NCBI RefSeq assembly: GCF_005771565.1
Contig: NZ_VAWA01000009.1
Location: 1 to 64,000 of the forward strand
Direction: 5' to 3'
From: Nesterenkonia sphaerica
GTDB taxonomy: Bacteria > Actinomycetota > Actinomycetes > Actinomycetales > Micrococcaceae
DNA length: 64,000 nt
Shown here: positions 1-64,000 of the stretch, in pieces
How the letters are laid out: every line of letters begins with the position of its first letter
How positions within the stretch are numbered: position 1 is the first letter of the stretch
The notes under the pieces: model-generated
Databases searched by the model: none
What the model saw: only the letters and a program-made list of their open reading frames with translations
Told to the model about the DNA's origin: nothing
Made by a program: the position numbers and the translations under genes

Positions 1-67
1 CGTTAAGCCGAGGAATTTCTACCGATCCGTCACAGGACCGGCCAGCACCAGATTCCTCGGCTTAACG
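1..67. repeat. Perfect 16-bp inverted repeat pair at the window edge
   Basis: Positions 1-16 (CGTTAAGCCGAGGAAT) are exactly the reverse complement of 52-67, with 35 bases between them. The pair could be a mobile-element end, a recombination site or a stem-loop. It sits just left of a truncated transposase, which favours a mobile-element origin. There is no T-run to make it a terminator. Confidence 0.75.
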
Positions 68-87
68 AAAACCTCGGCATAATCCGA

Positions 88-109
88 GTTAACCGGAACT
101 CCGGTTAAC
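88..109. repeat. 22-bp near-continuous palindrome at the transposase truncation point
   Basis: GTTAACCGGA (88-97) and TCCGGTTAAC (100-109) are perfect complements with a 2-base centre. The palindrome ends where recognisable transposase coding sequence begins (about 104), so it lies at the breakpoint that removed the 5' half of the element. It could be a protein-binding operator or a recombination scar. Confidence 0.75.
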
Positions 110-436
110 AGTGACCGCGGGGTGCAGTACACCTCTGAGGACACCCACAAGGTCTGCTCCACCTTGGGGATTAGCCAGTCGGTGGGTAGGACGGGGGTCT
201 GTTTTGATAACTCTATGGCCGAGAATGTGTTTTCTAAGCTGAAGACCGAGTTCTACTACCGGCGCTCATGGGCGACCCGAGCCCAGGCTCGCAGCGGGGT
301 AGCCTGCTGGATCGAGAAGGTCTATAACCGCCGTCGGCTGCACTCCGCTGTTGGGATGATCCCGCCAGTGGAATACGAGGAATCCCTCCGTCACCAGGCA
401 GAAGGACAGTCACAAGGAATTCAGGAAGCCGCCTGA
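104..436 (+). pseudogene. IS3-family transposase (OrfB/DDE integrase), 3' remnant
   Basis: The remnant keeps the end of an IS3-type rve integrase core. A degenerate HSDRG motif reads NSDRGVQYTS at its start and carries the second catalytic aspartate. The downstream motif SVGRTGVCFDNSMAENVFSK carries the catalytic glutamate, and the C-terminal signature YNRRRLHSAVGMIPPVEYE follows. The first catalytic aspartate, the N-terminal half and OrfA are missing. The frame is closed upstream by a stop at 80-82 and homology starts about codon 104, so this is a truncation rather than a frameshift. It cannot transpose by itself. The longest internal start is GTG at 122. It marks the window's left edge as an insertion hot spot. 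Confidence 0.9.
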
Positions 437-448
437 AGAACTAAGCAA

Positions 449-474
449 GTGTCCACGATTTGCGGGCAAGGCCA
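449..474. repeat. Possible right terminal inverted repeat of the IS3 remnant
   Basis: Twelve bases after the transposase stop lies a segment beginning GTGTCCACGATTTGCGGGCA and ending in CA, as IS3-family right ends do. The left partner is not in the window, so pairing cannot be verified. Beyond it, up to the hairpin at 664, I see no gene. Confidence 0.3.
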
Positions 475-663
475 ATGGCGCCCGAAGAGAAGCTGACTAT
501 CCTGCGGACCCGGCCTGCGCTAATAGAAAGAACAGCTCGCATTCCGAGTGACCAAAGGACGGTTCACGTGCGCCAAAGGCACACACTAACTCTTTTGCAG
601 GGCGGCCGCACTATGGCTACCCTCGACGACCGCATGGATGTTACCCCTTACTGTCGGTAGGAA

Positions 664-693
664 TCGGTTCTCAGGCGCTACGCCTAAAACCGA
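664..693. other. Two-tier hairpin in a gene-free stretch
   Basis: TCGGTT (664-669) pairs with AACCGA (688-693), and inside it AGGCG (673-677) pairs with CGCCT (681-685) around a CTA loop. No T-tract follows on either strand. This is the only structure I see between the IS remnant and the terminator at 745; that stretch has no convincing coding sequence. Confidence 0.45.
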
Positions 694-744
694 CGTCACA
701 GCGGTCGGTCTACATGATTGCTCACCCTTACTTTGAGGCGCAGA

Positions 745-774
745 AAAGGCCCCCACTATTCGGTGGGGGCCTTT
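745..774 (-). terminator. Strong Rho-independent terminator closing the phage-type gene run
   Basis: A 12-bp perfect stem, AAAGGCCCCCAC (745-756) and GTGGGGGCCTTT (763-774), has a 6-base loop. Read on the minus strand it lies 11 bases after the last phage-type ORF and runs into TTTT, so it closes that leftward transcript. T-rich sequence on the plus side could make it bidirectional. Confidence 0.85.
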
Positions 775-785
775 GGTTTCCTCGA

Positions 786-1166
786 TCATGGGTTCTCTTT
801 GAGCCAGGGGTCTAAATCAACGCCTACGAGCCATCTGCGCAGGACACCTTCTCGGCCAACCTGCCAGGCATCGAGATCGGGCCCGTGCTCTTTCAATCGT
901 TGGATCCGCTGAATCGTGCCTTGGGCAACTAATTCACGTTCTTCCTCGCTGAGACTCGGGTGCAGGTGGAGCTCGAAGGAGTAGCCGGGCTCACCAGACG
1001 ACGTTTTCCCAGGTTGAGCGATGATGCATGCAGCGTAGTTCTTGCCCAACTTAATTGCTTCTTCTGCCACTTGTGGATCGTCTTCAATTGGCATATTAAG
1101 ACGCTGCAGCCGCCGCATATAGTAGGCCACGTCTTGGCTCCTATCCGTGGTAGAACGTTCCTTCAT
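786..1166 (-). CDS. Hypothetical phage-type protein
   Basis: A 126-residue acidic, soluble protein without membrane segments or a motif I recognise. The second half is charged and helical-looking (LSEEERELVAQGTIQRIQRL). It is the last gene of a leftward run that includes a VRR-NUC nuclease and a broken replication gene, 23 bases from the former, and it is followed at once by a strong terminator. That arrangement resembles the early region of an actinophage or integrative element. The ribosome-binding site before the ATG is weak, so the start is uncertain. The function is unknown. Confidence 0.6.
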   Translation of the reverse strand: MKERSTTDRSQDVAYYMRRLQRLNMPIEDDPQVAEEAIKLGKNYAACIIAQPGKTSSGEPGYSFELHLHPSLSEEERELVAQGTIQRIQRLKEHGPDLDAWQVGREGVLRRWLVGVDLDPWLKENP

Positions 1167-1189
1167 CCTAGCGTGGCCCAGTCCTGCGT

Positions 1190-1546
1190 CTATCGTTTGC
1201 GGATATCTAGGGCGCGCAAAATTGCGCCGCTATGCAGGTTTTCCGGCTTCCAGGCGTGCGAGCTGATTTGGTGGCCATCAATCCATGCCCCTACCTGTCG
1301 CCAGACATCAAGCCACTGCTGCTGCTCGACTGTGACCTTGCCGAGTCGTCCCCGGCTGTTGTAACCCTTCAGCTCAATGAGCATTAGTCGGCCGGAAGTG
1401 TGCGCGGCGATGAAGTCCGGGAATCCGCGTTTCGACTTGCGGCTGTCTGTTTCGTGGTGCCATTTCCACCCGTACAGGGTGAGCATGTCCACGACTGCGC
1501 TCTGCAGCTCGGCTTCGCTCATACGCTTGGTGTGCTGGCGCCTCAT
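1190..1546 (-). CDS. VRR-NUC domain nuclease (phage type)
   Basis: A 118-residue stand-alone VRR-NUC (PD-D/ExK superfamily) protein. The core is visible: an acidic residue in SEAELQSAVVDML (E12 region), the catalytic GFPDFI motif near residue 42, IELKG near residue 58, and the helix KVTVEQQQWLDVWRQVGAWI. Phages and integrative elements commonly carry such small nucleases beside replication genes, where a role in processing branched DNA is proposed. All key residues seem present and the frame is intact, although the neighbouring replication gene has decayed. It lies between two hypothetical ORFs on the same strand. Confidence 0.85.
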   Translation of the reverse strand: MRRQHTKRMSEAELQSAVVDMLTLYGWKWHHETDSRKSKRGFPDFIAAHTSGRLMLIELKGYNSRGRLGKVTVEQQQWLDVWRQVGAWIDGHQISSHAWKPENLHSGAILRALDIRKR

Positions 1547-1629
1547 CGTGTCCTCTCTCGTTTGCTTTTGTAGCCCGCGTTGGCCTTCAGGCGCGCTGCC
1601 ACTTCCCTGAATGCTGGCGTTGGCGGCGT

Positions 1630-1911
1630 CTACGGTTTGCGCTCTGACGGCTCCCGGGCTCGCTGTTTGGCCTCAAATTCGCGCCGGCGCCTGCCGTACA
1701 GAATGCGCAGCACTGACGTGTCCATCGGCACCCGGCTGTGCGGCTCTGGGTGGCTGCCGTAATCGTCTTCAATCAGTGCCACCCCGGGCTCGAATGGGAC
1801 ATGCGGCAATTTCTTCTCCATCGTTCGCGCTGCGGCGTCGGTGTTGACCACCAGAGTGTCGTGGTGGCGCGCCAGTAACAGCAGCGCGTTGACCTCCCGT
1901 GGTGTCATCAT
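1630..1911 (-). CDS. Hypothetical phage-type protein
   Basis: About 93 residues from the ATG at 1911; the next ATG, 3 bases on, is equally possible because a GGGGG ribosome-binding sequence precedes both. The frame stays open up to a GTG at 1944. The N-terminus (MTPREVNALLLLARHHDTLV) looks helical and the C-terminus is Arg/Lys rich, which suggests nucleic-acid binding. It lies between the VRR-NUC gene and the broken replication gene on the same strand. I do not recognise the family. A competing frame at 1587-1772 has no motif and was not accepted. Confidence 0.55.
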   Translation of the reverse strand: MMTPREVNALLLLARHHDTLVVNTDAAARTMEKKLPHVPFEPGVALIEDDYGSHPEPHSRVPMDTSVLRILYGRRRREFEAKQRAREPSERKP

Positions 1912-1952
1912 GTCCCCCGTCCAGTTTGTGCGTGGCCGCCCCACAGTCCGGC

Positions 1953-2690
1953 CTATGTTGGCTGTGGCCTCATGTCGAACTCACCCGACTGGATGCGCTG
2001 GTCTCCGTCTTTGATGATTTGCAGTTCACGCTCGGCGGCCGTCAATTTCGGCGCCTGCTGGCCTGTTGCGTATTCGCTGGCCCGTGTCAGCCATGCGTGG
2101 AAGGCCAGGCCCCCAATCGGCGTATCGGTTGTCTTTCGACTGGTGGTGACTCTTGAATTTCTCAGCTTCCATGTGCAGGTCAAGAGAGAGTTGCCGCGCC
2201 ATGGCGCGGTGCGCGTCGGTCGGCTCCCAATCGTCAGGCAGTGGCACCTTCGGCTTGGCGCGCTTCACTCTCTTAGTACCTTTAGGTACTACGGGTACGG
2301 GCTCGGGTACGGGGGTTACGAACTCATCCGTTACAGGCGCGTGACTCACGTCGGTGTCACGGTGTGGCGCATGCGTGACACCGCTGTCGTTACTGTGTGT
2401 GTTTGGCTGCGGTTCCCGTTGACGTGCCTGTTTCTTCGGCCGCTGTTCTCAGCGTCGGCGCGGTCTTTCCTTTGACGCTTCACGCTATGACTCAACTGAT
2501 TCCCGCGTTGGCTGGTAGTCGTGCCAGTCACGGAATCGGTAGCCGTCCCCTGTGGTCTCCTAAAGTCCAGCCTCCACCAGCTCTGCCGCATGGGGGCAGT
2601 GCCCCGTGAACGCCTGCTCTGCCCTGGCCGAATGACACCGCCGGTCAGATCGTTGGCACACAGCCGCCGCCTGCCCTCCGTCGCTCTTTT
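1953..2690 (-). pseudogene. Decayed phage replication-organiser gene, copy 1
   Basis: Pieces in different frames together spell an actinophage replication initiator. From 5' to 3' they are LCANDLTGGVIRPG, then HAAELVEAGL followed by a TAG where tryptophan is expected, then GDGYRFRDWHDYQPTRE. The same frame then meets two more stops before PKVPLPDDWEPTDAHRAMAR and DLHMEAEKFKSHH. A final shift at a G5C2 tract gives GLAFHAWLTRASEYATGQQ. The N-terminal part matches winged-helix replication proteins and the C-terminal part the DnaT-like domain ending F..WL..A. At least two frameshifts and three stops make it non-functional. Sequencing error could explain one shift but not all. Confidence 0.8.
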
Positions 2691-3259
2691 GATCACTTCC
2701 TGCGCTGTCGAGCTCCACCTCATGGCGCGCACGTCATCGCCGGCGCCTTCTGCAACACCGGTTGCGCCGAGCCGGTGTCCGATGTCGAACTCGTCGTGAC
2801 ATTCGTCCTGGTCCCTCAGGCGTGTTTTTCGTGAAGGAAGAAATCGCCCTGTGGTGCCTGCGGGTGCCTCTGATGCGCAAGAGTGCATTTCTCGACTGCT
2901 AGGCCACTGACGGCCCCACACAGAGTCTCTGCGGATGCACCCCCGGCGATCGTGGAACTGTCGACACGGCAGCATCCGGCCAAATTGCAAGTCCTGGGGC
3001 ACGACAAGCAGCTGATGATCACCTGGCCATCTATGCGCGCACCGGCCTGTCTCCACCCTCCAAACCAATGCTCCTCTGCATAGCTCTGGTGGTCGTGGTG
3101 TCCTGCAACCCCTGTCTAATTAGTGGCTGACCACCCCAGAGCTCGGCTTGACTCGGCTCGCGCCCGATGGCCAACTGCCGAGGCAGGATGCGCTGGTCCC
3201 TGTCGGCGGCAATCTGCAGTATCACCTCTCGTGAGCTTCGGCGCCTGGTGGCCGACGCT
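2691..3259. other. Stretch between the two replication remnants, no intact gene
   Basis: Frames here are open in places but carry no recognisable motif, and apparent ORFs on both strands contradict each other. Because copy 1 decays into this stretch from the left, it most likely contains further eroded phage sequence. I cannot assign anything specific. Confidence 0.5.
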
Positions 3260-3633
3260 TTACTCGGCAGCCCGTGTCAACCAGGTGTAGCACGCCTCGT
3301 GAAAGTCGGAGCAACAGTTGTCGTTCGGGATGGTGGTAACTCTTGAATTTCGCAGTTTCCATATGCAGACCCAGTGAAAGTTTGACGCGCCTTGGCGCGG
3401 TGCGTAGCGGTCGGCTCCCAATCGCCAGGCAGCGGCACTTTTGGCTTTGCGCGCGAACTCTCTGGTTCTGGTTTAGGTTCTGGTTTAGGTTCTGGTTTTT
3501 CCTGCGCGCGAGGGGATACCCCATGCGATACCCCTTCGGATACCCCTTCCGGCATCTTTGGGAAAGGTGCATTTCTGACCATGAATTTGCTCACGGCATT
3601 CATGCCCGCTGGCCTATTCTCGTATTGGTCCAT
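3260..3633 (-). pseudogene. Decayed phage replication-organiser gene, copy 2
   Basis: A second, diverged copy of the same C-terminal domain lies upstream of copy 1 on the same strand. It begins MDQYENRPAGMNAVSKF, has a KPEP-repeat linker, then KPKVPLPGDWEPTATHRAKARQ. One extra A shifts the frame into LSLGLHMETAKFKSYHH. A further shift gives FHEACYTWLTRAAE and a stop at 3260. The order of motifs equals copy 1 and nucleotide similarity is obvious (for example around 3343-3452 against 2156-2263). The N-terminus differs from copy 1. It is non-functional by at least two frameshifts. Confidence 0.75.
3464..3499 (-). repeat. 12-bp tandem repeat encoding a KPEP linker
   Basis: Three units of GGTTCTGGTTTA (the last ending in T) at 3464-3475, 3476-3487 and 3488-3499. 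On the minus strand each encodes KPEP, a proline-rich linker inside replication-gene copy 2. A second 12-bp periodicity, GATACCCC at 3515, 3527 and 3539, encodes a GVS repeat just upstream in the same gene. Confidence 0.8.
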
Positions 3634-3645
3634 TCGGTGCAATTC

Positions 3646-3831
3646 TTAGCTTAGGGCTGCCCGTATCTGCACCGATTCGAGAAGGTCCAGAGCCGTGGCT
3701 ACGCCCGTGTCTGTCTTGATGGGTGCGAAGATGCGGCCATTGCGGATGAATGAGCGCACGCACGCCGCTTCGGTGGCGTCGTGAATCATGATGAAGGCGC
3801 GCTGTGCCAGTTTCTGACCGGCGTGCTCCAC
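3646..3831 (-). CDS. Small hypothetical ORF in the phage remnant
   Basis: A 61-residue frame starting at GTG 3831 with GGAG three bases upstream. It contains a plausible folded stretch (AFIMIHDATEAACVRSFIRN) but no motif I can name. It lies directly upstream of replication-gene copy 2 on the same strand, with its stop 13 bases before that gene's ATG. Given the decay around it, it may be a fragment of a longer protein. Confidence 0.35.
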   Translation of the reverse strand: MEHAGQKLAQRAFIMIHDATEAACVRSFIRNGRIFAPIKTDTGVATALDLLESVQIRAALS

Positions 3832-4101
3832 ACGCTCCGTCCTAATGTCATCGGCACTGGGAGAGATGCGTCGCGGACGCCAGTCGGTCGCGCCGGCAAT
3901 TCTCAGCTTCGGGTCAAGACGCGACTCTAAGGCACGGATTTAGGCAGCCTCAGGGCCCCGCGCACTTGGTGGCCTTGCGGCGAAACACGACGTGACTCGC
4001 GAGCTGATCCGTCTCCCTTGAAAGTCGCACGAACGGCTCTCTGCGAGAATCCTCGACGCCCGATCCGGAGCCCAGCGGGCCAGTACGGACAGTTCCAATG
4101 C

Positions 4102-4120
4102 GTATCCCCAATGGGGATAC
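4102..4120. promoter_or_regulatory. Operator-like palindrome GTATCCCC-AAT-GGGGATAC
   Basis: A perfect 8-bp inverted repeat with a 3-base centre, in an otherwise gene-free stretch (3832-4409). Its size and symmetry fit the binding site of a small dimeric repressor, as found in phage control regions. It sits next to a run of 10-bp direct repeats. Confidence 0.55.
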
Positions 4121-4126
4121 AAAATG

Positions 4127-4156
4127 GTGAATAGCAGTGAATAGCAGTTAATACTG
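4127..4156. repeat. Three head-to-tail 10-bp repeats
   Basis: GTGAATAGCA occurs at 4127-4136 and 4137-4146, followed by a degenerate GTTAATACTG at 4147-4156. The 10-base period puts each unit on the same face of the helix. This is the layout of excisionase or integrase arm-type sites and of some repressor sites. It lies about 90 bases from the tRNA-like 3' end. Confidence 0.55.
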
Positions 4157-4230
4157 GTGAAGACCTACCTATTTCGGCAGGCGGGCTGGATGGCCCTGGA
4201 TGCCTGCAATGACGGCGAAGTGGGCCGATT

Positions 4231-4274
4231 GTTACGAAACCTTGCAAGGTGGTTCAAGTCCCCCTCCGCGCACA
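4231..4274 (+). other. tRNA 3'-end fragment (leucine type), probable att remnant
   Basis: CCTT-GC-AAGG (4240-4249) resembles a long variable arm. The T-loop TTCAAGT (4253-4259) is flanked by GGTGG and CCCCC, with one mismatch. TCCGCGC (4265-4271) could be the 3' acceptor strand, with an A discriminator and CA after it. The 5' half (expected to begin GCGCGGA) is absent upstream. A 3' fragment like this is what remains at one end of an element that integrated into a tRNA gene. The Leu assignment rests on the variable arm and the T-loop, and is tentative. Confidence 0.5.
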
Positions 4275-4321
4275 GTGTGATGTGCCGGGACGTCGTTCAC
4301 AGATGTCTCAGCACATTATTG

Positions 4322-4370
4322 AAAGGTAGGGTTCTGGACCGTCGGGTTCGGGGCCCTACCTTTTTTTGTC
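4322..4370 (+). terminator. Rho-independent terminator downstream of the tRNA-like fragment
   Basis: AAAGGTAGGG (4322-4331) pairs with CCCTACCTTT (4354-4363) and runs into seven Ts on the plus strand. No plus-strand protein gene precedes it, so it was probably the terminator of the tRNA gene whose 3' end lies 50 bases upstream. Confidence 0.75.
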
Positions 4371-4409
4371 CCGAGGTCCGTGCGGCGGCTGCGGAGGGTG
4401 TCGCTCGGC

Positions 4410-5273
4410 TCAGTCCTCGTAGACGCCGAACTGCTCCAGCAGCTGCTCGTCCACGAGGAGCTCTGAGCGGGCCTCCGCGCCCCTTTCCACCGCGACGGCG
4501 GTCGCCAGCGTCTGGCTCAACGACGTGAAGACACTCAGCGAGCGAAGGATCGTCACGCCCTCAGTCTCGATGAGGAAGACATGGTCAGCTAGCTGCGCCA
4601 AGGGCGAGGACCTGTCATCAGTCAGCGCGATCGTCGTCAGCCCCTTCTCCCGGGCGTATCTGAGGCCTTGGACGGTACTTGCGGTATACCGCCGGATCGA
4701 CGCTGCGATGAAGGCATCCCCCGCCTCGAGGTTCCGCAGCTCGTCCACCAGCCCGCCTTCTGCCGGTGCCAGCTGGAACACCTGGGGCCGCACCAGACCC
4801 AGAAGATAGGCCAGCAGCTGCGCGACGCTGGCGCATTTGCGCAGGCCCAGGACATGGACTCGGGGTGCAGCAGCGAGGGTCCGCACTGCCTCCTGCCACA
4901 CCTCAGGCACGATCCGGGAGTATGTGCGACGCAGGTTCTCCTGCTCGTGGTGCAGCACTGCCGCGAACATGTCATCGGAGCTCGATCCTTCAACGAGATC
5001 GAACCGGGAGACCAGGTTTGCCTGCTGCGTCACCTGTGCCCGGCACAGGCCGACGACCGCAGCGTACCCGGGCAGGCCCAGGGACTGCGCGAATCGCACC
5101 ACGGAGGACTGATTCACCGCAGCGAGTTCGGCGGTCTGGGCGATGGTGCGGAAGGCGGTGCCCTCCGGGTCGCGCAGCAGCAGATCCGCTATACGCTCCT
5201 GTCCAGGGGCAAGGCCGGCGCTGCGGCGAGCCTGGAGCGCTGCGGCCAGCTGATCGTAACTCTCAATAGCCAT
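4410..5273 (-). CDS. MurR/RpiR-family transcriptional regulator
   Basis: A 287-residue regulator. An N-terminal HTH_6 domain occupies about residues 20-80 (GQERIADLLL ... SSVVRFAQSLGLPGY). A C-terminal SIS phosphosugar-binding domain begins near residue 135 (RVHVLGLRKCASVAQLLAYL). Family members sense phosphosugars or related metabolites and control catabolic genes. The ATG at 5273 is preceded by an AAAGG/GGCAGG ribosome-binding sequence; the frame stays open to an ATG at 5303. It lies 55 bases downstream of the aminotransferase on the same strand, so both may be co-transcribed and it may control that operon. The inducer is unknown. Confidence 0.9.
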   Translation of the reverse strand: MAIESYDQLAAALQARRSAGLAPGQERIADLLLRDPEGTAFRTIAQTAELAAVNQSSVVRFAQSLGLPGYAAVVGLCRAQVTQQANLVSRFDLVEGSSSDDMFAAVLHHEQENLRRTYSRIVPEVWQEAVRTLAAAPRVHVLGLRKCASVAQLLAYLLGLVRPQVFQLAPAEGGLVDELRNLEAGDAFIAASIRRYTASTVQGLRYAREKGLTTIALTDDRSSPLAQLADHVFLIETEGVTILRSLSVFTSLSQTLATAVAVERGAEARSELLVDEQLLEQFGVYED

Positions 5274-5328
5274 CCTGCCTGCCTTTCGGTTCACTGCCGT
5301 CATTCTCCGTTAGGCCCTCAGGCGACGA

Positions 5329-6579
5329 TCACCGCAGCAGTGCGGTGAGGGCCTCGCGGAGGTGGTCCAGCGCCTCAGCAGTCCATGGCAGATTGAGCGG
5401 GTCAGTGGAGCCCAACGCCGCCCAGCGCTCTTCCTCGGTGGAGCCGTAGAGCAGACTCGTCGCCACCCGCGCCCGCACCCGCCGGTCGTCGTCGCCGAAT
5501 GCTGCCCCGGCAAGCACCCCGACACCGTGGTCATTAAGGAGGACGCGTGCCAACTCCGTGCCCGTGGTGATTCCGCGCGCCGCTAGCCGCTCCCGCTGGG
5601 GCTCGAAGTCCGGATACAGGTAGAACCCCGCAGCCGGCGGACGTGCGACGGCGCCGACCTGGGCGAACTCCTCATACACAGCGGCAGCGACTGTGGCGTG
5701 CAGCCGAGTGGACTGCTCAATGTGGGCCAGAACCTCAGGTGCGTCGCTGAGGACGAATCCGGCGGCTTCCTGTTGCGGAGCGGCCAGCCCGGACCAGACC
5801 TCACTGGCGACTCCCACGATTCTCTGATGCACCGCGCGGCCCCATTCCGTGGCAGGTATGCGGGCGTAGCCGATTCGCCAGCCGCCCAGGGCAAGCGACT
5901 TCGAGAGGCCAGTAGTCACGATCACACGGTCGGGAAGCAGCTCGGCAATGCTCGGTGACTGTTGGCCTGAGTGGACCACTGAGGCATAGATCTCATCGGA
6001 GATCACCGCCAGGCCGTAGTGCTCCGCTATCTGGGCGATCTCCTGCAGCTGCGCCCATGAGGCCACCGTGCCGGTGGGATTATCCGGCACCGTGAGGACG
6101 AGCACCCCTGGCTCACGCCCGGCCTGTACGGCCTCCCTCAGCCGGCTGCGCAGCTGCTCCGGCTCGGGGACTCCTCCGGCTGGAGCCGAAATGGGCACCG
6201 GAATGGTGCGCTTGCCCAGCAGCGCTGCCTGAGCGGCATAGCTGACCCAGGACGGTGTCGGCAGCACCAGATCGCCGGGGAGGCTGGCCAGGCCAGCGAA
6301 CAGCAGGGCCTTGCTGCCGGGAGCGAAGATCACCTGGTCGGCCTCGGTGGGCAGGCCGCGGCGTGCGAACCATCCCGCCGCCTGAGCCCGCACATGCGGG
6401 GCGCCGACCACCGGCCCGTACCCATTGCGGTGCGCATGTTCGGCCAGCGCATTCTGGATACTGGGCAGCACCGGCAGACCGGCTTCCCCGAAGCCCAGGT
6501 GCAGAACTCGTTCCCCGCGAGCACGCCGGGCAAGCACTGCTTCGTTGATGGCCAATGTGGCCGAATGCATCGTAGTCAC
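5329..6579 (-). CDS. PLP-dependent class I/II aminotransferase
   Basis: Fold-type I aminotransferase of about 416 residues. Counting from the internal ATG at 6570, it has the cofactor motif VPDNPTG at about 161-167, SDEIY at 191-195, and Schiff-base lysine K224 in TTGLSKSLALGGWRIGY. The C-terminal small domain is complete. GTG 6579 has AAGGAG four bases upstream, while ATG 6570 lies 13 bases from it; either may be used. It is divergent from the VOC gene and followed by the RpiR regulator, so the three may form one catabolic unit. The substrate cannot be told from sequence; closest in style to aspartate/aromatic-type enzymes. Confidence 0.88.
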   Translation of the reverse strand: MTTMHSATLAINEAVLARRARGERVLHLGFGEAGLPVLPSIQNALAEHAHRNGYGPVVGAPHVRAQAAGWFARRGLPTEADQVIFAPGSKALLFAGLASLPGDLVLPTPSWVSYAAQAALLGKRTIPVPISAPAGGVPEPEQLRSRLREAVQAGREPGVLVLTVPDNPTGTVASWAQLQEIAQIAEHYGLAVISDEIYASVVHSGQQSPSIAELLPDRVIVTTGLSKSLALGGWRIGYARIPATEWGRAVHQRIVGVASEVWSGLAAPQQEAAGFVLSDAPEVLAHIEQSTRLHATVAAAVYEEFAQVGAVARPPAAGFYLYPDFEPQRERLAARGITTGTELARVLLNDHGVGVLAGAAFGDDDRRVRARVATSLLYGSTEEERWAALGSTDPLNLPWTAEALDHLREALTALLR

Positions 6580-6597
6580 AACTCTCCTTAGCAATCC

Positions 6598-6736
6598 TAG
6601 TTGCGTACAAAACCTTACACGCAATCACAATTGCCCGGCACCCCGGCTGACTCCGGAGCGCGAATGGCGAATGCCACCTATTGGTTGCAGCTTTAACCAA
6701 GTTATGGGACACTGGCATTACTTGTTACCGCAACTA
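6598..6736. promoter_or_regulatory. Divergent regulatory region with several inverted repeats
   Basis: Between the aminotransferase and the VOC gene lie TTGCGT (6601-6606) with ACGCAA (6619-6624), GCAAT-CACA-ATTGC (6621-6634), and TTGGTT (6681-6686) with AACCAA (6695-6700). TAGTTGCG at 6598-6605 recurs inverted as CGCAACTA near 6729-6736. On the minus strand, TTGCGT then TAGGAT, 19 bases apart, is a candidate promoter overlapping the first repeat. These are plausible sites for the adjacent RpiR regulator. Confidence 0.45.
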
Positions 6737-6758
6737 AAACGCTTGAAGGAAACTACTC

Positions 6759-7655
6759 ATGGAAGCACCGGCCTGGGCCCCTGAAGCCGTCGAGACACCG
6801 GGCGCGGCGGCGGCCGACACCCGCATGGACACTGTCGAACTGCTGGTCCACGACCTCGACGCGATGACCGCCTTCTACCGCGACGCGGTGACACTCGATG
6901 TCCTGGACCAGTCCGGTCCCACCGCAACTCTGGGCCGCGGAATCCGCCCCATGGTGATGCTGAAGCAGGAGAAGCATCTGCCAGGACGTGACAGCTACGG
7001 AGCCGGTCTCTTCCACACCGCCATCGTGTTCGAGGACCAACGCCGGCTGGCCGCAGCCTTGGCCTCCATGGCCGAAAACGCAGGAGACCTGTACCAGGGT
7101 GCCGCGGACCACTTGGTCAGTGAAGCCTTCTACTTCGCTGATCCCGAAGGCAACGGGATCGAGCTGTACCGCGACCGGCCCCGCGACCAGTGGCAAATCA
7201 GCGGCGGGGTGATCCAGATGGCGTCGAATCCCCTGAGCCCCCGGCAATATCTGACCCAGTGGCACGATCCCGACCTGCCCGCAGGCGGGACCTCTGCCGC
7301 CATCGGACACGTGCACCTCCAAGTCGGCGACATTCCCACGGCCCAGCACTTCTACACCGACATCATGGGGCTCGACGCCACCTTCAGGATGGGCCGCTCC
7401 GCACTCTTCGTCTCCGCCGGCGGTTATCACCATCACCTGGGACTCAATACCTGGAACAGTGCTGGAGCGGGCCCCCGCGCGGCCACCCTGGGTCTGGGCG
7501 ATGTGCGGATGCTGACTCCCACTCGGGAGGATGTTGAGGCTCTGGCGGAGCGGCTCAGGCATTACCAGGTGCCGTTTGCCGACGATGGCAGCACGCTGCG
7601 TTTCGAGGACCCTTGGAAGACCCAGCTGATGGTCAGTCCCGAACAGGCAGCGTGA
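6759..7655 (+). CDS. VOC-family protein, catechol-2,3-dioxygenase-like
   Basis: A 298-residue protein with two vicinal-oxygen-chelate modules at about residues 22-140 and 180-292. Candidate metal ligands are H86 (FHTAIVF) and E135 (GNGIELY) in module 1, and H184/H186 (IGHVHLQVGD) in module 2; YHHH follows at 223-226. Size and layout resemble Bacillus CatE-type extradiol dioxygenases, and the Glu/His ligands imply a divalent metal. AAGGAAAC upstream supports the ATG. It is divergent from the aminotransferase, with shared operator candidates. The ring substrate is unknown; a glyoxalase-type lyase is an alternative. Confidence 0.85.
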   Translation: MEAPAWAPEAVETPGAAAADTRMDTVELLVHDLDAMTAFYRDAVTLDVLDQSGPTATLGRGIRPMVMLKQEKHLPGRDSYGAGLFHTAIVFEDQRRLAAALASMAENAGDLYQGAADHLVSEAFYFADPEGNGIELYRDRPRDQWQISGGVIQMASNPLSPRQYLTQWHDPDLPAGGTSAAIGHVHLQVGDIPTAQHFYTDIMGLDATFRMGRSALFVSAGGYHHHLGLNTWNSAGAGPRAATLGLGDVRMLTPTREDVEALAERLRHYQVPFADDGSTLRFEDPWKTQLMVSPEQAA

Positions 7656-7664
7656 ACCGGTCTG

Positions 7665-8558
7665 CTAACCGACCAGCAGGTTCCGGAGCATCACTGCCAG
7701 CGCTACCAGGCCCAGTGTGATGATGACCGCGCGCAGCACCAGTGGCGAGAGCTTCCGGCCCACCCACGCGCCAATGACTCCGCCCACGGTGGAGCCGACT
7801 GCGATGATCGCCACCACACCCCAGAGGATGACTCGGTCGTCGGGCTCGCGAATCAGGTAGTCCACCACCACATAGCTGACCGCGGCAGTGAGGTTCACGA
7901 ACGCCACCAGGAGGTTCTTCACCCCGTTGGCCTGCTGCATTGTGGCTGCCAGCAGGATACCCATGATGCCCATCAGCAGGATGCCCTGCGCAGCGACAAA
8001 ATACCCGCCGTAGACCCCTGCGAGGAACACCAGCAGGATCAGCGGCCAGCCGACCGAGTCGGCCGCCTTGCGCGCCACCGTCTCCGGATCGTCCTGCGGC
8101 TGCGGCGTGCGCGGATCGGGATCCTCGGTGCGCTCTGCGGTGCGCCGCCTGACCCAGGCCGCCAGCCGCGGCTGGGCGATGACCATCACCAGTGCAAGCA
8201 CGATCAGCAATGGCGCCACAGCGCCGAAGACTTCCTCGGGCAGCGTGATCAGCAGTGTCGCGCCGATGACGCCACCGAGGAAAGACGCAGGAATCAGCCG
8301 GCCTAGGACGGACCTGATCTGGACGATCTCCCTGCGGTACCCCCAGGCGCCGGTGAAGTTCCCGGCGATCAGCCCCATGGCATTCGACACCGTCGCGGAG
8401 ACGGGCGGGACCCCCATCGCCACCAGCACAGGGAAGGTGACCAGGGTCCCGGAACCGACCACAGTGTTGATGGAACCGGCCCAGATGGCGGCGATGAAGA
8501 TCAGCAGCAGCAGACCTGCGCCCAGGCCGTGCAGTTCGAACTCGAGCAGCGCCTCCAA
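7665..8558 (-). CDS. TauE/SafE-family sulfite/organoanion exporter
   Basis: A 297-residue integral membrane protein with about eight hydrophobic segments. The first family repeat is clear near the N-terminus (AGSINTVVGSGTLVTFPVLV, ANAMG-like SNAMGLIAGN) and the second is seen near GVYGGYFVAAQGIL. A charged cytoplasmic loop (RRRTAERTEDPDPRTP) separates the halves. The family exports sulfite, sulfoacetate and similar anions. The only usable start is TTG at 8558, four bases after the ABC ATPase stop, which suggests translational coupling. The substrate is unknown. Confidence 0.85.
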   Translation of the reverse strand: MEALLEFELHGLGAGLLLLIFIAAIWAGSINTVVGSGTLVTFPVLVAMGVPPVSATVSNAMGLIAGNFTGAWGYRREIVQIRSVLGRLIPASFLGGVIGATLLITLPEEVFGAVAPLLIVLALVMVIAQPRLAAWVRRRTAERTEDPDPRTPQPQDDPETVARKAADSVGWPLILLVFLAGVYGGYFVAAQGILLMGIMGILLAATMQQANGVKNLLVAFVNLTAAVSYVVVDYLIREPDDRVILWGVVAIIAVGSTVGGVIGAWVGRKLSPLVLRAVIITLGLVALAVMLRNLLVG

Positions 8559-8562
8559 GGCG

Positions 8563-9348
8563 TCAGCTCTTCATGAAGGCGCTGTACCGGCCTTCACGCT
8601 CGGTCAGCTCCAGGGGCATGTCAAAGGTGGTGCTGAGGTTTTCCGAGGTCAGCGTCTCGGCCAGGGGCCCTGCGGAAACCACCTGTCCGTCGCGCAGCAG
8701 CAGCACGTGGGTGAATCCGGGGGGAATCTCCTCCAAATGGTGGGTGACCAGCACCGTGGCAGGAGCGAAGGCACCTTGCACCAGCGCGGCGGTCCGCGCC
8801 ACCAGAGCTTCTCGGCCTGCCAGGTCGAGCCCGGCTCCGGGCTCATCCAACAGCAGCAGCTCGGGGTCAGTCATCAGCGCCCGGGCAATCTGGACTCGCT
8901 TGCGCTCCCCCTCGCTGAGCGTGGCGAAGGGCCGGTCGAACACGGTGCCGACACCCCAGTCGTTGAGCAGCTGGAAAGCCCGGCGCTCGTCCTGCCTCTC
9001 GTACTCTTCCCGCCACCGTCCGGTCACCCCGTAGGCGGCGGTGACCACCACGTTCAGCGAGGTTTCCCGCCCGGGCAGGGTGTGCGCCACCGAGTTCGAA
9101 CACAGGCCGATGCGCGGACGCAGCTCAAAGACATCCACCCCGCCCAAAGTTTCGCCAAGGATTTCAGCGCTGCCTGCGGTGGGAAACATACGGGCGGCGG
9201 CAATCTGCAGCAGCGTCGTCTTCCCCGCTCCGTTGGGGCCCAGGATCACCCAGCGCTCCCCGTCCTCAATCCGGAAGTCGACGTCGTCGAGGAGCAGTTT
9301 GCGGCCACGGCGCACAGTGACACTGGAGAGATTCAGCACGGGACTCAT
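8563..9348 (-). CDS. ABC transporter ATP-binding protein
   Basis: A 261-residue ABC ATPase. The Walker A motif GPNGAGKTT is at residues 37-45, the signature LSEGERKRVQIARAL is near 143, Walker B LLLLDEP follows, and the switch histidine is in VTHHLEE. No permease is adjacent: the next gene is the TauE/SafE exporter, which is not a known ABC partner. It resembles the soluble ModF/YlmA-type ATPases. A TAGGGT hexamer seven bases before the ATG suggests a leaderless transcript, divergent from serB. Confidence 0.88.
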   Translation of the reverse strand: MSPVLNLSSVTVRRGRKLLLDDVDFRIEDGERWVILGPNGAGKTTLLQIAAARMFPTAGSAEILGETLGGVDVFELRPRIGLCSNSVAHTLPGRETSLNVVVTAAYGVTGRWREEYERQDERRAFQLLNDWGVGTVFDRPFATLSEGERKRVQIARALMTDPELLLLDEPGAGLDLAGREALVARTAALVQGAFAPATVLVTHHLEEIPPGFTHVLLLRDGQVVSAGPLAETLTSENLSTTFDMPLELTEREGRYSAFMKS

Positions 9349-9397
9349 GCGCCCAACCCTACCGAACCGCTCTCGCGGTTATAGGCTGAGACGCGCT

Positions 9398-10366
9398 ATG
9401 ACTGATCTGCCTTCCGGGACTATTGCCATGCTCGCCGCCGAAGACCTCGACGGCCCCCTGACCCGCTCGCTGACCGCGGAATTTGACCGCCGCGGCAGGG
9501 TCCACCACACCGAATCCGCCGAATTCACCACGCCGTCCGGCACCATCCGCGCTGTGCGATGGTCCTTGGAGCTGGGTGACTCGGACGACACTTTCGGCAC
9601 CCAGCTGATCAGTTCGCTGCTCGACGACGCCGCAGCCCAGCTCGCACCCGCCCATGTCACCACCACGGTGCTCCCGGCCCGGCAGCGCCCCACCGGGGAG
9701 ATGCTGCTGATCATGGACGTGGACTCGACGCTGATCGATCAGGAGGTCATTGATCTGCTGGCCGGTTTCGCCGGCGCCGCCGAGGAGGTCGCCGAGGTCA
9801 CCGAACGGGCGATGCGCGGGGAGCTGGACTTCACCCAGAGCCTGCACGCCCGCGTGGCGACACTGGCTGGGCTGGACGACACAGTTCTTCACGAAACCTC
9901 TGCGGCGCTGACCGCCACCACCGGCGCCACAGACCTCATCAGCACCTGGCAGCGCCGGGGCTGGCCCGTCTACGCGGTCTCGGGGGGCTTCCGCCAGCTA
10001 CTGGAACCACTTGCGGAGCAACTGGGTCTAACCGGCTTTGACGCCAACACGCTCCAGGTGCGCGACGGGCGCCTCACCGGCCGCACCGCAGGTCACATCG
10101 TCGATCCGCACACCAAGCGGCAGCGCCTGCTGGAGTGGAGCAAGCACCATGCCACGCCTGTTCAGAATGTGGTCGCTGTGGGCGATGGTGCCAATGATGC
10201 CGATATGGTGAAAGAGGCAGGCGTGGGGGTCGCTTTCTGCGCCAAGCCGGCGTTGGCGGAGCACGCCGACCTGGTGATCACTCATCGCCATATGGGGCTC
10301 ATTGCCTACGCCATCGGCTTGGCCACAGAGGCGACGAAACCCACTCCCCCCGGTAGGGTGGAGTGA
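9398..10366 (+). CDS. serB: Phosphoserine phosphatase
   Basis: A 322-residue HAD-family phosphatase performing the last step of serine synthesis. The nucleophile motif is MDVDSTLID (D107 and D109), and the metal-binding motif GDGANDADMVKEAG is near residue 256. About 95 extra N-terminal residues precede the catalytic domain, as in other actinobacterial SerB proteins with an ACT-like regulatory part. The ATG at 9398 is preferred: TATAGGCT lies ten bases upstream without a good ribosome-binding site, which suggests a leaderless or very short leader. It is divergent from the ABC ATPase and 70 bases before tkt. Confidence 0.92.
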   Translation: MTDLPSGTIAMLAAEDLDGPLTRSLTAEFDRRGRVHHTESAEFTTPSGTIRAVRWSLELGDSDDTFGTQLISSLLDDAAAQLAPAHVTTTVLPARQRPTGEMLLIMDVDSTLIDQEVIDLLAGFAGAAEEVAEVTERAMRGELDFTQSLHARVATLAGLDDTVLHETSAALTATTGATDLISTWQRRGWPVYAVSGGFRQLLEPLAEQLGLTGFDANTLQVRDGRLTGRTAGHIVDPHTKRQRLLEWSKHHATPVQNVVAVGDGANDADMVKEAGVGVAFCAKPALAEHADLVITHRHMGLIAYAIGLATEATKPTPPGRVE

Positions 10367-10436
10367 GACACGGCACGAGGGCGTGCCTCCTATAGGCCCC
10401 ACCCAGAGACACATCACCGCTTGGAGGACTCTCACT

Positions 10437-12545
10437 GTGACCGAAATCTTCACCGACCTGGACAAGAAGGCCGTGAACACCCTGCGGGTGCTCGCCGCCG
10501 ACGCCGTCGAGAAAGTCGGCTCAGGCCACCCCGGCACTGCGATGTCACTCGCCCCGGCAGCCTACCTGCTGTTCCAGAAGGTGATGCGCCATGACCCCTC
10601 GGACCCCGAGTGGGCCGGCCGGGACCGGTTCATCCTCTCCCCCGGGCACTCCAGCCTGACCCTCTACCTGCAGCTGTACTTCTCCGGATACGGTCTGGAG
10701 CTGGACGACATTCGCGCCCTGCGCACCTGGGGATCACTGACACCGGGCCACCCCGAGTACGGCCACACCGACGGCGTGGAGATCACCACCGGGCCCTTAG
10801 GTCAGGGCCTGGCCTCGGCAGTCGGCTTCGCCTACGGTCAGCGCCGACTGCGCGGCCTGCTGGACCCTGAGGCGGATCCGGGGACCTCCCCCTTCGACCA
10901 CCACGTCTGGGTCATCGCCTCCGACGGCGACCTCCAGGAAGGCGTCACCTCTGAAGCCTCCTCGCTGGCCGGGCATCAGCAGCTGGGCAACCTCAACGTG
11001 ATCTGGGATGACAACAAGATCTCGATTGAGGACGACACTGACATCGCCTTCACCGAAGATGTCATGGCACGCTACGCAGCCTATGGCTGGCACGTTCAGC
11101 GGGTCGACTGGCTGAAGACCGGCAACTACGCCGAGGACATCGAAGAGCTCCACCGGGCGCTCAGCGCCGCCAAGGCTGAAACGGCCAAGCCCTCGTTGAT
11201 CGCGCTGCGCACAGTGATCGGCTGGCCCGCACCGGGCAAGCAGAACACCGGTGGGATCCACGGCTCAAAGCTCGGGGAGGAGGAGCTGGTCGCCACCAAG
11301 GAGATCCTCGGCTTCGACCCAGAGCAGCACTTCCACGTCGAGGACGAGGTCATCGGCCATGCCCGGCAGGTCGGTGAGCGGGGTGCTGCCGCCCGCGCCG
11401 AGTGGGAAGACAGCTATGCGGCCTGGCGGGAAGCCAACACCGATGCTGCCGCCCTGTACGACCGGCTTGTCGCCGGCGAACTGCCCCCGGGGTGGGAGGA
11501 CCGGCTCCCCGTCTTCCCCGCCGGTGAATCGGTCGCCACTCGGGCGGCCTCCGGCAAAGTGATCAACGCCGTCGCACCGGTGCTGCCCGAACTCTGGGGC
11601 GGATCAGCGGACCTCGCCGGATCGAACAACACGCTCATCGCCGGTGAGGATTCCTTCGGCCCGCACAGCTGGTCCACCGGGAAATTCTCCGCCCAGCCGT
11701 TCGGGCGAAATCTGCACTTCGGCGTGCGGGAACATGCCGCAGCCGCGATCACGAACGGCATCCAGCTCTCCGTGCCGCTGCGCACCTACAACGGCACCTT
11801 CCTGATCTTCTCCGACTATCAGCGCCCGGCAGTCCGTCTGGCCGCCCTGATGGGCGTGGGCTCCATCTTCGTATGGACCCACGACTCGATTGGCCTGGGT
11901 GAGGACGGCCCCACCCACCAGCCGGTCGAACAGCTGGTCAGCCTCCGGGCCATCCCCGGGCTGGATGTCACCCGGCCAGCCGACGCCAACGAGGTCGCGG
12001 TGGTGTGGCGTGAGGTTCTCAAGCGCGCCGACCGGCCCGCAGGGATCGCCCTGACCCGACAGGGTGTGCCCACGTTCGCCCGGGGCGAGGGCCCCGCCAC
12101 CGCTGAAGCGTTCGCCTCGGTGGAAGGTGCCGCCCGCGGCGCCTACGTGCTGGCAGAGTCAGTCCGCGACGGCGTCGTCACCACCCCCGACGTCATCCTC
12201 ATCGGCACCGGGTCCGAGGTGTCGCTGGCTGTCGAAGCCCGCGATGAGCTGGCTGGAAAAGGAATCGCCGCCCGCGTGGTCTCCGCCCCGTGCTTGGAGT
12301 GGTTCGCCGAGCAGGACCCCGCCTACCGGGAATCGGTGCTCCCGAAGGATGTCAGAGCCCGTGTCGCCGTGGAGGCGGCGCACCCGTTGAGCTGGTATCC
12401 CTACGTCGGCGACGCCGGCCGGATTGTGGGCCTGGACCACTTCGGGGGCTCAGCTGACTACAAGGAGCTGTACACGCAGTTCGGCATCACCGCCGAGGCA
12501 GTCACGGCCGCGGCTGAAGATTCCATCAGCGCCGCGAAGAACTGA
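10437..12545 (+). CDS. tkt: Transketolase
   Basis: A 702-residue thiamine-diphosphate enzyme of the non-oxidative pentose phosphate pathway. Visible are the N-terminal substrate motif [13 protein letters not shown], the cofactor motif [10 protein letters not shown], the pyrimidine-domain motif [13 protein letters not shown], and [19 protein letters not shown] at 10437 is chosen because GGAGGA lies ten bases upstream and homology begins at once. It heads the tkt-tal-pgi-zwf-pgl run, all on one strand with short gaps, so the pathway is probably made from one or two transcripts. Confidence 0.97.
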
Positions 12546-12577
12546 ACTTTCACGACCTTCTGACCAAGGAGCACAGC

Positions 12578-13720
12578 ATGACCGTCGACACCGAGTCCAC
12601 CACCGGCAACCCCCGCACTCAGGCGCTCTCCGACATCGGAGTGTCCATCTGGCTGGACGACCTCTCCCGGGAGCGGCTGAACTCCGGCTCCCTGGCGAGG
12701 CTCATCAAGACCCACCATGTGGTGGGTGTGACCACCAATCCGACCATCTTTGAAACAGCCGTCAGCTCCGGAGAAGCCTATGAGCAGCAGCTGGCCCAGC
12801 TGGCGGAGCAGGGCGCCGACGCCGAACAGGCCGTTTTCGAGATCACCACCTCGGATGTGCGGGAAGCCTGTGATGTGTTTGCCGAGACCTACTCGGCCAC
12901 CGGAGGGGTGGACGGGCGAGTCTCCATCGAGGTGGACCCGCGCATGGCTCGTGATGCCGATGCCACGATCGCCGAAGCAAAACGGCTCTACCAGGCGGTC
13001 GGACGCGAGAACGTCATGATCAAGATTCCCGCCACGGTGGAGGGGATCGAGGCCATTGCCGCGGTGCTGGCGGAGGGGATCAGCGTCAATGTGACCCTGG
13101 TCTTCTCCCTGGAGCGTTACCGTGCAGTGATCAACGCCTTCATGCTCGGCTTGGAGAAGGCACACACCGACGGTCTGGACATCTCCAAGATCCACTCGGT
13201 CGCGAGCTTCTTCGTCTCCCGGGTTGACAGCGAGGTGGACAAGCGTTTGGAGCTGGCCGCCGAAGAGGGCAAACCCGGAACTGAGAAGCTGAAGTCCAAA
13301 GCTGCCATCGCCAACGCCCGGCTGGCCCACCAGATCGCGGCCGAGTCGTTCAGCTCGGAGCGCTGGCGGCTGCTGGCCGAACGCGGCGGCCGGCCGCAGC
13401 GCCTGCTGCTGGCTTCCACCGGCACCAAGGACCCCAGCCTGTCTGACACCCTCTACGTCACCGAGCTGGCCGCAGCGGGGGTGGTCAACACCATGCCGGA
13501 GAAGACACTGCAGGCTCTGGCCGATCACGGCGAGGTGGACGGGGACACGATGACCGACACCTACGTGGAGTCCAACCGGGTGCTCGACGGGATCTCCGCA
13601 GCCGGTATCAGCTACCGCTCCGTGGTGGAGACCCTGGAGGCTGAAGGGCTGGAAAAGTTCGACAAATCCTGGGAAGGGTTGCTCAGCACCATCGATGAGG
13701 GCCTGAAGCGCCAGAGGTAA
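12578..13720 (+). CDS. tal: Transaldolase
   Basis: A 380-residue class I aldolase exchanging dihydroxyacetone units between sugar phosphates. Family signatures are [13 protein letters not shown] near residue 50 and the Schiff-base region [13 protein letters not shown] near 147, whose lysine is catalytic. The length fits the actinobacterial Tal group and is longer than E. coli TalB. AAGGAG lies seven bases before the ATG. It is 32 bases downstream of tkt and 78 upstream of pgi. Confidence 0.96.
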
Positions 13721-13798
13721 GCGGCACCGGAGCATATCCGGCCACCGCGTGAGCGGGACTCCCCGCCGGAACGAATTCGCAGAGAAGGGAACACTCAG

Positions 13799-15451
13799 AT
13801 GAGCTCGCTGTCGTTGACCTTGATCGGTGCCGCAAGAGAGGCTGCCGAGGCCCAGGCACCCGGACTCGTCGACCACGAGTTTGCCTCCCGGCTGGCAGCC
13901 CAGGACCACACGCTTTGGGGTCCTGACGCAGAGGAGGAGGCCGCGAAGCGGCTGGGCTGGGTCGCACCGTTCGCCGCGGGGCGGCCGCTGGTGGACCAGA
14001 TCAGCCGGCTGCGCCAAGAGCTCGCGGCCGAAGGCGTGAACCGGGTGGTGCTGGCCGGAATGGGCGGCTCCTCACTGGCGCCTGAGGTCATCTGCGCCTC
14101 CGCAGGCGTCGACCTTGTGGTGCTGGACTCCACTGACCCCCAGCAGGTCCGGGCGGCGCTGACCGAGCTCGAACGCACTGTACTGGTGGTCGCGTCGAAG
14201 TCGGGCTCCACAGTAGAGACCGACTCCCAGCGGCGCATCGTGCAGCACGCCCTCGAGCAGGCCGGCATCGACCCGTTCTCCCGGACGGTGGTCGTCACTG
14301 ACCCCGGCTCCCCCATGAATGAGCAGGCCCGTGAGCAGGGTGTCCGTGCCGTGTTTGAGGCTGACCCGACAGTCGGCGGCCGCTACTCCGCCCTCACCGC
14401 GTTCGGTCTGGTCCCGGCAGGGCTGGCCGGGGCGGACATCGCTGAGCTCTTGGACTCTGCGGAGAGCGCAGCAGATCTTTTGGCGGAGGACGACGCCGCC
14501 AACCCCGGCCTGCAGCTGGGAGCCGCCCTGGGCGGGACTGCGCCGCTGCGGGACAAACTGGTCATCACCAATGCGGGATCGCCGCTGGTAGGGCTGGGCG
14601 CCTGGATCGAACAGCTGGTGGCCGAGTCCACCGGCAAGCAGGGCACCGGCCTGTTGCCGGTGCTCGTGGCCGACGGCGAGCCGGAGCTGACCCGCGACGC
14701 CGAGGACGCGCTGGTGGTCCAGCTGGTCGACGCCGAGGCCGACGAAGGCCCTTCGGTGGACGCCGACCCCGCCGAGACGGTGGTCTCTCCGCATATGGTG
14801 CGCACCGGCGGAAGCCTGGGGGCGCAGTTCCTGCTGTGGGAGGTCGCCACGGCGGTCGCAGGATCGCTACTCGGTATCAACCCCTTCGATCAGCCCGACG
14901 TCGAGTCGGCAAAAGTTGCCGCACGCGGCCTGCTGGACTCCCCTGCGCCGGTCCCGGCTGCCACCACCGTCGACGGCGCCGTGGAGCTCCGTGCCTCCGG
15001 GGACCCCAGTCTGCTGCCGGCTGGGGAGGTCAGCGTCGCTGAGGCCCTTGAGGCACTGCTGCGGCGGATCCCCGACCGTGGCTACCTGGCCGTCATGGCC
15101 TACCTGGACCGCATCTCTGAGAACCGACTTGAGGAGCTTCGGCCGCAGCTGGCCGCGCTGTGCGGACGCCCGGTCACCTTCGGATGGGGACCACGGTTCC
15201 TGCACTCGACCGGGCAGTTCCACAAGGGTGGGCCCGCGGTCGGAGCGTTTCTGCAGATCACCGGCACCCCGGAGCAAGACCTGGAGGTGCCCGACCGTCC
15301 CTTTACGCTCAGCCAGCTGATCACCGCCCAGGCCCATGGCGACGCTCAGGTGCTGGCTGATCACGGGCGCCCCGTGCTGCAGCTGCACCTGCGCGATCGG
15401 AACGCGGGCATCGCTGCGGTCCTCGACGCGGTCTCGGCGCTTGCCTCATGA
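13799..15451 (+). CDS. pgi: Glucose-6-phosphate isomerase
   Basis: A 550-residue two-SIS-domain isomerase linking glycolysis with the pentose phosphate pathway. It starts with a short N-terminal domain. GMGGSSLAPEVI near residue 88 and VASKSGSTVET near 137 mark the first phosphosugar-binding domain. The protein is of the type found clustered with tal and zwf in actinobacteria, which diverges strongly from E. coli Pgi. AGAAGGGAA precedes the ATG. Its stop overlaps the zwf start by four bases (ATGA), so the two are translationally coupled. Confidence 0.92.
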   Translation: MSSLSLTLIGAAREAAEAQAPGLVDHEFASRLAAQDHTLWGPDAEEEAAKRLGWVAPFAAGRPLVDQISRLRQELAAEGVNRVVLAGMGGSSLAPEVICASAGVDLVVLDSTDPQQVRAALTELERTVLVVASKSGSTVETDSQRRIVQHALEQAGIDPFSRTVVVTDPGSPMNEQAREQGVRAVFEADPTVGGRYSALTAFGLVPAGLAGADIAELLDSAESAADLLAEDDAANPGLQLGAALGGTAPLRDKLVITNAGSPLVGLGAWIEQLVAESTGKQGTGLLPVLVADGEPELTRDAEDALVVQLVDAEADEGPSVDADPAETVVSPHMVRTGGSLGAQFLLWEVATAVAGSLLGINPFDQPDVESAKVAARGLLDSPAPVPAATTVDGAVELRASGDPSLLPAGEVSVAEALEALLRRIPDRGYLAVMAYLDRISENRLEELRPQLAALCGRPVTFGWGPRFLHSTGQFHKGGPAVGAFLQITGTPEQDLEVPDRPFTLSQLITAQAHGDAQVLADHGRPVLQLHLRDRNAGIAAVLDAVSALAS

Positions 15452-17022
15452 GCAGTGCCGCACACGGCGACCCGCTAGCCTCCGCCTTTGCTCGCCAGGC
15501 GCAGGACCAGCGCACCAAACGCAATGGCTCGCGCCCGGCCGGGGACTGCGCGATGGTGATGTTCGGTGTCACCGGGGACCTGGCGCGGAAAAAACTGCTG
15601 CCCGCGATTTATGACCTCGCCAACCGCGGCAGGCTCCCGGAGAGCTTCAGCCTGGTCGGGTTCGGGCGCCGCGACTGGGACGACGCGGAGTTTGCCTCTC
15701 AGGTCAAAGCTCACGTGCAGGAGCGGGCGCGCACCGACTTCGACGAAGAGGTATGGGAGAAACTCGCCGCGGGTCTGCGATTCATCCACGCCGAGGGCTT
15801 CGACGACGACGACGCCTACCGGCGTCTGGGGCAAGTGCTGGTGGACCTCCAGGACGAGCGCGGCACCGGCGGCAATCACGCGTTCTACCTCTCCATCCCG
15901 CCCAACTCCTTCGAAACCGTGTGCCAGAAGCTCTCCAGCCACGGATTGGCCCGGCGGGCGCAGTCCGCCGCGGATTCCTGGTCCCGGGTCATTATCGAAA
16001 AACCCTTCGGGCACGATGAAGCCTCCGCCCATGAGCTGAACCACGCGGTGGAGCGAGTCTTCGCCTCCGACGATGTCTTCCGCATCGATCACTATCTGGG
16101 CAAAGAGACCGTGCAGAACCTGTTGGCTCTGCGGTTCGCCAACCGACTCTTCGAACCGCTGTGGAACAACCAGCACATCGATCACGTGCAAATCACGATG
16201 GCCGAGGACATCGGCATTGAAGGCCGAGCCAGCTACTACGACGGCGTCGGTGCCTCCCGTGATGTCATCCAGAACCACCTGCTGCAGCTTCTGGCGCTGA
16301 CCGCGATGGAAGAGCCCATCAGCTTTGACGCCGATCACCTCCGGCGGGAGAAGGAGAAAGTGCTGGAGGCGGTGCACGTCCCGGAGGACCTCGGCGCCTC
16401 CAGCGCGCGCGGACAATACGCCGCCGGCACCCAGCACGGCGAGGAAGTTCCCGGGTTTCTGCAGGAAGAGGGCTTCGACCCGGAGTCCACCACAGAAACC
16501 TACGCCGCCTTCAAATTGGACATCCACACCCGCCGGTGGGCCGGCGTGCCGTTCTACCTGCGCAGCGGGAAGCGCTTGGGCAAGCGTGTCACCGAGATCG
16601 TGGTGCTGTTCAAACGCGCCCCGAATCTGCTGTTCACCGAAGCGGATGAAAACCAATTCGGACAGAACGCCCTGATCATCCGCATTCAGCCCAATGAGGG
16701 GGCCACCCTCCGGCTGGCCTCCAAGGTGCCCGGCACCGGGATGGACATCCGTGATGTGGACATGGACTTCAGCTACGGCCGCTCCTTCACCGAAGAGTCC
16801 CCGGAAGCCTATGAGCGGCTCATCCTCGATGTGCTTCTCGGGGAGCCGCCGCTGTTCCCCCGGCACCGTGAGGTGGAGCTCTCCTGGCGGATCCTGGATC
16901 CCTTCATTCAGCGCTGGGAGGCCATGGATACCCAGCCTGAGCCCTACAGTCCAGGCTCATGGGGTCCGAGCTCCGCTCATGAACTTCTCAGCCGCGACGG
17001 CCGAGCATGGAGGGTTCCCTAA
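15448..17022 (+). CDS. zwf: Glucose-6-phosphate 1-dehydrogenase
   Basis: A 524-residue enzyme oxidising glucose-6-phosphate with NAD(P)+. The nucleotide-binding motif GVTGDLARKKLLP is near residue 36 and the active-site motif RIDHYLGKETVQN near 212, with the catalytic histidine. The C-terminal substrate and dimer domain is complete. It begins inside the pgi stop. In most actinobacteria zwf is followed by opcA, which helps its assembly or activity; here pgl follows after 53 bases and opcA is absent from the window. Confidence 0.97.
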   Translation: MSSAAHGDPLASAFARQAQDQRTKRNGSRPAGDCAMVMFGVTGDLARKKLLPAIYDLANRGRLPESFSLVGFGRRDWDDAEFASQVKAHVQERARTDFDEEVWEKLAAGLRFIHAEGFDDDDAYRRLGQVLVDLQDERGTGGNHAFYLSIPPNSFETVCQKLSSHGLARRAQSAADSWSRVIIEKPFGHDEASAHELNHAVERVFASDDVFRIDHYLGKETVQNLLALRFANRLFEPLWNNQHIDHVQITMAEDIGIEGRASYYDGVGASRDVIQNHLLQLLALTAMEEPISFDADHLRREKEKVLEAVHVPEDLGASSARGQYAAGTQHGEEVPGFLQEEGFDPESTTETYAAFKLDIHTRRWAGVPFYLRSGKRLGKRVTEIVVLFKRAPNLLFTEADENQFGQNALIIRIQPNEGATLRLASKVPGTGMDIRDVDMDFSYGRSFTEESPEAYERLILDVLLGEPPLFPRHREVELSWRILDPFIQRWEAMDTQPEPYSPGSWGPSSAHELLSRDGRAWRVP

Positions 17023-17033
17023 GTCAGGGAACC
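17013..17033. other. Stem-loop overlapping the zwf stop codon
   Basis: GGTTCCCT (17013-17020) and AGGGAACC (17026-17033) form a perfect 8-bp stem with a 5-base loop. The stop codon of zwf is in the loop edge. No T-run follows, so it is more likely a transcript-processing or attenuation element, or a scar, than a terminator. It lies where opcA would be expected. Confidence 0.55.
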
Positions 17034-17075
17034 TAGCCTGGGCCAGCGGAAACACAACGACCTCGAGGATAAGGG

Positions 17076-17909
17076 ATGGGTGTTATGGAGATCAGCATCA
17101 ATACGCACACCGCAGAGCCACAGATTGAAGTCTACGCGGACCGGCCCGCGGTCACCGAGGCCATCGCCAGCAAGCTCCTCACTGTGCTGAGCGAGGCACT
17201 GGTCAGCCAGCCCGCCGCACACGTGTCCCTGACCGGCGGCGGGGCAGGAATCGCGGTGCTCACCGCGGTCAAAGACCTCCTGGAGCACAGCACCACAGTT
17301 CCCGATTGGTCGGCAGTGCACTTCTGGTGGGGCGACGAGAGGCTGCTCCCCCGGGATGATGCTGAGCGCAATGAGACTCAGGCCAGGCAGGCTTTACTGG
17401 ACGCTCTGGTCGACGAACACGGCCTGCCGGAGGAGAACATCCACCCCATGCCGACCTCCGAGGACGCCGCCCACCCGGCTGCCGGGGCGGAGATGTACGC
17501 CCAGCAGCTGGAGAGCTTCGCCCCCGAAGGCGGGATCCCGGGCCCACACGGACCACTCAATATGCCCGCCTTTGATGTCATGCTGCTGGGGGTGGGTCCA
17601 GACGGGCACATCAACAGTCTCTTTCCCGGCAAGGACTCCTTGACGGTGGTCGGTCAGACCACCGTGGGCGAGGAGGACGCCCCACAGCAGCTGGGCCCGC
17701 CGCTGCGCGTGACACTAACGTTCGATGGCATTCACACCGCGCAGCGGGTATGGACAGCGGTCACCGGAGCAGACAAGGCTGAGGCGGCCGCCCGGGCGCT
17801 GGCTGCCGAGCCCGACGTCTCAGAGGTCCCGGCCGCCAATGCCCGCGGAGCACAGGAAACGGTCTGGCACGTGGACCGCGCCGCCGCCGAGCAGCTGCCG
17901 CGCGTCTGA
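17076..17909 (+). CDS. pgl: 6-phosphogluconolactonase
   Basis: A 277-residue lactonase of the NagB/DevB fold, hydrolysing 6-phosphogluconolactone made by Zwf. Motifs are LTGGGAGIAVL near residue 50, HFWWGDERLLPRDDAERN near 83, and LLGVGPDGHINSLFPG near 170. ATG 17076 follows GAGGATAAGG closely; the ATG three codons later is an equally good choice. It is the last gene of the pentose phosphate run and converges with secG. Confidence 0.94.
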   Translation: MGVMEISINTHTAEPQIEVYADRPAVTEAIASKLLTVLSEALVSQPAAHVSLTGGGAGIAVLTAVKDLLEHSTTVPDWSAVHFWWGDERLLPRDDAERNETQARQALLDALVDEHGLPEENIHPMPTSEDAAHPAAGAEMYAQQLESFAPEGGIPGPHGPLNMPAFDVMLLGVGPDGHINSLFPGKDSLTVVGQTTVGEEDAPQQLGPPLRVTLTFDGIHTAQRVWTAVTGADKAEAAARALAAEPDVSEVPAANARGAQETVWHVDRAAAEQLPRV

Positions 17910-17916
17910 GTTCTTG

Positions 17917-17937
17917 CCCAGCGCGGCGGCTGGGTAT
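17917..17937. terminator. Weak bidirectional stem-loop between pgl and secG
   Basis: CCCAGC (17917-17922) pairs with GCTGGG (17929-17934), loop GCGGCG, followed by TATT. It sits in the 39-base gap between two converging genes and is the only terminator candidate there. Confidence 0.4.
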
Positions 17938-17948
17938 TAACCGCTGCG

Positions 17949-18200
17949 CTACCAGGAACCGGTGGTCTGAATCAGCAGCGCCAGGGTGACGATGATCAGA
18001 CCCCACACGATGCCCAGCACGATCGTCAGCCGCGTCAGGTTCCGTTCAGCGACACCAGAGGAACCCAATGAGGAGGTGATCCCGCCGCCGAACATGTCAG
18101 ACATGCCGCCCCCGCGGCCCTTGTGCAGCAGGATCAGCAGAATCAGGAGCAGGCTGATCACCAAGAGGGCGACCTGAAGCCCGACGGTCATTGCGGTCAC
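17949..18200 (-). CDS. secG: Preprotein translocase subunit SecG
   Basis: An 83-residue membrane protein with two hydrophobic helices (VALLVISLLLILLILLH and LTIVLGIVWGLIIVTLALLI). Between them lies the conserved GRGGGMSDMFGG loop, which identifies SecG. It is the non-essential partner of SecYE in the Sec channel. It is the last gene of gap-pgk-tpiA-secG on the minus strand, the usual place in actinobacteria. The start could also be the internal ATG four codons later. Confidence 0.95.
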   Translation of the reverse strand: MTAMTVGLQVALLVISLLLILLILLHKGRGGGMSDMFGGGITSSLGSSGVAERNLTRLTIVLGIVWGLIIVTLALLIQTTGSW

Positions 18201-18268
18201 ATGCGGCCTTTCGTGGACGTTCAGCAGAAATTGCGCAGCTACCAGCCTAGCAGGGCGGCTGCAGCCGG

Positions 18269-19081
18269 CTAAGCGGTGATGTGCTTTTCGAACTGGGCGA
18301 TCTTGGCGAACTCCTCGGCATCAAGTGAGGCCCCGCCGACCAGTGCGCCGTCGACGTCGGCACCTTCCAGGATCGCAGCCACGTTGCTGGACTTCACAGA
18401 TCCGCCGTAGAGGACTCGGACCGAGTCGGCGAACTCTGCTGTATAGAGCTCGGCGAGCTTGCTGCGAATAGCCTGCGCCAGTTCCTGGGCGTCCTCGGGG
18501 CCGGCGGTCTTGCCAGTGCCGATCGCCCAGACGGGTTCGTAGGCGATGACCAGTTCACTCAGCTGCTCCGCAGTGAAGCCCTGCAGCGCTGCCTCCACCT
18601 GAGCCAGCGTGTGCCGCACGTGGTCACCCGCCTCGCGCACCTGAAGTCCTTCACCCACACACAGCAGCGGGCTCAGCTGGTGGCGCAGAGCAGCCTCGAT
18701 CTTCGCATGGATCAGCTCATCATTTTCGTGGTGAATCTCACGGCGTTCGGAGTGCCCGATGAGCACCTGGGTGCAGCCCAGCTTGGCGAGGAAGCCCCCT
18801 GGGATGTCCCCGGTGTAGGCACCGGAGTCTTGCGCGGAGAGATCTTGCGCGCCGTACGTCAGGGAGAGCTTGTCCCCGGCGACCAGGGTCTGCACACTTC
18901 GGAGATCGGTGAACGGCGGAAACACCGAGACTTCGACGCGGCCGTAGTCGTGGCCGGCGTCGTCGAGGGTCCAGGCCAGCTTCTGCACCAGGGCGATGGC
19001 CTGAATATGGTCCATGTTCATCTTCCAGTTGCCGGCGATCAGCGGCCGGCGGACATACGCCCCGTCCCGTGTGGTGGTCAT
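18269..19081 (-). CDS. tpiA: Triosephosphate isomerase
   Basis: A 270-residue TIM barrel interconverting dihydroxyacetone phosphate and glyceraldehyde-3-phosphate. The catalytic set is present: lysine in AGNWKMN near residue 17, histidine in GHSERR near 110, and glutamate in [12 protein letters not shown] near 180. GGSVK lies in the phosphate-binding loop. AGGAGCAGC precedes the ATG, which overlaps the pgk stop by four bases. Confidence 0.97.
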
Positions 19082-20316
19082 GCTGCTCCTAATGCGTCGA
19101 TTCCTGGCAGGTTCTTCCCCTCAAGATACTCCAGCGAGGCGCCGCCTCCGGTGGAGATGTGACCGAACCGGGACTCGTCAAAGCCCAGTGCCCGCACCGC
19201 GGCCGCCGAGTCCCCGCCGCCCACCACGGTGAACCCGCGAGTCTCGGTCAGCGCCCGGGCCACCGCGGCTGTGCCGTGGGCGAAGGCATCCATCTCGAAC
19301 ACGCCCATCGGCCCGTTCCAGAACACGGTCTCGGACCGGGAAATCTCGGCAGCGAACAGCGCCGCGGACTCCGGTCCGATGTCGAGACCGAGAGCCTCAG
19401 CCCCGTGGGCACCAGATTCCAGTGCTTCCAGGGGCAACACCTCATGCTCCGCATCCTCGGCGAACTTCGAGGCCATGACGATATCAGTGGGGAAGATCAG
19501 CTTGGTCCCGTGCTGTTCGGCCAACTTCATCAGTCCGGTGACAGACTTATCGTTCAGCAGGTCCGTCTCGACCAGGGACTTCCCAATCCGGTACCCCATC
19601 AGGGCCTTCGCGAGAGTGAAGACCATGCCGCCGCCGATGATGAGGCTGTCGGCTTTGGGAATGAGGTTCTCGATCACCGCGATCTTGTCTGAGACTTTGG
19701 ACCCGCCCAGCACCACGGTGTAGGGCCGCTTTGGGGAGCGGGTGAGCCGGGTCAGCACCTCCAGCTCGGTGGCCACCAGGTCTCCCTGGTAGGCGGGAAG
19801 CTTTTGCGCAATGTCATAGACCGAGGCGTGCTTGCGGTGCACCGCCCCGAAGGCGTCATTGACGAAGGCCCCGCCCTCCCCCACCAGGGCGGCCAGTTCC
19901 GTGGCAAGCTCGGCGCGTGCGGCGTCGTCCTTGGAGGTTTCGCGCGCGTCGAACCGTACGTTCTCCAACAGCAGGATCTCCCCGGCCTCCAGGGAGGCGA
20001 CCGCAGCGTGTGCCCGCGGACCCACCAGGTCCTCGGCGTGGGTCACAGAGGCGCGCGCGAGCTCTTTCATCCGCGCCGCCACCGGAGCGAGCGAGAACTC
20101 CGGATGCGGTTCACCCTTGGGCCTGCCCAGGTGAGCGGTGACCAGCACCTTCGCCCCGGCCGCGGCGAGCTTCTCCAGGACCGGCAGGGAGGCGCGAATC
20201 CGGCCGTCGTCGCCGACCTCACCTTGGATGAGGGGCACATTGAGGTCGGAGCGGACCAGTACGGTGCGCCCGGAGACACCCTGCCTGAGCAGGTCATCAA
20301 GAGTCGAAGCAGTCAT
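19078..20316 (-). CDS. pgk: Phosphoglycerate kinase
   Basis: A 412-residue two-domain kinase making ATP from 1,3-bisphosphoglycerate. It shows VRSDLNVPL near residue 20, the catalytic arginine in TAHLGRPKG, the nucleotide-loop residues GGSKVSDKI, and [13 protein letters not shown] at the C-terminal domain. Start ATG 20316 is chosen by homology ([13 protein letters not shown]); an ATG at 20343 is in frame but adds no conserved sequence. It is in the gap-pgk-tpiA-secG glycolytic operon. Confidence 0.96.
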
Positions 20317-20376
20317 AGCTGGCGCGGTGTCCCTTCCCATCACGTCGCGCTGAACCGGGGTCCCGGTCCGCTGTTT

Positions 20377-21503
<1,127 letters not shown>

Positions 21504-21607
21504 AACTTCGTTGTTCTCAGGTGTAGCTGCAGAACGTGTTCAGTTTTCTTCAGCCTATTGTGTCATAGGCGCGACGCCGCGGCGTCGTCTTCGTCACATT
21601 CTTGCGA

Positions 21608-22231
21608 CTACGGCGTGACGAGTTTGCCTGCTCCGGCGCGTGCGGCGGCCAGGCGGGAGGCGACGTCGTCCCAGTTGACGACGTTCCACCATGCCTTGAC
21701 GTAGTCAGGCTTCACATTCTGGTAGTCCAAGTAGAAGGCGTGCTCCCACATGTCCAGCATCAGCAGCGGCGTCGTGGCCACGGGGATGCCGTTCTGCTGG
21801 TCGTAGAACTGCTCGATGACCAGGTTGCCGCCCATTGGCTCATAGGCCAGCAGCGCCCACCCCGAGCCCTGGATGGTCAGCGCCGCCTGCGTGAACTGCT
21901 CCTGGAACTTCTCAAATCCTCCGAAATACTCATCGATGGCAGCCGCCAGGTCACCTTCAGGGCGCCCCTGGCCGTTGGGCGTCATGTTTTTCCAGAAGAT
22001 GGAGTGGTTGGTGTGCCCGCCGAGGTTGAACTGCAGGTCCTTGAGCAGCTTGGGGGTGGTGGCGTAGTCGCCCTTGTCGCGAGCCTCGGCCAGCTTCTCC
22101 AGAGCGGTGTTTGCACCGCCTACGTAGGTGTTGTGGTGCTTCGAGTGGTGAAGCTCCATGATGCGGCCGGAGATGTGCGGCTCCAGGGCACCGTAGTCGT
22201 AGTCGAGCTCAGGAAGGGTGTACTCAGCCAT
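21608..22231 (-). CDS. sodA: Superoxide dismutase, Mn/Fe type
   Basis: A 207-residue enzyme removing superoxide. Metal ligands are visible: H27 in [12 protein letters not shown]81 in NHSIFW near residue 80, and the [11 protein letters not shown] motif near 160 (Asp and His). [13 protein letters not shown] is typical of the Mn/cambialistic group. AAGGAGGAACGC precedes the ATG. It stands alone between whiA and gap on the same strand, with a TAGGAT hexamer at 22283-22288 as possible -10. Confidence 0.96.
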
Positions 22232-22381
22232 GCGTTCCTCCTTGTGACGGGGGTTCCGAGGTCGCTGCCTCGCTGCAGATTCATCCTATGCCGCCGGGGA
22301 GCTGCGATGAAGAGGGTGAAGCCGTGTGACAGGCTCTGTTCACCGATGGAGGAACGCCTCCAGCTGGCGTCCAGGTGCCGC

Positions 22382-23362
22382 TCAGCTGTCGAGCATCTCG
22401 TCGGTGACGTGAGCCTCGGTGCCGGGAATGCCCTTGTCTTCTGCGAGTTTGTCCGCCATGGCCAGCAGCCGACGGATTCGCCCGGCGATAGCGTCCTTGG
22501 TCATGGCTGGCTCCGCCAGCCGGCCCAGTTCGTCCAGTGAGGCCTGTTTGTGCTGCAGGCGCAGCTTGCCCGCATAGGCCAGGTGTTCGGGGACGTCCTC
22601 GCCCAGGATCTCCAGGGCTCGCTCCACGCGGGCTCCGGCAGCGACTGCCGCCTGGGCGGACCTGCGGAGGTTGGCGTCGTCGAAGTTGGCCAGCCGATTG
22701 GCGGAGGCGCGGTGCTCCCGCCGCTGCCGGCGCTCCTCCCACACTTCCAGGGTCTTGTGCGCACCCATGGCGGTGAGCAGCTTGGCGATGGACTCCGCGT
22801 CTCTGATCACCACGCGATCTGCATTGCGGACCTCCCGGGCCTTGGCGAGGATGTCCATCCGGCGCGCCGCACCCACCAGGGCCAGGGCGGCCTCGGATCC
22901 GGGGCAGGTGACTTCCAGGGAGCAGGACCGCCCCGGTTCGGTGAGCGAGCCGTGGGCGAGGAAGGCGCCTCGCCAAGCGGCCACCGCATCGTCCACCGAG
23001 CCGTTGACCACCACCGCTGGCAGCCCCCGCACCGGTCGCCCCCGTCCGTCCAGCAGGCCGGTCTGACGCGCAAGCGCGTCACCGTCGCGGACCACCCGCA
23101 CCACATACCGGGAGCCCCGCTTGAGCCCATTGCCGGAGACCACAATGATTTCGCAGCCGTGCCCGAAGACTTCGCCCAGCCCGGCCCGGAGCCGCCGCGC
23201 GGTGTGCGCATGGTCCAGCTCCGCTTCAATGACGATCCGGCGCGAGATCACGTGCAACCCGCCGGAGAAGCGGAGCATGGCGGAGATCTCAGCCTTGCGC
23301 TGAGCGGTGGTGAAGACCTCCACCCGGGAGAGTTCGTTCTTGACCGATTCGGTCAGCGCCAT
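22382..23362 (-). CDS. whiA: Cell-division/sporulation regulator WhiA
   Basis: A 326-residue protein. It has an N-terminal LAGLIDADG-like fold ([21 protein letters not shown]) and a C-terminal helix-turn-helix ([27 protein letters not shown]) as in all WhiA proteins. In Streptomyces it acts with WhiB to start sporulation septation; in non-sporulating actinobacteria it affects division. It ends the uvrC-rapZ-yvcK-whiA set, conserved across Gram-positives, 63 bases after yvcK. The catalytic residues of homing nucleases are absent, as expected. Confidence 0.96.
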
Positions 23363-23425
23363 TGGTATCTGATCCTCATGTGTGGTTCGGTTCGGCTGGT
23401 GCGCTGGAGCGTGCGCAATAGTATC

Positions 23426-24448
23426 TCAGGCGTGGAACACCTCGCTGAAGGAGATGGCCAGACGCAGCGGATCATGCACGTCCTGCTGGGTTTCTCGCCG
23501 GACCTCCCCGTACGTGATCGAAGCACCCAACTGGGCCGCCGCCTGCTCGAAGTCTGCCTGCTCCGTCTCCGCGATCGCGCGGGGATCCGCGATCACAGAG
23601 TCCACGCGCATCCCCGGGGCGTACTCGGCAATCACCTTGAGGTGATCAGCCGGAGTCATCCCGGGCGTCTCAGCAGTGTCCGGCTTGAGGTTCATCACAA
23701 TGCACCGTCTGGCCTCCGTCTCACCCAGTGCGATGCGCAGCCCGTCCAGCAGCAGGTGGGGAAGTACAGAGGTGTACCAGGACCCGGGCCCGAAGACCAC
23801 CCAGTCGGCCAGCTCGATGGAGGTCACTGCCTCCATGCACGGTTCGGCATCCTGCGGGTCCAGCTGCAGGTCGGTCAGCCTGCCGAGACTGCCGGCACGC
23901 GCGAGTTCAGCTTGGGAGCTCATACGGACCGGTTCTCCCCCGTCCTTGGGGTGCACCATCCCTGACAGCGCCAGCGGGGTGCGGGACATCGGCAGCACCT
24001 GACCGCGCGCTCCCAGCAGCGCTCCGGCCCAGCGAAGGCCGTCGACCGGGTCGCCCAGCAGCTCCCACAGCGCCACGATCAGCAGGTTGCCCATGGCGTG
24101 GTCGTCGAGGCTGCCGGTGATCCCCGCCTTGGACCTGAAGCGGTGCTGCATCACATCGGCCCATGTCCGGCCCCAGTCGGTGTCGTCACAGAGGGCGGTC
24201 AGCGCCATGCGCAGGTCTCCAGGGGGCAGCACATCCATGTCATGCCGCAGCCTGCCTGAGGAACCGCCGTCGTCCGCCACGGTACAAATCGCGGTGAGGT
24301 GCTCAGCTCCGACTATGCGCAGAGCTTTCAGCGTGGCCGAGAGGCCGTGACCCCCGCCCAGCGCTGTGACCCGGAAGGTCCTCCGGCTCGTGGGAGGGGC
24401 CATCAGCTGCGAGCTGACTGTCGGCACGGGGCCGGTCATATGGTTCAC
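23426..24448 (-). CDS. yvcK: YvcK/CofD-family UDP-GlcNAc-binding protein
   Basis: A 340-residue protein of the CofD-like fold. Motifs are TALGGGHGLSATLKAL near residue 29 and TVADDGGSSGRLR near 57, which bind the nucleotide part of UDP-sugars in homologues. Relatives (YvcK, CuvA) localise cell-wall synthesis and support growth on gluconeogenic carbon. Start GTG 24448 follows GGGAGACCCACC. It is between rapZ and whiA. Confidence 0.94.
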   Translation of the reverse strand: MNHMTGPVPTVSSQLMAPPTSRRTFRVTALGGGHGLSATLKALRIVGAEHLTAICTVADDGGSSGRLRHDMDVLPPGDLRMALTALCDDTDWGRTWADVMQHRFRSKAGITGSLDDHAMGNLLIVALWELLGDPVDGLRWAGALLGARGQVLPMSRTPLALSGMVHPKDGGEPVRMSSQAELARAGSLGRLTDLQLDPQDAEPCMEAVTSIELADWVVFGPGSWYTSVLPHLLLDGLRIALGETEARRCIVMNLKPDTAETPGMTPADHLKVIAEYAPGMRVDSVIADPRAIAETEQADFEQAAAQLGASITYGEVRRETQQDVHDPLRLAISFSEVFHA

Positions 24449-24465
24449 GGTGGGTCTCCCGCCAG

Positions 24466-25356
24466 TTACTCGCGGCCGAGATCGCGGTGAACAACGTTGA
24501 CGGTGACGTTCGGCAACTGAGCCAGCCGACGGGCCAGCTCCTCACTGATCGCCACAGAGCGGTGCTTGCCGCCCGTGCAGCCCACCGCAAGGGTCGCGTA
24601 GTGCTTGTTTTCGCGTCGGTACCCGTCCAGGACCGGTTTGAGCGCTTCCACATAGCGGTCGACGAATTCTCCGGCGCCCTCGTTCTCCAGCACGTAGTCC
24701 CGGACCCGCGCGCTCTGTCCCGTCAGCGGGCGCAGCTCTGGCACCCAATGCGGATTGGGGATGAACCTGACATCGGCCAAGTAGTTGGCATCAGCGGGCA
24801 CGCCGTACTTGAAGCCGAAACTCATCACGTTCAATCGCAGGGTGATCGGGCCGTCATCGTTGAAAAGCTCGTTGATGGCGTTGGCCAGGCCGTGGACGTT
24901 CAGATCCGTGGTGTCAATCACGATGTCAGCCTGGTCCTTCACGGGGGCGAGCAGCTCCCGCTCGGCGCGGAGCCCGTCGGGGATGCGTCCCTCCCCCTGC
25001 AGCGGGTGCGGACGCCGGCCCTGTTCGAACCGGCGGACCAGCAGCTCGTCGCTGGCTTCGAGGTACAGCACCCGGTAGTTGATGCCCGCCGCAGAGACCT
25101 GGGCCAGGCCCTCCTGCATCGAGCTGTAGAGTCCGCGGCTGCGCGCATCCAGCACCACCGCCAGCTTCTCCACCGAGCCAGGGTTGCGCGCCACCAAGTC
25201 CATCATGGTGGAGATGAGCTCCGGCGGGAGTCCCTCCACCACGTACCAGCCCATGTCCTCCAGCGCGTGGGCCGCGGTGGTGCGCCCCGCGCCAGACATT
25301 CCGGTGAGAATCAGCAGTTCGCTCTCGGGCGGTTTCACCGGCGCAAGGTCGCTCAT
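24466..25356 (-). CDS. rapZ: RapZ-family nucleotide-binding protein
   Basis: A 296-residue P-loop protein. The Walker A motif GMSGAGRTTAAHALED is near residue 18, and the C-terminal GCTGGKHRSVAISE motif near 258 belongs to the small-molecule-binding domain. In E. coli RapZ steers an RNase E-dependent sRNA that controls GlmS; in actinobacteria the RNA partner is not settled. The gene starts nine bases after uvrC. A TAGGGT six bases before ATG could give an extra leaderless transcript, or GGAGAC there could be a ribosome-binding site. Confidence 0.94.
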   Translation of the reverse strand: MSDLAPVKPPESELLILTGMSGAGRTTAAHALEDMGWYVVEGLPPELISTMMDLVARNPGSVEKLAVVLDARSRGLYSSMQEGLAQVSAAGINYRVLYLEASDELLVRRFEQGRRPHPLQGEGRIPDGLRAERELLAPVKDQADIVIDTTDLNVHGLANAINELFNDDGPITLRLNVMSFGFKYGVPADANYLADVRFIPNPHWVPELRPLTGQSARVRDYVLENEGAGEFVDRYVEALKPVLDGYRRENKHYATLAVGCTGGKHRSVAISEELARRLAQLPNVTVNVVHRDLGRE

Positions 25357-25365
25357 GTCTCCACC

Positions 25366-27249
25366 CTACTGCCCCTGCTCGTCCGCGCGAAGGTGCTGCA
25401 AAATCTTCTGTGCTGTCTCCAGGCCCAGGCCCGGAACTTCCGCGATCTCCTCGGGGGTCGCGCGCAGAATATTGGCTACGGAGCCAAAATGGGCGACGAC
25501 GGCGGCACGGCGCTTGGGACCGAGACCCGGCACCTCGTCCAGTGCTGAGGCTGTCATCTTTTTCGACCGTGTGGAGCGGTGGTAGGCGATGGCGAACCGG
25601 TGCGCCTCGTCGCGGATCCGCTGCAGCATGTAGAGCGCCTCAGAGGTCCTCGGCAGCACCAGTGGGAACTCCTCGTCACTGACCCATACCTCTTCGAGCC
25701 GCTTGGCCAGGCCGACCACCGGCATCTCGGCCAGCCCCAGATCCTGAAGCGCTCGGTGCGCAGCTGCCACCTGCGGCTGGCCACCGTCGACCACCACCAG
25801 GCTGGGCGGGTAGGCGAATTTCCCAGGATCGTCGACGTCGAGCTCGGCCGATTCTTCGAGGTACTTACTGAACCGTCGAGTCAGCACGTCATACATTGCC
25901 GAGGTGTCATCACGGGCCGCCTCGCCGCGGACGCTGAATCTCCGGTAATCCTTCTTCTTAGGCAGCCCATCCTCCAACACCACCATGGAGCCGACCACAT
26001 TGGTCCCGCCCGTGTGGGAGATGTCGAAGCACTCGATGCGCAGCAGCGGTTCCGTGAGACCCAGCTGCTCCTGCAGTTCGCGCAGCGCCGCTGAGCGAGT
26101 GGTGATGTCGCTGGACCGGCGAGCCTTATGCAGACGCAGCGCCTGCTCCGCATTCTCCTGCACGGTTTCCAGCAGGGCGGCCTTGTCCCCGCGCTGGGGC
26201 ACCCGCAGGTCGACGGCGGCTCCGCGCCGAGCGGAGAGCCACTGGGTCAGTTCGGCGCGGTTGTCGGGGACCGCGGGCACCAGGACCTCGCGCGGGATGC
26301 GTTCGGTGTCCGCCATGTCCCCGTAAATCTGCAGCACCAGCTGCTCCACCATGCCGGCGTCGTCGATCTCCTCCACCTTCTCTGAGATCCAGCCGCGCTG
26401 CCCGCGGATGCGGCCCTGGCGGACGTGGAAGACCTGGGCGCTGGCTTCCAACTCATCCTGGGCAAAGGCGAAAATGTCAGCATCGGTTTCGTCGGCGAGC
26501 ACCACCGCATTGCGTTCAAAGACCCGTTGGATCGCGTGGAGTTCGTCACGGTGCCGAGCGGCGTCCTCATACCGCAGCTCATCGACCGCCTGCTTCATCT
26601 GCGCCTCAATCCGCCGGATGTGAGGTCCGGGGCGCCCGGCCATGACCTCCACAAACTCCTCGGCAAGCTTCCGGTGGTCCTCCACGGAGATCCTGCCCAC
26701 GCACGGGGCGGAGCACTTGTCGATGTAGCCCAGCAGACAGGGGCGTCCGGCCGCTTCGGCCCGCTTGTACACCCCTGCGGAGCAGGAGCGGACCGGGAAC
26801 ACCCGAAGCATGGTGTCCACAGTGTCACGGATGGCTTTGGCGGGGTAGAACGGGCCGAAGTACTTCACCCCGGGCTTCTTGTCGCCGCGCAGCACCTGGA
26901 CCCGGGGGACCTTCTCGTTCATGGTCACCGCGAGGTAGGGATAGGACTTGTCGTCCCGGTACATGATGTTGAACCGGGGCGTATGCTGCTTGATCCAGGT
27001 GTATTCCAGCTGGATCGCTTCGAGCTCGGAGCGCACCACCGTCCATTCCACTGACGCGGCGGCATGGACCATCGCGTACGTCTTCGGGTGCAGCTGATGC
27101 ACGGAGGCGAAGTAGGTGTTCAGCCGGGACCTGAGGTTCTTGGCCTTTCCCACGTAGACAACCCGGCCGTGGGCATCGATGAACCGGTACACCCCCGGCG
27201 TGGTGGGGATCTCACCGGTCTTGGGACGGTAGCTGGCTGGGTCAGCCAT
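25366..27249 (-). CDS. uvrC: Excinuclease ABC subunit C
   Basis: A 627-residue dual-incision nuclease of nucleotide excision repair. In order it has a GIY-YIG nuclease (TPGVYRFIDAHGRVVYVGKA) at about residues 15-100, a four-cysteine-type region (CSAGVYKRAEAAGRPCLLGYIDKCSAPC), a UVR helical hairpin near 215, an RNase H-like nuclease from about 380, and C-terminal helix-hairpin-helix motifs (LDEVPGLGPKRRAAV and EIAEVPGLGLETAQKI). ATG 27249 overlaps the acyltransferase stop by 8 bases. I see no LexA box of its own. Confidence 0.97.
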   Translation of the reverse strand: MADPASYRPKTGEIPTTPGVYRFIDAHGRVVYVGKAKNLRSRLNTYFASVHQLHPKTYAMVHAAASVEWTVVRSELEAIQLEYTWIKQHTPRFNIMYRDDKSYPYLAVTMNEKVPRVQVLRGDKKPGVKYFGPFYPAKAIRDTVDTMLRVFPVRSCSAGVYKRAEAAGRPCLLGYIDKCSAPCVGRISVEDHRKLAEEFVEVMAGRPGPHIRRIEAQMKQAVDELRYEDAARHRDELHAIQRVFERNAVVLADETDADIFAFAQDELEASAQVFHVRQGRIRGQRGWISEKVEEIDDAGMVEQLVLQIYGDMADTERIPREVLVPAVPDNRAELTQWLSARRGAAVDLRVPQRGDKAALLETVQENAEQALRLHKARRSSDITTRSAALRELQEQLGLTEPLLRIECFDISHTGGTNVVGSMVVLEDGLPKKKDYRRFSVRGEAARDDTSAMYDVLTRRFSKYLEESAELDVDDPGKFAYPPSLVVVDGGQPQVAAAHRALQDLGLAEMPVVGLAKRLEEVWVSDEEFPLVLPRTSEALYMLQRIRDEAHRFAIAYHRSTRSKKMTASALDEVPGLGPKRRAAVVAHFGSVANILRATPEEIAEVPGLGLETAQKILQHLRADEQGQ

Positions 27250-27997
27250 CGGCTCCCGGGGTGCCGCCGGAGGCCGAGTCGGGCGCAGCGGGGCGAGCGT
27301 TGTAGGCGTCCACCCGCTCCTGCCCGGACAGGGCGGCGATGGCATCCATGACTGCGCTGGTGGCTTCCTTCCGGGGCTTCATGGAGTGCTTCTCGCCCAA
27401 CTTCTCGAACTGCAGCGGCGCGCCCACGCGCATCTCAAACTTCGCCGGACGCATCATGTTCTTATCCGGCGGCTGCAGCTTCTCGGTTCCGCGCAAGCCC
27501 ACTGGAATAACCGGAGCGCCGGTGGCCAAAGCCAACCAGCCCACTCCGTTCTTGCCACGGTAAAGCCGGCCGTCCCTGCTTCGGGTGCCCTCGGGGTAGA
27601 TCCCGACCCCGTGGCCTGCTTCGATAATCCCGGTCAGCCCGAAGAGCGCCTCCACGGCCCCGGACTGCCGGTCGCGGTCCACCGGCACCGACCCGAACGA
27701 CTCAAAGAAGAACCGCTTGCCCCTGCCGCGCAGCCCGGGCTGGGTGAAGTACTCGGCTTTTGCGAAGAAGCTGACCGCGCGGGGGAAGATGCCCTGAATC
27801 AGGACGGAGTCCAAGAAGCTGAGGTGGTTGGAGGCGACGATGAACCCACCGGCGTCGGGAACGTGCTCCAATCCGGTGACAGTAGGCCGGCACAGCAGGC
27901 GCACCACGCCCCCGCCCAGCTTGCGGATAGTCTCTTGGGCGGCGGTGCGGCCTTCGACGACGTCGGCCGAATCTGGTGCTTCCGGTACGGTGCTCAT
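27242..27997 (-). CDS. 1-acyl-sn-glycerol-3-phosphate acyltransferase (PlsC family)
   Basis: A 251-residue lysophospholipid acyltransferase-like protein. The catalytic HX4D motif reads NHLSFLD near residue 58 and the substrate motif PEGTRSRDG near 136. No long N-terminal membrane anchor is evident, but a hydrophobic region surrounds the active site. It probably adds the second acyl chain in phosphatidate synthesis, or acylates another lipid. It lies between uvrA and uvrC. ATG 27997 is preferred over a TTG at 28015, which would overlap uvrA. Confidence 0.9.
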   Translation of the reverse strand: MSTVPEAPDSADVVEGRTAAQETIRKLGGGVVRLLCRPTVTGLEHVPDAGGFIVASNHLSFLDSVLIQGIFPRAVSFFAKAEYFTQPGLRGRGKRFFFESFGSVPVDRDRQSGAVEALFGLTGIIEAGHGVGIYPEGTRSRDGRLYRGKNGVGWLALATGAPVIPVGLRGTEKLQPPDKNMMRPAKFEMRVGAPLQFEKLGEKHSMKPRKEATSAVMDAIAALSGQERVDAYNARPAAPDSASGGTPGADG

Positions 27998-28008
27998 CGC
28001 AAGAGAGC

Positions 28009-30948
28009 TTAGCAACTGTGCTGGGCCACACGGGCAGCGCTCAGCAGCGGGGCCAGAAACCTGCCGGTGTGGGACCCGGTCTCCTCATGCGCTTCAGCGA
28101 GCGTCTCGGGGACCCCTTCTGCAATGATTCTGCCGCCGCCGGAGCCACCCTCGGGCCCAAGGTCGATCACCCAGTCCGCCGATTTCACCACGTCCAGGTT
28201 GTGCTCGATCGTGAGCACCGTGTTGCCCTTGTCCACCAGGCCCTGCAGCACCCCGAGCAGCTTGCGGATGTCCTCGAAGTGCAGCCCGGTGGTGGGTTCG
28301 TCCAGCACGTAGATGGAACGGCCATTGGACCGTTTCTGCAGCTCGGAGGCCAGTTTCACCCGCTGCGCCTCCCCTCCGGAGAGGGTGGTGGCGGACTGGC
28401 CCAGCCGCACGTAGCCCAGGCCCACCTCCACCAGCGTGTTGAGGTGCCGTGCGATGGGGGCGAACGCGGAGAAGAACTCGGCGGCGACCTCGATGGGCAT
28501 GTCCAACACGTCGGCGATCGACTTGCCCTTGTAGAGGATCTCCAGGGTCTCCCGGTTGTAACGCGCCCCCTGGCAGACTTCGCAGGGCACATAGACATCG
28601 GGGAGGAAGTTCATCTCAATCTTGAGCGTGCCGTCACCCGAACACGCCTCGCAGCGTCCGCCCTTGATGTTGAAGCTGAACCGCCCCGGCTGATACCCGC
28701 GTGTCTTGGCCTCTGGGGTGGAGGCGAAGAGTTTGCGGATGTGGTCGAAGACCCCGGTGTAGGTCGCGGGATTGGACCGAGGCGTGCGTCCGATCGGGCT
28801 TTGGTCGACTTGGATGATCTTGTCGAGGTGATCGGCGACGCCGTCGATGCGGCGATGCCGCCCGGGCACCTGGCGTGCCTTGTTGAGGCGGTTGGCCAGC
28901 GCCTTCGACAGGATCTCGTTGATCAGGGTGGACTTTCCGGAGCCCGAGACCCCGGTCACGGCAAGGAAGAGGCCCAGCGGGATGTCGACGCTGACATTGT
29001 CCAGGTTGTTCTCCGTCGCCTCCACTATCCGCAGCTTCCGCTGCGGGTCGACCGGCCGTCGCTCACCCGGTACTGGAATGCTCCGGCGACCCGCGAGGTA
29101 GTCCCCGGTGATGGAGTCTTCATTGGCCCGCAGCCCCGCTACCGATCCGGAGTGGACAATGCTGCCGCCGCGCTCGCCAGCCCCGGGACCGATATCCACG
29201 ATCCAGTCAGCCTCTTCGATCGTGTCCTCGTCGTGTTCGACGACGATGAGCGTATTGCCAAGGTCACGCAACCGCGTCAGTGTCTGGATGAGCCGGGCAT
29301 TGTCGCGCTGGTGGAGGCCGATCGACGGTTCGTCCAGGACGTAGAGCACTCCCACCAGCCCGGAGCCGATCTGCGTCGCGAGCCGGATCCGCTGAGCCTC
29401 TCCGCCGGAGAGGGTCCCAGCCGCCCGCTCCAAATTGAGGTAGTTCAGGCCCACATCCAGCAGAAACTGCAGCCGCGCGTCGATCTCTTTGAGCACCTGG
29501 TCTGCGATCTTCGCATCGCGCGCCGAGAGCTTCAGCCCGTGGAAGAACGCGGCGCACTCGTCCAACGGCAGCCGTGCGACTTCCGCAATGGACCGGCCCT
29601 CCACGAGCACCGAAAGCACCGCCGGATTCAGCCGCTGACCCGAGCACGCCGGACAGGGTATCTGCCGCATGTACTGTTCGTAACGGTCCCGGGCGTTGTC
29701 GGACTCGACCTCTTCGTGCTTGCGCTCGATATAGGCCAGCACACCCTCAAACCCGCTGGTGTAGCGCCGCTCCCGGCCCCACCGGTTCCGGTAGGAGACC
29801 TTGACCTTGAAGTTGCGTCCGCGCAGCAGCGCCTTCTGCACTTTCGGGGTGAGGTCTCTCCAGGGCGTGCTGACCGAGAACTTCAACTCCTCGGTGAGAC
29901 CCTCAATGATGCGTACCCAGTACTTCTTGGTCTCCGCCCCCATGGCCCAGGGCGCGATCGCCCCGTCCCGAATGGAGAGGGAGTCATCGGGCACCACCAG
30001 GTCAGGGTCCACCTCCAGTCGGGAGCCGATGCCGGAGCAGACATCACAGGCGCCGAACGGAGAGTTGAAGCTGAAGGTGCGCGGCTCGATCTCATCGATA
30101 GGCAGCGGATGCTCATTCGGGCACGCAAGATTTTCACTGAACGTCCGGTACTTGGGGCCGGTCAGCCCGTCCGGAACCCGTGAACGGTCAGCAGGCTCCC
30201 CGGTGGAGTCCAGGTCCACCAGGTCGATGACCACCCGACCGTCAGCCTGTTTGAGTGCCGTCTCTATGGAGTCCGTCAGACGCTGGCGTATCCCGTCCCG
30301 GATGACGAGCCGGTCGATGACCACGTCCACCGAGTGCTTGAACTGTTTCTCCAGGTGCGGCGGATCGTTGAGCTGGATCAGCTCATCGTCAACCACGGCG
30401 CGGGAGAACCCTGCCCCCGCCAGCTCCCGAAAGAGGTCTTTGAACTCCCCTTTCCGCTCCCGCACCACCGGGGCGAGGACCTGGAAGCGTGTGCCTTCGG
30501 GGAAGCTGAGGATCTGGTCCACGATCTGCTGCGGTGTCTGCCGGTCAATCTTCTCTCCGCACTCCGGGCAGTGCGGGACCCCGATGCGCGCCCACAGGAG
30601 GCGCAGGTAGTCATGGATTTCGGTGACCGTGCCCACCGTGGATCGCGGATTCCGTGAGGTGGACTTCTGGTCGATGGACACCGCCGGGGAGAGCCCCTCA
30701 ATGAAGTCGATGTCGGGCTTGTCGACGCGCCCCAGGAACTGCCGAGCATAGGCAGAGAGTGATTCCACATAGCGGCGCTGTCCCTCGGCGAAAATGGTGT
30801 CGAACGCCAGCGACGATTTCCCGGAGCCGGAGAGCCCGGTGAAGACGATGAATGAGTTGCGGGGCAGCTCAACCCCGACATTCTTCAGGTTGTGCTCGCG
30901 TGCCCCTTGGACAACAATCTCAGTGGCTTCGGCTCGGGTTTCAGGCAC
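28009..30948 (-). CDS. uvrA: Excinuclease ABC subunit A
   Basis: A 979-residue damage-sensing ATPase. It contains two ABC modules (Walker [18 protein letters not shown] near residue 35 and [17 protein letters not shown] near 660), [10 protein letters not shown] signatures, and zinc-binding pairs CPECGEK, CDVCSG, CPACSG, CEACSG and CEVCQG. GTG 30948 is chosen because TACACT lies seven bases upstream, the leaderless signature, and homology begins there. A LexA-type box lies 18 bases farther upstream, so it is probably SOS-induced. It is divergent from the MBL-fold gene. Confidence 0.97.
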
Positions 30949-30955
30949 GGGCTCA

Positions 30956-30992
30956 AGTGTAAGCCCGACCCCGAATTCGAACAAGTGTTCTA
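30956..30992 (-). promoter_or_regulatory. LexA box and leaderless promoter of uvrA
   Basis: GAAC-AAGT-GTTC at 30979-30990, extended as TCGAACAAGTGTTCTA, matches the actinobacterial/Gram-positive SOS box. The candidate -10 (TACACT on the minus strand, 30956-30961) is 7 bases from the GTG. The box therefore covers the -35 region, suited to LexA repression. Confidence 0.85.
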
Positions 30993-31054
30993 TCTCACGT
31001 CGGCGTCCCCGGCCGACCCTTGAGCCGTCCTGCCCTGGGCATAGACTGGGACGC

Positions 31055-31720
31055 ATGGCTCCGGACAATTCCTTGATCTATGACTTGCCCGCAGTGACCC
31101 TTCGGCGCATCGCCGTCAGTGACATGAGTAATAATGTCTATCTGCTCACGGCGAAGAAGACGGGCGTGCAGGTGCTGATTGACGCCGCGGACGACCCCGC
31201 GGCGATCCGCTCCATGGTGGAGGCGGCCATCGGCGACACACCCTGCTCCCCGCGGCTGGAGGCGGTGCTCACCACCCATCGGCACTGGGACCACATTCGC
31301 GCCCTGGCGGATTTTGCCGCCGAGGGGGTGGAACTTGCCGCCGGCGCACCAGACGCTGACAGCATTGAGGCTGAGCAGAGCGTGACCATCAACCGCCGGC
31401 TTGAGCATGGCACCACAGTCAGCTATGACGGCATCGGGCTGGAGGTCCTTCACCTGCGCGGGCACACCCCCGGGTCGGTGGCCTTCGTCTGCCGGGTGGA
31501 GGATGGACCCACCCACATCTTCAGCGGAGATTCGCTGTTCCCCGGCGGAGTGGGCAAGACCTGGAGCAGCGAAGACTTCCAGCAGCTCATCGGCGACGTC
31601 GAGTCCAGAATTTTTGACCAGTTCGACGACGACACCATCATCCACCCCGGACACGGTGCTCCCACCACACTGGGTGCCGAGCGCCCCAAGCTCGCCGAAT
31701 GGCGGGAACGCGGTTGGTGA
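31055..31720 (+). CDS. Metallo-beta-lactamase-fold hydrolase
   Basis: A 221-residue MBL-fold protein. The zinc motif THRHWDH is near residue 75, RGHTPGS near 142, the bridging aspartate in FSGDSLF near 163, and the last histidine in PGHG near 200. This is the glyoxalase II-like set. Genes like this commonly flank uvrA in actinobacteria, but the substrate is unknown; hydroxyacylglutathione is unlikely because actinobacteria use mycothiol. TAGACT seven bases before the ATG indicates a leaderless transcript. Its stop overlaps the helicase start by four bases. Confidence 0.92.
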
Positions 31721-34332
31721 CACCACCGGCAGCGACGGCAGCAACTCTGCAGGTTCCCGGCTCCTGGAGCACTCCTGCGCCCGAAGAGCTCTTCGCCACC
31801 TTCCGGGAGTGGGCGGCAGGGCAAGGGCTGAGCCTGTATCCGGCCCAGGAAGACGCCATTCTGGAGCTGGCGGACTCGCACCACGTCATCATGGCCACAC
31901 CCACCGGGTCCGGAAAGTCGTTGGTGGCGCTGGCGGCCCATTTCTTCGCTCTGGCCAGGGGCCAGCGCACGGTGTACACAGCACCGATCAAGGCGCTCGT
32001 GAGTGAGAAATTCTTCTCTTTGGTGCGGGTCTTCGGTCCTGCGAACGTGGGAATGGTCACTGGCGACTCCGCAGTGAATGCCGGGGCTCCCATTATCTGC
32101 TGCACTGCGGAGATTCTGGCCAATGAGGCGCTGCGCGACGGCGCAGCAGCCGACCTGGGTCCGGTGGTGATGGATGAGTTCCACTTCTATGCAGACCCGC
32201 ACCGGGGCTGGGCGTGGCAGGTGCCGCTGATTGAGCTGCCGCAGGCACAGTTCCTGCTCATGTCCGCCACCCTGGGAGATACAGCGCGCTTCGAGCGCCG
32301 CATCGCGGATCGGACCGGCCGTGACGTCGTCGTTGTTTCTTCAGCCCAGCGCCCGGTGCCGCTGGCCTTTGAATACTCCACTACGGCGTTGGTTGAGAAG
32401 CTGGAGGAGCTCGCTGCCCACCAGCTGGCACCGGTGTACGTGGTGCACTTCTCGCAGCGCGAGGCCGCGGAGCAGGCCGCCGGGCTGATGAGCCTGAACC
32501 TGTTGTCCAAGGCGGAGCGCGAGCAGCTGAGCGAACGGCTCAAGACGTTCCGCTTCGCCAAGGGGTACGGCCAGACCCTTGCCCGGCTGCTCAAGTCCGG
32601 CGTGGGCGTCCACCACGCAGGGATGCTGCCGAAGTACCGCCGGTTGGTCGAACAGTTGGCCCAAGAAGGCCTGCTGAAGGTCATCTCGGGCACCGACACG
32701 CTGGGAGTGGGCATCAATGTGCCGATTCGCACCGTGCTGCTGAGCGGGCTGTCGAAGTACGACGGCACCCGGGTCCGGCAGCTCAACGCCCGCGAATTCC
32801 ATCAGATCGCCGGACGCGCCGGCCGGGCCGGGTTCGACACTCAGGGCACTGTGGTGGTCCAGGCTCCGGAGCATGTCATTGAGAATGCGGCCGCTGCCCG
32901 CAAGCTGGAGGCCAAACACGGCGGCGACGAGACCAAGCTCGCTCAGGCGCTGAAGTCCAAGCCCAAGAAGAAGCCCCCGGAGGGGTTCGTCTCGTGGAGT
33001 GAGAAGACCTTCGACAAGCTGATGGGGGCAGACCCGGATCCCATGGTCTCCCGGATGAAGGTCACCTATGCCATGGTCCTGCACATCCTCAACCGGCCGG
33101 AGGATCCCATCACCGCCATGCGCCGGCTGATCACGAACTCGGACGAGACTCCGGTGCGGCAGGCTCAGCTGCAGCGCCAGGCATTGCAGATCTTGCGGGA
33201 ACTCCTGGCTGCCGGGGTGCTGGAGAAGTTGGAAGAACCGGGTGAAGACGGCCGGACCGTGGATCTGACCATCGAGCTGCAGGACGATTTTGCGCTCAAC
33301 CAACCGCTGGCGCCCTTCGCCGTGGCCGCGCTTGAGCTGCTGGACCCCGAGTCTGAGACGTACGCGCTGGAGGTGATCAGTGTCATCGAGTCCATTCTGG
33401 AGACGCCGTATCAGGTGACCGGCGCGCAGGTGAAACGGATCAAATCCGAGCGACTCGCCGAACTGAAGGCCGAGGGCGTCGACTACACCGAACGGATGCG
33501 CATTCTCGATGAGCTGACACATCCGCAGCCGCTGGCGGAACTTCTCGAGCAGCAGTTCGAGGTCTACCGGGCTGCTGCCCCGTGGGTGGCCGATTATGAG
33601 CTGCAGCCGAAGTCGGTGGTCCGGGACATGATTGAGCGGGCTTTCACGTTCATCGACGCGGTCAACTACTACGGTCTGGCCCGCAGCGAGGGTGTGCTGC
33701 TGCGCTACCTCACCGACGCCTACCGGGCGCTGCGCCAGACGGTTCCTGCCGCAAAGGTGACCCCGGAACTCGAGGACCTCCTGGAGTGGCTCGGTGAGGT
33801 GATCCGGCAGACCGACTCCTCGCTGCTGGAGGAGTGGGAACGGATGGCCGCCGGGGAGGACCCCGAGAAGCTCGCCGAATGGGACCGGCAGCGTGCCCAA
33901 GACGTGGAGTCAGCTCCCCCGGCGGGTTTCACCGGGAATGAGCGGGCGTTTGCCGTGGTGGTGCGCAACGCAATGTTCCGCCGGGCAGAGCTGTTCGCCC
34001 AGGAGAAGGAGGAGGCGCTGGCCGCCCTTCAGCGAGAACATGCCCCGAGGTCCGAGTGGGCGTCCCCCGAACGCTGGGGTGAGGCACTGGACACGTTCTT
34101 CAATGAGTACGAGGACGTCTATGTTGACGCTCAGGCGCGCAGCGCCGAGTTCTTCCGGTTGAGCAAGAATCCCGCCGACAGGCCCGGCTTCTGGCACGCC
34201 GTGCAGGTCCTCGACGATAACGAGGGCAACCGTGACTGGGGTATCCACGCCTGGATAGATCTCGCCGCATCGGACGAGGCAGAGGCGGCGGTGATCACGG
34301 TGGACCACGTCGGTGAGCTGCGAGCTCCATGA
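31717..34332 (+). CDS. DEAD/DEAH-box helicase with DUF3516 domain
   Basis: A superfamily 2 helicase of about 871 residues. Motif I is [14 protein letters not shown] near residue 60, motif [18 protein letters not shown] near 155, SAT in LLMSATLGD, and motif [12 protein letters not shown] near 365. The large C-terminal DUF3516 region is typical of actinobacteria and its role is undefined; the helicase core is like Ski2/Mtr4 and HelY. GTG 31717 gives a 4-base overlap with the MBL gene; ATG 31699 is an alternative. It is probably an RNA or branched-DNA helicase, which sequence alone cannot separate. Confidence 0.92.
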
Positions 34333-35612
34333 CCACCCGGCAGCTGCTGGACGGCACTCGCCTCACTGAGCATTGGGTGACTGCTCCCTTGGACTGGTCC
34401 GACCCGCATGGTGAGCAGCTTCAGGTCTTCGCCCGTGAGTTCATCGGCCCCAACGCAGTGGCCAAAGGCGAGCTCCATGTCGAGAGTCTCCCTTACCTGC
34501 TGTTCCTCCAAGGGGGACCCGGCGGCAGAGGAAGCCGCCCCGCCAAGCTCAGCGGGTGGATGGCGGACCTGGCGCAGGACTTCCGCATCATCATGCTGGA
34601 TCAGCGCGGCACCGGCCTGTCCTCACGCGTGGACCGGCACAGCCTCTGCGCTCGGGGGACGCCGGAGCAGCAGGCCGCCTACCTGCGCAACTTCCGCGCT
34701 GACTCCATTGTGCGCGACGCCGAGGCGCTGCGTGAACAGCTCGGCATCCGCTCCTGGACAGTCTTCGGGCAGAGCTACGGGGGGTTCTGCACCCTGACCT
34801 ACCTCTCCTTGGCTCCGCACTGCATGGACCGGGCACTCATCACCGGCGGGCTTCCGCCCCTGGAGGGGCACCCCGACCGGCTCTACCGCCGGACCTACCG
34901 CCGCATGGCCCGCCGCAACACCGAATACTTCGACCGTTTCCCGGAGGACCGGGAACGACTGGATGCGGTCTTCGACCACCTGCGACGGCACCGGGTTCAG
35001 CTGCCCGACACCTCTCCCCTGACACCGATGCGGCTACAGCTGCTCGGCCTGGAGCTCGGCGGCAATACGAAGGCCGACTCCCTGCACTACCTCCTGGAAG
35101 AAGCCTTCACCGGGGGCAGGCTCTCCGACGTCTTCCTGACCGAGGTCGGACACCGGATCAGCTTCGCCAGCAATCCGATGTACGCGCTGATGCACGAATC
35201 CATCTACGGACTGCCCGGCGAGGGACCGACAGACTGGTCCGCTGAGCGGGTGCTGCCGGAGTTCCCGGAGTTCTCCACCGCCGACGAATCGCCGCTGCTG
35301 ACCGGCGAGATGATCTTTCGCTCTCACCTGGAGCTGGACCCGATGCTCGCACCACTGAGCGCCACAGCCGAGGCGCTGGCGGCAGTGGACGATTGGGGCC
35401 CGCTCTACGATCTGACGCAGCTGGCCCACAATGAGGTGCCGGTGGCGGCGTGCGTCTACACCGACGACGTCTTCGTGGACCGGGACCTGTCCTGGGAGAC
35501 CGCCGCCCGGGTGGGACAGCTGAGCGTCTATGAGACCGCCGAGTTCCACCATGACGGGATCCACGATGACGGTCCCGCCATCCTGCGCGAGCTGCTGCGC
35601 CGCACCGAGTGA
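34329..35612 (+). CDS. Alpha/beta hydrolase, prolyl aminopeptidase-like
   Basis: A 427-residue serine hydrolase of the proline iminopeptidase group (peptidase family S33). The oxyanion-hole motif LFLQGGPGGRGSRP is near residue 60, the DQRGTG motif near 97, and the nucleophile serine in GQSYGGF near 146. Expected acid and histidine partners lie in the C-terminal part (VYTDDVFVD and the HHDGIHDDGPA segment). Its ATG overlaps the helicase stop by four bases, so translation is coupled. It converges on uvrB. Confidence 0.9.
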   Translation: MTTRQLLDGTRLTEHWVTAPLDWSDPHGEQLQVFAREFIGPNAVAKGELHVESLPYLLFLQGGPGGRGSRPAKLSGWMADLAQDFRIIMLDQRGTGLSSRVDRHSLCARGTPEQQAAYLRNFRADSIVRDAEALREQLGIRSWTVFGQSYGGFCTLTYLSLAPHCMDRALITGGLPPLEGHPDRLYRRTYRRMARRNTEYFDRFPEDRERLDAVFDHLRRHRVQLPDTSPLTPMRLQLLGLELGGNTKADSLHYLLEEAFTGGRLSDVFLTEVGHRISFASNPMYALMHESIYGLPGEGPTDWSAERVLPEFPEFSTADESPLLTGEMIFRSHLELDPMLAPLSATAEALAAVDDWGPLYDLTQLAHNEVPVAACVYTDDVFVDRDLSWETAARVGQLSVYETAEFHHDGIHDDGPAILRELLRRTE

Positions 35613-35621
35613 CCGGCGGCG

Positions 35622-37754
35622 CTACTCGGCCGTCTGGATGGCGCGCAACTCCCGCTTGAGGTCGCCGAGCTCATCGCGGAGCCGGGCAGCAAGTTCGAAG
35701 TTCAGATTCTCCGCCGCCCGGTGCATCTGTTCGGTCAGCTGGGCAATCAGGTCTGCGGTGTCCTGGGCCGGAGTCTGCGCGGCAAGACTGGGCGCAGTCG
35801 GCTCCTGACCCGGGGCGTCGTCGTCCTCTCGGTGGAATCCGGTGAATCCCCGGTGACCCTTGCCGTACTGGAACCCGGTGGCCAGTCCGCCCATCCCCTG
35901 CAGGAGGTCCGCGGTGTCTGCGTCTTCCCGGGCCAGCTGGTCGGTGATGTCGGCGATCTTCTTCACCAGCGGCGCCGGGTCAATCCCGTGCTCCCGGTTG
36001 TGCGCAATCTGCCGCTGGCGGCGCCGTTCGGTCTCGTCAATGGCCCTCCGCATGGAGTCGGTGATCTTGTCGGCGTACATGTGGACTTCACCGTGGAGGT
36101 TTCTGGCCGCCCGGCCGATGGTCTGGATGAGGCTGGTGGTGGACCGGAGGAAACCCTCCTTGTCAGCATCCAGAATGGCCACCAGAGAGACCTCGGGGAG
36201 ATCGAGGCCCTCCCGCAGCAGGTTGATCCCGACGACCACATCGAAGGTTCCCTTGCGCAGCTCCCGAAGGATCTCGATCCGTTTGAGAGTGTCGACATCC
36301 GAGTGCAGGTACTCCACCTTGACCCCATGCTCCAGCAGGTACTCGGTGAGGTCCTCTGCCATGCGCTTGGTCAGGGTGGTGACCAGGGTTCTCTCATTGC
36401 GCTCGGACCGGGTTCTGATCTCGTGGAGCAGGTCATCAATCTGACCCCGGGTGGGTTTGACCTCAATCTTGGGATCCACCAGACCGGTGGGCCGGATGAT
36501 CTGCTCGACGACGCCGTCGGACTGTCCCAGCTCATAGTTGCCGGGAGTGGCCGAGAGGTAGACGGTCTGACCGATGCGCTCCAGGAACTCGTCCCACTTC
36601 AGCGGGCGGTTGTCCATGGCCGAGGGCAGCCTGAATCCATGCTCCACCAGAGTGCGCTTCCGCGACATATCCCCTTCATACATGCCGCCGATCTGCGGGA
36701 TGGTGACGTGGGACTCGTCAACGATGAGCACGAAATCGTCGGGGAAATAGTCCAGCAGGCAGTGCGGGGCGGAGCCGGCAGGCCGGCCGTCGATGTGCCG
36801 GGAGTAGTTCTCGATGCCATTGCAGAAGCCCATCTGCTGCATCATCTCCAGGTCATAGGTGGTGCGCATCCGCAGCCGCTGGGCCTCCAGCAGCTTGTTC
36901 TGCGCCTCCAGCTCCTGGAGCCGTTCACGCAGCTCGTCCTCAATGGCGGCGATCGCCTTGGCCATCCGGTCCTCCCCGGCCACATAGTGGCTCGCCGGGA
37001 AGATGTACATCTCCTCCTCCTCGCGAACCAGCGTGCCGGTCAGCGGGTGCAGGGTTTGGATGGCCTCGATCTCATCGCCGAAGAACTCGATGCGCACCGC
37101 GAGCTCCTCATACATCGGGATGATCTCCACCGTGTCTCCGCGCACACGGAAGGTCCCCCGGTGGAAGTCGGTGTCGTTGCGCACATATTGCATGTTGACG
37201 AACCGGCGCAGCAGTTCGTCCCGGTCCACCACCTGCCCGCGCCGCAGGGAGACCATCTGGGCGATGTACTCCTCGGGTGTGCCCAGGCCGTAGATGCATG
37301 AGACAGTGGCCACGACGACGGTGTCGCGCCGAGTCAGCAGCGCGTTCGTCGCTGAGTGGCGCAACCGCTCCACCTCTTCGTTGATGGAGCTGTCCTTCTC
37401 AATGAACGTGTCAGTCTGCGGCACGTAGGCTTCAGGCTGGTAGTAGTCGTAGTAGGAGACGAAGTACTCCACCGCGTTGTGCGGCAGCAGTTCGCGAAAC
37501 TCATTGGCCAGCTGCGCAGCCAGGGTCTTGTTCTGCACCATGATCAGCGTGGGGCGCTGCAGCCGTTCGATCAACCAGGCAGCGGTCGCGGACTTCCCCG
37601 TTCCGGTGGCACCCATCAGCACCACGTCCTTCTCGCCGCCCTCCACCCGCTCAGCCAGCTCCTCGATCGCTTGCGGCTGGTCGCCCGACGGCTGATACGG
37701 ACTCTCCACAGTGAACGGCGCGACAGTGCGGGAGATCTTCGGGGCGAGACTCAT
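35622..37754 (-). CDS. uvrB: Excinuclease ABC subunit B
   Basis: A 710-residue helicase-like subunit that opens DNA at lesions. Walker A is [17 protein letters not shown] near residue 47, the beta-hairpin YYQPEAYVP near 107, [12 protein letters not shown] near 345, and a C-terminal UVR domain ([20 protein letters not shown]) for UvrC contact. A 50-residue acidic, low-complexity insert precedes the UVR domain. TAGACT seven bases before the ATG indicates a leaderless transcript. The LexA box overlaps its -35 region and lies in the end of coaE. Confidence 0.97.
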
Positions 37755-37761
37755 GAGGGGT

Positions 37762-37794
37762 AGTCTACGCCCCCGTCATCGAATACGTGTTCGA
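37762..37794 (-). promoter_or_regulatory. LexA box and leaderless promoter of uvrB
   Basis: TCGAATACGTGTTCGA at 37779-37794 is a near-perfect palindrome with the GAAC-N4-GTTC layout (one mismatch, GAAT). The minus-strand -10 TAGACT (plus 37762-37767) is 7 bases from the ATG, so the box covers the -35 site. It lies inside the last codons of coaE. Confidence 0.8.
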
Positions 37795-38381
37795 AGCTGC
37801 TCCCAGAGACGGTCAGTCTGGGCGTAGAGCTCCTCGAGAGTCCCGGAGTTGTCCAGCACCACATCGGCCGCTGCGGCCCGCTCCTCATCCGTGGTCTGCG
37901 CCCGGATCCGCAGCTGGGCCTCACGGCGGCGCATCCCCCGGTCCTCAGTCATCCTGCGCAGTCGCTCCGATTCAGGGGCCTGCACCACCACCAGCACGTC
38001 GAACCGTTTCTGCTGCCCGGTCTCCACCAGGAGCGGTATGTCCTCCACCACCACCGACCCCTCGGGCGCCGCCTCGCGCTTGCGGGCGGCGGCGGCTCGG
38101 ACTTTGGGGTGGATGATGGCGTTGAGTCGCCTCAGGGACTCCTCGTTGTCGAAGACCCGCTGGCCCAGGGCCGGACGGTCCAAGGAACCGTCGGCGGCGA
38201 GGACCTCCGGACCGAATTCCTCGACGATCTGCGTCAATCCCTCGGTGCCGACGTCGACCACTTCGCGGGCAAGCTGGTCGGCGTCGATGATGACTGCGCC
38301 GTGCTCGGCCAGCCGGCGGGACACTGCGGACTTCCCGGAGGCGATGCCCCCGGTGAGCCCCACATGGAGAATACGGGCCAT
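37776..38381 (-). CDS. coaE: Dephospho-CoA kinase
   Basis: A 201-residue P-loop kinase doing the last step of coenzyme A synthesis. It begins MARILHVGLTGGIASGKSAV, with Walker A at residues 9-17. It has IDADQLAREVV near 30, and the lid region RMTEDRGMRRREAQLRI. It is the normal bacterial length; no extra C-terminal domain is present, unlike some mycobacterial CoaE. The start is four bases after the BCCT transporter stop, which indicates co-transcription. coaD is 16 kb away. Confidence 0.95.
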   Translation of the reverse strand: MARILHVGLTGGIASGKSAVSRRLAEHGAVIIDADQLAREVVDVGTEGLTQIVEEFGPEVLAADGSLDRPALGQRVFDNEESLRRLNAIIHPKVRAAAARKREAAPEGSVVVEDIPLLVETGQQKRFDVLVVVQAPESERLRRMTEDRGMRRREAQLRIRAQTTDEERAAAADVVLDNSGTLEELYAQTDRLWEQLRTRIR

Positions 38382-38385
38382 GAGC

Positions 38386-40179
38386 TCAGCGGCGCGGCGG
38401 AGTGTCCCCCGCGTCCGGGGCGGCCGGATCAATCACGGGCTGCTCCCCGGTGCGGAGCCGGTACTCTTTGACCACCCCGGGTTGCTGCCCGTGCTCCACC
38501 TCAGGGGCGTTCTCCGGCTGGGTGCCTTCCGCAAAGTCAGGGGCGACCACCGCATTGGCCAGCGTGTCGTCGTTCTCCTCCATCCGGCGTTCGAACTCCT
38601 CCGGCGGCAGCGTCTGCAGCCAGCGCCGGGTCCGCAGGTGGCGGATCTCTCCGGCGTCCTCGCGCATGGCGCGCGAGAGGTTGAACATGATGAAGTACCC
38701 CAGCACGAAGAACGGCAGTCCGAAGACCAGCGCCACATTCTGCAGCGCTTCCAATCCGCCTTCGCCGGTGGCGGTCAGCAGCACCGCGGCGATCGCACCG
38801 ATCGCGATGGTCCAGAATGCGCGCTGGTGCAGTGGTGCTTTGCCCTCGAAGCCGTTGCACATATCGTCCAGCACCAGCGAACAGGAGTCCATGGAGGTGA
38901 TGAAGAAGATGCCCACCAGCATGATGGCTACTGCAGAGGTCAACGTGGCCAGCGGGAACTCGGCGAGGAAGCTGAACAGGGCGGTTTCCACACCGTCCTC
39001 TATGACCGAGTCGACCAGTCCCCCATCACCGTTGAGCTCGATGTCGAACACGCCGGTTCCCCAGACGCCGAACCAGATGACGCTGAACAGTGTCGGCAGG
39101 CCCAGCACCCCGGTGACGAACTGCCGCACTGTCCGCCCGCGGGAGATGCGAGCGATGAAGATGCCCACGAAGGGTGCCCAGGCGATGGTCCACGCCCAGT
39201 AGAAGATGGTCCAGCCTTCCTGCCAGCCGGTGTCGGCCAGGGTGTCGTTCCACCACGCCACCTCCGGCAGCAGGCCGAGGTAGACGCCGGTCCACTCGAA
39301 CATGCCGCGCAGCAGGTAGACGGTGGGACCGGTGACGAGGATGAAGACCAGCAGCACGATGGCCGTCCAGATGTTGAAGTTGGAGAGCTTCTTGATGCCT
39401 CTCTCCACCCCGAGGACCGAGGAGATGGTCGCGACCAGCGTGACCGCACCGATGATGACGATGAACGCCCACCAGACGTCCGGCAGCCCGACCAGCTGGG
39501 CCAGCCCGGCGTGAATCTGCATGGTGCCCAGGCCGATGGAGACCGCCACACCGAAGATCGTGCCCACGATGGCGAAGACGTCGATGGCCTTGCCGATCGG
39601 ACCGTGAATGCCGTCGCCGAGCAGCGGCTGGAACAGGGACGACACCCGTGGGGGGAGCTTGCGCTTGTAGATGAAGTATGCGAAGGCGAGTCCGGGAAGC
39701 GTGAAGATGGTCCAGGTGTGCAGCCCGAAGTGGTAGAGCGTGAAGCCCATGGCTTCCCGGGCTGCTTCCGAGGAGCCGCCCTCGATTCCGAGCTGCTCAC
39801 CCCGCGGGGGGTCACTGAAGTGGTTGGCCGGCTCGGCCACCGCCCAGAACATGAGGATGGTGCCGATGCCAGCGGCGAAAAGCATGCCGAACCAGGAGAT
39901 GTCACTGTGCTCGGGGCGTTCGTGGTCATCGCCCAGGCGCATCAGGCCGAATCGGCCCACGGCCATCCAGAGCAGGAAGATCAGGAAGATGGTCACGCCG
40001 GAAACGTAGAACCAGCCGAGGTTTTCGTAGAGCCATCCGGAGCCGGTACCCCAGAACTCGCCCATCTCTGCGGGAATGAGCAGCGTGACGACGACGAACA
40101 CAGTCACGATAGCCGCTGAGATGAAGAATATGGCCGGACTGGTCCTGAGCCTGAACAGGTCGTGCACCTTCTTGAGCAT
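38386..40179 (-). CDS. BCCT-family betaine/choline/carnitine transporter
   Basis: A 597-residue transporter with twelve hydrophobic segments. The signature region is WTIFYWAWTIAWAPFVGIFI, with the aromatic box tryptophans near residue 330, and GMLFAAGIGTILMFWAVAEP near 105. N- and C-terminal tails are long and charged; the C-terminus is acidic. Such carriers import compatible solutes with Na+ or H+ and are activated by osmotic stress. ATG 40179 follows GAGGGGAAGATC. It lies upstream of coaE and is separated from rpsA by a terminator. Confidence 0.95.
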   Translation of the reverse strand: MLKKVHDLFRLRTSPAIFFISAAIVTVFVVVTLLIPAEMGEFWGTGSGWLYENLGWFYVSGVTIFLIFLLWMAVGRFGLMRLGDDHERPEHSDISWFGMLFAAGIGTILMFWAVAEPANHFSDPPRGEQLGIEGGSSEAAREAMGFTLYHFGLHTWTIFTLPGLAFAYFIYKRKLPPRVSSLFQPLLGDGIHGPIGKAIDVFAIVGTIFGVAVSIGLGTMQIHAGLAQLVGLPDVWWAFIVIIGAVTLVATISSVLGVERGIKKLSNFNIWTAIVLLVFILVTGPTVYLLRGMFEWTGVYLGLLPEVAWWNDTLADTGWQEGWTIFYWAWTIAWAPFVGIFIARISRGRTVRQFVTGVLGLPTLFSVIWFGVWGTGVFDIELNGDGGLVDSVIEDGVETALFSFLAEFPLATLTSAVAIMLVGIFFITSMDSCSLVLDDMCNGFEGKAPLHQRAFWTIAIGAIAAVLLTATGEGGLEALQNVALVFGLPFFVLGYFIMFNLSRAMREDAGEIRHLRTRRWLQTLPPEEFERRMEENDDTLANAVVAPDFAEGTQPENAPEVEHGQQPGVVKEYRLRTGEQPVIDPAAPDAGDTPPRR

Positions 40180-40259
40180 GATCTTCCCCTCACCTCGAGC
40201 ACCGGCCTGACAAGGCCCTGGACAGTGCTTTACCGTAAGCAGGATGTGCCCCCAAACGC

Positions 40260-40301
40260 AACAGAAGCCGTCCAACCCCTAGGGGATGAACGGCTTCTGT
40301 T
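40260..40301 (-). terminator. Rho-independent terminator of rpsA
   Basis: AACAGAAGCCGT (40260-40271) pairs with ACGGCTTCTGTT (40290-40301), a 12-bp stem. Inside its loop is CCCCTAGGGG. It lies 21 bases after the rpsA stop and separates rpsA from the BCCT gene. The stem is strong; the T-run is short. Confidence 0.8.
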
Positions 40302-40321
40302 CAGCGTTTGCTCAGCTAATG

Positions 40322-41824
40322 TTACTTTCCGGTGAGCTTCTCCCGCAGTGCGGCCAGAGCCTCATCGGAAGCGAGAGTTCCGGCGTCCTCAGTGTCGGAC
40401 TGCGCGGAGGAGTAGTTGGACGGCGCCGGCTCCGACTTCCGTCCGCTGCTGGAGGAGCTGGAGGACATGGATGCCTCAGCCGCGGCCTCGGCATCAGCCT
40501 CGATGGCCTTGCGCACCTGCTGCTTGTGGCTTTCCCAGCGCTCCTGGGCCACGGCGTACTGCGCCTCCCAGGTGGCACGCTGCTCCTCGTAGCCTTCCAT
40601 CCACTCGTTGGTCTCGGGATCGAAGCCTTCGGGGTACTTGTAGTTGCCCTCGTCGTCGTACTCGGCGTCCATGCCGTAGAGAGCCGGGTCGAAGTCCTCA
40701 GCCTCCGGCTCGACCCCCTCATTGGCCTGCTTCAGGGACAGGCTGATCCGGCGGCGCTCGAGGTCGATGTCGATGACCTTGACGAAGACGTCGTCGTTGA
40801 CGGAGACGACCTGCTCAGCAAGGTCCACGTGGCGCACTGCCAGCTCGGAGATGTGCACCAAGCCTTCGATGCCGTCTTCCACCCGCACGAATGCACCGAA
40901 GGGCACCAGTTTGGTGACCTTGCCCGGGACGATCTGGCCCAGGGCGTGGGTGCGTGCGAAGGTCTGCCACGGATCTTCCTGCGTGGCCTTCAGCGACAGT
41001 GAGACCCGCTCGCGGTCCATGTCCACCTCGAGGACCTCCACGGTGACCTCGTCGCCGACTGCCACCACTTCTTGTGGGTGGTCGATGTGCTTCCAGGACA
41101 GCTCCGAGACGTGCACCAGTCCGTCCACTCCGCCCAGGTCGACGAATGCGCCGAAGTTGACGATGGAGGAGACCACGCCGTTGCGTACCTGACCGCGCTC
41201 GAGCTTGTTCAGGAAGGTGGAGCGCACCTCGGACTGGGTCTGCTCCAGCCATGCGCGGCGGGAGAGGACCACGTTGTTGCGGTTCTTGTCCAGCTCAATG
41301 ATCTTGGCCTCGAGCTCCTGGCCGATGTAGGGAGCCAGGTCACGCACGCGGCGCATCTCCACCAGCGAGGCCGGGAGGAATCCGCGCAGCCCGATGTCGA
41401 GGATCAGGCCACCCTTGACCACCTCAATGACCGTACCGGTGACGACGCCGTCCTCATCCTTGATGCGCTCGATGTCACCCCATGCGCGCTCGTACTGGGC
41501 GCGCTTCTTGGACAGAACCAGACGGCCTTCCTTGTCCTCCTTCTGGAGCACGAGAGCTTCGACCTGATCGCCGACGGAGACCACCTGACCGGGGTCAACG
41601 TCGTGCTTGATCGACAGTTCGCGGGAAGGGATCACGCCTTCGGTCTTGTACCCGATGTCCAGCAGGACCTCGTCACGGTCGACTTTGACGATTGTGCCTT
41701 CGACCAGGTCGCCGTCGTCGAAGTACTTCATCGTGGCATCGACTGCGGCGAGGAAGTCCTCCTCCGTTCCGATGTCGTTGACGGCGATCTGTGGGGCACC
41801 GGGTGCGGTTGCAGTGGTGGTCAT
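40322..41824 (-). CDS. rpsA: 30S ribosomal protein S1
   Basis: A 500-residue protein with four S1/OB repeats (for example GDLVEGTIVKVDRDEVLLDI, GVVTGTVIEVVKGGLILDI, RNGVVSSIVNFGAFVDLGGV and VPGKVTKLVPFGAFVRVEDG). The number of repeats and the Glu/Ser-rich tail match actinobacterial S1. It binds mRNA and helps initiation. ATG 41824 is chosen by homology; an ATG at 41884 adds 20 unconserved residues. A strong promoter 170 bases upstream gives a long untranslated leader, a contrast with many leaderless genes in the window. Confidence 0.96.
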   Translation of the reverse strand: MTTTATAPGAPQIAVNDIGTEEDFLAAVDATMKYFDDGDLVEGTIVKVDRDEVLLDIGYKTEGVIPSRELSIKHDVDPGQVVSVGDQVEALVLQKEDKEGRLVLSKKRAQYERAWGDIERIKDEDGVVTGTVIEVVKGGLILDIGLRGFLPASLVEMRRVRDLAPYIGQELEAKIIELDKNRNNVVLSRRAWLEQTQSEVRSTFLNKLERGQVRNGVVSSIVNFGAFVDLGGVDGLVHVSELSWKHIDHPQEVVAVGDEVTVEVLEVDMDRERVSLSLKATQEDPWQTFARTHALGQIVPGKVTKLVPFGAFVRVEDGIEGLVHISELAVRHVDLAEQVVSVNDDVFVKVIDIDLERRRISLSLKQANEGVEPEAEDFDPALYGMDAEYDDEGNYKYPEGFDPETNEWMEGYEEQRATWEAQYAVAQERWESHKQQVRKAIEADAEAAAEASMSSSSSSSGRKSEPAPSNYSSAQSDTEDAGTLASDEALAALREKLTGK

Positions 41825-41914
41825 GTAGTAGGTGTTCCTAGTGGGATTGTGTGATTGGGTCAGTGCACTGTTCATAGCTGGCACTGATCGGCGGACAATT
41901 GCAGGCGCCCGGAG

Positions 41915-41933
41915 TCATATGAAATCCATATGA
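41915..41933. promoter_or_regulatory. Palindrome TCATATG-AAATC-CATATGA in the rpsA leader
   Basis: A perfect 7-bp inverted repeat with a 5-base centre, about 60 bases downstream of the rpsA -10 and 90 before its ATG. AT content is much higher than the surroundings. It could be an operator or a leader hairpin used for autoregulation. I see nothing else in 41825-42108 apart from the promoter. Confidence 0.5.
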
Positions 41934-41992
41934 TTCTCGAGCGGGATCTGTCAGAAGTCAGACACGACTCTGTGCGCAGAACGCGCCCGATT

Positions 41993-42022
41993 AGTCTATA
42001 CTCCTGCGCCAACCTGGCACAA
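41993..42022 (-). promoter_or_regulatory. Promoter of rpsA
   Basis: On the minus strand TTGTGC (plus 42017-42022) and TATAGACT (plus 41993-42000) are separated by 16 bases, a good sigma-70/HrdB-type promoter. It points into rpsA with a leader of about 165 bases. Confidence 0.7.
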
Positions 42023-42108
42023 CCGCACGCGTCCCAGGCGCTGGGACCCATGAGGAGTCCGGCGACTGGGCAATGCGAGGGGACGGACGGGCCGTCGAGC
42101 CCGGGCCC

Positions 42109-43494
42109 TCAGAAGTGGGTGGCGCAGTGCGGGGCGGTTGGCAGGTCCATAGTGGCGGCGAACGCTGACCAGTCGGCGCCGTCGTCGGCGGTGATGCGGC
42201 CAGCCTCGCGCATGGTCAGCACGGAGGCATCCCCCAGGTAGAGCGACCCGAGGGTGGCGACGTCAAGCGTGAAGTGCTGCGGCGCCGTGGCGCTCTCCGC
42301 GCTGGTGACCTGGGCAACCCCGGAGGAGACGGACACAGTGAACACGCCGTCGGCGATGCCCAGGCCGTCGCGGACAGTGAGGCTGAACTCCCCGTCGGCG
42401 TTCCACGCCCGGGACTCCAGGGCAACCACAGGGTTGAGCAGGCGCACCCACAGCACATCGCTCACGCTGGTGGTCTTCACCACTCGCGGGTTGACCAGCG
42501 CATGCTCCAGCGGATCCGTCACCGGCGCGCCGTGCGGGATGAGGATTCGCTCCACCAGGTCCATCTCGGCAAGATGCCGCAGCAGCTCCAGGCGGCTGGC
42601 GGCGTCCACGGCGATCAGATCGCGGATACGCATGGTGGCTGGCTCCGTGTCCCACCCGGCGAAGGTGAAGACCACGTAGCCGCCGAGGCTGCCGTCGTCC
42701 TTCACGTGCACCGCCGCCCGGGCCTTGCGGTCCCAGCTGGTGATATTGTCCGGATCCCACCGGGCGCTGCCGGTCTCCCAGTAAGTTCCCTGCCGTTCCA
42801 CTGAGCCACGCGTGCTGCGGTGGAACTGCGCGAACACCTCCTGCAGCACGTCTCTGGTCTTGGAGGGATCCACGGTGAGGACTTTCCCCGTTTTCGACCC
42901 CCGGGGTGCGAACCCGTCGTCGGCCGCGGAGGCGCTGATCTGCAGGCTGCGCAGCCGGGTTGCAGGCCCGAAGCCGAACCGGCCGTAGATTCCGCCTTCC
43001 GATACGGTCAGCGCGGCCACCGCCATGCCGTCCTTCACTGCGGCGGCCAGCCGGCTGGTCATCATATGTTTCAGGATGCCGCGCCGCCGGAAGCTGGGGT
43101 TGACCGTCACTCCGGTGATCAGACGTGCCGGCAGCGGCTCCGCTCCCCCGGCGTTGAGGGTCTTGTCATAGTCGACGAAGGTGCCCACCGGATGTTCAGG
43201 ATCGAATCCGAACTCCTCGAACGCTGCACCCCACGGCTCCAGTGCGGCGAAGCCGCGGTCCATATAGACCCCGGTGAGCTGCTGGGCGTCGGCACTGAAG
43301 ACAGGGTGCAGCCGCGCCAGCTGCTCGTCGCTGTACCAGGGCTCGTAGAACCCGTACTCCACGGTTCGGGTGAAGGCCGCCGTGTGTGCCTCCGGCGTGC
43401 CGTCCTCACCGGCGGCAGGTTCGAACGTCCGGCTGCTGAGCCCATCGGCCAAGCCTGAGACGGCAGGCATCCCGGGGGCGTAGTGAGAAGTCAC
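42109..43494 (-). CDS. Eis-like GNAT N-acetyltransferase
   Basis: A 461-residue protein with the Eis architecture. An N-terminal GNAT domain comes first, its acetyl-CoA loop TVNPSFRRRGILKHMM near residues 128-145. A second GNAT-like fold follows, and a C-terminal SCP2-like domain from about 355. It ends in a phenylalanine whose carboxylate acts as the base in Mycobacterium Eis, and YGRFGF near 170 would supply the catalytic tyrosine. Eis homologues acetylate amines of drugs or proteins. TAGGGT six bases before the GTG suggests a leaderless transcript. The substrate is unknown. Confidence 0.9.
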   Translation of the reverse strand: MTSHYAPGMPAVSGLADGLSSRTFEPAAGEDGTPEAHTAAFTRTVEYGFYEPWYSDEQLARLHPVFSADAQQLTGVYMDRGFAALEPWGAAFEEFGFDPEHPVGTFVDYDKTLNAGGAEPLPARLITGVTVNPSFRRRGILKHMMTSRLAAAVKDGMAVAALTVSEGGIYGRFGFGPATRLRSLQISASAADDGFAPRGSKTGKVLTVDPSKTRDVLQEVFAQFHRSTRGSVERQGTYWETGSARWDPDNITSWDRKARAAVHVKDDGSLGGYVVFTFAGWDTEPATMRIRDLIAVDAASRLELLRHLAEMDLVERILIPHGAPVTDPLEHALVNPRVVKTTSVSDVLWVRLLNPVVALESRAWNADGEFSLTVRDGLGIADGVFTVSVSSGVAQVTSAESATAPQHFTLDVATLGSLYLGDASVLTMREAGRITADDGADWSAFAATMDLPTAPHCATHF

Positions 43495-43528
43495 GACTCC
43501 ACCCTATACGCTGGTCCCCCGCGGCCCC

Positions 43529-46330
43529 TCAGTGTGCCGCACTGTGCCAGGACTCGCCCACGCCGACATGTACATCCAGCGGCACCGCCAGCTCGGCGGC
43601 GGAGCCCATTTTCTCAGTCACCAGAGCTTCCACCCGCTCCTGCTCGCCCGGGGCGACTTCCAGGACCAGCTCGTCGTGCACCTGCAGCAGCACCCGGGAG
43701 CTCAGGCCGCCCTCGCGGAGCCCAGCGTCGACGTCGATCATGGCGCGTTTGATGATGTCGGCCGCCGATCCCTGAATGGGTGCGTTGAGTGCGGCCCGCT
43801 CCGCCATCTGCCGCAGCTGCCGGTTGTCGCTGGTCAGGTCGGGAAGATAACGACGACGCCCGTAGAGAGTGGAGGTGAAGCCGTCACGCTTGGCCTGTGC
43901 CACCACATTCTGAAGATAGTCACGGACGGCGCCGAAGCGCACGAAGTACTCGTTCATCAGCTCCCGAGCCTCATCGACGCCGATTCCCAGCTGCTTTGAC
44001 AGGCCGAAGCTGCTCAGGCCGTAGACCAACCCATAACTCATCGCTTTGATCTTCGATCGCTGCTCGGCGGAAACCTCGTCGGTGCCCACCCCGAACACCC
44101 GCGCCCCGACAAAGTTGTGCAGATCCTCACCCGCGCGGAACGCGTCGATCAGTGCCTGGTCTCCGGAGAGGTGAGCCATGATGCGCATCTCAATCTGCGA
44201 ATAGTCCGCTGTCAGCAGGGTCTGGTAGCCCTCACCGACCACAAAGGCATCGCGGATCTTCCGGCCGGATTCTGTGCGCACCGGAATGTTCTGCAGGTTC
44301 GGATGCAGGCTGGAGAGCCGCCCGGTGGCGGCCACGGTTTGGGCGTAGGTGGTGTGCACCCGTCCGTCGTCGCCCACCGCCTCAATCAAGCCGGTGACTG
44401 TCTGGCGCAGCTTCGAGGCGTCACGGTGATTCATCAGATGCACCAAGAACTCGTTCTCCGTCTTGACCAGCAGGTCCTGCAGCGTCTCCACGTCGGTGGA
44501 GTAGCCGGTCTTGTTCTTCTTCACCCCCGCGGTGGGCAGGCCGAGCTCTTCGAACAGCACCTGTTGGAGCTGCTTCGGAGAACCAAGATTGACCTCATGG
44601 CCCACCACCGCGTAGGCGGCACGAGCGGAGGCGGTGATGGAGGATTCGAACTCGGCGTCGAGCGCCTCCAGGCGCTCCCGGCTGACTGCAATGCCGGTGA
44701 GCTCCATCTGCAGCAGGATCTCCGCCAGCGGAAGCTCCAGCTCATAGAGCAGCTTCTCGGCGTGACGCTGCGTCAACTCATCGTGCAGCGCGGCGGAGAG
44801 CGGGTGCAGCAGCATGGCGTGCACTGCCGCACGCGCCATGTCTTCTTGCGTCACGCCAGTGATCACGTCCTGGTCGAAGAGGTCCAGCTGCGCACCGTCG
44901 GCGCTCTGCGGCGCGAACTCCTCCCCGCCGATGTAGTCGGCCGGTTCGGTGGAGCTCCCCAGGTGCTGGGTGACCAGGTCGGCAAACGCGAAGTTCCTCC
45001 GGTCGGGTTGGACCAGGTACCCGGAGAGCAGCGTGTCCTCCACTGTGCCCCGCAGGCTCAGCCCGCGCCAGGCCAGGCGTTTGCCGGCGTCCTTGACGTC
45101 GTGCACCAGCTGAGGGGCATCCGGGTCCGCGAGCCAGGCATCCACTGCCGCCTCGAGGTCGGCATCAGCCTCAGCCAGCGGCACGGCTATGGCGGGCACG
45201 GCGGTTTCGGGGTCGATCGCCGCCGGCACGAGGACGAGCGCGAGGACCTCCGCGCCGCGAGCGGCCTCATCGCGTTTGGCTTTGGTCGACAGCGACTCTC
45301 CTGACCGGTCCAGACACAGGGCCAGTCCCAACGGGCTGCCGTGGTGCTCACCTGTGAAGGCGGTGAACTCTGCTGCCGTGCTGACCACCTGAACCCGGGG
45401 CAGAGCCTGGGTGGGTTTTGCGGCCAGCTCGGCGCCCGGGAACCGGGCGGCAAAAGTGTCGAAGAGCCGTTCGCGTATCTGGTTGAACTGCAGAGCGTCG
45501 AAGAGCGGTTCCACGGCCTCCCGGTCGGGGGCGGTCAGCACACAGTCCTGCAGCGGCACCGGAAGCTCCAGATCGGTGACCAGCCGGTTGAGCTCCAAGT
45601 TGCGCTCGACGTCGGCGAGCGCGGCCCGCAGATTCTCCCCGGCTTTCCCCTTGATCTCGTCGGCGTGTTCGATGATCCCTCGGGCGGAGCCGTATTGGCC
45701 CAGCCACTTGGCGGCTGTCTTCGGGCCGACTTTCGGCACCCCGGGGAGGTTATCGGCGCTCTCCCCCACAAGGGCTGCCAGGTCCCGATACTTGGCGGGC
45801 GCCACGAGGTATTTCGCCTCCACGCCTGCGGGGTCCAGGCGGACCGACTTGCTGACTCCGCTGGTGGGATAGTCCAGGTGCGTGTTCTCGGTCACCAGCT
45901 GCAGCGCATCACGGTCTCCGGAGACGATCACGGTCTGCCACTGGGCGGCTTCGGCCTGTGTGACGTAGGTGGCGACGATGTCGTCGGCCTCATACCCCTC
46001 CACGGTCACTGCGGGGATGTTCAGTGCGGCGGCGACCTCTTTGATCAAGTCGATCTGCCCGGCGAATTCGGCCGGGGACTTCTCCCGGCCGCCCTTGTAG
46101 TCATCGTAGGTCGCGTGCCGGAAGGTCGGGGTGTCCAGATCGAAGGCGAGCGCGATGTGGGTCGGCGCCTCTTCGCGGATCAGTTTGAGCAGCATATTGG
46201 TGAAGCCGTGCACCGCGTTGGTGTACTGCCCTGTCGAGGTGCGGAAAGACTCCGTCGGCAGAGCGTAGAACGCACGGAATGCCATCGAGTGCCCGTCGAT
46301 TACCAGTAGTTTGTTGCCCTCGTCGCTCAC
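43529..46330 (-). CDS. polA: DNA polymerase I
   Basis: A 933-residue repair polymerase. The N-terminal 5'-3' exonuclease has IDGHSMAFRAFYALP and YEADDIVATY near residue 115. The 3'-5' exonuclease-like domain (about 310-500) lacks the catalytic DxE motif, reading LGLALCLDRSGES in that place, so proofreading is probably lost. The polymerase has motif A TADYSQIEMRIMAHLSGD, motif B in KAMSYGLVYGLSSFG, and motif C LQVHDELVLEV. GTG start: TAGGCT is six bases upstream, indicating a leaderless transcript. It is divergent from the thioesterase. Confidence 0.97.
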   Translation of the reverse strand: MSDEGNKLLVIDGHSMAFRAFYALPTESFRTSTGQYTNAVHGFTNMLLKLIREEAPTHIALAFDLDTPTFRHATYDDYKGGREKSPAEFAGQIDLIKEVAAALNIPAVTVEGYEADDIVATYVTQAEAAQWQTVIVSGDRDALQLVTENTHLDYPTSGVSKSVRLDPAGVEAKYLVAPAKYRDLAALVGESADNLPGVPKVGPKTAAKWLGQYGSARGIIEHADEIKGKAGENLRAALADVERNLELNRLVTDLELPVPLQDCVLTAPDREAVEPLFDALQFNQIRERLFDTFAARFPGAELAAKPTQALPRVQVVSTAAEFTAFTGEHHGSPLGLALCLDRSGESLSTKAKRDEAARGAEVLALVLVPAAIDPETAVPAIAVPLAEADADLEAAVDAWLADPDAPQLVHDVKDAGKRLAWRGLSLRGTVEDTLLSGYLVQPDRRNFAFADLVTQHLGSSTEPADYIGGEEFAPQSADGAQLDLFDQDVITGVTQEDMARAAVHAMLLHPLSAALHDELTQRHAEKLLYELELPLAEILLQMELTGIAVSRERLEALDAEFESSITASARAAYAVVGHEVNLGSPKQLQQVLFEELGLPTAGVKKNKTGYSTDVETLQDLLVKTENEFLVHLMNHRDASKLRQTVTGLIEAVGDDGRVHTTYAQTVAATGRLSSLHPNLQNIPVRTESGRKIRDAFVVGEGYQTLLTADYSQIEMRIMAHLSGDQALIDAFRAGEDLHNFVGARVFGVGTDEVSAEQRSKIKAMSYGLVYGLSSFGLSKQLGIGVDEARELMNEYFVRFGAVRDYLQNVVAQAKRDGFTSTLYGRRRYLPDLTSDNRQLRQMAERAALNAPIQGSAADIIKRAMIDVDAGLREGGLSSRVLLQVHDELVLEVAPGEQERVEALVTEKMGSAAELAVPLDVHVGVGESWHSAAH

Positions 46331-46336
46331 ACCGAC

Positions 46337-46364
46337 AGCCTACCGTCCGGATGCTGGCTAAGCT
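46337..46364. promoter_or_regulatory. Overlapping divergent leaderless promoters of polA and the thioesterase
   Basis: The 41-base gap between two start codons holds TAGGCT (minus, plus 46337-46342), 6 bases from the polA GTG, and TAAGCT (46359-46364), 7 bases from the thioesterase ATG. The two -10 elements are 16 bases apart. Their polymerases would therefore exclude each other. Confidence 0.65.
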
Positions 46365-46371
46365 GAAGCTC

Positions 46372-46893
46372 ATGAGCTTCGACGGATATGGTCCAGAGTT
46401 TCCGACCCCGGGCGTCCCCACCCCGGTCCCCACCGAGTCCGAGCGGATTGCGCGGATGCGGGCCGCAGGGGTCGACGAGGAGTACTGGGATTGGATGGGC
46501 CCGCACGGCACCTCCGCCATGAGCGCCAAACTGGGGCTGAAGTTTGTGGAGATGAGTCCTGAGCGGTTGGTGGCCACGGTGCCGGTGGGGGGAAATGAGC
46601 AGAACGCGGGGCTGTTTCACGGCGGCGGTCACTTCGTCCTGGCCGAGACTTTGGGCTCCATTGCGGCGATCTTCCATGTGCGCGCCAATCTGGGGTGGGA
46701 CCGGCAGGTGGTCGGCACTGAGCTTTCGGCTACGCACCACCGCGCGGCCACCAGCGGCCTGGTGTGGGGCACCTGCACTCCGCTGAACCTGGGCAAGCAG
46801 CTCACTGTGCATGAGATTGTGATGCGCGATGACCAGCACCGCCGGCTCTCGACTGCGCGCATGACCAATATGATCCTGGCCCCGCGGGACTGA
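46372..46893 (+). CDS. Hotdog-fold thioesterase (PaaI family)
   Basis: A 173-residue protein. The PaaI/DUF4442-type hotdog helix is NAGLFHGGGHFVLAETLGSI near residue 80, whose HGG and following Glu are the catalytic part. This is followed by the ATHHRAATSGLVWGT strand. It hydrolyses acyl- or aryl-CoA in relatives. The ATG at 46372 has TAAGCT seven bases upstream, so a leaderless transcript is likely; ATG 46351 is in frame but would overlap this promoter. Confidence 0.88.
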   Translation: MSFDGYGPEFPTPGVPTPVPTESERIARMRAAGVDEEYWDWMGPHGTSAMSAKLGLKFVEMSPERLVATVPVGGNEQNAGLFHGGGHFVLAETLGSIAAIFHVRANLGWDRQVVGTELSATHHRAATSGLVWGTCTPLNLGKQLTVHEIVMRDDQHRRLSTARMTNMILAPRD

Positions 46894-48027
46894 TCAGGAG
46901 CGCAGGAAGTGGCGCAGACCCGCTTCGAACGCGGCGGCGTGCGCTTCGGCGGTGTAGCGCTGGCGCACCAGCTCCAGGCCGTTGGCGCCGAGTCGGCGAG
47001 CCTCCTCGGGTGTGGCGAGCAGCGATATGAGCACCTGCCGCAGGGACTCAGGGTCGGCGGCGTCGTAGTACCGTCCGGTGTGTCCCTCAACGACCGCTTC
47101 GATTTCCGGTGAGGAGTCCCGGTTACCCGCTTCGGCCACTACGGGAACTCCGAAGCCCAGCGCCTGGATGACGTTGAGTCCGGCCCCTCCGATGGCGAGG
47201 GCCGCCTGCGCCTGCCCGTAGTGGTCCTTCAACTGCTCAAAGTCGTACACTGCGCCGAGGAATGTGGCCTCCACCCCGGCCTCGGAGAAGACCCGCTCCA
47301 GGCGGGGCCGTTCGGACCCCTCTCCGATGATCACCACACGCGGTGCCGGGCGATCGGCCGGCCAGTCGGAGAGCGCGTCGGCGAGCACATCCAGCCGGTG
47401 CCGCACAGTCAGCCGCGAGGAGTAGATCAGGGTGGGCTGGTCTCCGGCGGCGGCACGGTCCAGCGGCTGGGCGGGAAGCTGCTGCTGGGAGTAGAGGCTG
47501 TTGTAGATGACGTGGATCTTCTGCCTCGGCACCCCGTACGCGGTGCCGAGCTCCTGGGCACGCTCGCCGTAGACCAATAGCCCGTCGACCAACGTGTAGA
47601 ACGCGAGTCTGAGCAGACGCTTCGGGCCCGATTCCGGGCGCTTCCACCCATGTCCCCAAAGCAGTACCCGGCGTCCGCGCAGCTTGCCGAGTGCTCCTGC
47701 CACCCAGGTGGAGAGGGTATAGATTCTGCCTTCGAGCACGTAGGCGGCGTGCCCGCCGCGCCACACGGCCGAAACCTGTCCGGCCTCCCACCACAGCGGT
47801 CCCAGCGCTCGGGTGCGCAGCGGGGTCACCCGCGCCAGGACCCCGGCAGAGGCGGAGGCGATTCGGTCGGCCTCGCTCGCCTCGCTGTTCTTCACCCGGC
47901 CCACCAGGTCGTAGGTGAACTCTGCTGAGGCGAGCAGCCGCTTGACCAGGGGCTCACGGTAGTGCGAGACCGTGGGCTGCACCTGGAGCCTGATCCGGGA
48001 AAGGGGTGTCGGTGTCACGGGGTCCAT
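46894..48027 (-). CDS. Glycosyltransferase, family 1/4-like (GT-B)
   Basis: A 377-residue GT-B enzyme. A C-terminal Rossmann half has IYSSRLTVRHRLDVL near residue 215, VIIGEGSERPRLE near 252, and the donor-binding region GGAGLNVIQALGFGVPVVAE near 290. No membrane anchor is present. The N-terminal acceptor half begins IRLQVQPTVSHYREPLVKRL. It is convergent with the thioesterase, separated by no bases. It is probably a cytoplasmic transferase for surface glycans; the sugars cannot be deduced. Confidence 0.85.
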   Translation of the reverse strand: MDPVTPTPLSRIRLQVQPTVSHYREPLVKRLLASAEFTYDLVGRVKNSEASEADRIASASAGVLARVTPLRTRALGPLWWEAGQVSAVWRGGHAAYVLEGRIYTLSTWVAGALGKLRGRRVLLWGHGWKRPESGPKRLLRLAFYTLVDGLLVYGERAQELGTAYGVPRQKIHVIYNSLYSQQQLPAQPLDRAAAGDQPTLIYSSRLTVRHRLDVLADALSDWPADRPAPRVVIIGEGSERPRLERVFSEAGVEATFLGAVYDFEQLKDHYGQAQAALAIGGAGLNVIQALGFGVPVVAEAGNRDSSPEIEAVVEGHTGRYYDAADPESLRQVLISLLATPEEARRLGANGLELVRQRYTAEAHAAAFEAGLRHFLRS

Positions 48028-48061
48028 CCTGCCTTGGGCCGGCGGTACCGCCGCTGATCAA

Positions 48062-48087
48062 CACCCAGTTTTGCAGCTGACTGGGTG
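48062..48087 (-). terminator. Hairpin upstream of tRNA-Gly
   Basis: CACCCAG (48062-48068) pairs with CTGGGTG (48081-48087) around a 12-base loop. It overlaps the tRNA promoter candidate (TTGCAG at 48071-48076 and TAAGGT at 48093-48098, 16 apart) and could insulate the tRNA from neighbouring transcription. Terminator assignment is weak. Confidence 0.4.
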
Positions 48088-48120
48088 CTTGATAAGGTGA
48101 CTAGGCGCTCAACGCGGAGC

Positions 48121-48194
48121 GGGGGTGTAGCTTAGTGGCAAAGCTCCAGCCTTCCAAGCTGGTCACGCGGGTTCGATTCCCGTCACCCCCTCCA
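48121..48194 (+). tRNA. tRNA-Gly (anticodon UCC)
   Basis: A full cloverleaf. Acceptor GGGGGTG (48121-48127) pairs with CACCCCC (48184-48190). The anticodon loop CTTCCAA has TCC at 48153-48155, within stem CCAGC/GCTGG. The T-arm CGGG-TTCGATT-CCCG is perfect. The discriminator is T at 48191, and CCA follows at 48192-48194, so the 3' CCA is encoded. It reads GGA and GGG codons. It stands between two glycosyltransferase genes. Confidence 0.97.
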
Positions 48195-48228
48195 TTGCCT
48201 CTCGGCCCCCGACCGGTACAGTCGGAGG

Positions 48229-49320
48229 GTGGCCGCTCCCAGACTCAGCATCATTGTTCCGGTGTTCAACACCGGTGAGCATCTTCGCACCCGGGCGTTC
48301 CCGTCCTTAGCGCGACTCCCGCATTTCGAACAGATCCAGGTGCTACTGGTCGACGACGGGTCGACCTATCCGCAGACCCGCAGCGCGGTCCGTGAGCTGG
48401 CCGCCGCTCACCCTCATGTGCAGGCCTGCTTCCTCGACTCCGGGGGTTCCGGTTCAGCTTCCCGGCCGCGCAACACCGGGATCGACCTGGCCGAAGCCGA
48501 GTACCTGGGGTTCCTGGATCCGGATGATGAGTTCCTCGGCGCGGGGCCCTGGCCGCTGGTGGAAGCGCTGCAGGCCCACCCCAGTGCCCAGCTGGCCATC
48601 GGCCAGCAGCATCGGATATACGCCGACCGCCAGGAGCTGGTGAACAACGCTTCGCACTACACCGAGCGGACTGACGCCCACGGCCTCTGGCCGGCCGGCG
48701 GTGAGGTGCTGACGGCTGCTCGGTTCCGCCCCAGCAACCTCAGCAGCTTCGTAGTGCGCACCGCATGGCTGAGGGAGACGGGCCTGCGGCAGGTGGTGGG
48801 CGCGGCGGGGCAGGACTCCCTGTTCTTCCGGCAGCTATTCGCCGCCGCCACGGCCTTCGTCGCCTCATCTGAGGTGATATACGCCTACCACGCAGAGACC
48901 CCGGGCTCGATGGTCAACACGGTCAACGCTGAGTACTTCGCCAAGTGTCTGTTGCGGGAGCGCGCCCAGGCGGAGTGGCTGCGGTCCGCTGGCCTGTTCG
49001 ACGCCTACGTGGCCAGCGGGTTCGAACGAGCCTTCGCGTGGTACCTCCCCCGGCTGCGCCGAGTGCCAAAGGATCAGCGCGCTGAGGCCCGGGCGGTGCT
49101 GCGCACGATCGCCGAACTCTATGTGGATCCCCAGACCCACCGGTGGCGCTACCCGGAGGCGATGGCGTTCTTCAAGCGACCAGCAGTTCCCTCCCTGGAA
49201 GGGCTGAAGCCGCTCTCCGCCGTGGCCGCGCGCCGGGCCCGGGACACGGCCCTGGCGGCCGTGGCGGCCGGACGCCGGGTCAGTTCGTCCGTGCGTACTC
49301 GGCGGCGCCTCGACCCATGA
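48229..49320 (+). CDS. Family 2 glycosyltransferase (GT-A)
   Basis: A 363-residue GT-A enzyme starting LSIIVPVFNTGEHLRTRAFP, with LLVDDGST near residue 46 and the metal-binding LGFLDPDDEF near 102. The C-terminal part is basic and may bind membrane. The GTG has TACAGT six bases upstream, typical of a leaderless start. Its 3' end overlaps the next, opposite, GT2 gene by 41 bases. Probable role is in surface polysaccharide or teichoic/teichuronic acid synthesis (inference). Confidence 0.9.
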   Translation: MAAPRLSIIVPVFNTGEHLRTRAFPSLARLPHFEQIQVLLVDDGSTYPQTRSAVRELAAAHPHVQACFLDSGGSGSASRPRNTGIDLAEAEYLGFLDPDDEFLGAGPWPLVEALQAHPSAQLAIGQQHRIYADRQELVNNASHYTERTDAHGLWPAGGEVLTAARFRPSNLSSFVVRTAWLRETGLRQVVGAAGQDSLFFRQLFAAATAFVASSEVIYAYHAETPGSMVNTVNAEYFAKCLLRERAQAEWLRSAGLFDAYVASGFERAFAWYLPRLRRVPKDQRAEARAVLRTIAELYVDPQTHRWRYPEAMAFFKRPAVPSLEGLKPLSAVAARRARDTALAAVAAGRRVSSSVRTRRRLDP

Positions 49321-50239
49321 GGGCCTGAAGCATACCGAGGCCCTCGCACAGGTAGTAGTCGTCGGTGTAGGTCACCGGACGTCCACGGAGCCTGCTGCTG
49401 AATCTGCGCGCTGCGCCGTAGCCGGCTCGCGCGAGCCCCTCAGCGGCCACCGCCGGTCCGGATGCTGAGTTGCGCAGCTGCCGCTTGGCCGCCCGGACCT
49501 GACCGCCGCGCAGAGCCCGACGCCGCAGCCACTCCTTGGTGGCCCGCTCAGCGGGAACGTGCTCAGTCACCGCAGCCTCGGCGCACCACCAGTACTGTGC
49601 GCCAGCGTGCATCATGCGTTCGAAGAGGTCGGAGTCGGAGCCCCCGATGAAGTTGAACGTCTCGTCGAATCGGTATCCCCGGCCGCCCGAGTCCTGGGAC
49701 TGGAACCAGTCCGCACGCACCAAGGTGTTGTTGGTGGCCAGTCGGCGCTGGTGCGGGCCGCTGGGGAAGTCCGTACGGCGGACGTACCCGTAGGTGTGCA
49801 CCCAGGCGGGCTCACCGTCGTCGAACACGGGTAGCACCGGACCGCCCACCGCATCGGCTGCGGAGCGCTCACCGGTGCTGAGCAGGTGGGTGAACCACTC
49901 TGGGGTGACCTGTTCGTCGTCGTCGAGGAAAATCACCGCCTCGGCATCCGCGGGCAGGGCGTCCAGCGAGGTGTTGCGGGCGGTGGCGATACCCGCGCGG
50001 GACTGGTGGAGATACACCGCCTCGGGATAGAGGCTGGCCACCACGTGCTGGGCCTCTGGCCCGGGTGCGTTGTCGACCACGATCAGCTGTGGTCGGGGCC
50101 GTACTGCACCGGGGGGCATGCGGGCGGCATCCAGCGACGTCAGCAGCTGAGCCAGGAGGTCGTTCCTGCGGTAGGTGCACACCAGCACCCAGACGTTCTC
50201 CGGGGTGAGCGCACGCCCCCGGGCAGAATCATTCCTCAC
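49280..50239 (-). CDS. Family 2 glycosyltransferase (GT-A)
   Basis: A 319-residue GT2 enzyme. It begins VWVLVCTYRRNDLLAQLLTSL near residue 16, with LIVVDNAPG and the divalent-metal motif IFLDDDEQVTPEW near 120, and FIGGSDSDLFERM near 200 (the ED-like acid region). GTG 50239 lies 11 bases inside the LCP gene and is the only usable start that keeps this domain, so the two are coupled. Its 3' end overlaps the plus-strand GT2 gene by 41 bases. Confidence 0.9.
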   Translation of the reverse strand: MRNDSARGRALTPENVWVLVCTYRRNDLLAQLLTSLDAARMPPGAVRPRPQLIVVDNAPGPEAQHVVASLYPEAVYLHQSRAGIATARNTSLDALPADAEAVIFLDDDEQVTPEWFTHLLSTGERSAADAVGGPVLPVFDDGEPAWVHTYGYVRRTDFPSGPHQRRLATNNTLVRADWFQSQDSGGRGYRFDETFNFIGGSDSDLFERMMHAGAQYWWCAEAAVTEHVPAERATKEWLRRRALRGGQVRAAKRQLRNSASGPAVAAEGLARAGYGAARRFSSRLRGRPVTYTDDYYLCEGLGMLQALMGRGAAEYARTN

Positions 50240-51434
50240 CGTCGAGACTCTCTCCCAGCTGACGGCCCAACTGCCGGCTGAGCTCGTCATCATCCTCCGA
50301 GACGGTGAAGGCGCCACCAGCGGAGTCGGGGTCCAACGCTTCGGTATACCTGACGAAGCCGGACATGTTCTCACTGGAGAGGGAGCGCCGCAGCAGGTCC
50401 ATCATGTCCTCGTCGGGGAGAATGACCTGCGCGCCGCCAGAGGTGGTGTGCGGCTCCCCCGAGGGCATGGTGAAGGTATGGATGTCCCGCCCGCGCATAT
50501 GGGTCATATCAAGGCCGTAGCCAACGATGGTGTTGGCGTCCAGTCCACCGTCCATCTCCATATAGGGCAGGATCGCTTCCAACACGGCGAAGATGCGCTG
50601 CGGGTTGGTCAGGGTGTCTCCGGAGAGGAAGCGTTCTGCGATGGCCCGCATCACCAGTTGTTGGTTTTCCACCCGGACGTGATCGTTGGTGGGAAAGGAC
50701 TTCCTTTCGCGGACGAACCGCAGCGCGTCCGAGCCTTGCAGCCGTATGGTGCCCTCTGGGTAGAACGCGGGATTCTGCTGGCCTGCGGCAAAGGGGCGTG
50801 GATTGTCCACATAGACCCCGCCAAGGGCGGTGGTGAGATCCTCGAATCCGTCGAAGTTGATAGTCACCACGTGATCGATGTGTGTGTACAGGAGGTCCTC
50901 GACGGTATCGACCGCGAGATCCAGTCCCCCCGCCGAGAGTGCGGTGTTGATTCGCCCCTCCCCCTGGCCGGGAATCTCGACCCACAGGTCCCGCATGATC
51001 GACATGACGTAGATGCCGGAGCGGTCTTCCGGGATGTGCACCAGCATCATCGCATCGGAACGTTCGCCCTCTTCTCCGGTCTGCGCCCGATAGTCGGTGT
51101 CATCCTCACCGCGGCTGTCGGAGCCCAGCAGCAGGACGTTCACTGTCCCTTCCGGGGTGCGGTAGGCGGTGTCGTCGTCAAGGTCGTCGAGTTCCTCGAT
51201 GACGTTGCGCTCCTCTTCGAAGACCGTCTGGAGCCTGTTGACGTAACTGTAGGCGACGATCCCGCCGATGAGCAGCAGCGTGGCCAGCACGGCCAGCGAA
51301 ATGAGGATGATGCGCTTCCGGCGGCCGGGCCGGGGCGCGGGGTCCTCGGCCTGGGCCGGCGCAGGCGCGGAAGCCGGCGGCGAAGGCGGGACGGCCCCGC
51401 CCCTGGCCCGGCGGGGACGGTGCTGCTCACTCAC
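50229..51434 (-). CDS. LytR-CpsA-Psr (LCP) family glycopolymer ligase
   Basis: A 401-residue membrane protein. A Pro/Arg-rich cytoplasmic tail precedes a single transmembrane helix at about residues 41-63 (IILISLAVLATLLLIGGIVA). The extracellular LCP domain has NVLLLGSDSRGEDD near 100, RSDAMMLVHI near 125, IMRDLWVEIPG near 145 and RFVRERKSF near 240; these arginines bind the polyprenyl pyrophosphate. LCP enzymes attach wall polymers to peptidoglycan. GTG 51434 overlaps the rnc stop by four bases and a GT2 gene follows, so the glycan genes ride on the rnc transcript. Confidence 0.94.
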   Translation of the reverse strand: MSEQHRPRRARGGAVPPSPPASAPAPAQAEDPAPRPGRRKRIILISLAVLATLLLIGGIVAYSYVNRLQTVFEEERNVIEELDDLDDDTAYRTPEGTVNVLLLGSDSRGEDDTDYRAQTGEEGERSDAMMLVHIPEDRSGIYVMSIMRDLWVEIPGQGEGRINTALSAGGLDLAVDTVEDLLYTHIDHVVTINFDGFEDLTTALGGVYVDNPRPFAAGQQNPAFYPEGTIRLQGSDALRFVRERKSFPTNDHVRVENQQLVMRAIAERFLSGDTLTNPQRIFAVLEAILPYMEMDGGLDANTIVGYGLDMTHMRGRDIHTFTMPSGEPHTTSGGAQVILPDEDMMDLLRRSLSSENMSGFVRYTEALDPDSAGGAFTVSEDDDELSRQLGRQLGESLDGEE

Positions 51435-52189
51435 CTCGTGTGCCTGCTCTCTGCTTCGGCGGTCGCCTCATAGCGGTCCAGCACCAGGGTCAGCACATCG
51501 GCCTGACCGCGCCCCCCGGTGAGCTCTTCCACGGTGACTCGAGCGGCATCCCGCTCTGCCTCCTTCTTGGACGATCCGGTGCCCTGCCCGTAGGTGGTGC
51601 CGTCAATGGTGACCGTGGCACGGAAGGATTTGCGGTGGTCGGGGCCGGAGTCCTCGATCAGATACCGGATCTCGCCCATGTCGCGCGCGGCGGCCAGCTC
51701 CTGGATGGTGGTCTTCCAGTCTTTGCCCGCTGTCATCGCTTCGGTGTCACTGAGCAGCGGGGTCACGAGCCGGAGCACTAGTGCTTGAGCCGTGTCGAAT
51801 CCGTGGGCGGAGTAGACCGCACCGATGATCGCCTCCACGGTGTCGGCCAGGATCGAGTCCTTCTCCGCGCCTTGGGTACGCAGCTCGCCGGCGCCGAGGC
51901 GGATATGCGGTCCCAGCTGCAGGGTGCGCGCAATTCTGGCCAGAGCCCGGGTGGAGACCAGGGCGGGGCGCAGCTTGGCCAGGTCACCCTCGGTGAGGTC
52001 GCCGAAGGTCCGGAAGAGATAGTCGGTGACGACAAGCTGCAGCACGGCGTCGCCCAGGAACTCCAGGCGCTCGTTGGTGGCCAGGCCCTCATTCTCGTAG
52101 GCGTAGGAACGGTGCGTCAGGGCAAGACGAAGAGCCTCAGGGTCAACGTGGACCCCAAGGCTCTTCTGAAGTGTCTCTGACGCGCTCAA
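51431..52189 (-). CDS. rnc: Ribonuclease III
   Basis: A 252-residue double-strand RNA endonuclease. The catalytic signature NERLEFLGDAVLQLVVTDYL is near residue 40 and DTVEAIIGAVY near 118. A C-terminal dsRNA-binding domain begins near 158 and contains GTGSSKKEAERDAA. Only a TTG (52189) provides a start with the family N-terminus; no other codon fits. In most actinobacteria mutM and smc follow rnc; here an LCP and a glycosyltransferase do. Confidence 0.95.
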   Translation of the reverse strand: MSASETLQKSLGVHVDPEALRLALTHRSYAYENEGLATNERLEFLGDAVLQLVVTDYLFRTFGDLTEGDLAKLRPALVSTRALARIARTLQLGPHIRLGAGELRTQGAEKDSILADTVEAIIGAVYSAHGFDTAQALVLRLVTPLLSDTEAMTAGKDWKTTIQELAAARDMGEIRYLIEDSGPDHRKSFRATVTIDGTTYGQGTGSSKKEAERDAARVTVEELTGGRGQADVLTLVLDRYEATAEAESRHTR

Positions 52190-52208
52190 CCCTTGCGAAA
52201 CGACGAGA

Positions 52209-52412
52209 TCAGGCGTCGGCGACTTTGCGGCCCTTGTACTCGTAGAACAGCGGGGTGTCTGCAGAGTCGGTCACCAGCTTGGCCTGGTGCGGACGGCTGT
52301 AGACGACACGGCCGTTCTCCACTGTCTTCACCAGGGTTGGCACGTCGGCCTTCCACTGCGAGCGGCGGTGACGGGTGTTGGCACGGGACTTCTTCCGCTT
52401 CGGAACAGCCAC
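52209..52412 (-). CDS. rpmF: 50S ribosomal protein L32
   Basis: A 67-residue basic ribosomal protein beginning [20 protein letters not shown], the classic L32 start. There are no cysteines, so this is the zinc-independent form. GTG start follows AGAGGACACC. It lies between DUF177 and rnc, the conserved actinobacterial order. Confidence 0.97.
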
Positions 52413-52447
52413 GGTGTCCTCTTCTCTCTCAGTTGACTAACAGTTGA

Positions 52448-53026
52448 CTACGACGACGCGTCGTCGTCCTCATCATCATGATTCAGTGTATCGGCCAGGC
52501 TTGCAAGCGCAGCCCAGCGGGGGTCGAGCTGCTCGTGGTGGTGTCCAGGGTCCTCCTCCATGCGGAATCCGCACTGGGAGCACAACCCCGGGCAGTCCGC
52601 CCGGCACACCGGCTGGAACGGCAGTGCTGAGACCAAAAGGTCCCGCAATACCGGCTCCAGTTCGAGGGTCAGTTCCGCGGTGACTTCCCGAGTTTCCTCG
52701 TCGTCACCGTCAGCCTGGTGGCCCTCCGGAGTCCAGGTGTAGAGCTGCATGACGTCGACGGTCAGCGGGTAGCCTAGGGGGTCCAGGCAACGCCCGCACT
52801 GACCAGTGACCTCTGCGGAGGCGGTTCCTGTCAGCAGCACTCCCTCGTGCACGGACTCCACTCGCAGGTCGAGGTCCAGGTCGCTGTGTTCGGCGATGCC
52901 GACCAGAACGGTGCCCAGCCCTGACGGAGCGTCCACCGTGCGGGAGAGGGTTCGCTGAGCTCCAGGATGGCCTTTGAGCTCTTTGACGTCCACGTGCAGC
53001 AAATAGTCCTGCTGTGGATGTTTCAC
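52448..53026 (-). CDS. DUF177 (YceD) family protein
   Basis: A 192-residue protein of the DUF177/YceD group, which precedes rpmF in most bacteria; homologues are linked to 23S rRNA processing. A CGRCLDP pair and the C-terminal cysteine cluster VCRADCPGLCSQCG are the family's metal-binding-like features. It ends in a strongly acidic DDEDDDASS tail. GTG 53026 is preferred: TAGAGT is eight bases upstream, and earlier starts overlap galU. Confidence 0.9.
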   Translation of the reverse strand: MKHPQQDYLLHVDVKELKGHPGAQRTLSRTVDAPSGLGTVLVGIAEHSDLDLDLRVESVHEGVLLTGTASAEVTGQCGRCLDPLGYPLTVDVMQLYTWTPEGHQADGDDEETREVTAELTLELEPVLRDLLVSALPFQPVCRADCPGLCSQCGFRMEEDPGHHHEQLDPRWAALASLADTLNHDDEDDDASS

Positions 53027-53046
53027 AGCGGACAACTCTACAGGAC

Positions 53047-53955
53047 TCAGATGCTTTGGGCGAACTCCTTCAGCCACGGTCTCAGCTCGGGGCCGAGGTC
53101 CTCCCGGCCTGCGGCGAGGGTCACCACCGCTTTGATGTAGCTGAGTTTGTCCCCGGTGTCGTAGCGGCGTCCGCGAAAGATCACTGCGTGGACACCCCCG
53201 CCGTCTTCAGCTGGGATGGCTGCCATGGCTTGCAGGGCATCGGTCAGCTGGATCTCCCCGCCCTTGCCCGGTGGGGTGCGTTCGAGCTCGGTGAAGATGG
53301 CCGGGTGCAGCACATACCGACCGATGATGGCCAAGTTGCTGGGCGCCTCCTCTGCCGGGGGTTTCTCCACCAGACGGTGCACCGGCACCACCTGGGCACC
53401 CGGCTCGAGGTGCTTGCCGCCGGCGTCGACCACGCCGTAGGCAGAGACAGCCTCCTGGGGCACTTCCATCACCGCGATCACTGAGCCGCCGAGGCGCGCC
53501 TGAGCCTCCATCATGGTGGTGAGCAGCTCATCGCGGGGGTCAATGAGGTCATCGCCGAGCAGCACGGCAAAAGGCTCATTGCCCACATGCTGCTTTCCGC
53601 AGAGCACCGCATGACCCAAACCCAGCGCCTGGCCCTGGCGCACATAGTGCAGGTCACCAAGGTTGGTCGCATGCTGGATCGCCTCCAGCTTCTTCGTGTC
53701 TCCCTTGTCCCGCAGCGTCGCCTCAAGAACGGGAGCGCGGTCAAAGTGATCTTCCATGGACCGCTTGTTCTGACCGGTGATCATCAGAATGTCATCCAGG
53801 CCAGCCCGCGAGGCTTCCGCCACCACGTACTGGATGGCCGGCTCGTCGACCACCGGGAGCATCTCCTTGGGCATCGCCTTCGTCGCTGGCAGGAATCGGG
53901 TTCCCAGGCCTGCTGCAGGAATGACGGCTTTTCTAATCCGCTGAGTGGCGCTCAT
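53047..53955 (-). CDS. galU: UTP-glucose-1-phosphate uridylyltransferase
   Basis: A 302-residue nucleotidyltransferase making UDP-glucose for surface glycans. The nucleotide loop IPAAGLGTRFLPATKAMPKE is near residue 12, VDEPAIQYVVAEA near 35, and GDDLI with AVLLGDD near 130. ATG 53955 follows TAAGGT by six bases, a leaderless signature. The gene interrupts the usual coaD-yceD-rpmF-rnc order. With several glycosyltransferases and LCP ligases nearby, a supply role for wall polymers is likely. Confidence 0.95.
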   Translation of the reverse strand: MSATQRIRKAVIPAAGLGTRFLPATKAMPKEMLPVVDEPAIQYVVAEASRAGLDDILMITGQNKRSMEDHFDRAPVLEATLRDKGDTKKLEAIQHATNLGDLHYVRQGQALGLGHAVLCGKQHVGNEPFAVLLGDDLIDPRDELLTTMMEAQARLGGSVIAVMEVPQEAVSAYGVVDAGGKHLEPGAQVVPVHRLVEKPPAEEAPSNLAIIGRYVLHPAIFTELERTPPGKGGEIQLTDALQAMAAIPAEDGGGVHAVIFRGRRYDTGDKLSYIKAVVTLAAGREDLGPELRPWLKEFAQSI

Positions 53956-53964
53956 GAACATACC

Positions 53965-54459
53965 TTACCGCGAGTGTGCCTTGTGTCCGCGCTCCTTGAG
54001 CCGCTTCTGCACCGCACGGGGGATATATTCGGAGACATCCCCGCCGAGCAAATGCACCTCTTTGACGAGAGTCGAGGACAGGTGGGTGTAGCGGCCGTCA
54101 GCGGTGAGGAAGACGGTCTCCAGGCTGGTCAGGTGGCGATTCATGGTGGCCATGGACGCCTCATACGCCAGATCGTGGACCCCCCGCAGGCCCTTGATCA
54201 CCGCCGAGGCCCCCACCTCTTTGCAGAAGTCGGTCAGCAGCACCCCGGGCCGCAGCGGCTTGACGGTGACTCCTTTGAGGTAGGAGAAGGTCTCCTGCGC
54301 CATCAGGATCCGCTCTTCGAGCGGGAACATGGGGCTCTTATGCATATTGGCGGAGACCGCCACAATCACCTCCTCGAAAAGATTGGCCGCGCGGGCGATG
54401 ATCTCGACGTGCCCGTTATGCATGGGGTCGAAGGATCCTGGGCACACTGCTGACTGCAT
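53965..54459 (-). CDS. coaD: Phosphopantetheine adenylyltransferase
   Basis: A 164-residue enzyme of coenzyme A synthesis. The nucleotidyl motif is CPGSFDPMHNGHVEI at residues 6-20 and the C-terminal motif YTHLSSTLVKEV near 124. The length is normal. GGAGTAATT precedes the ATG, and the gap from the upstream glycosyltransferase is two bases, suggesting co-transcription. Confidence 0.97.
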   Translation of the reverse strand: MQSAVCPGSFDPMHNGHVEIIARAANLFEEVIVAVSANMHKSPMFPLEERILMAQETFSYLKGVTVKPLRPGVLLTDFCKEVGASAVIKGLRGVHDLAYEASMATMNRHLTSLETVFLTADGRYTHLSSTLVKEVHLLGGDVSEYIPRAVQKRLKERGHKAHSR

Positions 54460-54461
54460 AA

Positions 54462-55688
54462 TTACTCCACCCGGCTCGGCGTCGTCGTACTGGTGATGTT
54501 CTGGGCAGGTGCGGCACTCTCCACCACACTCAGGAACCTGTCGAAGAGCAGGTCCCGGTCAAATTCCTTGCGCGCGAGCTCCAGCGCGGCCGCGGAGCCG
54601 GCGGACAGGTCAATTTCTCCAGATCGCAACCGTTCCACCAGCTGATCAGCTGCAGTGCCGGGGTGGCGGGAAAGCTGCCAGCCCGCACCATGTGCTGCCA
54701 GAATCTCCGGAAGCCAACCGGCATGGTTGAACACCACCGGCCGCGCTGCCGCAAGTGCGTCGAAGACTTTGTTCAGGGAGTTGATCTCCAGGGCGGGGTT
54801 GTCCACCAGGGTGGAGACCGCCAGGTCCGCAGCCGGGAGCATGCGTTCGATCTCCGTGCGGGGGATGTTGCCCGGCAGCACCTGAAGCGGGTCAAGTCCG
54901 AATTCCCGGGCCAGGCGGCGGCAGGTGCCGGTGTCGGCTCCTTCACCGTAGGCCACGACCCGGAACTTCTCGCCGCGCCGGCTGAGCTGACCAGCCAGAC
55001 GGACCAGCCAGGGCACGTCATAGGTCACCCCGAAGCTTCCGGCGTAGAAGAGCACCGTCTCGTCCTCGGCCCACCCGAGTTCGGCTCGGACCTCGTTGCG
55101 GTGCTCCCGCGATGCGGCAAAGTTCTCCACATCAGAAGCATTGGGCACCACGGTGGTGGTTACCTCCGGGCAGACCCGCTTGACTCCGGCCTCCATCCCC
55201 GGGGAGAGGGCGATGACGTGGTCAGCTGAGCGGTAGGCGAACTTCTCCAGCTGCTCCGCCGCCCAGATGGCACCACGGTTCTTCAAGAACCCCAGCGCCA
55301 CCGGCGCCTCCGGCCACAGGTCACGGACTTCGAAGATGAACGGGGCCCGCCTCAGGGTGGAGGCAATAATCCCGGGAACTGCCGTGGTCAGCGGAGTCGA
55401 GGAGGCGAACACCACATCAGCGTTGACCTTGGAGGCGAACCAGCTGGCGCGGGCCATGAACGAGGCAAAGGACCTGACCCGCTGCCAAAACGTCATGGCG
55501 TTCTCATACGGCACTGTCAGCCTGTGCACTTCCACCCCGTCAAGGTGCTGACGGGCGGCTTCCTTGCCGCCGCAGATGACAGTGACCTCATGACCGGCGC
55601 GCGCCAGCCGACGGGCGAATTGCCAGGGACGCTGCCAGCCGGGCTCCGAGGGGAAGTTGAAATGCTGATGGATGTAGACGATGCGCAC
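54462..55688 (-). CDS. Glycosyltransferase family 4 (WbuB-like)
   Basis: A 408-residue GT-B enzyme beginning MRIVYIHQHFNFPSEPGWQR, with EVRDLWPEAPVALGF near residue 120 (typical of WbuB/FnlA-cluster transferases), VPNASDVENF near 185 and the donor-site region around PALEINSLNKVFDALAAARPV. GTG start has TAGACT seven bases upstream, so it has its own leaderless promoter and is inserted between rsmD and coaD. Probably acts on N-acetylfucosamine or related sugars (inference from family). Confidence 0.9.
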   Translation of the reverse strand: MRIVYIHQHFNFPSEPGWQRPWQFARRLARAGHEVTVICGGKEAARQHLDGVEVHRLTVPYENAMTFWQRVRSFASFMARASWFASKVNADVVFASSTPLTTAVPGIIASTLRRAPFIFEVRDLWPEAPVALGFLKNRGAIWAAEQLEKFAYRSADHVIALSPGMEAGVKRVCPEVTTTVVPNASDVENFAASREHRNEVRAELGWAEDETVLFYAGSFGVTYDVPWLVRLAGQLSRRGEKFRVVAYGEGADTGTCRRLAREFGLDPLQVLPGNIPRTEIERMLPAADLAVSTLVDNPALEINSLNKVFDALAAARPVVFNHAGWLPEILAAHGAGWQLSRHPGTAADQLVERLRSGEIDLSAGSAAALELARKEFDRDLLFDRFLSVVESAAPAQNITSTTTPSRVE

Positions 55689-55718
55689 GCACGCCAGTCT
55701 ACGTGGATGCCGAGCCGG

Positions 55719-56270
55719 TCATTGCGGCTCTGCCAACCATATCCGGGTGGACCCGTAGCTCTTCTCATGAAACCTGCGCAGCGTCGGTGGCCAGGCCGGC
55801 TCCGGGGCGCGGGCGTCACGTTCCACGACCACGGTGGCGCCGGGATGCAGCTGGGGCGAGGCGGCATGCAGCACCTTCTCCAACTCCGCCTCACTGAGGG
55901 TGTACGGAGGATCCAGGAACAGCAGCTCGATGGGCTCTCCGCGCCGGGAGTTCAGATATCTCAGCGCCTGGGACTTGTGCACACTCAGCCCGTTCTGGAC
56001 GAAAAGCTCCGCGTTCCTGTGCAGGGTGCGGTAGGCCGCCTCGGCGACGTCGACCGCCTCCAGGCTGCGGGCCCCGCGGCTGAGAGCTTCGAACCCCAGG
56101 GCGCCAGAGCCGGCGAACAGGTCCACCACGACCGCGTCCTCCAGCGCGTCATAGCCTTCCAGTCTGGAGAAGAGCGACTCCTTGACCCGGTCGCTGGTCG
56201 GGCGTGTCCCCGTCCCGGGGACGGCTGCAATGCGGCGGCCCTTGTGCGTGCCGGCAATGATGCGTGCCAT
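55719..56270 (-). CDS. rsmD: 16S rRNA (guanine966-N2)-methyltransferase
   Basis: A 183-residue Rossmann methyltransferase. It has the family start MARIIAGTHKGRRI, PTSDRVKESLFS near residue 25, the AdoMet loop VVDLFAGSGALGFEAL near 49, and the catalytic DPPY near 118. It modifies 16S rRNA late in 30S assembly. It is usually paired with coaD in actinobacteria; here a glycosyltransferase separates them. It lies 45 bases after recG. Confidence 0.95.
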   Translation of the reverse strand: MARIIAGTHKGRRIAAVPGTGTRPTSDRVKESLFSRLEGYDALEDAVVVDLFAGSGALGFEALSRGARSLEAVDVAEAAYRTLHRNAELFVQNGLSVHKSQALRYLNSRRGEPIELLFLDPPYTLSEAELEKVLHAASPQLHPGATVVVERDARAPEPAWPPTLRRFHEKSYGSTRIWLAEPQ

Positions 56271-56315
56271 GGCTGCCTCGCTCTCCCTGTGGCGGTGTGC
56301 TGACGTCCCTGCACC

Positions 56316-58598
56316 CTATCCCTGATTCACATAGTCGACGGCGTCGTCGTGCTCCCGCTCCCACCGGGTGACTGCCCGGGCCAGTTCCGGTGCGCCTTCC
56401 CAGAACGGATCCTCAGCACTGAGCCGGGCGATATGCTTTGCGGCAGCACTGATGAGGTCTTCGTCACGCAGGATGCTCAGGTGCTGCAAGGAGCTGCTGC
56501 GGCCCGATTGGCTCGCGCCCAGGACGTCCCCCTCGCGCCGCCGGGCCAGGTCCAGGCGGGCCAATGCCATTCCGTCACGGTGTTGGGCCACCTGTCGCAG
56601 CCGCTCCACCGAGGGGTGAGACTCCGGCATACGAGTCACCAGCAGGCACAGGTTGGTGGTGGTGCTGCCGCGGCCGATGCGCCCGCGGAGCTGGTGCAGG
56701 GTGGAGATGCCGAAAGACTCCGCGTCCAGGATGACCATGGCGGTGGCGTTGGGGACATCGACGCCGACCTCCACCACTGTGGTGGCCACCAGCACGTCGA
56801 TCTCACCGGACTCGAACCGAGACATGATCTCTGCTGCCTCCTCGGCCGGCAACTGACCGTGCAAGGTGCCGAGCCGAGCCTCAGAGAGCAGCTCATTGCC
56901 CGCCAGGCGGTCGGCAATGAGTTCCACTGAGGCGTCCTGGGATACGAAAGCCTCGGCCCATTCGCGGGTGATGGTGGCACCATGGGCGGCCCCATCCTCG
57001 GTCTGCCCAGCCAGTGTGGTGTGCTGCTGGCCGGGCAGCAGCCCGAACCTGTATTCCAGCTGACGCTCCACTTCTTCGTCGGTCGGGGCCTTGGCGGTGA
57101 TCTTGGGGCAGACGATGTAGACCTGACGGCCAGCCTGGACCTGCTCCGCGACCCGCTCCCAAACCCGCTGGATCCATGCCGGGCCCCGCATGGTGGGCAC
57201 CACGTGGGTCTGGATGGGGCTGCGACCGCCCGGTAGCCCCTCCAGCACGGTCAGCTCCAGATCCCCGAATACCGTCATGGCCACTGAGCGCGGGATGGGC
57301 GTGGCAGACATCACGAGCATATGCGGGGTGGGCGCGAAGCGTTCGCGCAGTGCGCTGCGCTGTTCCACTCCGAACCTGTGCTGCTCATCAATGACCACCA
57401 GGCCCAGCTGGGCGAATGACACGGCACCGCTGAACACCGAGTGGGTTGCAATGATGATGTCGGATCGGCCGGAGGCGATGTCCAGCAGGGCCTTCTTCCG
57501 CTCCGAGGTGCGCAGGGAGCCGGTGAGGACGGTCACCGCAGGGGCGGACTCCCCCATCGGTCCAAGAGCACGGCGCAGCGACCGGGAATGCTGGGCGGCG
57601 AGCACCTCAGTGGGCGCCACCAGCACTGATTGAGCGCCGGCGTCGGCGGCCTGGAGCATGGCCCGCAGCGCCACCAGCGTCTTCCCCGAGCCCACCTCCC
57701 CTTGGAGTAGGCGATTCATTGGACTGGAGCGGGCGAGGTCCCGGGCGATGAGCGTACCGCTGTGCTGCTGGCCCGATGTGAGCTCGAACGGCAGCTGGGC
57801 GTCGAAGGCGGCAAGCATCCCGTCGGAGCGCAGCGGCATGGCTGTGGCATCCCACAGGGCCGTCTCCTGACGCCGGCGCTCCAGCACCCCCTGCATGAGA
57901 AGTGCCTCCTGGAACCGGAAGCGCCGGATTCCCGAAGTGTGCGCACCCTCCTCCTGAGGCTGGTGCACCAGCCGGTAGGCGGTGCCCAGATCCGGGAGGT
58001 TCTCCGCCCCCGCGATATGCGGTGGGACGGGATCGGGCCACGTGCTGAAGTCGACCAGCTGCAGCACCGCCGCGACTGCCCGTTGGATATCCCAGCTGGC
58101 GATATGCCGATTGGCCGGGTAGAGCGCCATCGGGCCGCCGCTCAGCGCCTGCGCGACCACCAATTCAGCCGCACCCTCCACCGTGTCGGAGTGAACGGCG
58201 TAATCGGGGTTGTTCAGCGTCAGCTGGGAGTTGAAGGTGGTCACTTTGCCATGGAACAGCGCTCGGACGCCGGGGCTGAGGTCTTTGAGGGCCCGATACC
58301 CGTTGAAGTACGCCATGCGCAGCCTGCTGCCCTGACCGTCCTCGACAGTGACTTCGACGATGAACCGCTTGCGCCCCTGCAGGCTGCGCCGCTGGGTGCC
58401 GGTGACCAATGCGATGAACGTGACATACTCACCCTCGGAAAGTTCACTGAAGTCAGAGAGCGAACTGGCCTGGATGTAACGGCGAGGGAAGTGGTCCAGC
58501 AGCTGCCGTACCGTGCGGATCTCGAACCCCGTGGCCAGCCGCTGAGCCGCTTTGCCGAGGAGCCGGTCCACCGGAGTGTCCGGCAGGATGCTGGTCAT
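56316..58598 (-). CDS. recG: ATP-dependent DNA helicase RecG
   Basis: A 760-residue helicase reversing stalled forks and migrating Holliday junctions. An N-terminal wedge OB-fold domain (GEYVTFIALVTGTQRRSL) is followed by helicase motifs: I (LLQGEVGSGKTLVALRAML near residue 300), II (VVIDEQHRFG near 400), SATPIPRSVAMTVFGD, and VI (LHQLRGRIGRGS). The C-terminal part matches RecG. ATG 58598 overlaps the DAK2 stop by four bases. Confidence 0.97.
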   Translation of the reverse strand: MTSILPDTPVDRLLGKAAQRLATGFEIRTVRQLLDHFPRRYIQASSLSDFSELSEGEYVTFIALVTGTQRRSLQGRKRFIVEVTVEDGQGSRLRMAYFNGYRALKDLSPGVRALFHGKVTTFNSQLTLNNPDYAVHSDTVEGAAELVVAQALSGGPMALYPANRHIASWDIQRAVAAVLQLVDFSTWPDPVPPHIAGAENLPDLGTAYRLVHQPQEEGAHTSGIRRFRFQEALLMQGVLERRRQETALWDATAMPLRSDGMLAAFDAQLPFELTSGQQHSGTLIARDLARSSPMNRLLQGEVGSGKTLVALRAMLQAADAGAQSVLVAPTEVLAAQHSRSLRRALGPMGESAPAVTVLTGSLRTSERKKALLDIASGRSDIIIATHSVFSGAVSFAQLGLVVIDEQHRFGVEQRSALRERFAPTPHMLVMSATPIPRSVAMTVFGDLELTVLEGLPGGRSPIQTHVVPTMRGPAWIQRVWERVAEQVQAGRQVYIVCPKITAKAPTDEEVERQLEYRFGLLPGQQHTTLAGQTEDGAAHGATITREWAEAFVSQDASVELIADRLAGNELLSEARLGTLHGQLPAEEAAEIMSRFESGEIDVLVATTVVEVGVDVPNATAMVILDAESFGISTLHQLRGRIGRGSTTTNLCLLVTRMPESHPSVERLRQVAQHRDGMALARLDLARRREGDVLGASQSGRSSSLQHLSILRDEDLISAAAKHIARLSAEDPFWEGAPELARAVTRWEREHDDAVDYVNQG

Positions 58599-59590
58599 GG
58601 GTTCAGCGCTGTGGTGGAGCTGTCCTCCACCGGGCCGGCCTGCCTGACCGCCTCCAGGGTGAGGTCGGGATCAGGTGTGTGCACGTGGATGCGCCAGCGC
58701 AGGTCCCCTTCTGGCGCCGTCACCGGATCAATCGGGGTCAGGATGACCGACTCGCCCAGTTCGTTCAAGCGCTGACGCAGCTGTGCCGCCTGCAGCGGGT
58801 CTAAGCGGGCGGTGCACATCAGCTCCACACCGGGTGGAGAAGCCTCACCGGACTGCCCCGGTGTGGTGCCGTCTGTTTCAGTATCCACAAGATGCTCCCC
58901 CTGCGGGCCGGAGTCCCAACCGGCCAGCCCCTGGGTCAGAGCATGGTCCAGCTCTTCGTCCCGCACCGTGGCAGAGAGTGCGGCCAGCAGCAGCAGCAGG
59001 CCAAGCCCCCCGGAGTCCACCACATGAGCGCGGGTGAGTTCCGGCAGCTGGTGCTCGGTCTGGGCCACAGCCTTCCGCGCCGCGGCGACCACCAGGGGCA
59101 GCGCCGCGGCGACAGCTGCTCCGGAGTCCTGATTCGCCGCCGCGGCGGCGCAGCGGCTGGCTTCATCCCGCGCAGCGTCGAGCACCGAGAGCATGGTGCC
59201 GCTGACGGGGTGGGTCAGCGCCGCCCATCCGCGCTGGCTGGCCTGCTCCAGTCCGCGGCTGAAGGAGTCCACGGTGAGCCGGTGCTCGCCGTCGAGTGGT
59301 TCAGCGAATCCCTTGATCAGCACCGCCAGCAGGGTGCCTGAGTTTCCATGCGCCGAGGCCATGGCATGAGCGCCTGCCGCGGCCAGCAGGCGCCCCAGAT
59401 CTTCTTGGTCGGTGCGCGCCAGCGCGGACCTGGTGGCCTGGACAGTGGCCAGCATATTGGAGCCGGTGTCGGCGTCAGGAACCGGATACACATTGAGCCG
59501 ATTGAGCCGGTCGCGGTGAGTGGTGAGCGCGTCGTCAGCGAGGGCGAACCAGCGCCGCACTGCGGCTGCCCCGTCTTTCCTGCCTCTCAC
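58595..59590 (-). CDS. DAK2-domain protein (short FakA-like)
   Basis: About 331 residues. The N-terminal DAK2 kinase domain has LNVYPVPDADTGSNMLATV near residue 33 (the Mg/ATP-binding aspartates) and SAHGNSGTLLAV. A central part ending IHVHTPDPDLTLEAV matches FakA's middle domain. It then stops, so the third domain of FakA (about 200 residues more) is missing. It may be a fatty-acid kinase catalytic subunit or a variant of other function. GTG 59590 has GGGAGG five bases upstream; ATG 59638 is an alternative start. It precedes recG with a 4-base overlap. Confidence 0.85.
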   Translation of the reverse strand: MRGRKDGAAAVRRWFALADDALTTHRDRLNRLNVYPVPDADTGSNMLATVQATRSALARTDQEDLGRLLAAAGAHAMASAHGNSGTLLAVLIKGFAEPLDGEHRLTVDSFSRGLEQASQRGWAALTHPVSGTMLSVLDAARDEASRCAAAAANQDSGAAVAAALPLVVAAARKAVAQTEHQLPELTRAHVVDSGGLGLLLLLAALSATVRDEELDHALTQGLAGWDSGPQGEHLVDTETDGTTPGQSGEASPPGVELMCTARLDPLQAAQLRQRLNELGESVILTPIDPVTAPEGDLRWRIHVHTPDPDLTLEAVRQAGPVEDSSTTALNP

Positions 59591-59657
59591 TACAGCCTCC
59601 CTCTGATCGGCGTGACGCGCTGACACTTCCGAGCCCATTGTTCACTATCGTCCGGCG

Positions 59658-60719
59658 TCACTCCGAAAGGTAGTCGGCGAGGGTGCCGTCGCGCAGCGCC
59701 TGAGAGAGCTCACTCTGCGCGTCCGTGTCCTGGTACCAGATCCACTGCCCGTCCGGGGAGGTGCCCGAGCCGGCGGTGGGGAGTGTGGCGAACGTGATGT
59801 CGCCTGTGGCCTCCCGGGCGTCCCAGGCCAGTGCGGCGGCACGCGTGGCGGTGAGGTCTGCATCTGCCATCAGGTGTGAGGCGAACGTGGAGATCATGTT
59901 GTTGGTCTGGACCGGGTTGGCCAGCGTGGACGGCGAGGCCGACTCCTGAATCACCGCGCGAATGAAGGCGTGCTGATTGCGGATGCGCTGGAGGTCGCCG
60001 TCGGGGAAGCTGCTGCGGTGCCTGACAAAGCTCAGCGCCTGATCAGCGTCCATGAACTGCTCACCGGGGGTGAACGTGTAACCGTCCCCGGTGGTGAACG
60101 ACTCACCGTAAGTGGACTCGACATGCACCCCGCCGAGCTCCTCCACGAGGCCGACGAACCCCTGGAGATCCACCGCGGTGACATGGTCGATGCGCACATC
60201 CAAGAGATCTTCCACGGTGGCCCGGGCAAGCCAGTGGCCCTGATCCCCGCCCAGGGCAAGACCGGCATTCACCTTGTGCCAGCCGTAGCCCCCCGGGATC
60301 TCCACCCAGAGATCGCGCGGGATGGAGATGACCTGGATGGAGTCCCCGGATTCGGGGATGTGGACCAGCATCATGGTGTCGCTGCGGCCTCCGCCTGGTA
60401 CACGCGGAAGGTCTTCGTCCTCGCCGGATCCTCCGCCTGCGTCGGTGCCCAGCAGCAGGACATTGATCGCGTCGGTGTCCTCGGGCCGCTCCGCCTCGTC
60501 GAGACCGACCGAGTCATCAGCCTCAGGGAAGTGCGTCACATTCGAGTCGTAGGACCGCTGCAGGGTGAACAGGTAAGCACCGGCTGCCAGCAGCGCCAGG
60601 ATCAGCAGCAGCGCAGCTCCGCCGAGGACCCACCGTGAACCGCGACGGCGTCTGCGCCGCCGCGGCGGCTCCTCGTCGTCGTAGACAAAGAAGTGGTCTG
60701 CGGGCCCGGCAGCGGTCAT
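59658..60719 (-). CDS. LytR-CpsA-Psr (LCP) family glycopolymer ligase, second copy
   Basis: A 353-residue LCP protein with an Arg-rich cytoplasmic N-terminus, one transmembrane helix at about 30-51 (VLGGAALLLILALLAAGAYL), and the conserved DAINVLLLGTDAGG, RSDTMMLVHIPES, ISIPRDLWVEIPG and FVRHRSSFPDGD motifs. It differs from the first LCP (50229-51434) in its tail and loops. AGGAGAACGCCC precedes the ATG. Two paralogues suggest two attached polymers, or redundancy. Confidence 0.94.
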   Translation of the reverse strand: MTAAGPADHFFVYDDEEPPRRRRRRRGSRWVLGGAALLLILALLAAGAYLFTLQRSYDSNVTHFPEADDSVGLDEAERPEDTDAINVLLLGTDAGGGSGEDEDLPRVPGGGRSDTMMLVHIPESGDSIQVISIPRDLWVEIPGGYGWHKVNAGLALGGDQGHWLARATVEDLLDVRIDHVTAVDLQGFVGLVEELGGVHVESTYGESFTTGDGYTFTPGEQFMDADQALSFVRHRSSFPDGDLQRIRNQHAFIRAVIQESASPSTLANPVQTNNMISTFASHLMADADLTATRAAALAWDAREATGDITFATLPTAGSGTSPDGQWIWYQDTDAQSELSQALRDGTLADYLSE

Positions 60720-60787
60720 GGGCGTTCTCCTGATGGCGCGAATGGTGCGGATGGCACCTCGTTAGATATTCCTACAGAATAGGACAC

Positions 60788-61255
60788 GTGTGTGGAAAGT
60801 TCTTGCTCCTACCCGTGGCCGCCGTACTGGGGCTAGTGGGCTGCACCTCATCGTACTCAGTGGAGCCAGCCCCCGATGCTCATCATCCGGACTGCGCTGA
60901 CGTCATGCTGAACCTTCCTGAGCAGGTCGGTGACTATCAGCAGCGGCTGAGCTCCTCCCAAGGGACCGCTGCATGGGGCGACCCAGCGGCGGTGGTGCTG
61001 CGGTGCGGGGTGGAGCCTATCGGCCCCACTGAACATCCCTGCGTCTCACCGGCCGGGGTGGACTGGGTGTGGATCGAGCACGATGATCACACGCAGTTGG
61101 TCACCTTCGGCCGCGTGCCCGCCGTGGAGCTGCTGTTGGACCAGGAGCACATCACCGAGTCCAGCATGATGAACGTCCAGGCCGCGCTGTCCGGCCCGGT
61201 GCAGGAAATCGATCAGGAGCGAGAGTGCCTGCCCATCGATGAGGCCGAGCTTTAA
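60788..61255 (+). CDS. DUF3515-family lipoprotein
   Basis: A 155-residue exported lipoprotein. The signal peptide KFLLLPVAAVLGLVGC has the lipobox LVGC with the modified cysteine near residue 19. The remainder has paired cysteines (DCADVML, LRCGVEP, PCVSP and ECLP), as in DUF3515 proteins of actinobacteria, and the family often lies near recG and the DAK2/thiamine genes. GTG at 60788 is preceded by CAGAAT seven bases upstream. Function is unknown. Its 3' end overlaps the converging thioredoxin-TPR gene by four bases. Confidence 0.88.
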   Translation: MCGKFLLLPVAAVLGLVGCTSSYSVEPAPDAHHPDCADVMLNLPEQVGDYQQRLSSSQGTAAWGDPAAVVLRCGVEPIGPTEHPCVSPAGVDWVWIEHDDHTQLVTFGRVPAVELLLDQEHITESSMMNVQAALSGPVQEIDQERECLPIDEAEL

Positions 61256-62184
61256 AAGAGTGCGGCGGCGAGCTTCTTACGCGCCGCGGCGACCCGCGGG
61301 TCGGTGTCTCCGACGATGCTGAACAGCTCCACCAGGTGCTTCCGTGCGGTCTCGCGGTCCTCGCCGGGGTGGGTCTGAATGAAGCGGATAAGCCGCAGGA
61401 ACGCATCTTCCACATGCCCTCCGAGCACATCAATGTCAGCCACGTCTGTTTGGGCCTGCACATCATCGGCGTGTTCGGCGGCGCGCTGGCGGACCGCTGC
61501 AGCATCCATCTGCTGGGTGCGCTGCATCAGCCGCACTTGGGCGAGACCCAGCTTGGCCTCGGCGTCGTCGGGCTTCTGCTTCAGCGCCTCGGCGAAGGCG
61601 GCAGCTGCGGCCTCGTGGTCGCCGCGCTCCAGTGCCTCATGGGCCTGCCGGTGCAGCGGAGGGAGCTCCGGTTCAGCCTCCGGCTCCTCACCTCCGCGCT
61701 GTGACTGTGCCGGAACTGTGCCCGTGACGCCGTTTTGGGTGGCCAGTTGCAGGATCTGAGTCACCACTTGGGGCAGCTGGTCCACCGGCGCCGAGGAGTC
61801 GAATTCTCCGATGGGCTGACCTGACAAGAACGCGGTGACCACGGGCAGCTTGCCCGCCTGCTCGGCCACCTCTGGCGCAGCTGCGGCGTCGATGGTGGCC
61901 ATGACGATCCGCCCCTGGTGCGAATCCACCGCCCGCGCCAGGGTGGAGACGAACTGCTCGGAAATGGCGTCGCTGCCGTGGATGAGCACCAGAGCCGGCA
62001 CCTGGGCGGAGAGCTGGACAATCCGCTGCAGCTGCTGCGGTGCGACAGCGACCACCCAGGAGTCCTGGCCCTGCTGTGGTGCGCCCGCCCGGCCATCCTG
62101 GCCGGCACTCTGGGCCAGTCCCGAAAGGTCTACGGCGCCGTGGGCATTGACGGAACGGTCGTTGGCTGAGGAATTGTCATTCAT
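61252..62184 (-). CDS. Thioredoxin-fold/TPR protein (CnoX/YbbN-like)
   Basis: A 310-residue protein. An N-terminal thioredoxin-like domain (residues ~45-160) has lost the CxxC: the active-site position reads HGSDAISEQFV. A C-terminal TPR-like domain follows from about 185 (ALERGDHEAAAAAFAEALKQ, DDAEAKLGLAQVRLMQ). This matches CnoX/YbbN, a chaperone partner of DnaK/GroEL; without cysteines it would act as a holdase rather than a redox enzyme. TAGGAT eight bases before the ATG suggests a leaderless transcript. It overlaps DUF3515 tail to tail. Confidence 0.9.
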   Translation of the reverse strand: MNDNSSANDRSVNAHGAVDLSGLAQSAGQDGRAGAPQQGQDSWVVAVAPQQLQRIVQLSAQVPALVLIHGSDAISEQFVSTLARAVDSHQGRIVMATIDAAAAPEVAEQAGKLPVVTAFLSGQPIGEFDSSAPVDQLPQVVTQILQLATQNGVTGTVPAQSQRGGEEPEAEPELPPLHRQAHEALERGDHEAAAAAFAEALKQKPDDAEAKLGLAQVRLMQRTQQMDAAAVRQRAAEHADDVQAQTDVADIDVLGGHVEDAFLRLIRFIQTHPGEDRETARKHLVELFSIVGDTDPRVAAARKKLAAALF

Positions 62185-62219
62185 CGCTTGTCATCCTACC
62201 GCTCCGGCCGGTGGGTCTC

Positions 62220-64000
62220 CTAGTAGCCGTCGAACCACTCCGGGGTGTTGATCTCCGCATCAGAGATCAGGTTGTCCACCCCGACAAGCACTACGTCGTC
62301 CTCTGAGTCCTCCGGCGGAATCTGCACGACGATAAATTCGCGGGAGGTGATGCGGGTGGGGAAGGTGGTCCAATCGGTGCCGACGATCTCCACCACCAGG
62401 TCATGCTCCAGGAAGATGGTGTCACCATCGCGGATCGGGGCCATTTCCATGGTCATGTCGAAGGACCCAGCGACCACAACGGAGCCGTCGGGCAGCTCCA
62501 CTGCAGAAGCATTGTCGAGGTCGACCTCGGGGTCGGCGAACTCGATGACGGTGTCGTCAGCAGCCTCGGTGAGCTCGTCGTGGTAGTCGTGGAGGGCATC
62601 GATGTAGACGCTCTCGGCCATCTGCTCACCGAAGTCATGGTCCTGGTCGACGAACCAGCGGGAGACTCCCTGCAAGGCGGAGGCAGGGCTGCCGGAGTCA
62701 TCCGTCTCCCCCGGTGAGACCACCGAGACCCCGCCCTGTTCGGCGGAGACGGCCGGGAATTCGGTTCCCGGAGCCATCATGGCGGTGTGCACCAGCTTGT
62801 AGTTCTCCCGGGCAGCGGCCTGCTCGATGATGAGCACCTGCGGGACCTCGGCGTCAGGGTGTTCCACAATCACCACAGCCTGACGAGGGAAATCGGACTC
62901 GCCGGTCACGGCCGCGGAGAGCACTTCGGTCCCGATAGGGGTGGGCATCGAGGTATCAGCCAGCTCATTGTTCCGGTAGGCGAGCTCCCGGTAGTTCAGC
63001 GCGTCGGCAGCGACCCGGTCCTCCAGCAGGTCGGCGTCGAGCTCCTCATCTGCGGCCTCAACGGTCGACGCGATGTCTTCCATGATGCGCTCCAGCTGGG
63101 AGCTCAGCAGCACAGAGTAACCTTCAGAGGGCACCTCACCCTCCACACCGGTCTCCTCCTCGGCACCGTTGTCCTCTTCAAGCTCCTCAGGGTCGACGTC
63201 TGCCGGGTCATCCTGCTGGACCTCGCCCTCTTCGTCCGCCTCCGCATCCTCCTCAGCGTGAGCCGGGCCAGCCAGGCCCACTGCGGAGGTCAGTGCGATC
63301 ATCCCGGCCAAGCCGGCAGCAAAGGAGGTCTTGCCTCCTCCGCCGAGCCGGTCACGCAGCCCGGTGGCCCAACCAGAGAGCCGCTCGCTGTTGTTGGTCT
63401 CCGAGGCTTTCGGAGCAGAGGGGCTGGAGTCATCCGGGGAGTCGTGGTCCTCGGAGTCCGTGCCCGCCGAGCCCGAGTCGTCGGAGTCCGAGTCGTCGGA
63501 GTCGGGGTCCTCGGAGTCGTCTTCGTACTCGTCGTCGTGGTCTTCTGCCGGGGACTCCGCTGCGGGCGTATGCCCGGTGCTCTCCTGCGCCGCCCACGCG
63601 GGAACGAACTCCTGGGTCAGGTCGTCCTCGGCGGGTCCCGGGACGGGGTCCTGGTCCACGGTGATGTCCTCGTCGGGTCCCGGGACGGGGTCCTGGTCCA
63701 CGGTGATGTCCTCGTCGGGCAGGCGTGCCGGCTCCTCCTCCGGCAGGCCGGCCGGGGTCTGCGCGGCCGCGGGTGCCGCCGTGGCGGCGGAGGCTGTGGC
63801 GGTGGCTTCAGCGTTCCGCCTGCGCCGCGGAGCGCCCGCAGCCCAGTAGAACAGCCCCAGGGCCAGCAGAATGACCAGCGCGCCGCTGACCAGCAGGGCG
63901 ATGCCGCCGGTCTGGGAAATGGTGAGCGTTTCGGTGGTGGTGATCGCAGCTGGAGCAGGCTCGTCGCCCTCCCGGTAGATCAGCAGCGCCCACTCCCCCT
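62220..64000 (-). CDS. Acidic membrane protein of unknown function, 5' end beyond window
   Basis: The reading frame is open to the window end, so the N-terminus is missing. From there come an extracytoplasmic-looking stretch, a transmembrane helix (GIALLVSGALVILLALGLFY), an Arg-rich stop-transfer (PRRRRNAE), a long acidic/Ala-Pro linker with an exact 14-residue tandem repeat and a Ser-Asp-rich run (residues coded near 63430-63550), then a second hydrophobic segment SFAAGLAGMIALTSAVGLAG ending AHA like a signal-peptidase site, and a folded acidic domain of about 320 residues. No start codon suits a separate gene at the second segment. I do not recognise the family. Confidence 0.75.
   Translation of the reverse strand, partial: GEWALLIYREGDEPAPAAITTTETLTISQTGGIALLVSGALVILLALGLFYWAAGAPRRRRNAEATATASAATAAPAAAQTPAGLPEEEPARLPDEDITVDQDPVPGPDEDITVDQDPVPGPAEDDLTQEFVPAWAAQESTGHTPAAESPAEDHDDEYEDDSEDPDSDDSDSDDSGSAGTDSEDHDSPDDSSPSAPKASETNNSERLSGWATGLRDRLGGGGKTSFAAGLAGMIALTSAVGLAGPAHAEEDAEADEEGEVQQDDPADVDPEELEEDNGAEEETGVEGEVPSEGYSVLLSSQLERIMEDIASTVEAADEELDADLLEDRVAADALNYRELAYRNNELADTSMPTPIGTEVLSAAVTGESDFPRQAVVIVEHPDAEVPQVLIIEQAAARENYKLVHTAMMAPGTEFPAVSAEQGGVSVVSPGETDDSGSPASALQGVSRWFVDQDHDFGEQMAESVYIDALHDYHDELTEAADDTVIEFADPEVDLDNASAVELPDGSVVVAGSFDMTMEMAPIRDGDTIFLEHDLVVEIVGTDWTTFPTRITSREFIVVQIPPEDSEDDVVLVGVDNLISDAEINTPEWFDGY
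63633..63716 (-). repeat. Exact 42-bp tandem duplication in the acidic membrane protein gene
   Basis: 63633-63674 and 63675-63716 are identical and encode two copies of the peptide DEDITVDQDPVPGP on the minus strand. Identity at every base implies a recent duplication. Confidence 0.9.

Follow-up and report, generated by a model that had tools for sequence, protein, structure and literature searches.

The segment at positions 4102–4275 of the window (the whole stretch of DNA that was analysed, 64,000 nucleotides long, from the beginning of C86, one of the 86 contigs of a draft genome of 2.79 Mb) is very probably the attR site of a temperate-phage-type element that uses a lambda-like tyrosine integrase to enter the T-loop of tRNA-Leu(GAG), with arm-type and excisionase sites as proposed below. 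The att core is shared with an intact tRNA gene that is located next to an integrase gene on another contig, the corresponding site is empty in relatives, and the arm word occurs at both ends of the element; from this arrangement we infer the protein binding, the point of exchange and the excisionase assignment that are described further on.

The junction and its partner on contig C7

The features of the window at the junction and to the left of it are the following, with the basis of each in parentheses:

1–474, plus strand: right end of an insertion sequence (IS) at the contig edge, with a transposase tail at 122–436, IS3-type by our own reading (rve_3/rve_2 and transposase PHROGs; the exact IS end is putative)
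475–4101, minus strand: part of the decayed element next to attR (same-strand relatives of its pieces in related elements)
1190–1546, minus strand: VRR-NUC gene, within 475–4101
about 2026–2349 and 3646–3831, minus strand: replication-initiator-like pieces, within 475–4101
about 3222–3642, minus strand: second similar copy of the replication-initiator-like piece, by eye, within 475–4101
4102–4120, no strand: P-arm inverted pair of putative integrase arm-type sites, TATCCCC / GGGGATA, with a 3-bp gap (the word is that of the 21-bp-spaced direct pair before the integrase gene on C7)
4127–4166, plus strand: candidate excisionase sites, a set of four helically phased direct repeats of 10 bp (p=0.007; phased repeats in 3 of 10 related attR arms, p<0.02)
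4239–4250, no strand: 12-bp perfect palindrome ACCTTGCAAGGT abutting the core (sequence)
4251–4275, plus strand: attR core, i.e. T-loop and 3' acceptor strand of tRNA-Leu(GAG) (the intact tRNA of C7 ends in the same 25 bases)
4276–4369, plus strand: original chromosomal sequence 3' of tRNA-Leu, with the displaced tRNA terminator at 4322–4367 (match in the relative G018)

A sequence-only reading had proposed that this area is the attR of an integrated element, and it proves correct in its essentials. The 19-bp palindrome that it reported, GTATCCCCAATGGGGATAC, is present at 4102–4120; of 400 shuffled 270-nt sequences, 3 contained a palindrome with arms of at least 9 and a gap of 0–4. As it had described, the 10-bp direct repeats stand in helical phase, but they are four in number rather than three, starting at 4127, 4137, 4147 and 4157 and matching the first copy at 10, 10, 7 and 7 of 10 positions (counted by eye); an exact tandem 10-mer turned up in 5 of 20,000 shuffled sequences of this length (270 nt), and the 64-kb window has no other instance. 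The leucine-type tRNA 3' end without a 5' half is GGTTCAAGTCCCCCTCCGCGCACAG, located at 4251–4275, which belongs to tRNA-Leu(GAG), and neither ARAGORN nor Rfam finds a complete tRNA at this position. The terminator-like inverted repeat is also there, with arms at 4322–4340 and 4345–4363 followed by T; a second scan gave a shorter form of it. By eye, the 12-bp palindrome ACCTTGCAAGGT is not evident in the other attR arms that were compared.

In a search of positions 4081–4380 against the window's own genome, the sole other match (E up to 0.001) is located on contig C7, where it falls at the 3' terminus of a complete tRNA-Leu(GAG), with the 25 bases GGTTCAAGTCCCCCTCCGCGCACAG identical in both copies, and a gene for a tyrosine integrase of 387 aa (PF00589, phrog_1) begins 100 bp past this tRNA. 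Because of the identical tRNA 3' end and the integrase gene that follows the C7 copy, C7 is taken to carry attL and positions 4251–4275 of the window to be attR; the complete tRNA-Leu with the same 3' end, which the sequence-only reading had suggested looking for, is thereby found. Contig C7 terminates approximately 270 bp beyond the integrase gene, in a stretch read as an IS from sequence alone, while C86 starts in a transposase gene that differs from the IS at the end of C7; hence, the placement of the integrase gene and attR on separate contigs is attributed to assembly breaks inside apparently different IS elements on the two sides. Window 437–474 has further copies close to where contig C8 of this genome begins, and in four relatives (G010, G014, G017 and G026).

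Empty sites occur in two relatives, G018 and G007, in agreement with a further check that had been suggested. In G018, the tRNA-Leu continues directly into the counterpart of window 4276–4369, and window 4248–4369 matches the tRNA-Leu 3' end and what directly follows it there with 87.8% identity; since the tRNA runs without interruption into the hairpin sequence in G018, the orphan hairpin of the window is the displaced native terminator of tRNA-Leu, so that the hairpin reported earlier stands and its description as a terminator with no gene to serve does not. The same bases without a neighbouring island, which the sequence-only reading had named as contrary to its proposal, do formally occur in G018, but there they are joined to the rest of the tRNA; the site looks as attB must, and the proposal is left intact. 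In G007, both outer flanks are located on one contig: the C7 flank is 85% identical up to the tRNA and, approximately 140 bp after the tRNA, the window flank 7678–14565 resumes, in two pieces of 79 and 75% identity. C7 and C86 are thus two sides of one locus, and we infer that they are joined by one insertion.

On the left side of the junction, the phage and IS debris that had been described is confirmed by the IS end and by broken phage-type genes. The core metabolism that had been described on the right side is found in part, the exception being the first genes, since window 4370–7677 (an RpiR-type regulator gene and, by eye, aminotransferase and VOC genes) is absent at the matching place in G007, so that this stretch was either gained separately here or lost from G007. 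The RpiR gene was of no use as a synteny marker, since the highest-scoring match among the remaining 29 genomes of the genus has 28% identity.

Other irregularities have been observed at this tRNA. In G014 (L098), the rpmE2–tRNA-Leu segment looks inverted relative to its neighbours, which would be another rearrangement at the same tRNA, and a copy of the tRNA 3' part is located approximately 3.6 kb downstream (G014:C55:275611-275672, query 374–434, 76%). More partial tRNA-Leu(GAG) 3' ends are found at G002:C4:9394-9415 and G011:C1:1366257-1366320, and perhaps belong to other islands at the same site.

Related elements and their arm words

Integrase matches were present in 196 of the 197 genomes searched within the family, and the comparison set consists of the 30 integrase loci listed (L064–L093). 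A tRNA or tmRNA gene is located upstream of the integrase gene in 26 of these 30, mostly at a distance of about 100 bp, with approximately 0.5 kb in G090; the four loci with no tRNA found nearby (L073, L080, L086 and L093) were left out of the spacer counts. A second att copy was found in 10 of 15 other elements, at 41.7 kb in G011 and at 11–51 kb in nine more, and the shared att stretch begins in the T-loop or a few bases before it in these 10 elements, as it does in the window. Five of the 16 elements gave no attR within the span searched, which was approximately 30 kb in G163, 40 kb in G154 and 52 kb in G083, and 60 kb in the others (G138 and G161 among the five); in G027 and G007, a second, weaker copy of the tRNA end occurs at 39.8 and 41.3 kb from the tRNA, respectively, and the nearer, longer copy was used. 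Searches of phage and plasmid DNA with the window region returned no match; the integrase search returned no confirmed locus in genome contigs and one weak locus of 26% identity in viral contigs (L094), which was not used. The integrase of phage Bauer is 35% identical, and its gene overlaps the preceding one.

The window's element is a decayed relative of these elements. Translated pieces of window 1193–2606 have same-strand relatives inside six of the 10 related elements (G007, G011, G020, G027, G080 and G140), with matches at the DNA level in G007, G011 and G027, and no relatives of these pieces were found in the elements of G090, G190, G127 and G193; the G027 element carries phage portal and terminase genes. 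The replication-initiator-like pieces of the window look broken and are located nearer to attR than their counterparts in the relatives, G007 excepted, and the gene order of the window's element differs from that of G080. A portal match (PF04860) is not found in the window's genome, and the sole TerL_ATPase match there is located on contig C75, which carries another integrase gene. This other integrase and terminase (G000:C75:25810-30629) are probably part of a separate prophage.

The element on C7 carries two copies of TATCCCC, 21 bp apart, in the P' arm before the integrase gene, and the same word occurs as an inverted pair in the P arm of the window. In an open scan of the 26 spacers between tRNA and integrase gene for pairs of 9 bases at 17–26 bp, the top-listed pair has a spacing of 21 bp in 23 spacers, while some pair at any distance of 17–26 bp is found in 4–19% of shuffled spacers. 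An exact run of at least 7 bases at 21 bp is present in 25 of 26 spacers versus 0.4% of shuffles, and a run of at least 8 in 24 of 26 versus 0.08%, with the spacing of 21 bp having been picked after the sequences had been inspected; the sole spacer without a 7-base run, that of G138, has a 9-base pair with one mismatch. The word changes from element to element: it is TATCCCCAAAT in the window's element, GTTCCCCAAA in G011, TGTTACCTA in G027 and ATCGCACC in G020.

Each element's own 7-base word was then used in a search for inverted pairs across the 11 elements that have an attR (the window included), over 42–64 kb each. In nine of the 11, exactly one inverted pair of the element's own word (at most one mismatch in 14) is present, located 107–152 bp before the attR core; in the window, this is 4102–4120, the only such pair at that threshold. 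Seven elements have a gap of 3 bp inside the pair, one has 5 bp and G011 has 13 bp. As for the remaining two, the only inverted pair of G193 with at most one mismatch is away from the core, at a distance of 33.7 kb, and in G080 the span searched contains no such pair; weaker, likely P-arm pairs are visible in both at two or more mismatches. The mean fit of the elements' own words to their own arms is 0.82, and the best of 20,000 permutations of the arms reaches 0.76; three of the 11 words (G190, G127 and G007) fit the arm of another element slightly better, and the same or nearly the same word is shared by G190 and G127, and by G027 and G007. Given the own-word inverted pair before the core in nine of 11 elements and the fit of words to their own arms, the 19-bp palindrome is best read as two putative integrase arm-type sites that face each other, and not as an operator.

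The spacers between tRNA and integrase gene tend to fold: in 23 of 26, the first 60 nt have a folding energy below -12 kcal/mol (a count without a shuffle control), and many of these folds are one hairpin, which overlaps the first arm site in some elements, including the window's (L003:10092-10126). The spacer hairpin is perhaps a terminator that the element supplies for the rebuilt tRNA.

Phased repeats, proposed mechanism and rival readings

The 10-bp repeats at 4127–4166 are located between the arm pair and the core, which is the region where the excisionase sites of lambda and L5 are found. In the excision of lambda, Xis binds the P arm in attR together with Int, IHF and Fis, according to PMC4111918. 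The sequence-only reading had offered the repeats as Xis or Int sites; of these, excisionase sites are the likely prediction and integrase sites the less likely one, since the integrase word is TATCCCC. Three-copy repeats with a period of 9–12 were evaluated in the 60 nt after the arm pair of 11 arms, with 300 shuffles each and the palindrome ends set by hand. Phased repeats exceeded the shuffles in the window (p=0.007), G011 (0.017), G127 (0.017) and G193 (0.003), and did not do so significantly in the remaining seven arms (p from 0.096 to 0.997); with significance in four of 11 arms only, the excisionase reading is likely rather than proven.

A candidate excisionase is present in the G011 element, where an HTH_17 protein of 80 aa is encoded approximately 2.4 kb inside attR. 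The G027 element encodes a relative of this protein; G007, G020, G127, G193 and the window's own genome yielded no homolog. The latter has eight other HTH_17 matches, all located on contigs without a link to the attR element, the middle of which is unassembled.

In the mechanism that we propose, the integrase would recombine the element into the T-loop of tRNA-Leu(GAG), with the exchange probably occurring in TTCAAGT; the insertion would rebuild the tRNA at attL, on C7, with an element-borne 3' sequence and hairpin, and would push the native 3' end of the tRNA and its terminator to attR. The N-terminal domain of the integrase, in which a region that varies with the arm word is seen in the alignment, would bind the palindrome, with its two facing arm sites, in the P arm and, likewise, the 21-bp-spaced direct pair before the integrase gene at attL, while a small helix-turn-helix excisionase may bend the DNA at the phased 10-bp repeats for excision.

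Two other origins were weighed for the elements of this junction as a whole. If the palindrome were a repressor operator, as had been suggested, and the 10-bp repeats were iterons or promoter repeats unrelated to recombination, the junction would resemble phage control regions, in which dimer-bound palindromes and short direct repeats are common; genes for a Cro/C1-type HTH protein, an M78 (ImmA-type) peptidase and an antirepressor are indeed located close to attR in G011. However, the half-site is the word of the pair that precedes the integrase gene at the opposite end, and where the word differs between the compared elements the P-arm pair differs with it, on which grounds the operator has been rejected; a scan restricted to promoters of the sigma-70 type, other types being outside it, gives no match at 4000–4500 either, and we hold this account of palindrome and repeats to be very unlikely. 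A tRNA fragment left by chance or by gene duplication, rather than an att site, is suggested by the conservation of tRNA 3' ends, by the occurrence of such fragments in genomes and by the partial copies in relatives, but it is contradicted by the empty sites: the next 94 bases are the native downstream sequence of tRNA-Leu in G018, the outer flanks are adjacent in G007, and the intact copy has the integrase gene beside it, which makes a fragment exceedingly improbable.

The phased repeats could also be sites of a host DNA-bending protein, or additional integrase sites, in place of excisionase sites. The lack of a relative of the G011 candidate in the window's genome and the small number of arms with significant repeats speak for such sites; the repeat sequence differs from the arm word, and the position of the repeats is that of the Xis region in lambda and L5, so that we consider them rather unlikely and retain the excisionase reading.

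Known systems and the integrase N terminus

In L5 and lambda, attP and attR proceed from arm sites through the direct repeats of Xis to the core, and the integrase has an N-terminal arm-binding domain. The window has a similar arrangement (arm sites, phased repeats that are candidate Xis sites, core); unlike L5 and lambda, its P-arm sites form one palindrome, its arm word is another one, and no xis is identified here. Within the same genus, the G011 element has an integrase of 56% identity, a similar layout of P and P', a TTCCCC arm word and phased repeats after the arm sites, while it differs from the window's element in its tRNA-Thr(CGT) target, in the 41.7 kb between its att copies and in the 13 bp between its inverted arm sites.

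The tyrosine integrase of the cluster K1 mycobacteriophage CrimD is 33% identical to that of the window's element. According to PMC3203893, the CrimD core is located at the 3' end of a tRNA-like gene, and the exchange has been proposed to take place within the T-stem or close to it; each side of the core has a pair of arm sites, a stem-loop is situated between the core and the integrase-side sites, and the arm word differs between phages; all of these are likenesses to the window's element and its family. The differences are the target, which is a tmRNA in CrimD and tRNA-Leu(GAG) here, and the integrase-side pair, which is direct at 21 bp in the window's element, whereas P3/P4 of CrimD are inverted relative to P1/P2 (PMC3203893); in the 382 nt before the CrimD integrase gene, the only direct repeat of at least 7 bases at 15–29 bp is an unrelated one at 19 bp. 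By our own reading, attP of CrimD has a palindrome, GTGTTGATGCCATCAACAC, before the core, 225 to 207 bp before the integrase gene (L182). In GTGTTGATGCCATCAACAC, an inverted copy is located beside a direct GTTGATG word. Arm-site pairs that flank the core, and their variation between phages, have already been published (PMC3203893, PMC3706429 and PMC10865867); a published account of this set of elements was not found in our literature searches.

In an alignment of 26 integrase N termini, two residues that flank a conserved V vary with the arm word; they correspond to positions 16 and 18 of the integrase of the window's element and to 17 and 19 of that of G103 as well as, judged by eye, that of CrimD. 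The second residue is L or M in six of the seven elements with TGA in their word versus none of the 19 others; the sisters G207 and G161 (support 100/100) have L with TGTTGAC and R with TGTGTACA, respectively, and CrimD, which is outside the set, has L with a TTGATG word. Positions 17 and 19 had earlier been named as word-reading candidates for cluster K1 phages, in PMC3203893. The residue classes, including L/M/T for residue 19, were chosen after the data had been seen, and a tree-based pair test with L/M/T as one class gave three pairs on supported branches with a median p of 0.25, which is not significant; the residue code is therefore exploratory. It is possible, and we put it forward tentatively, that throughout this integrase family the arm word is read mainly by N-terminal residues 17 and 19 (CrimD numbering) and that the word at both ends turns over with them, which would amount to a simple arm-recognition code that is readable from the sequence.

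The junction is ordinary in kind and unusually clear. It pins down where an island of a draft genome ends, accounts for the orphan terminator as well as the orphan tRNA end, and indicates how a palindrome near attR can be identified as arm sites, namely by looking for its half-site before the integrase gene. The set of 26 elements ties arm words to integrase residues and extends the suggestion on positions 17 and 19 that is made in PMC3203893; if the proposed code is true, the attR family of the window would yield an arm-recognition code of the integrase from sequence.
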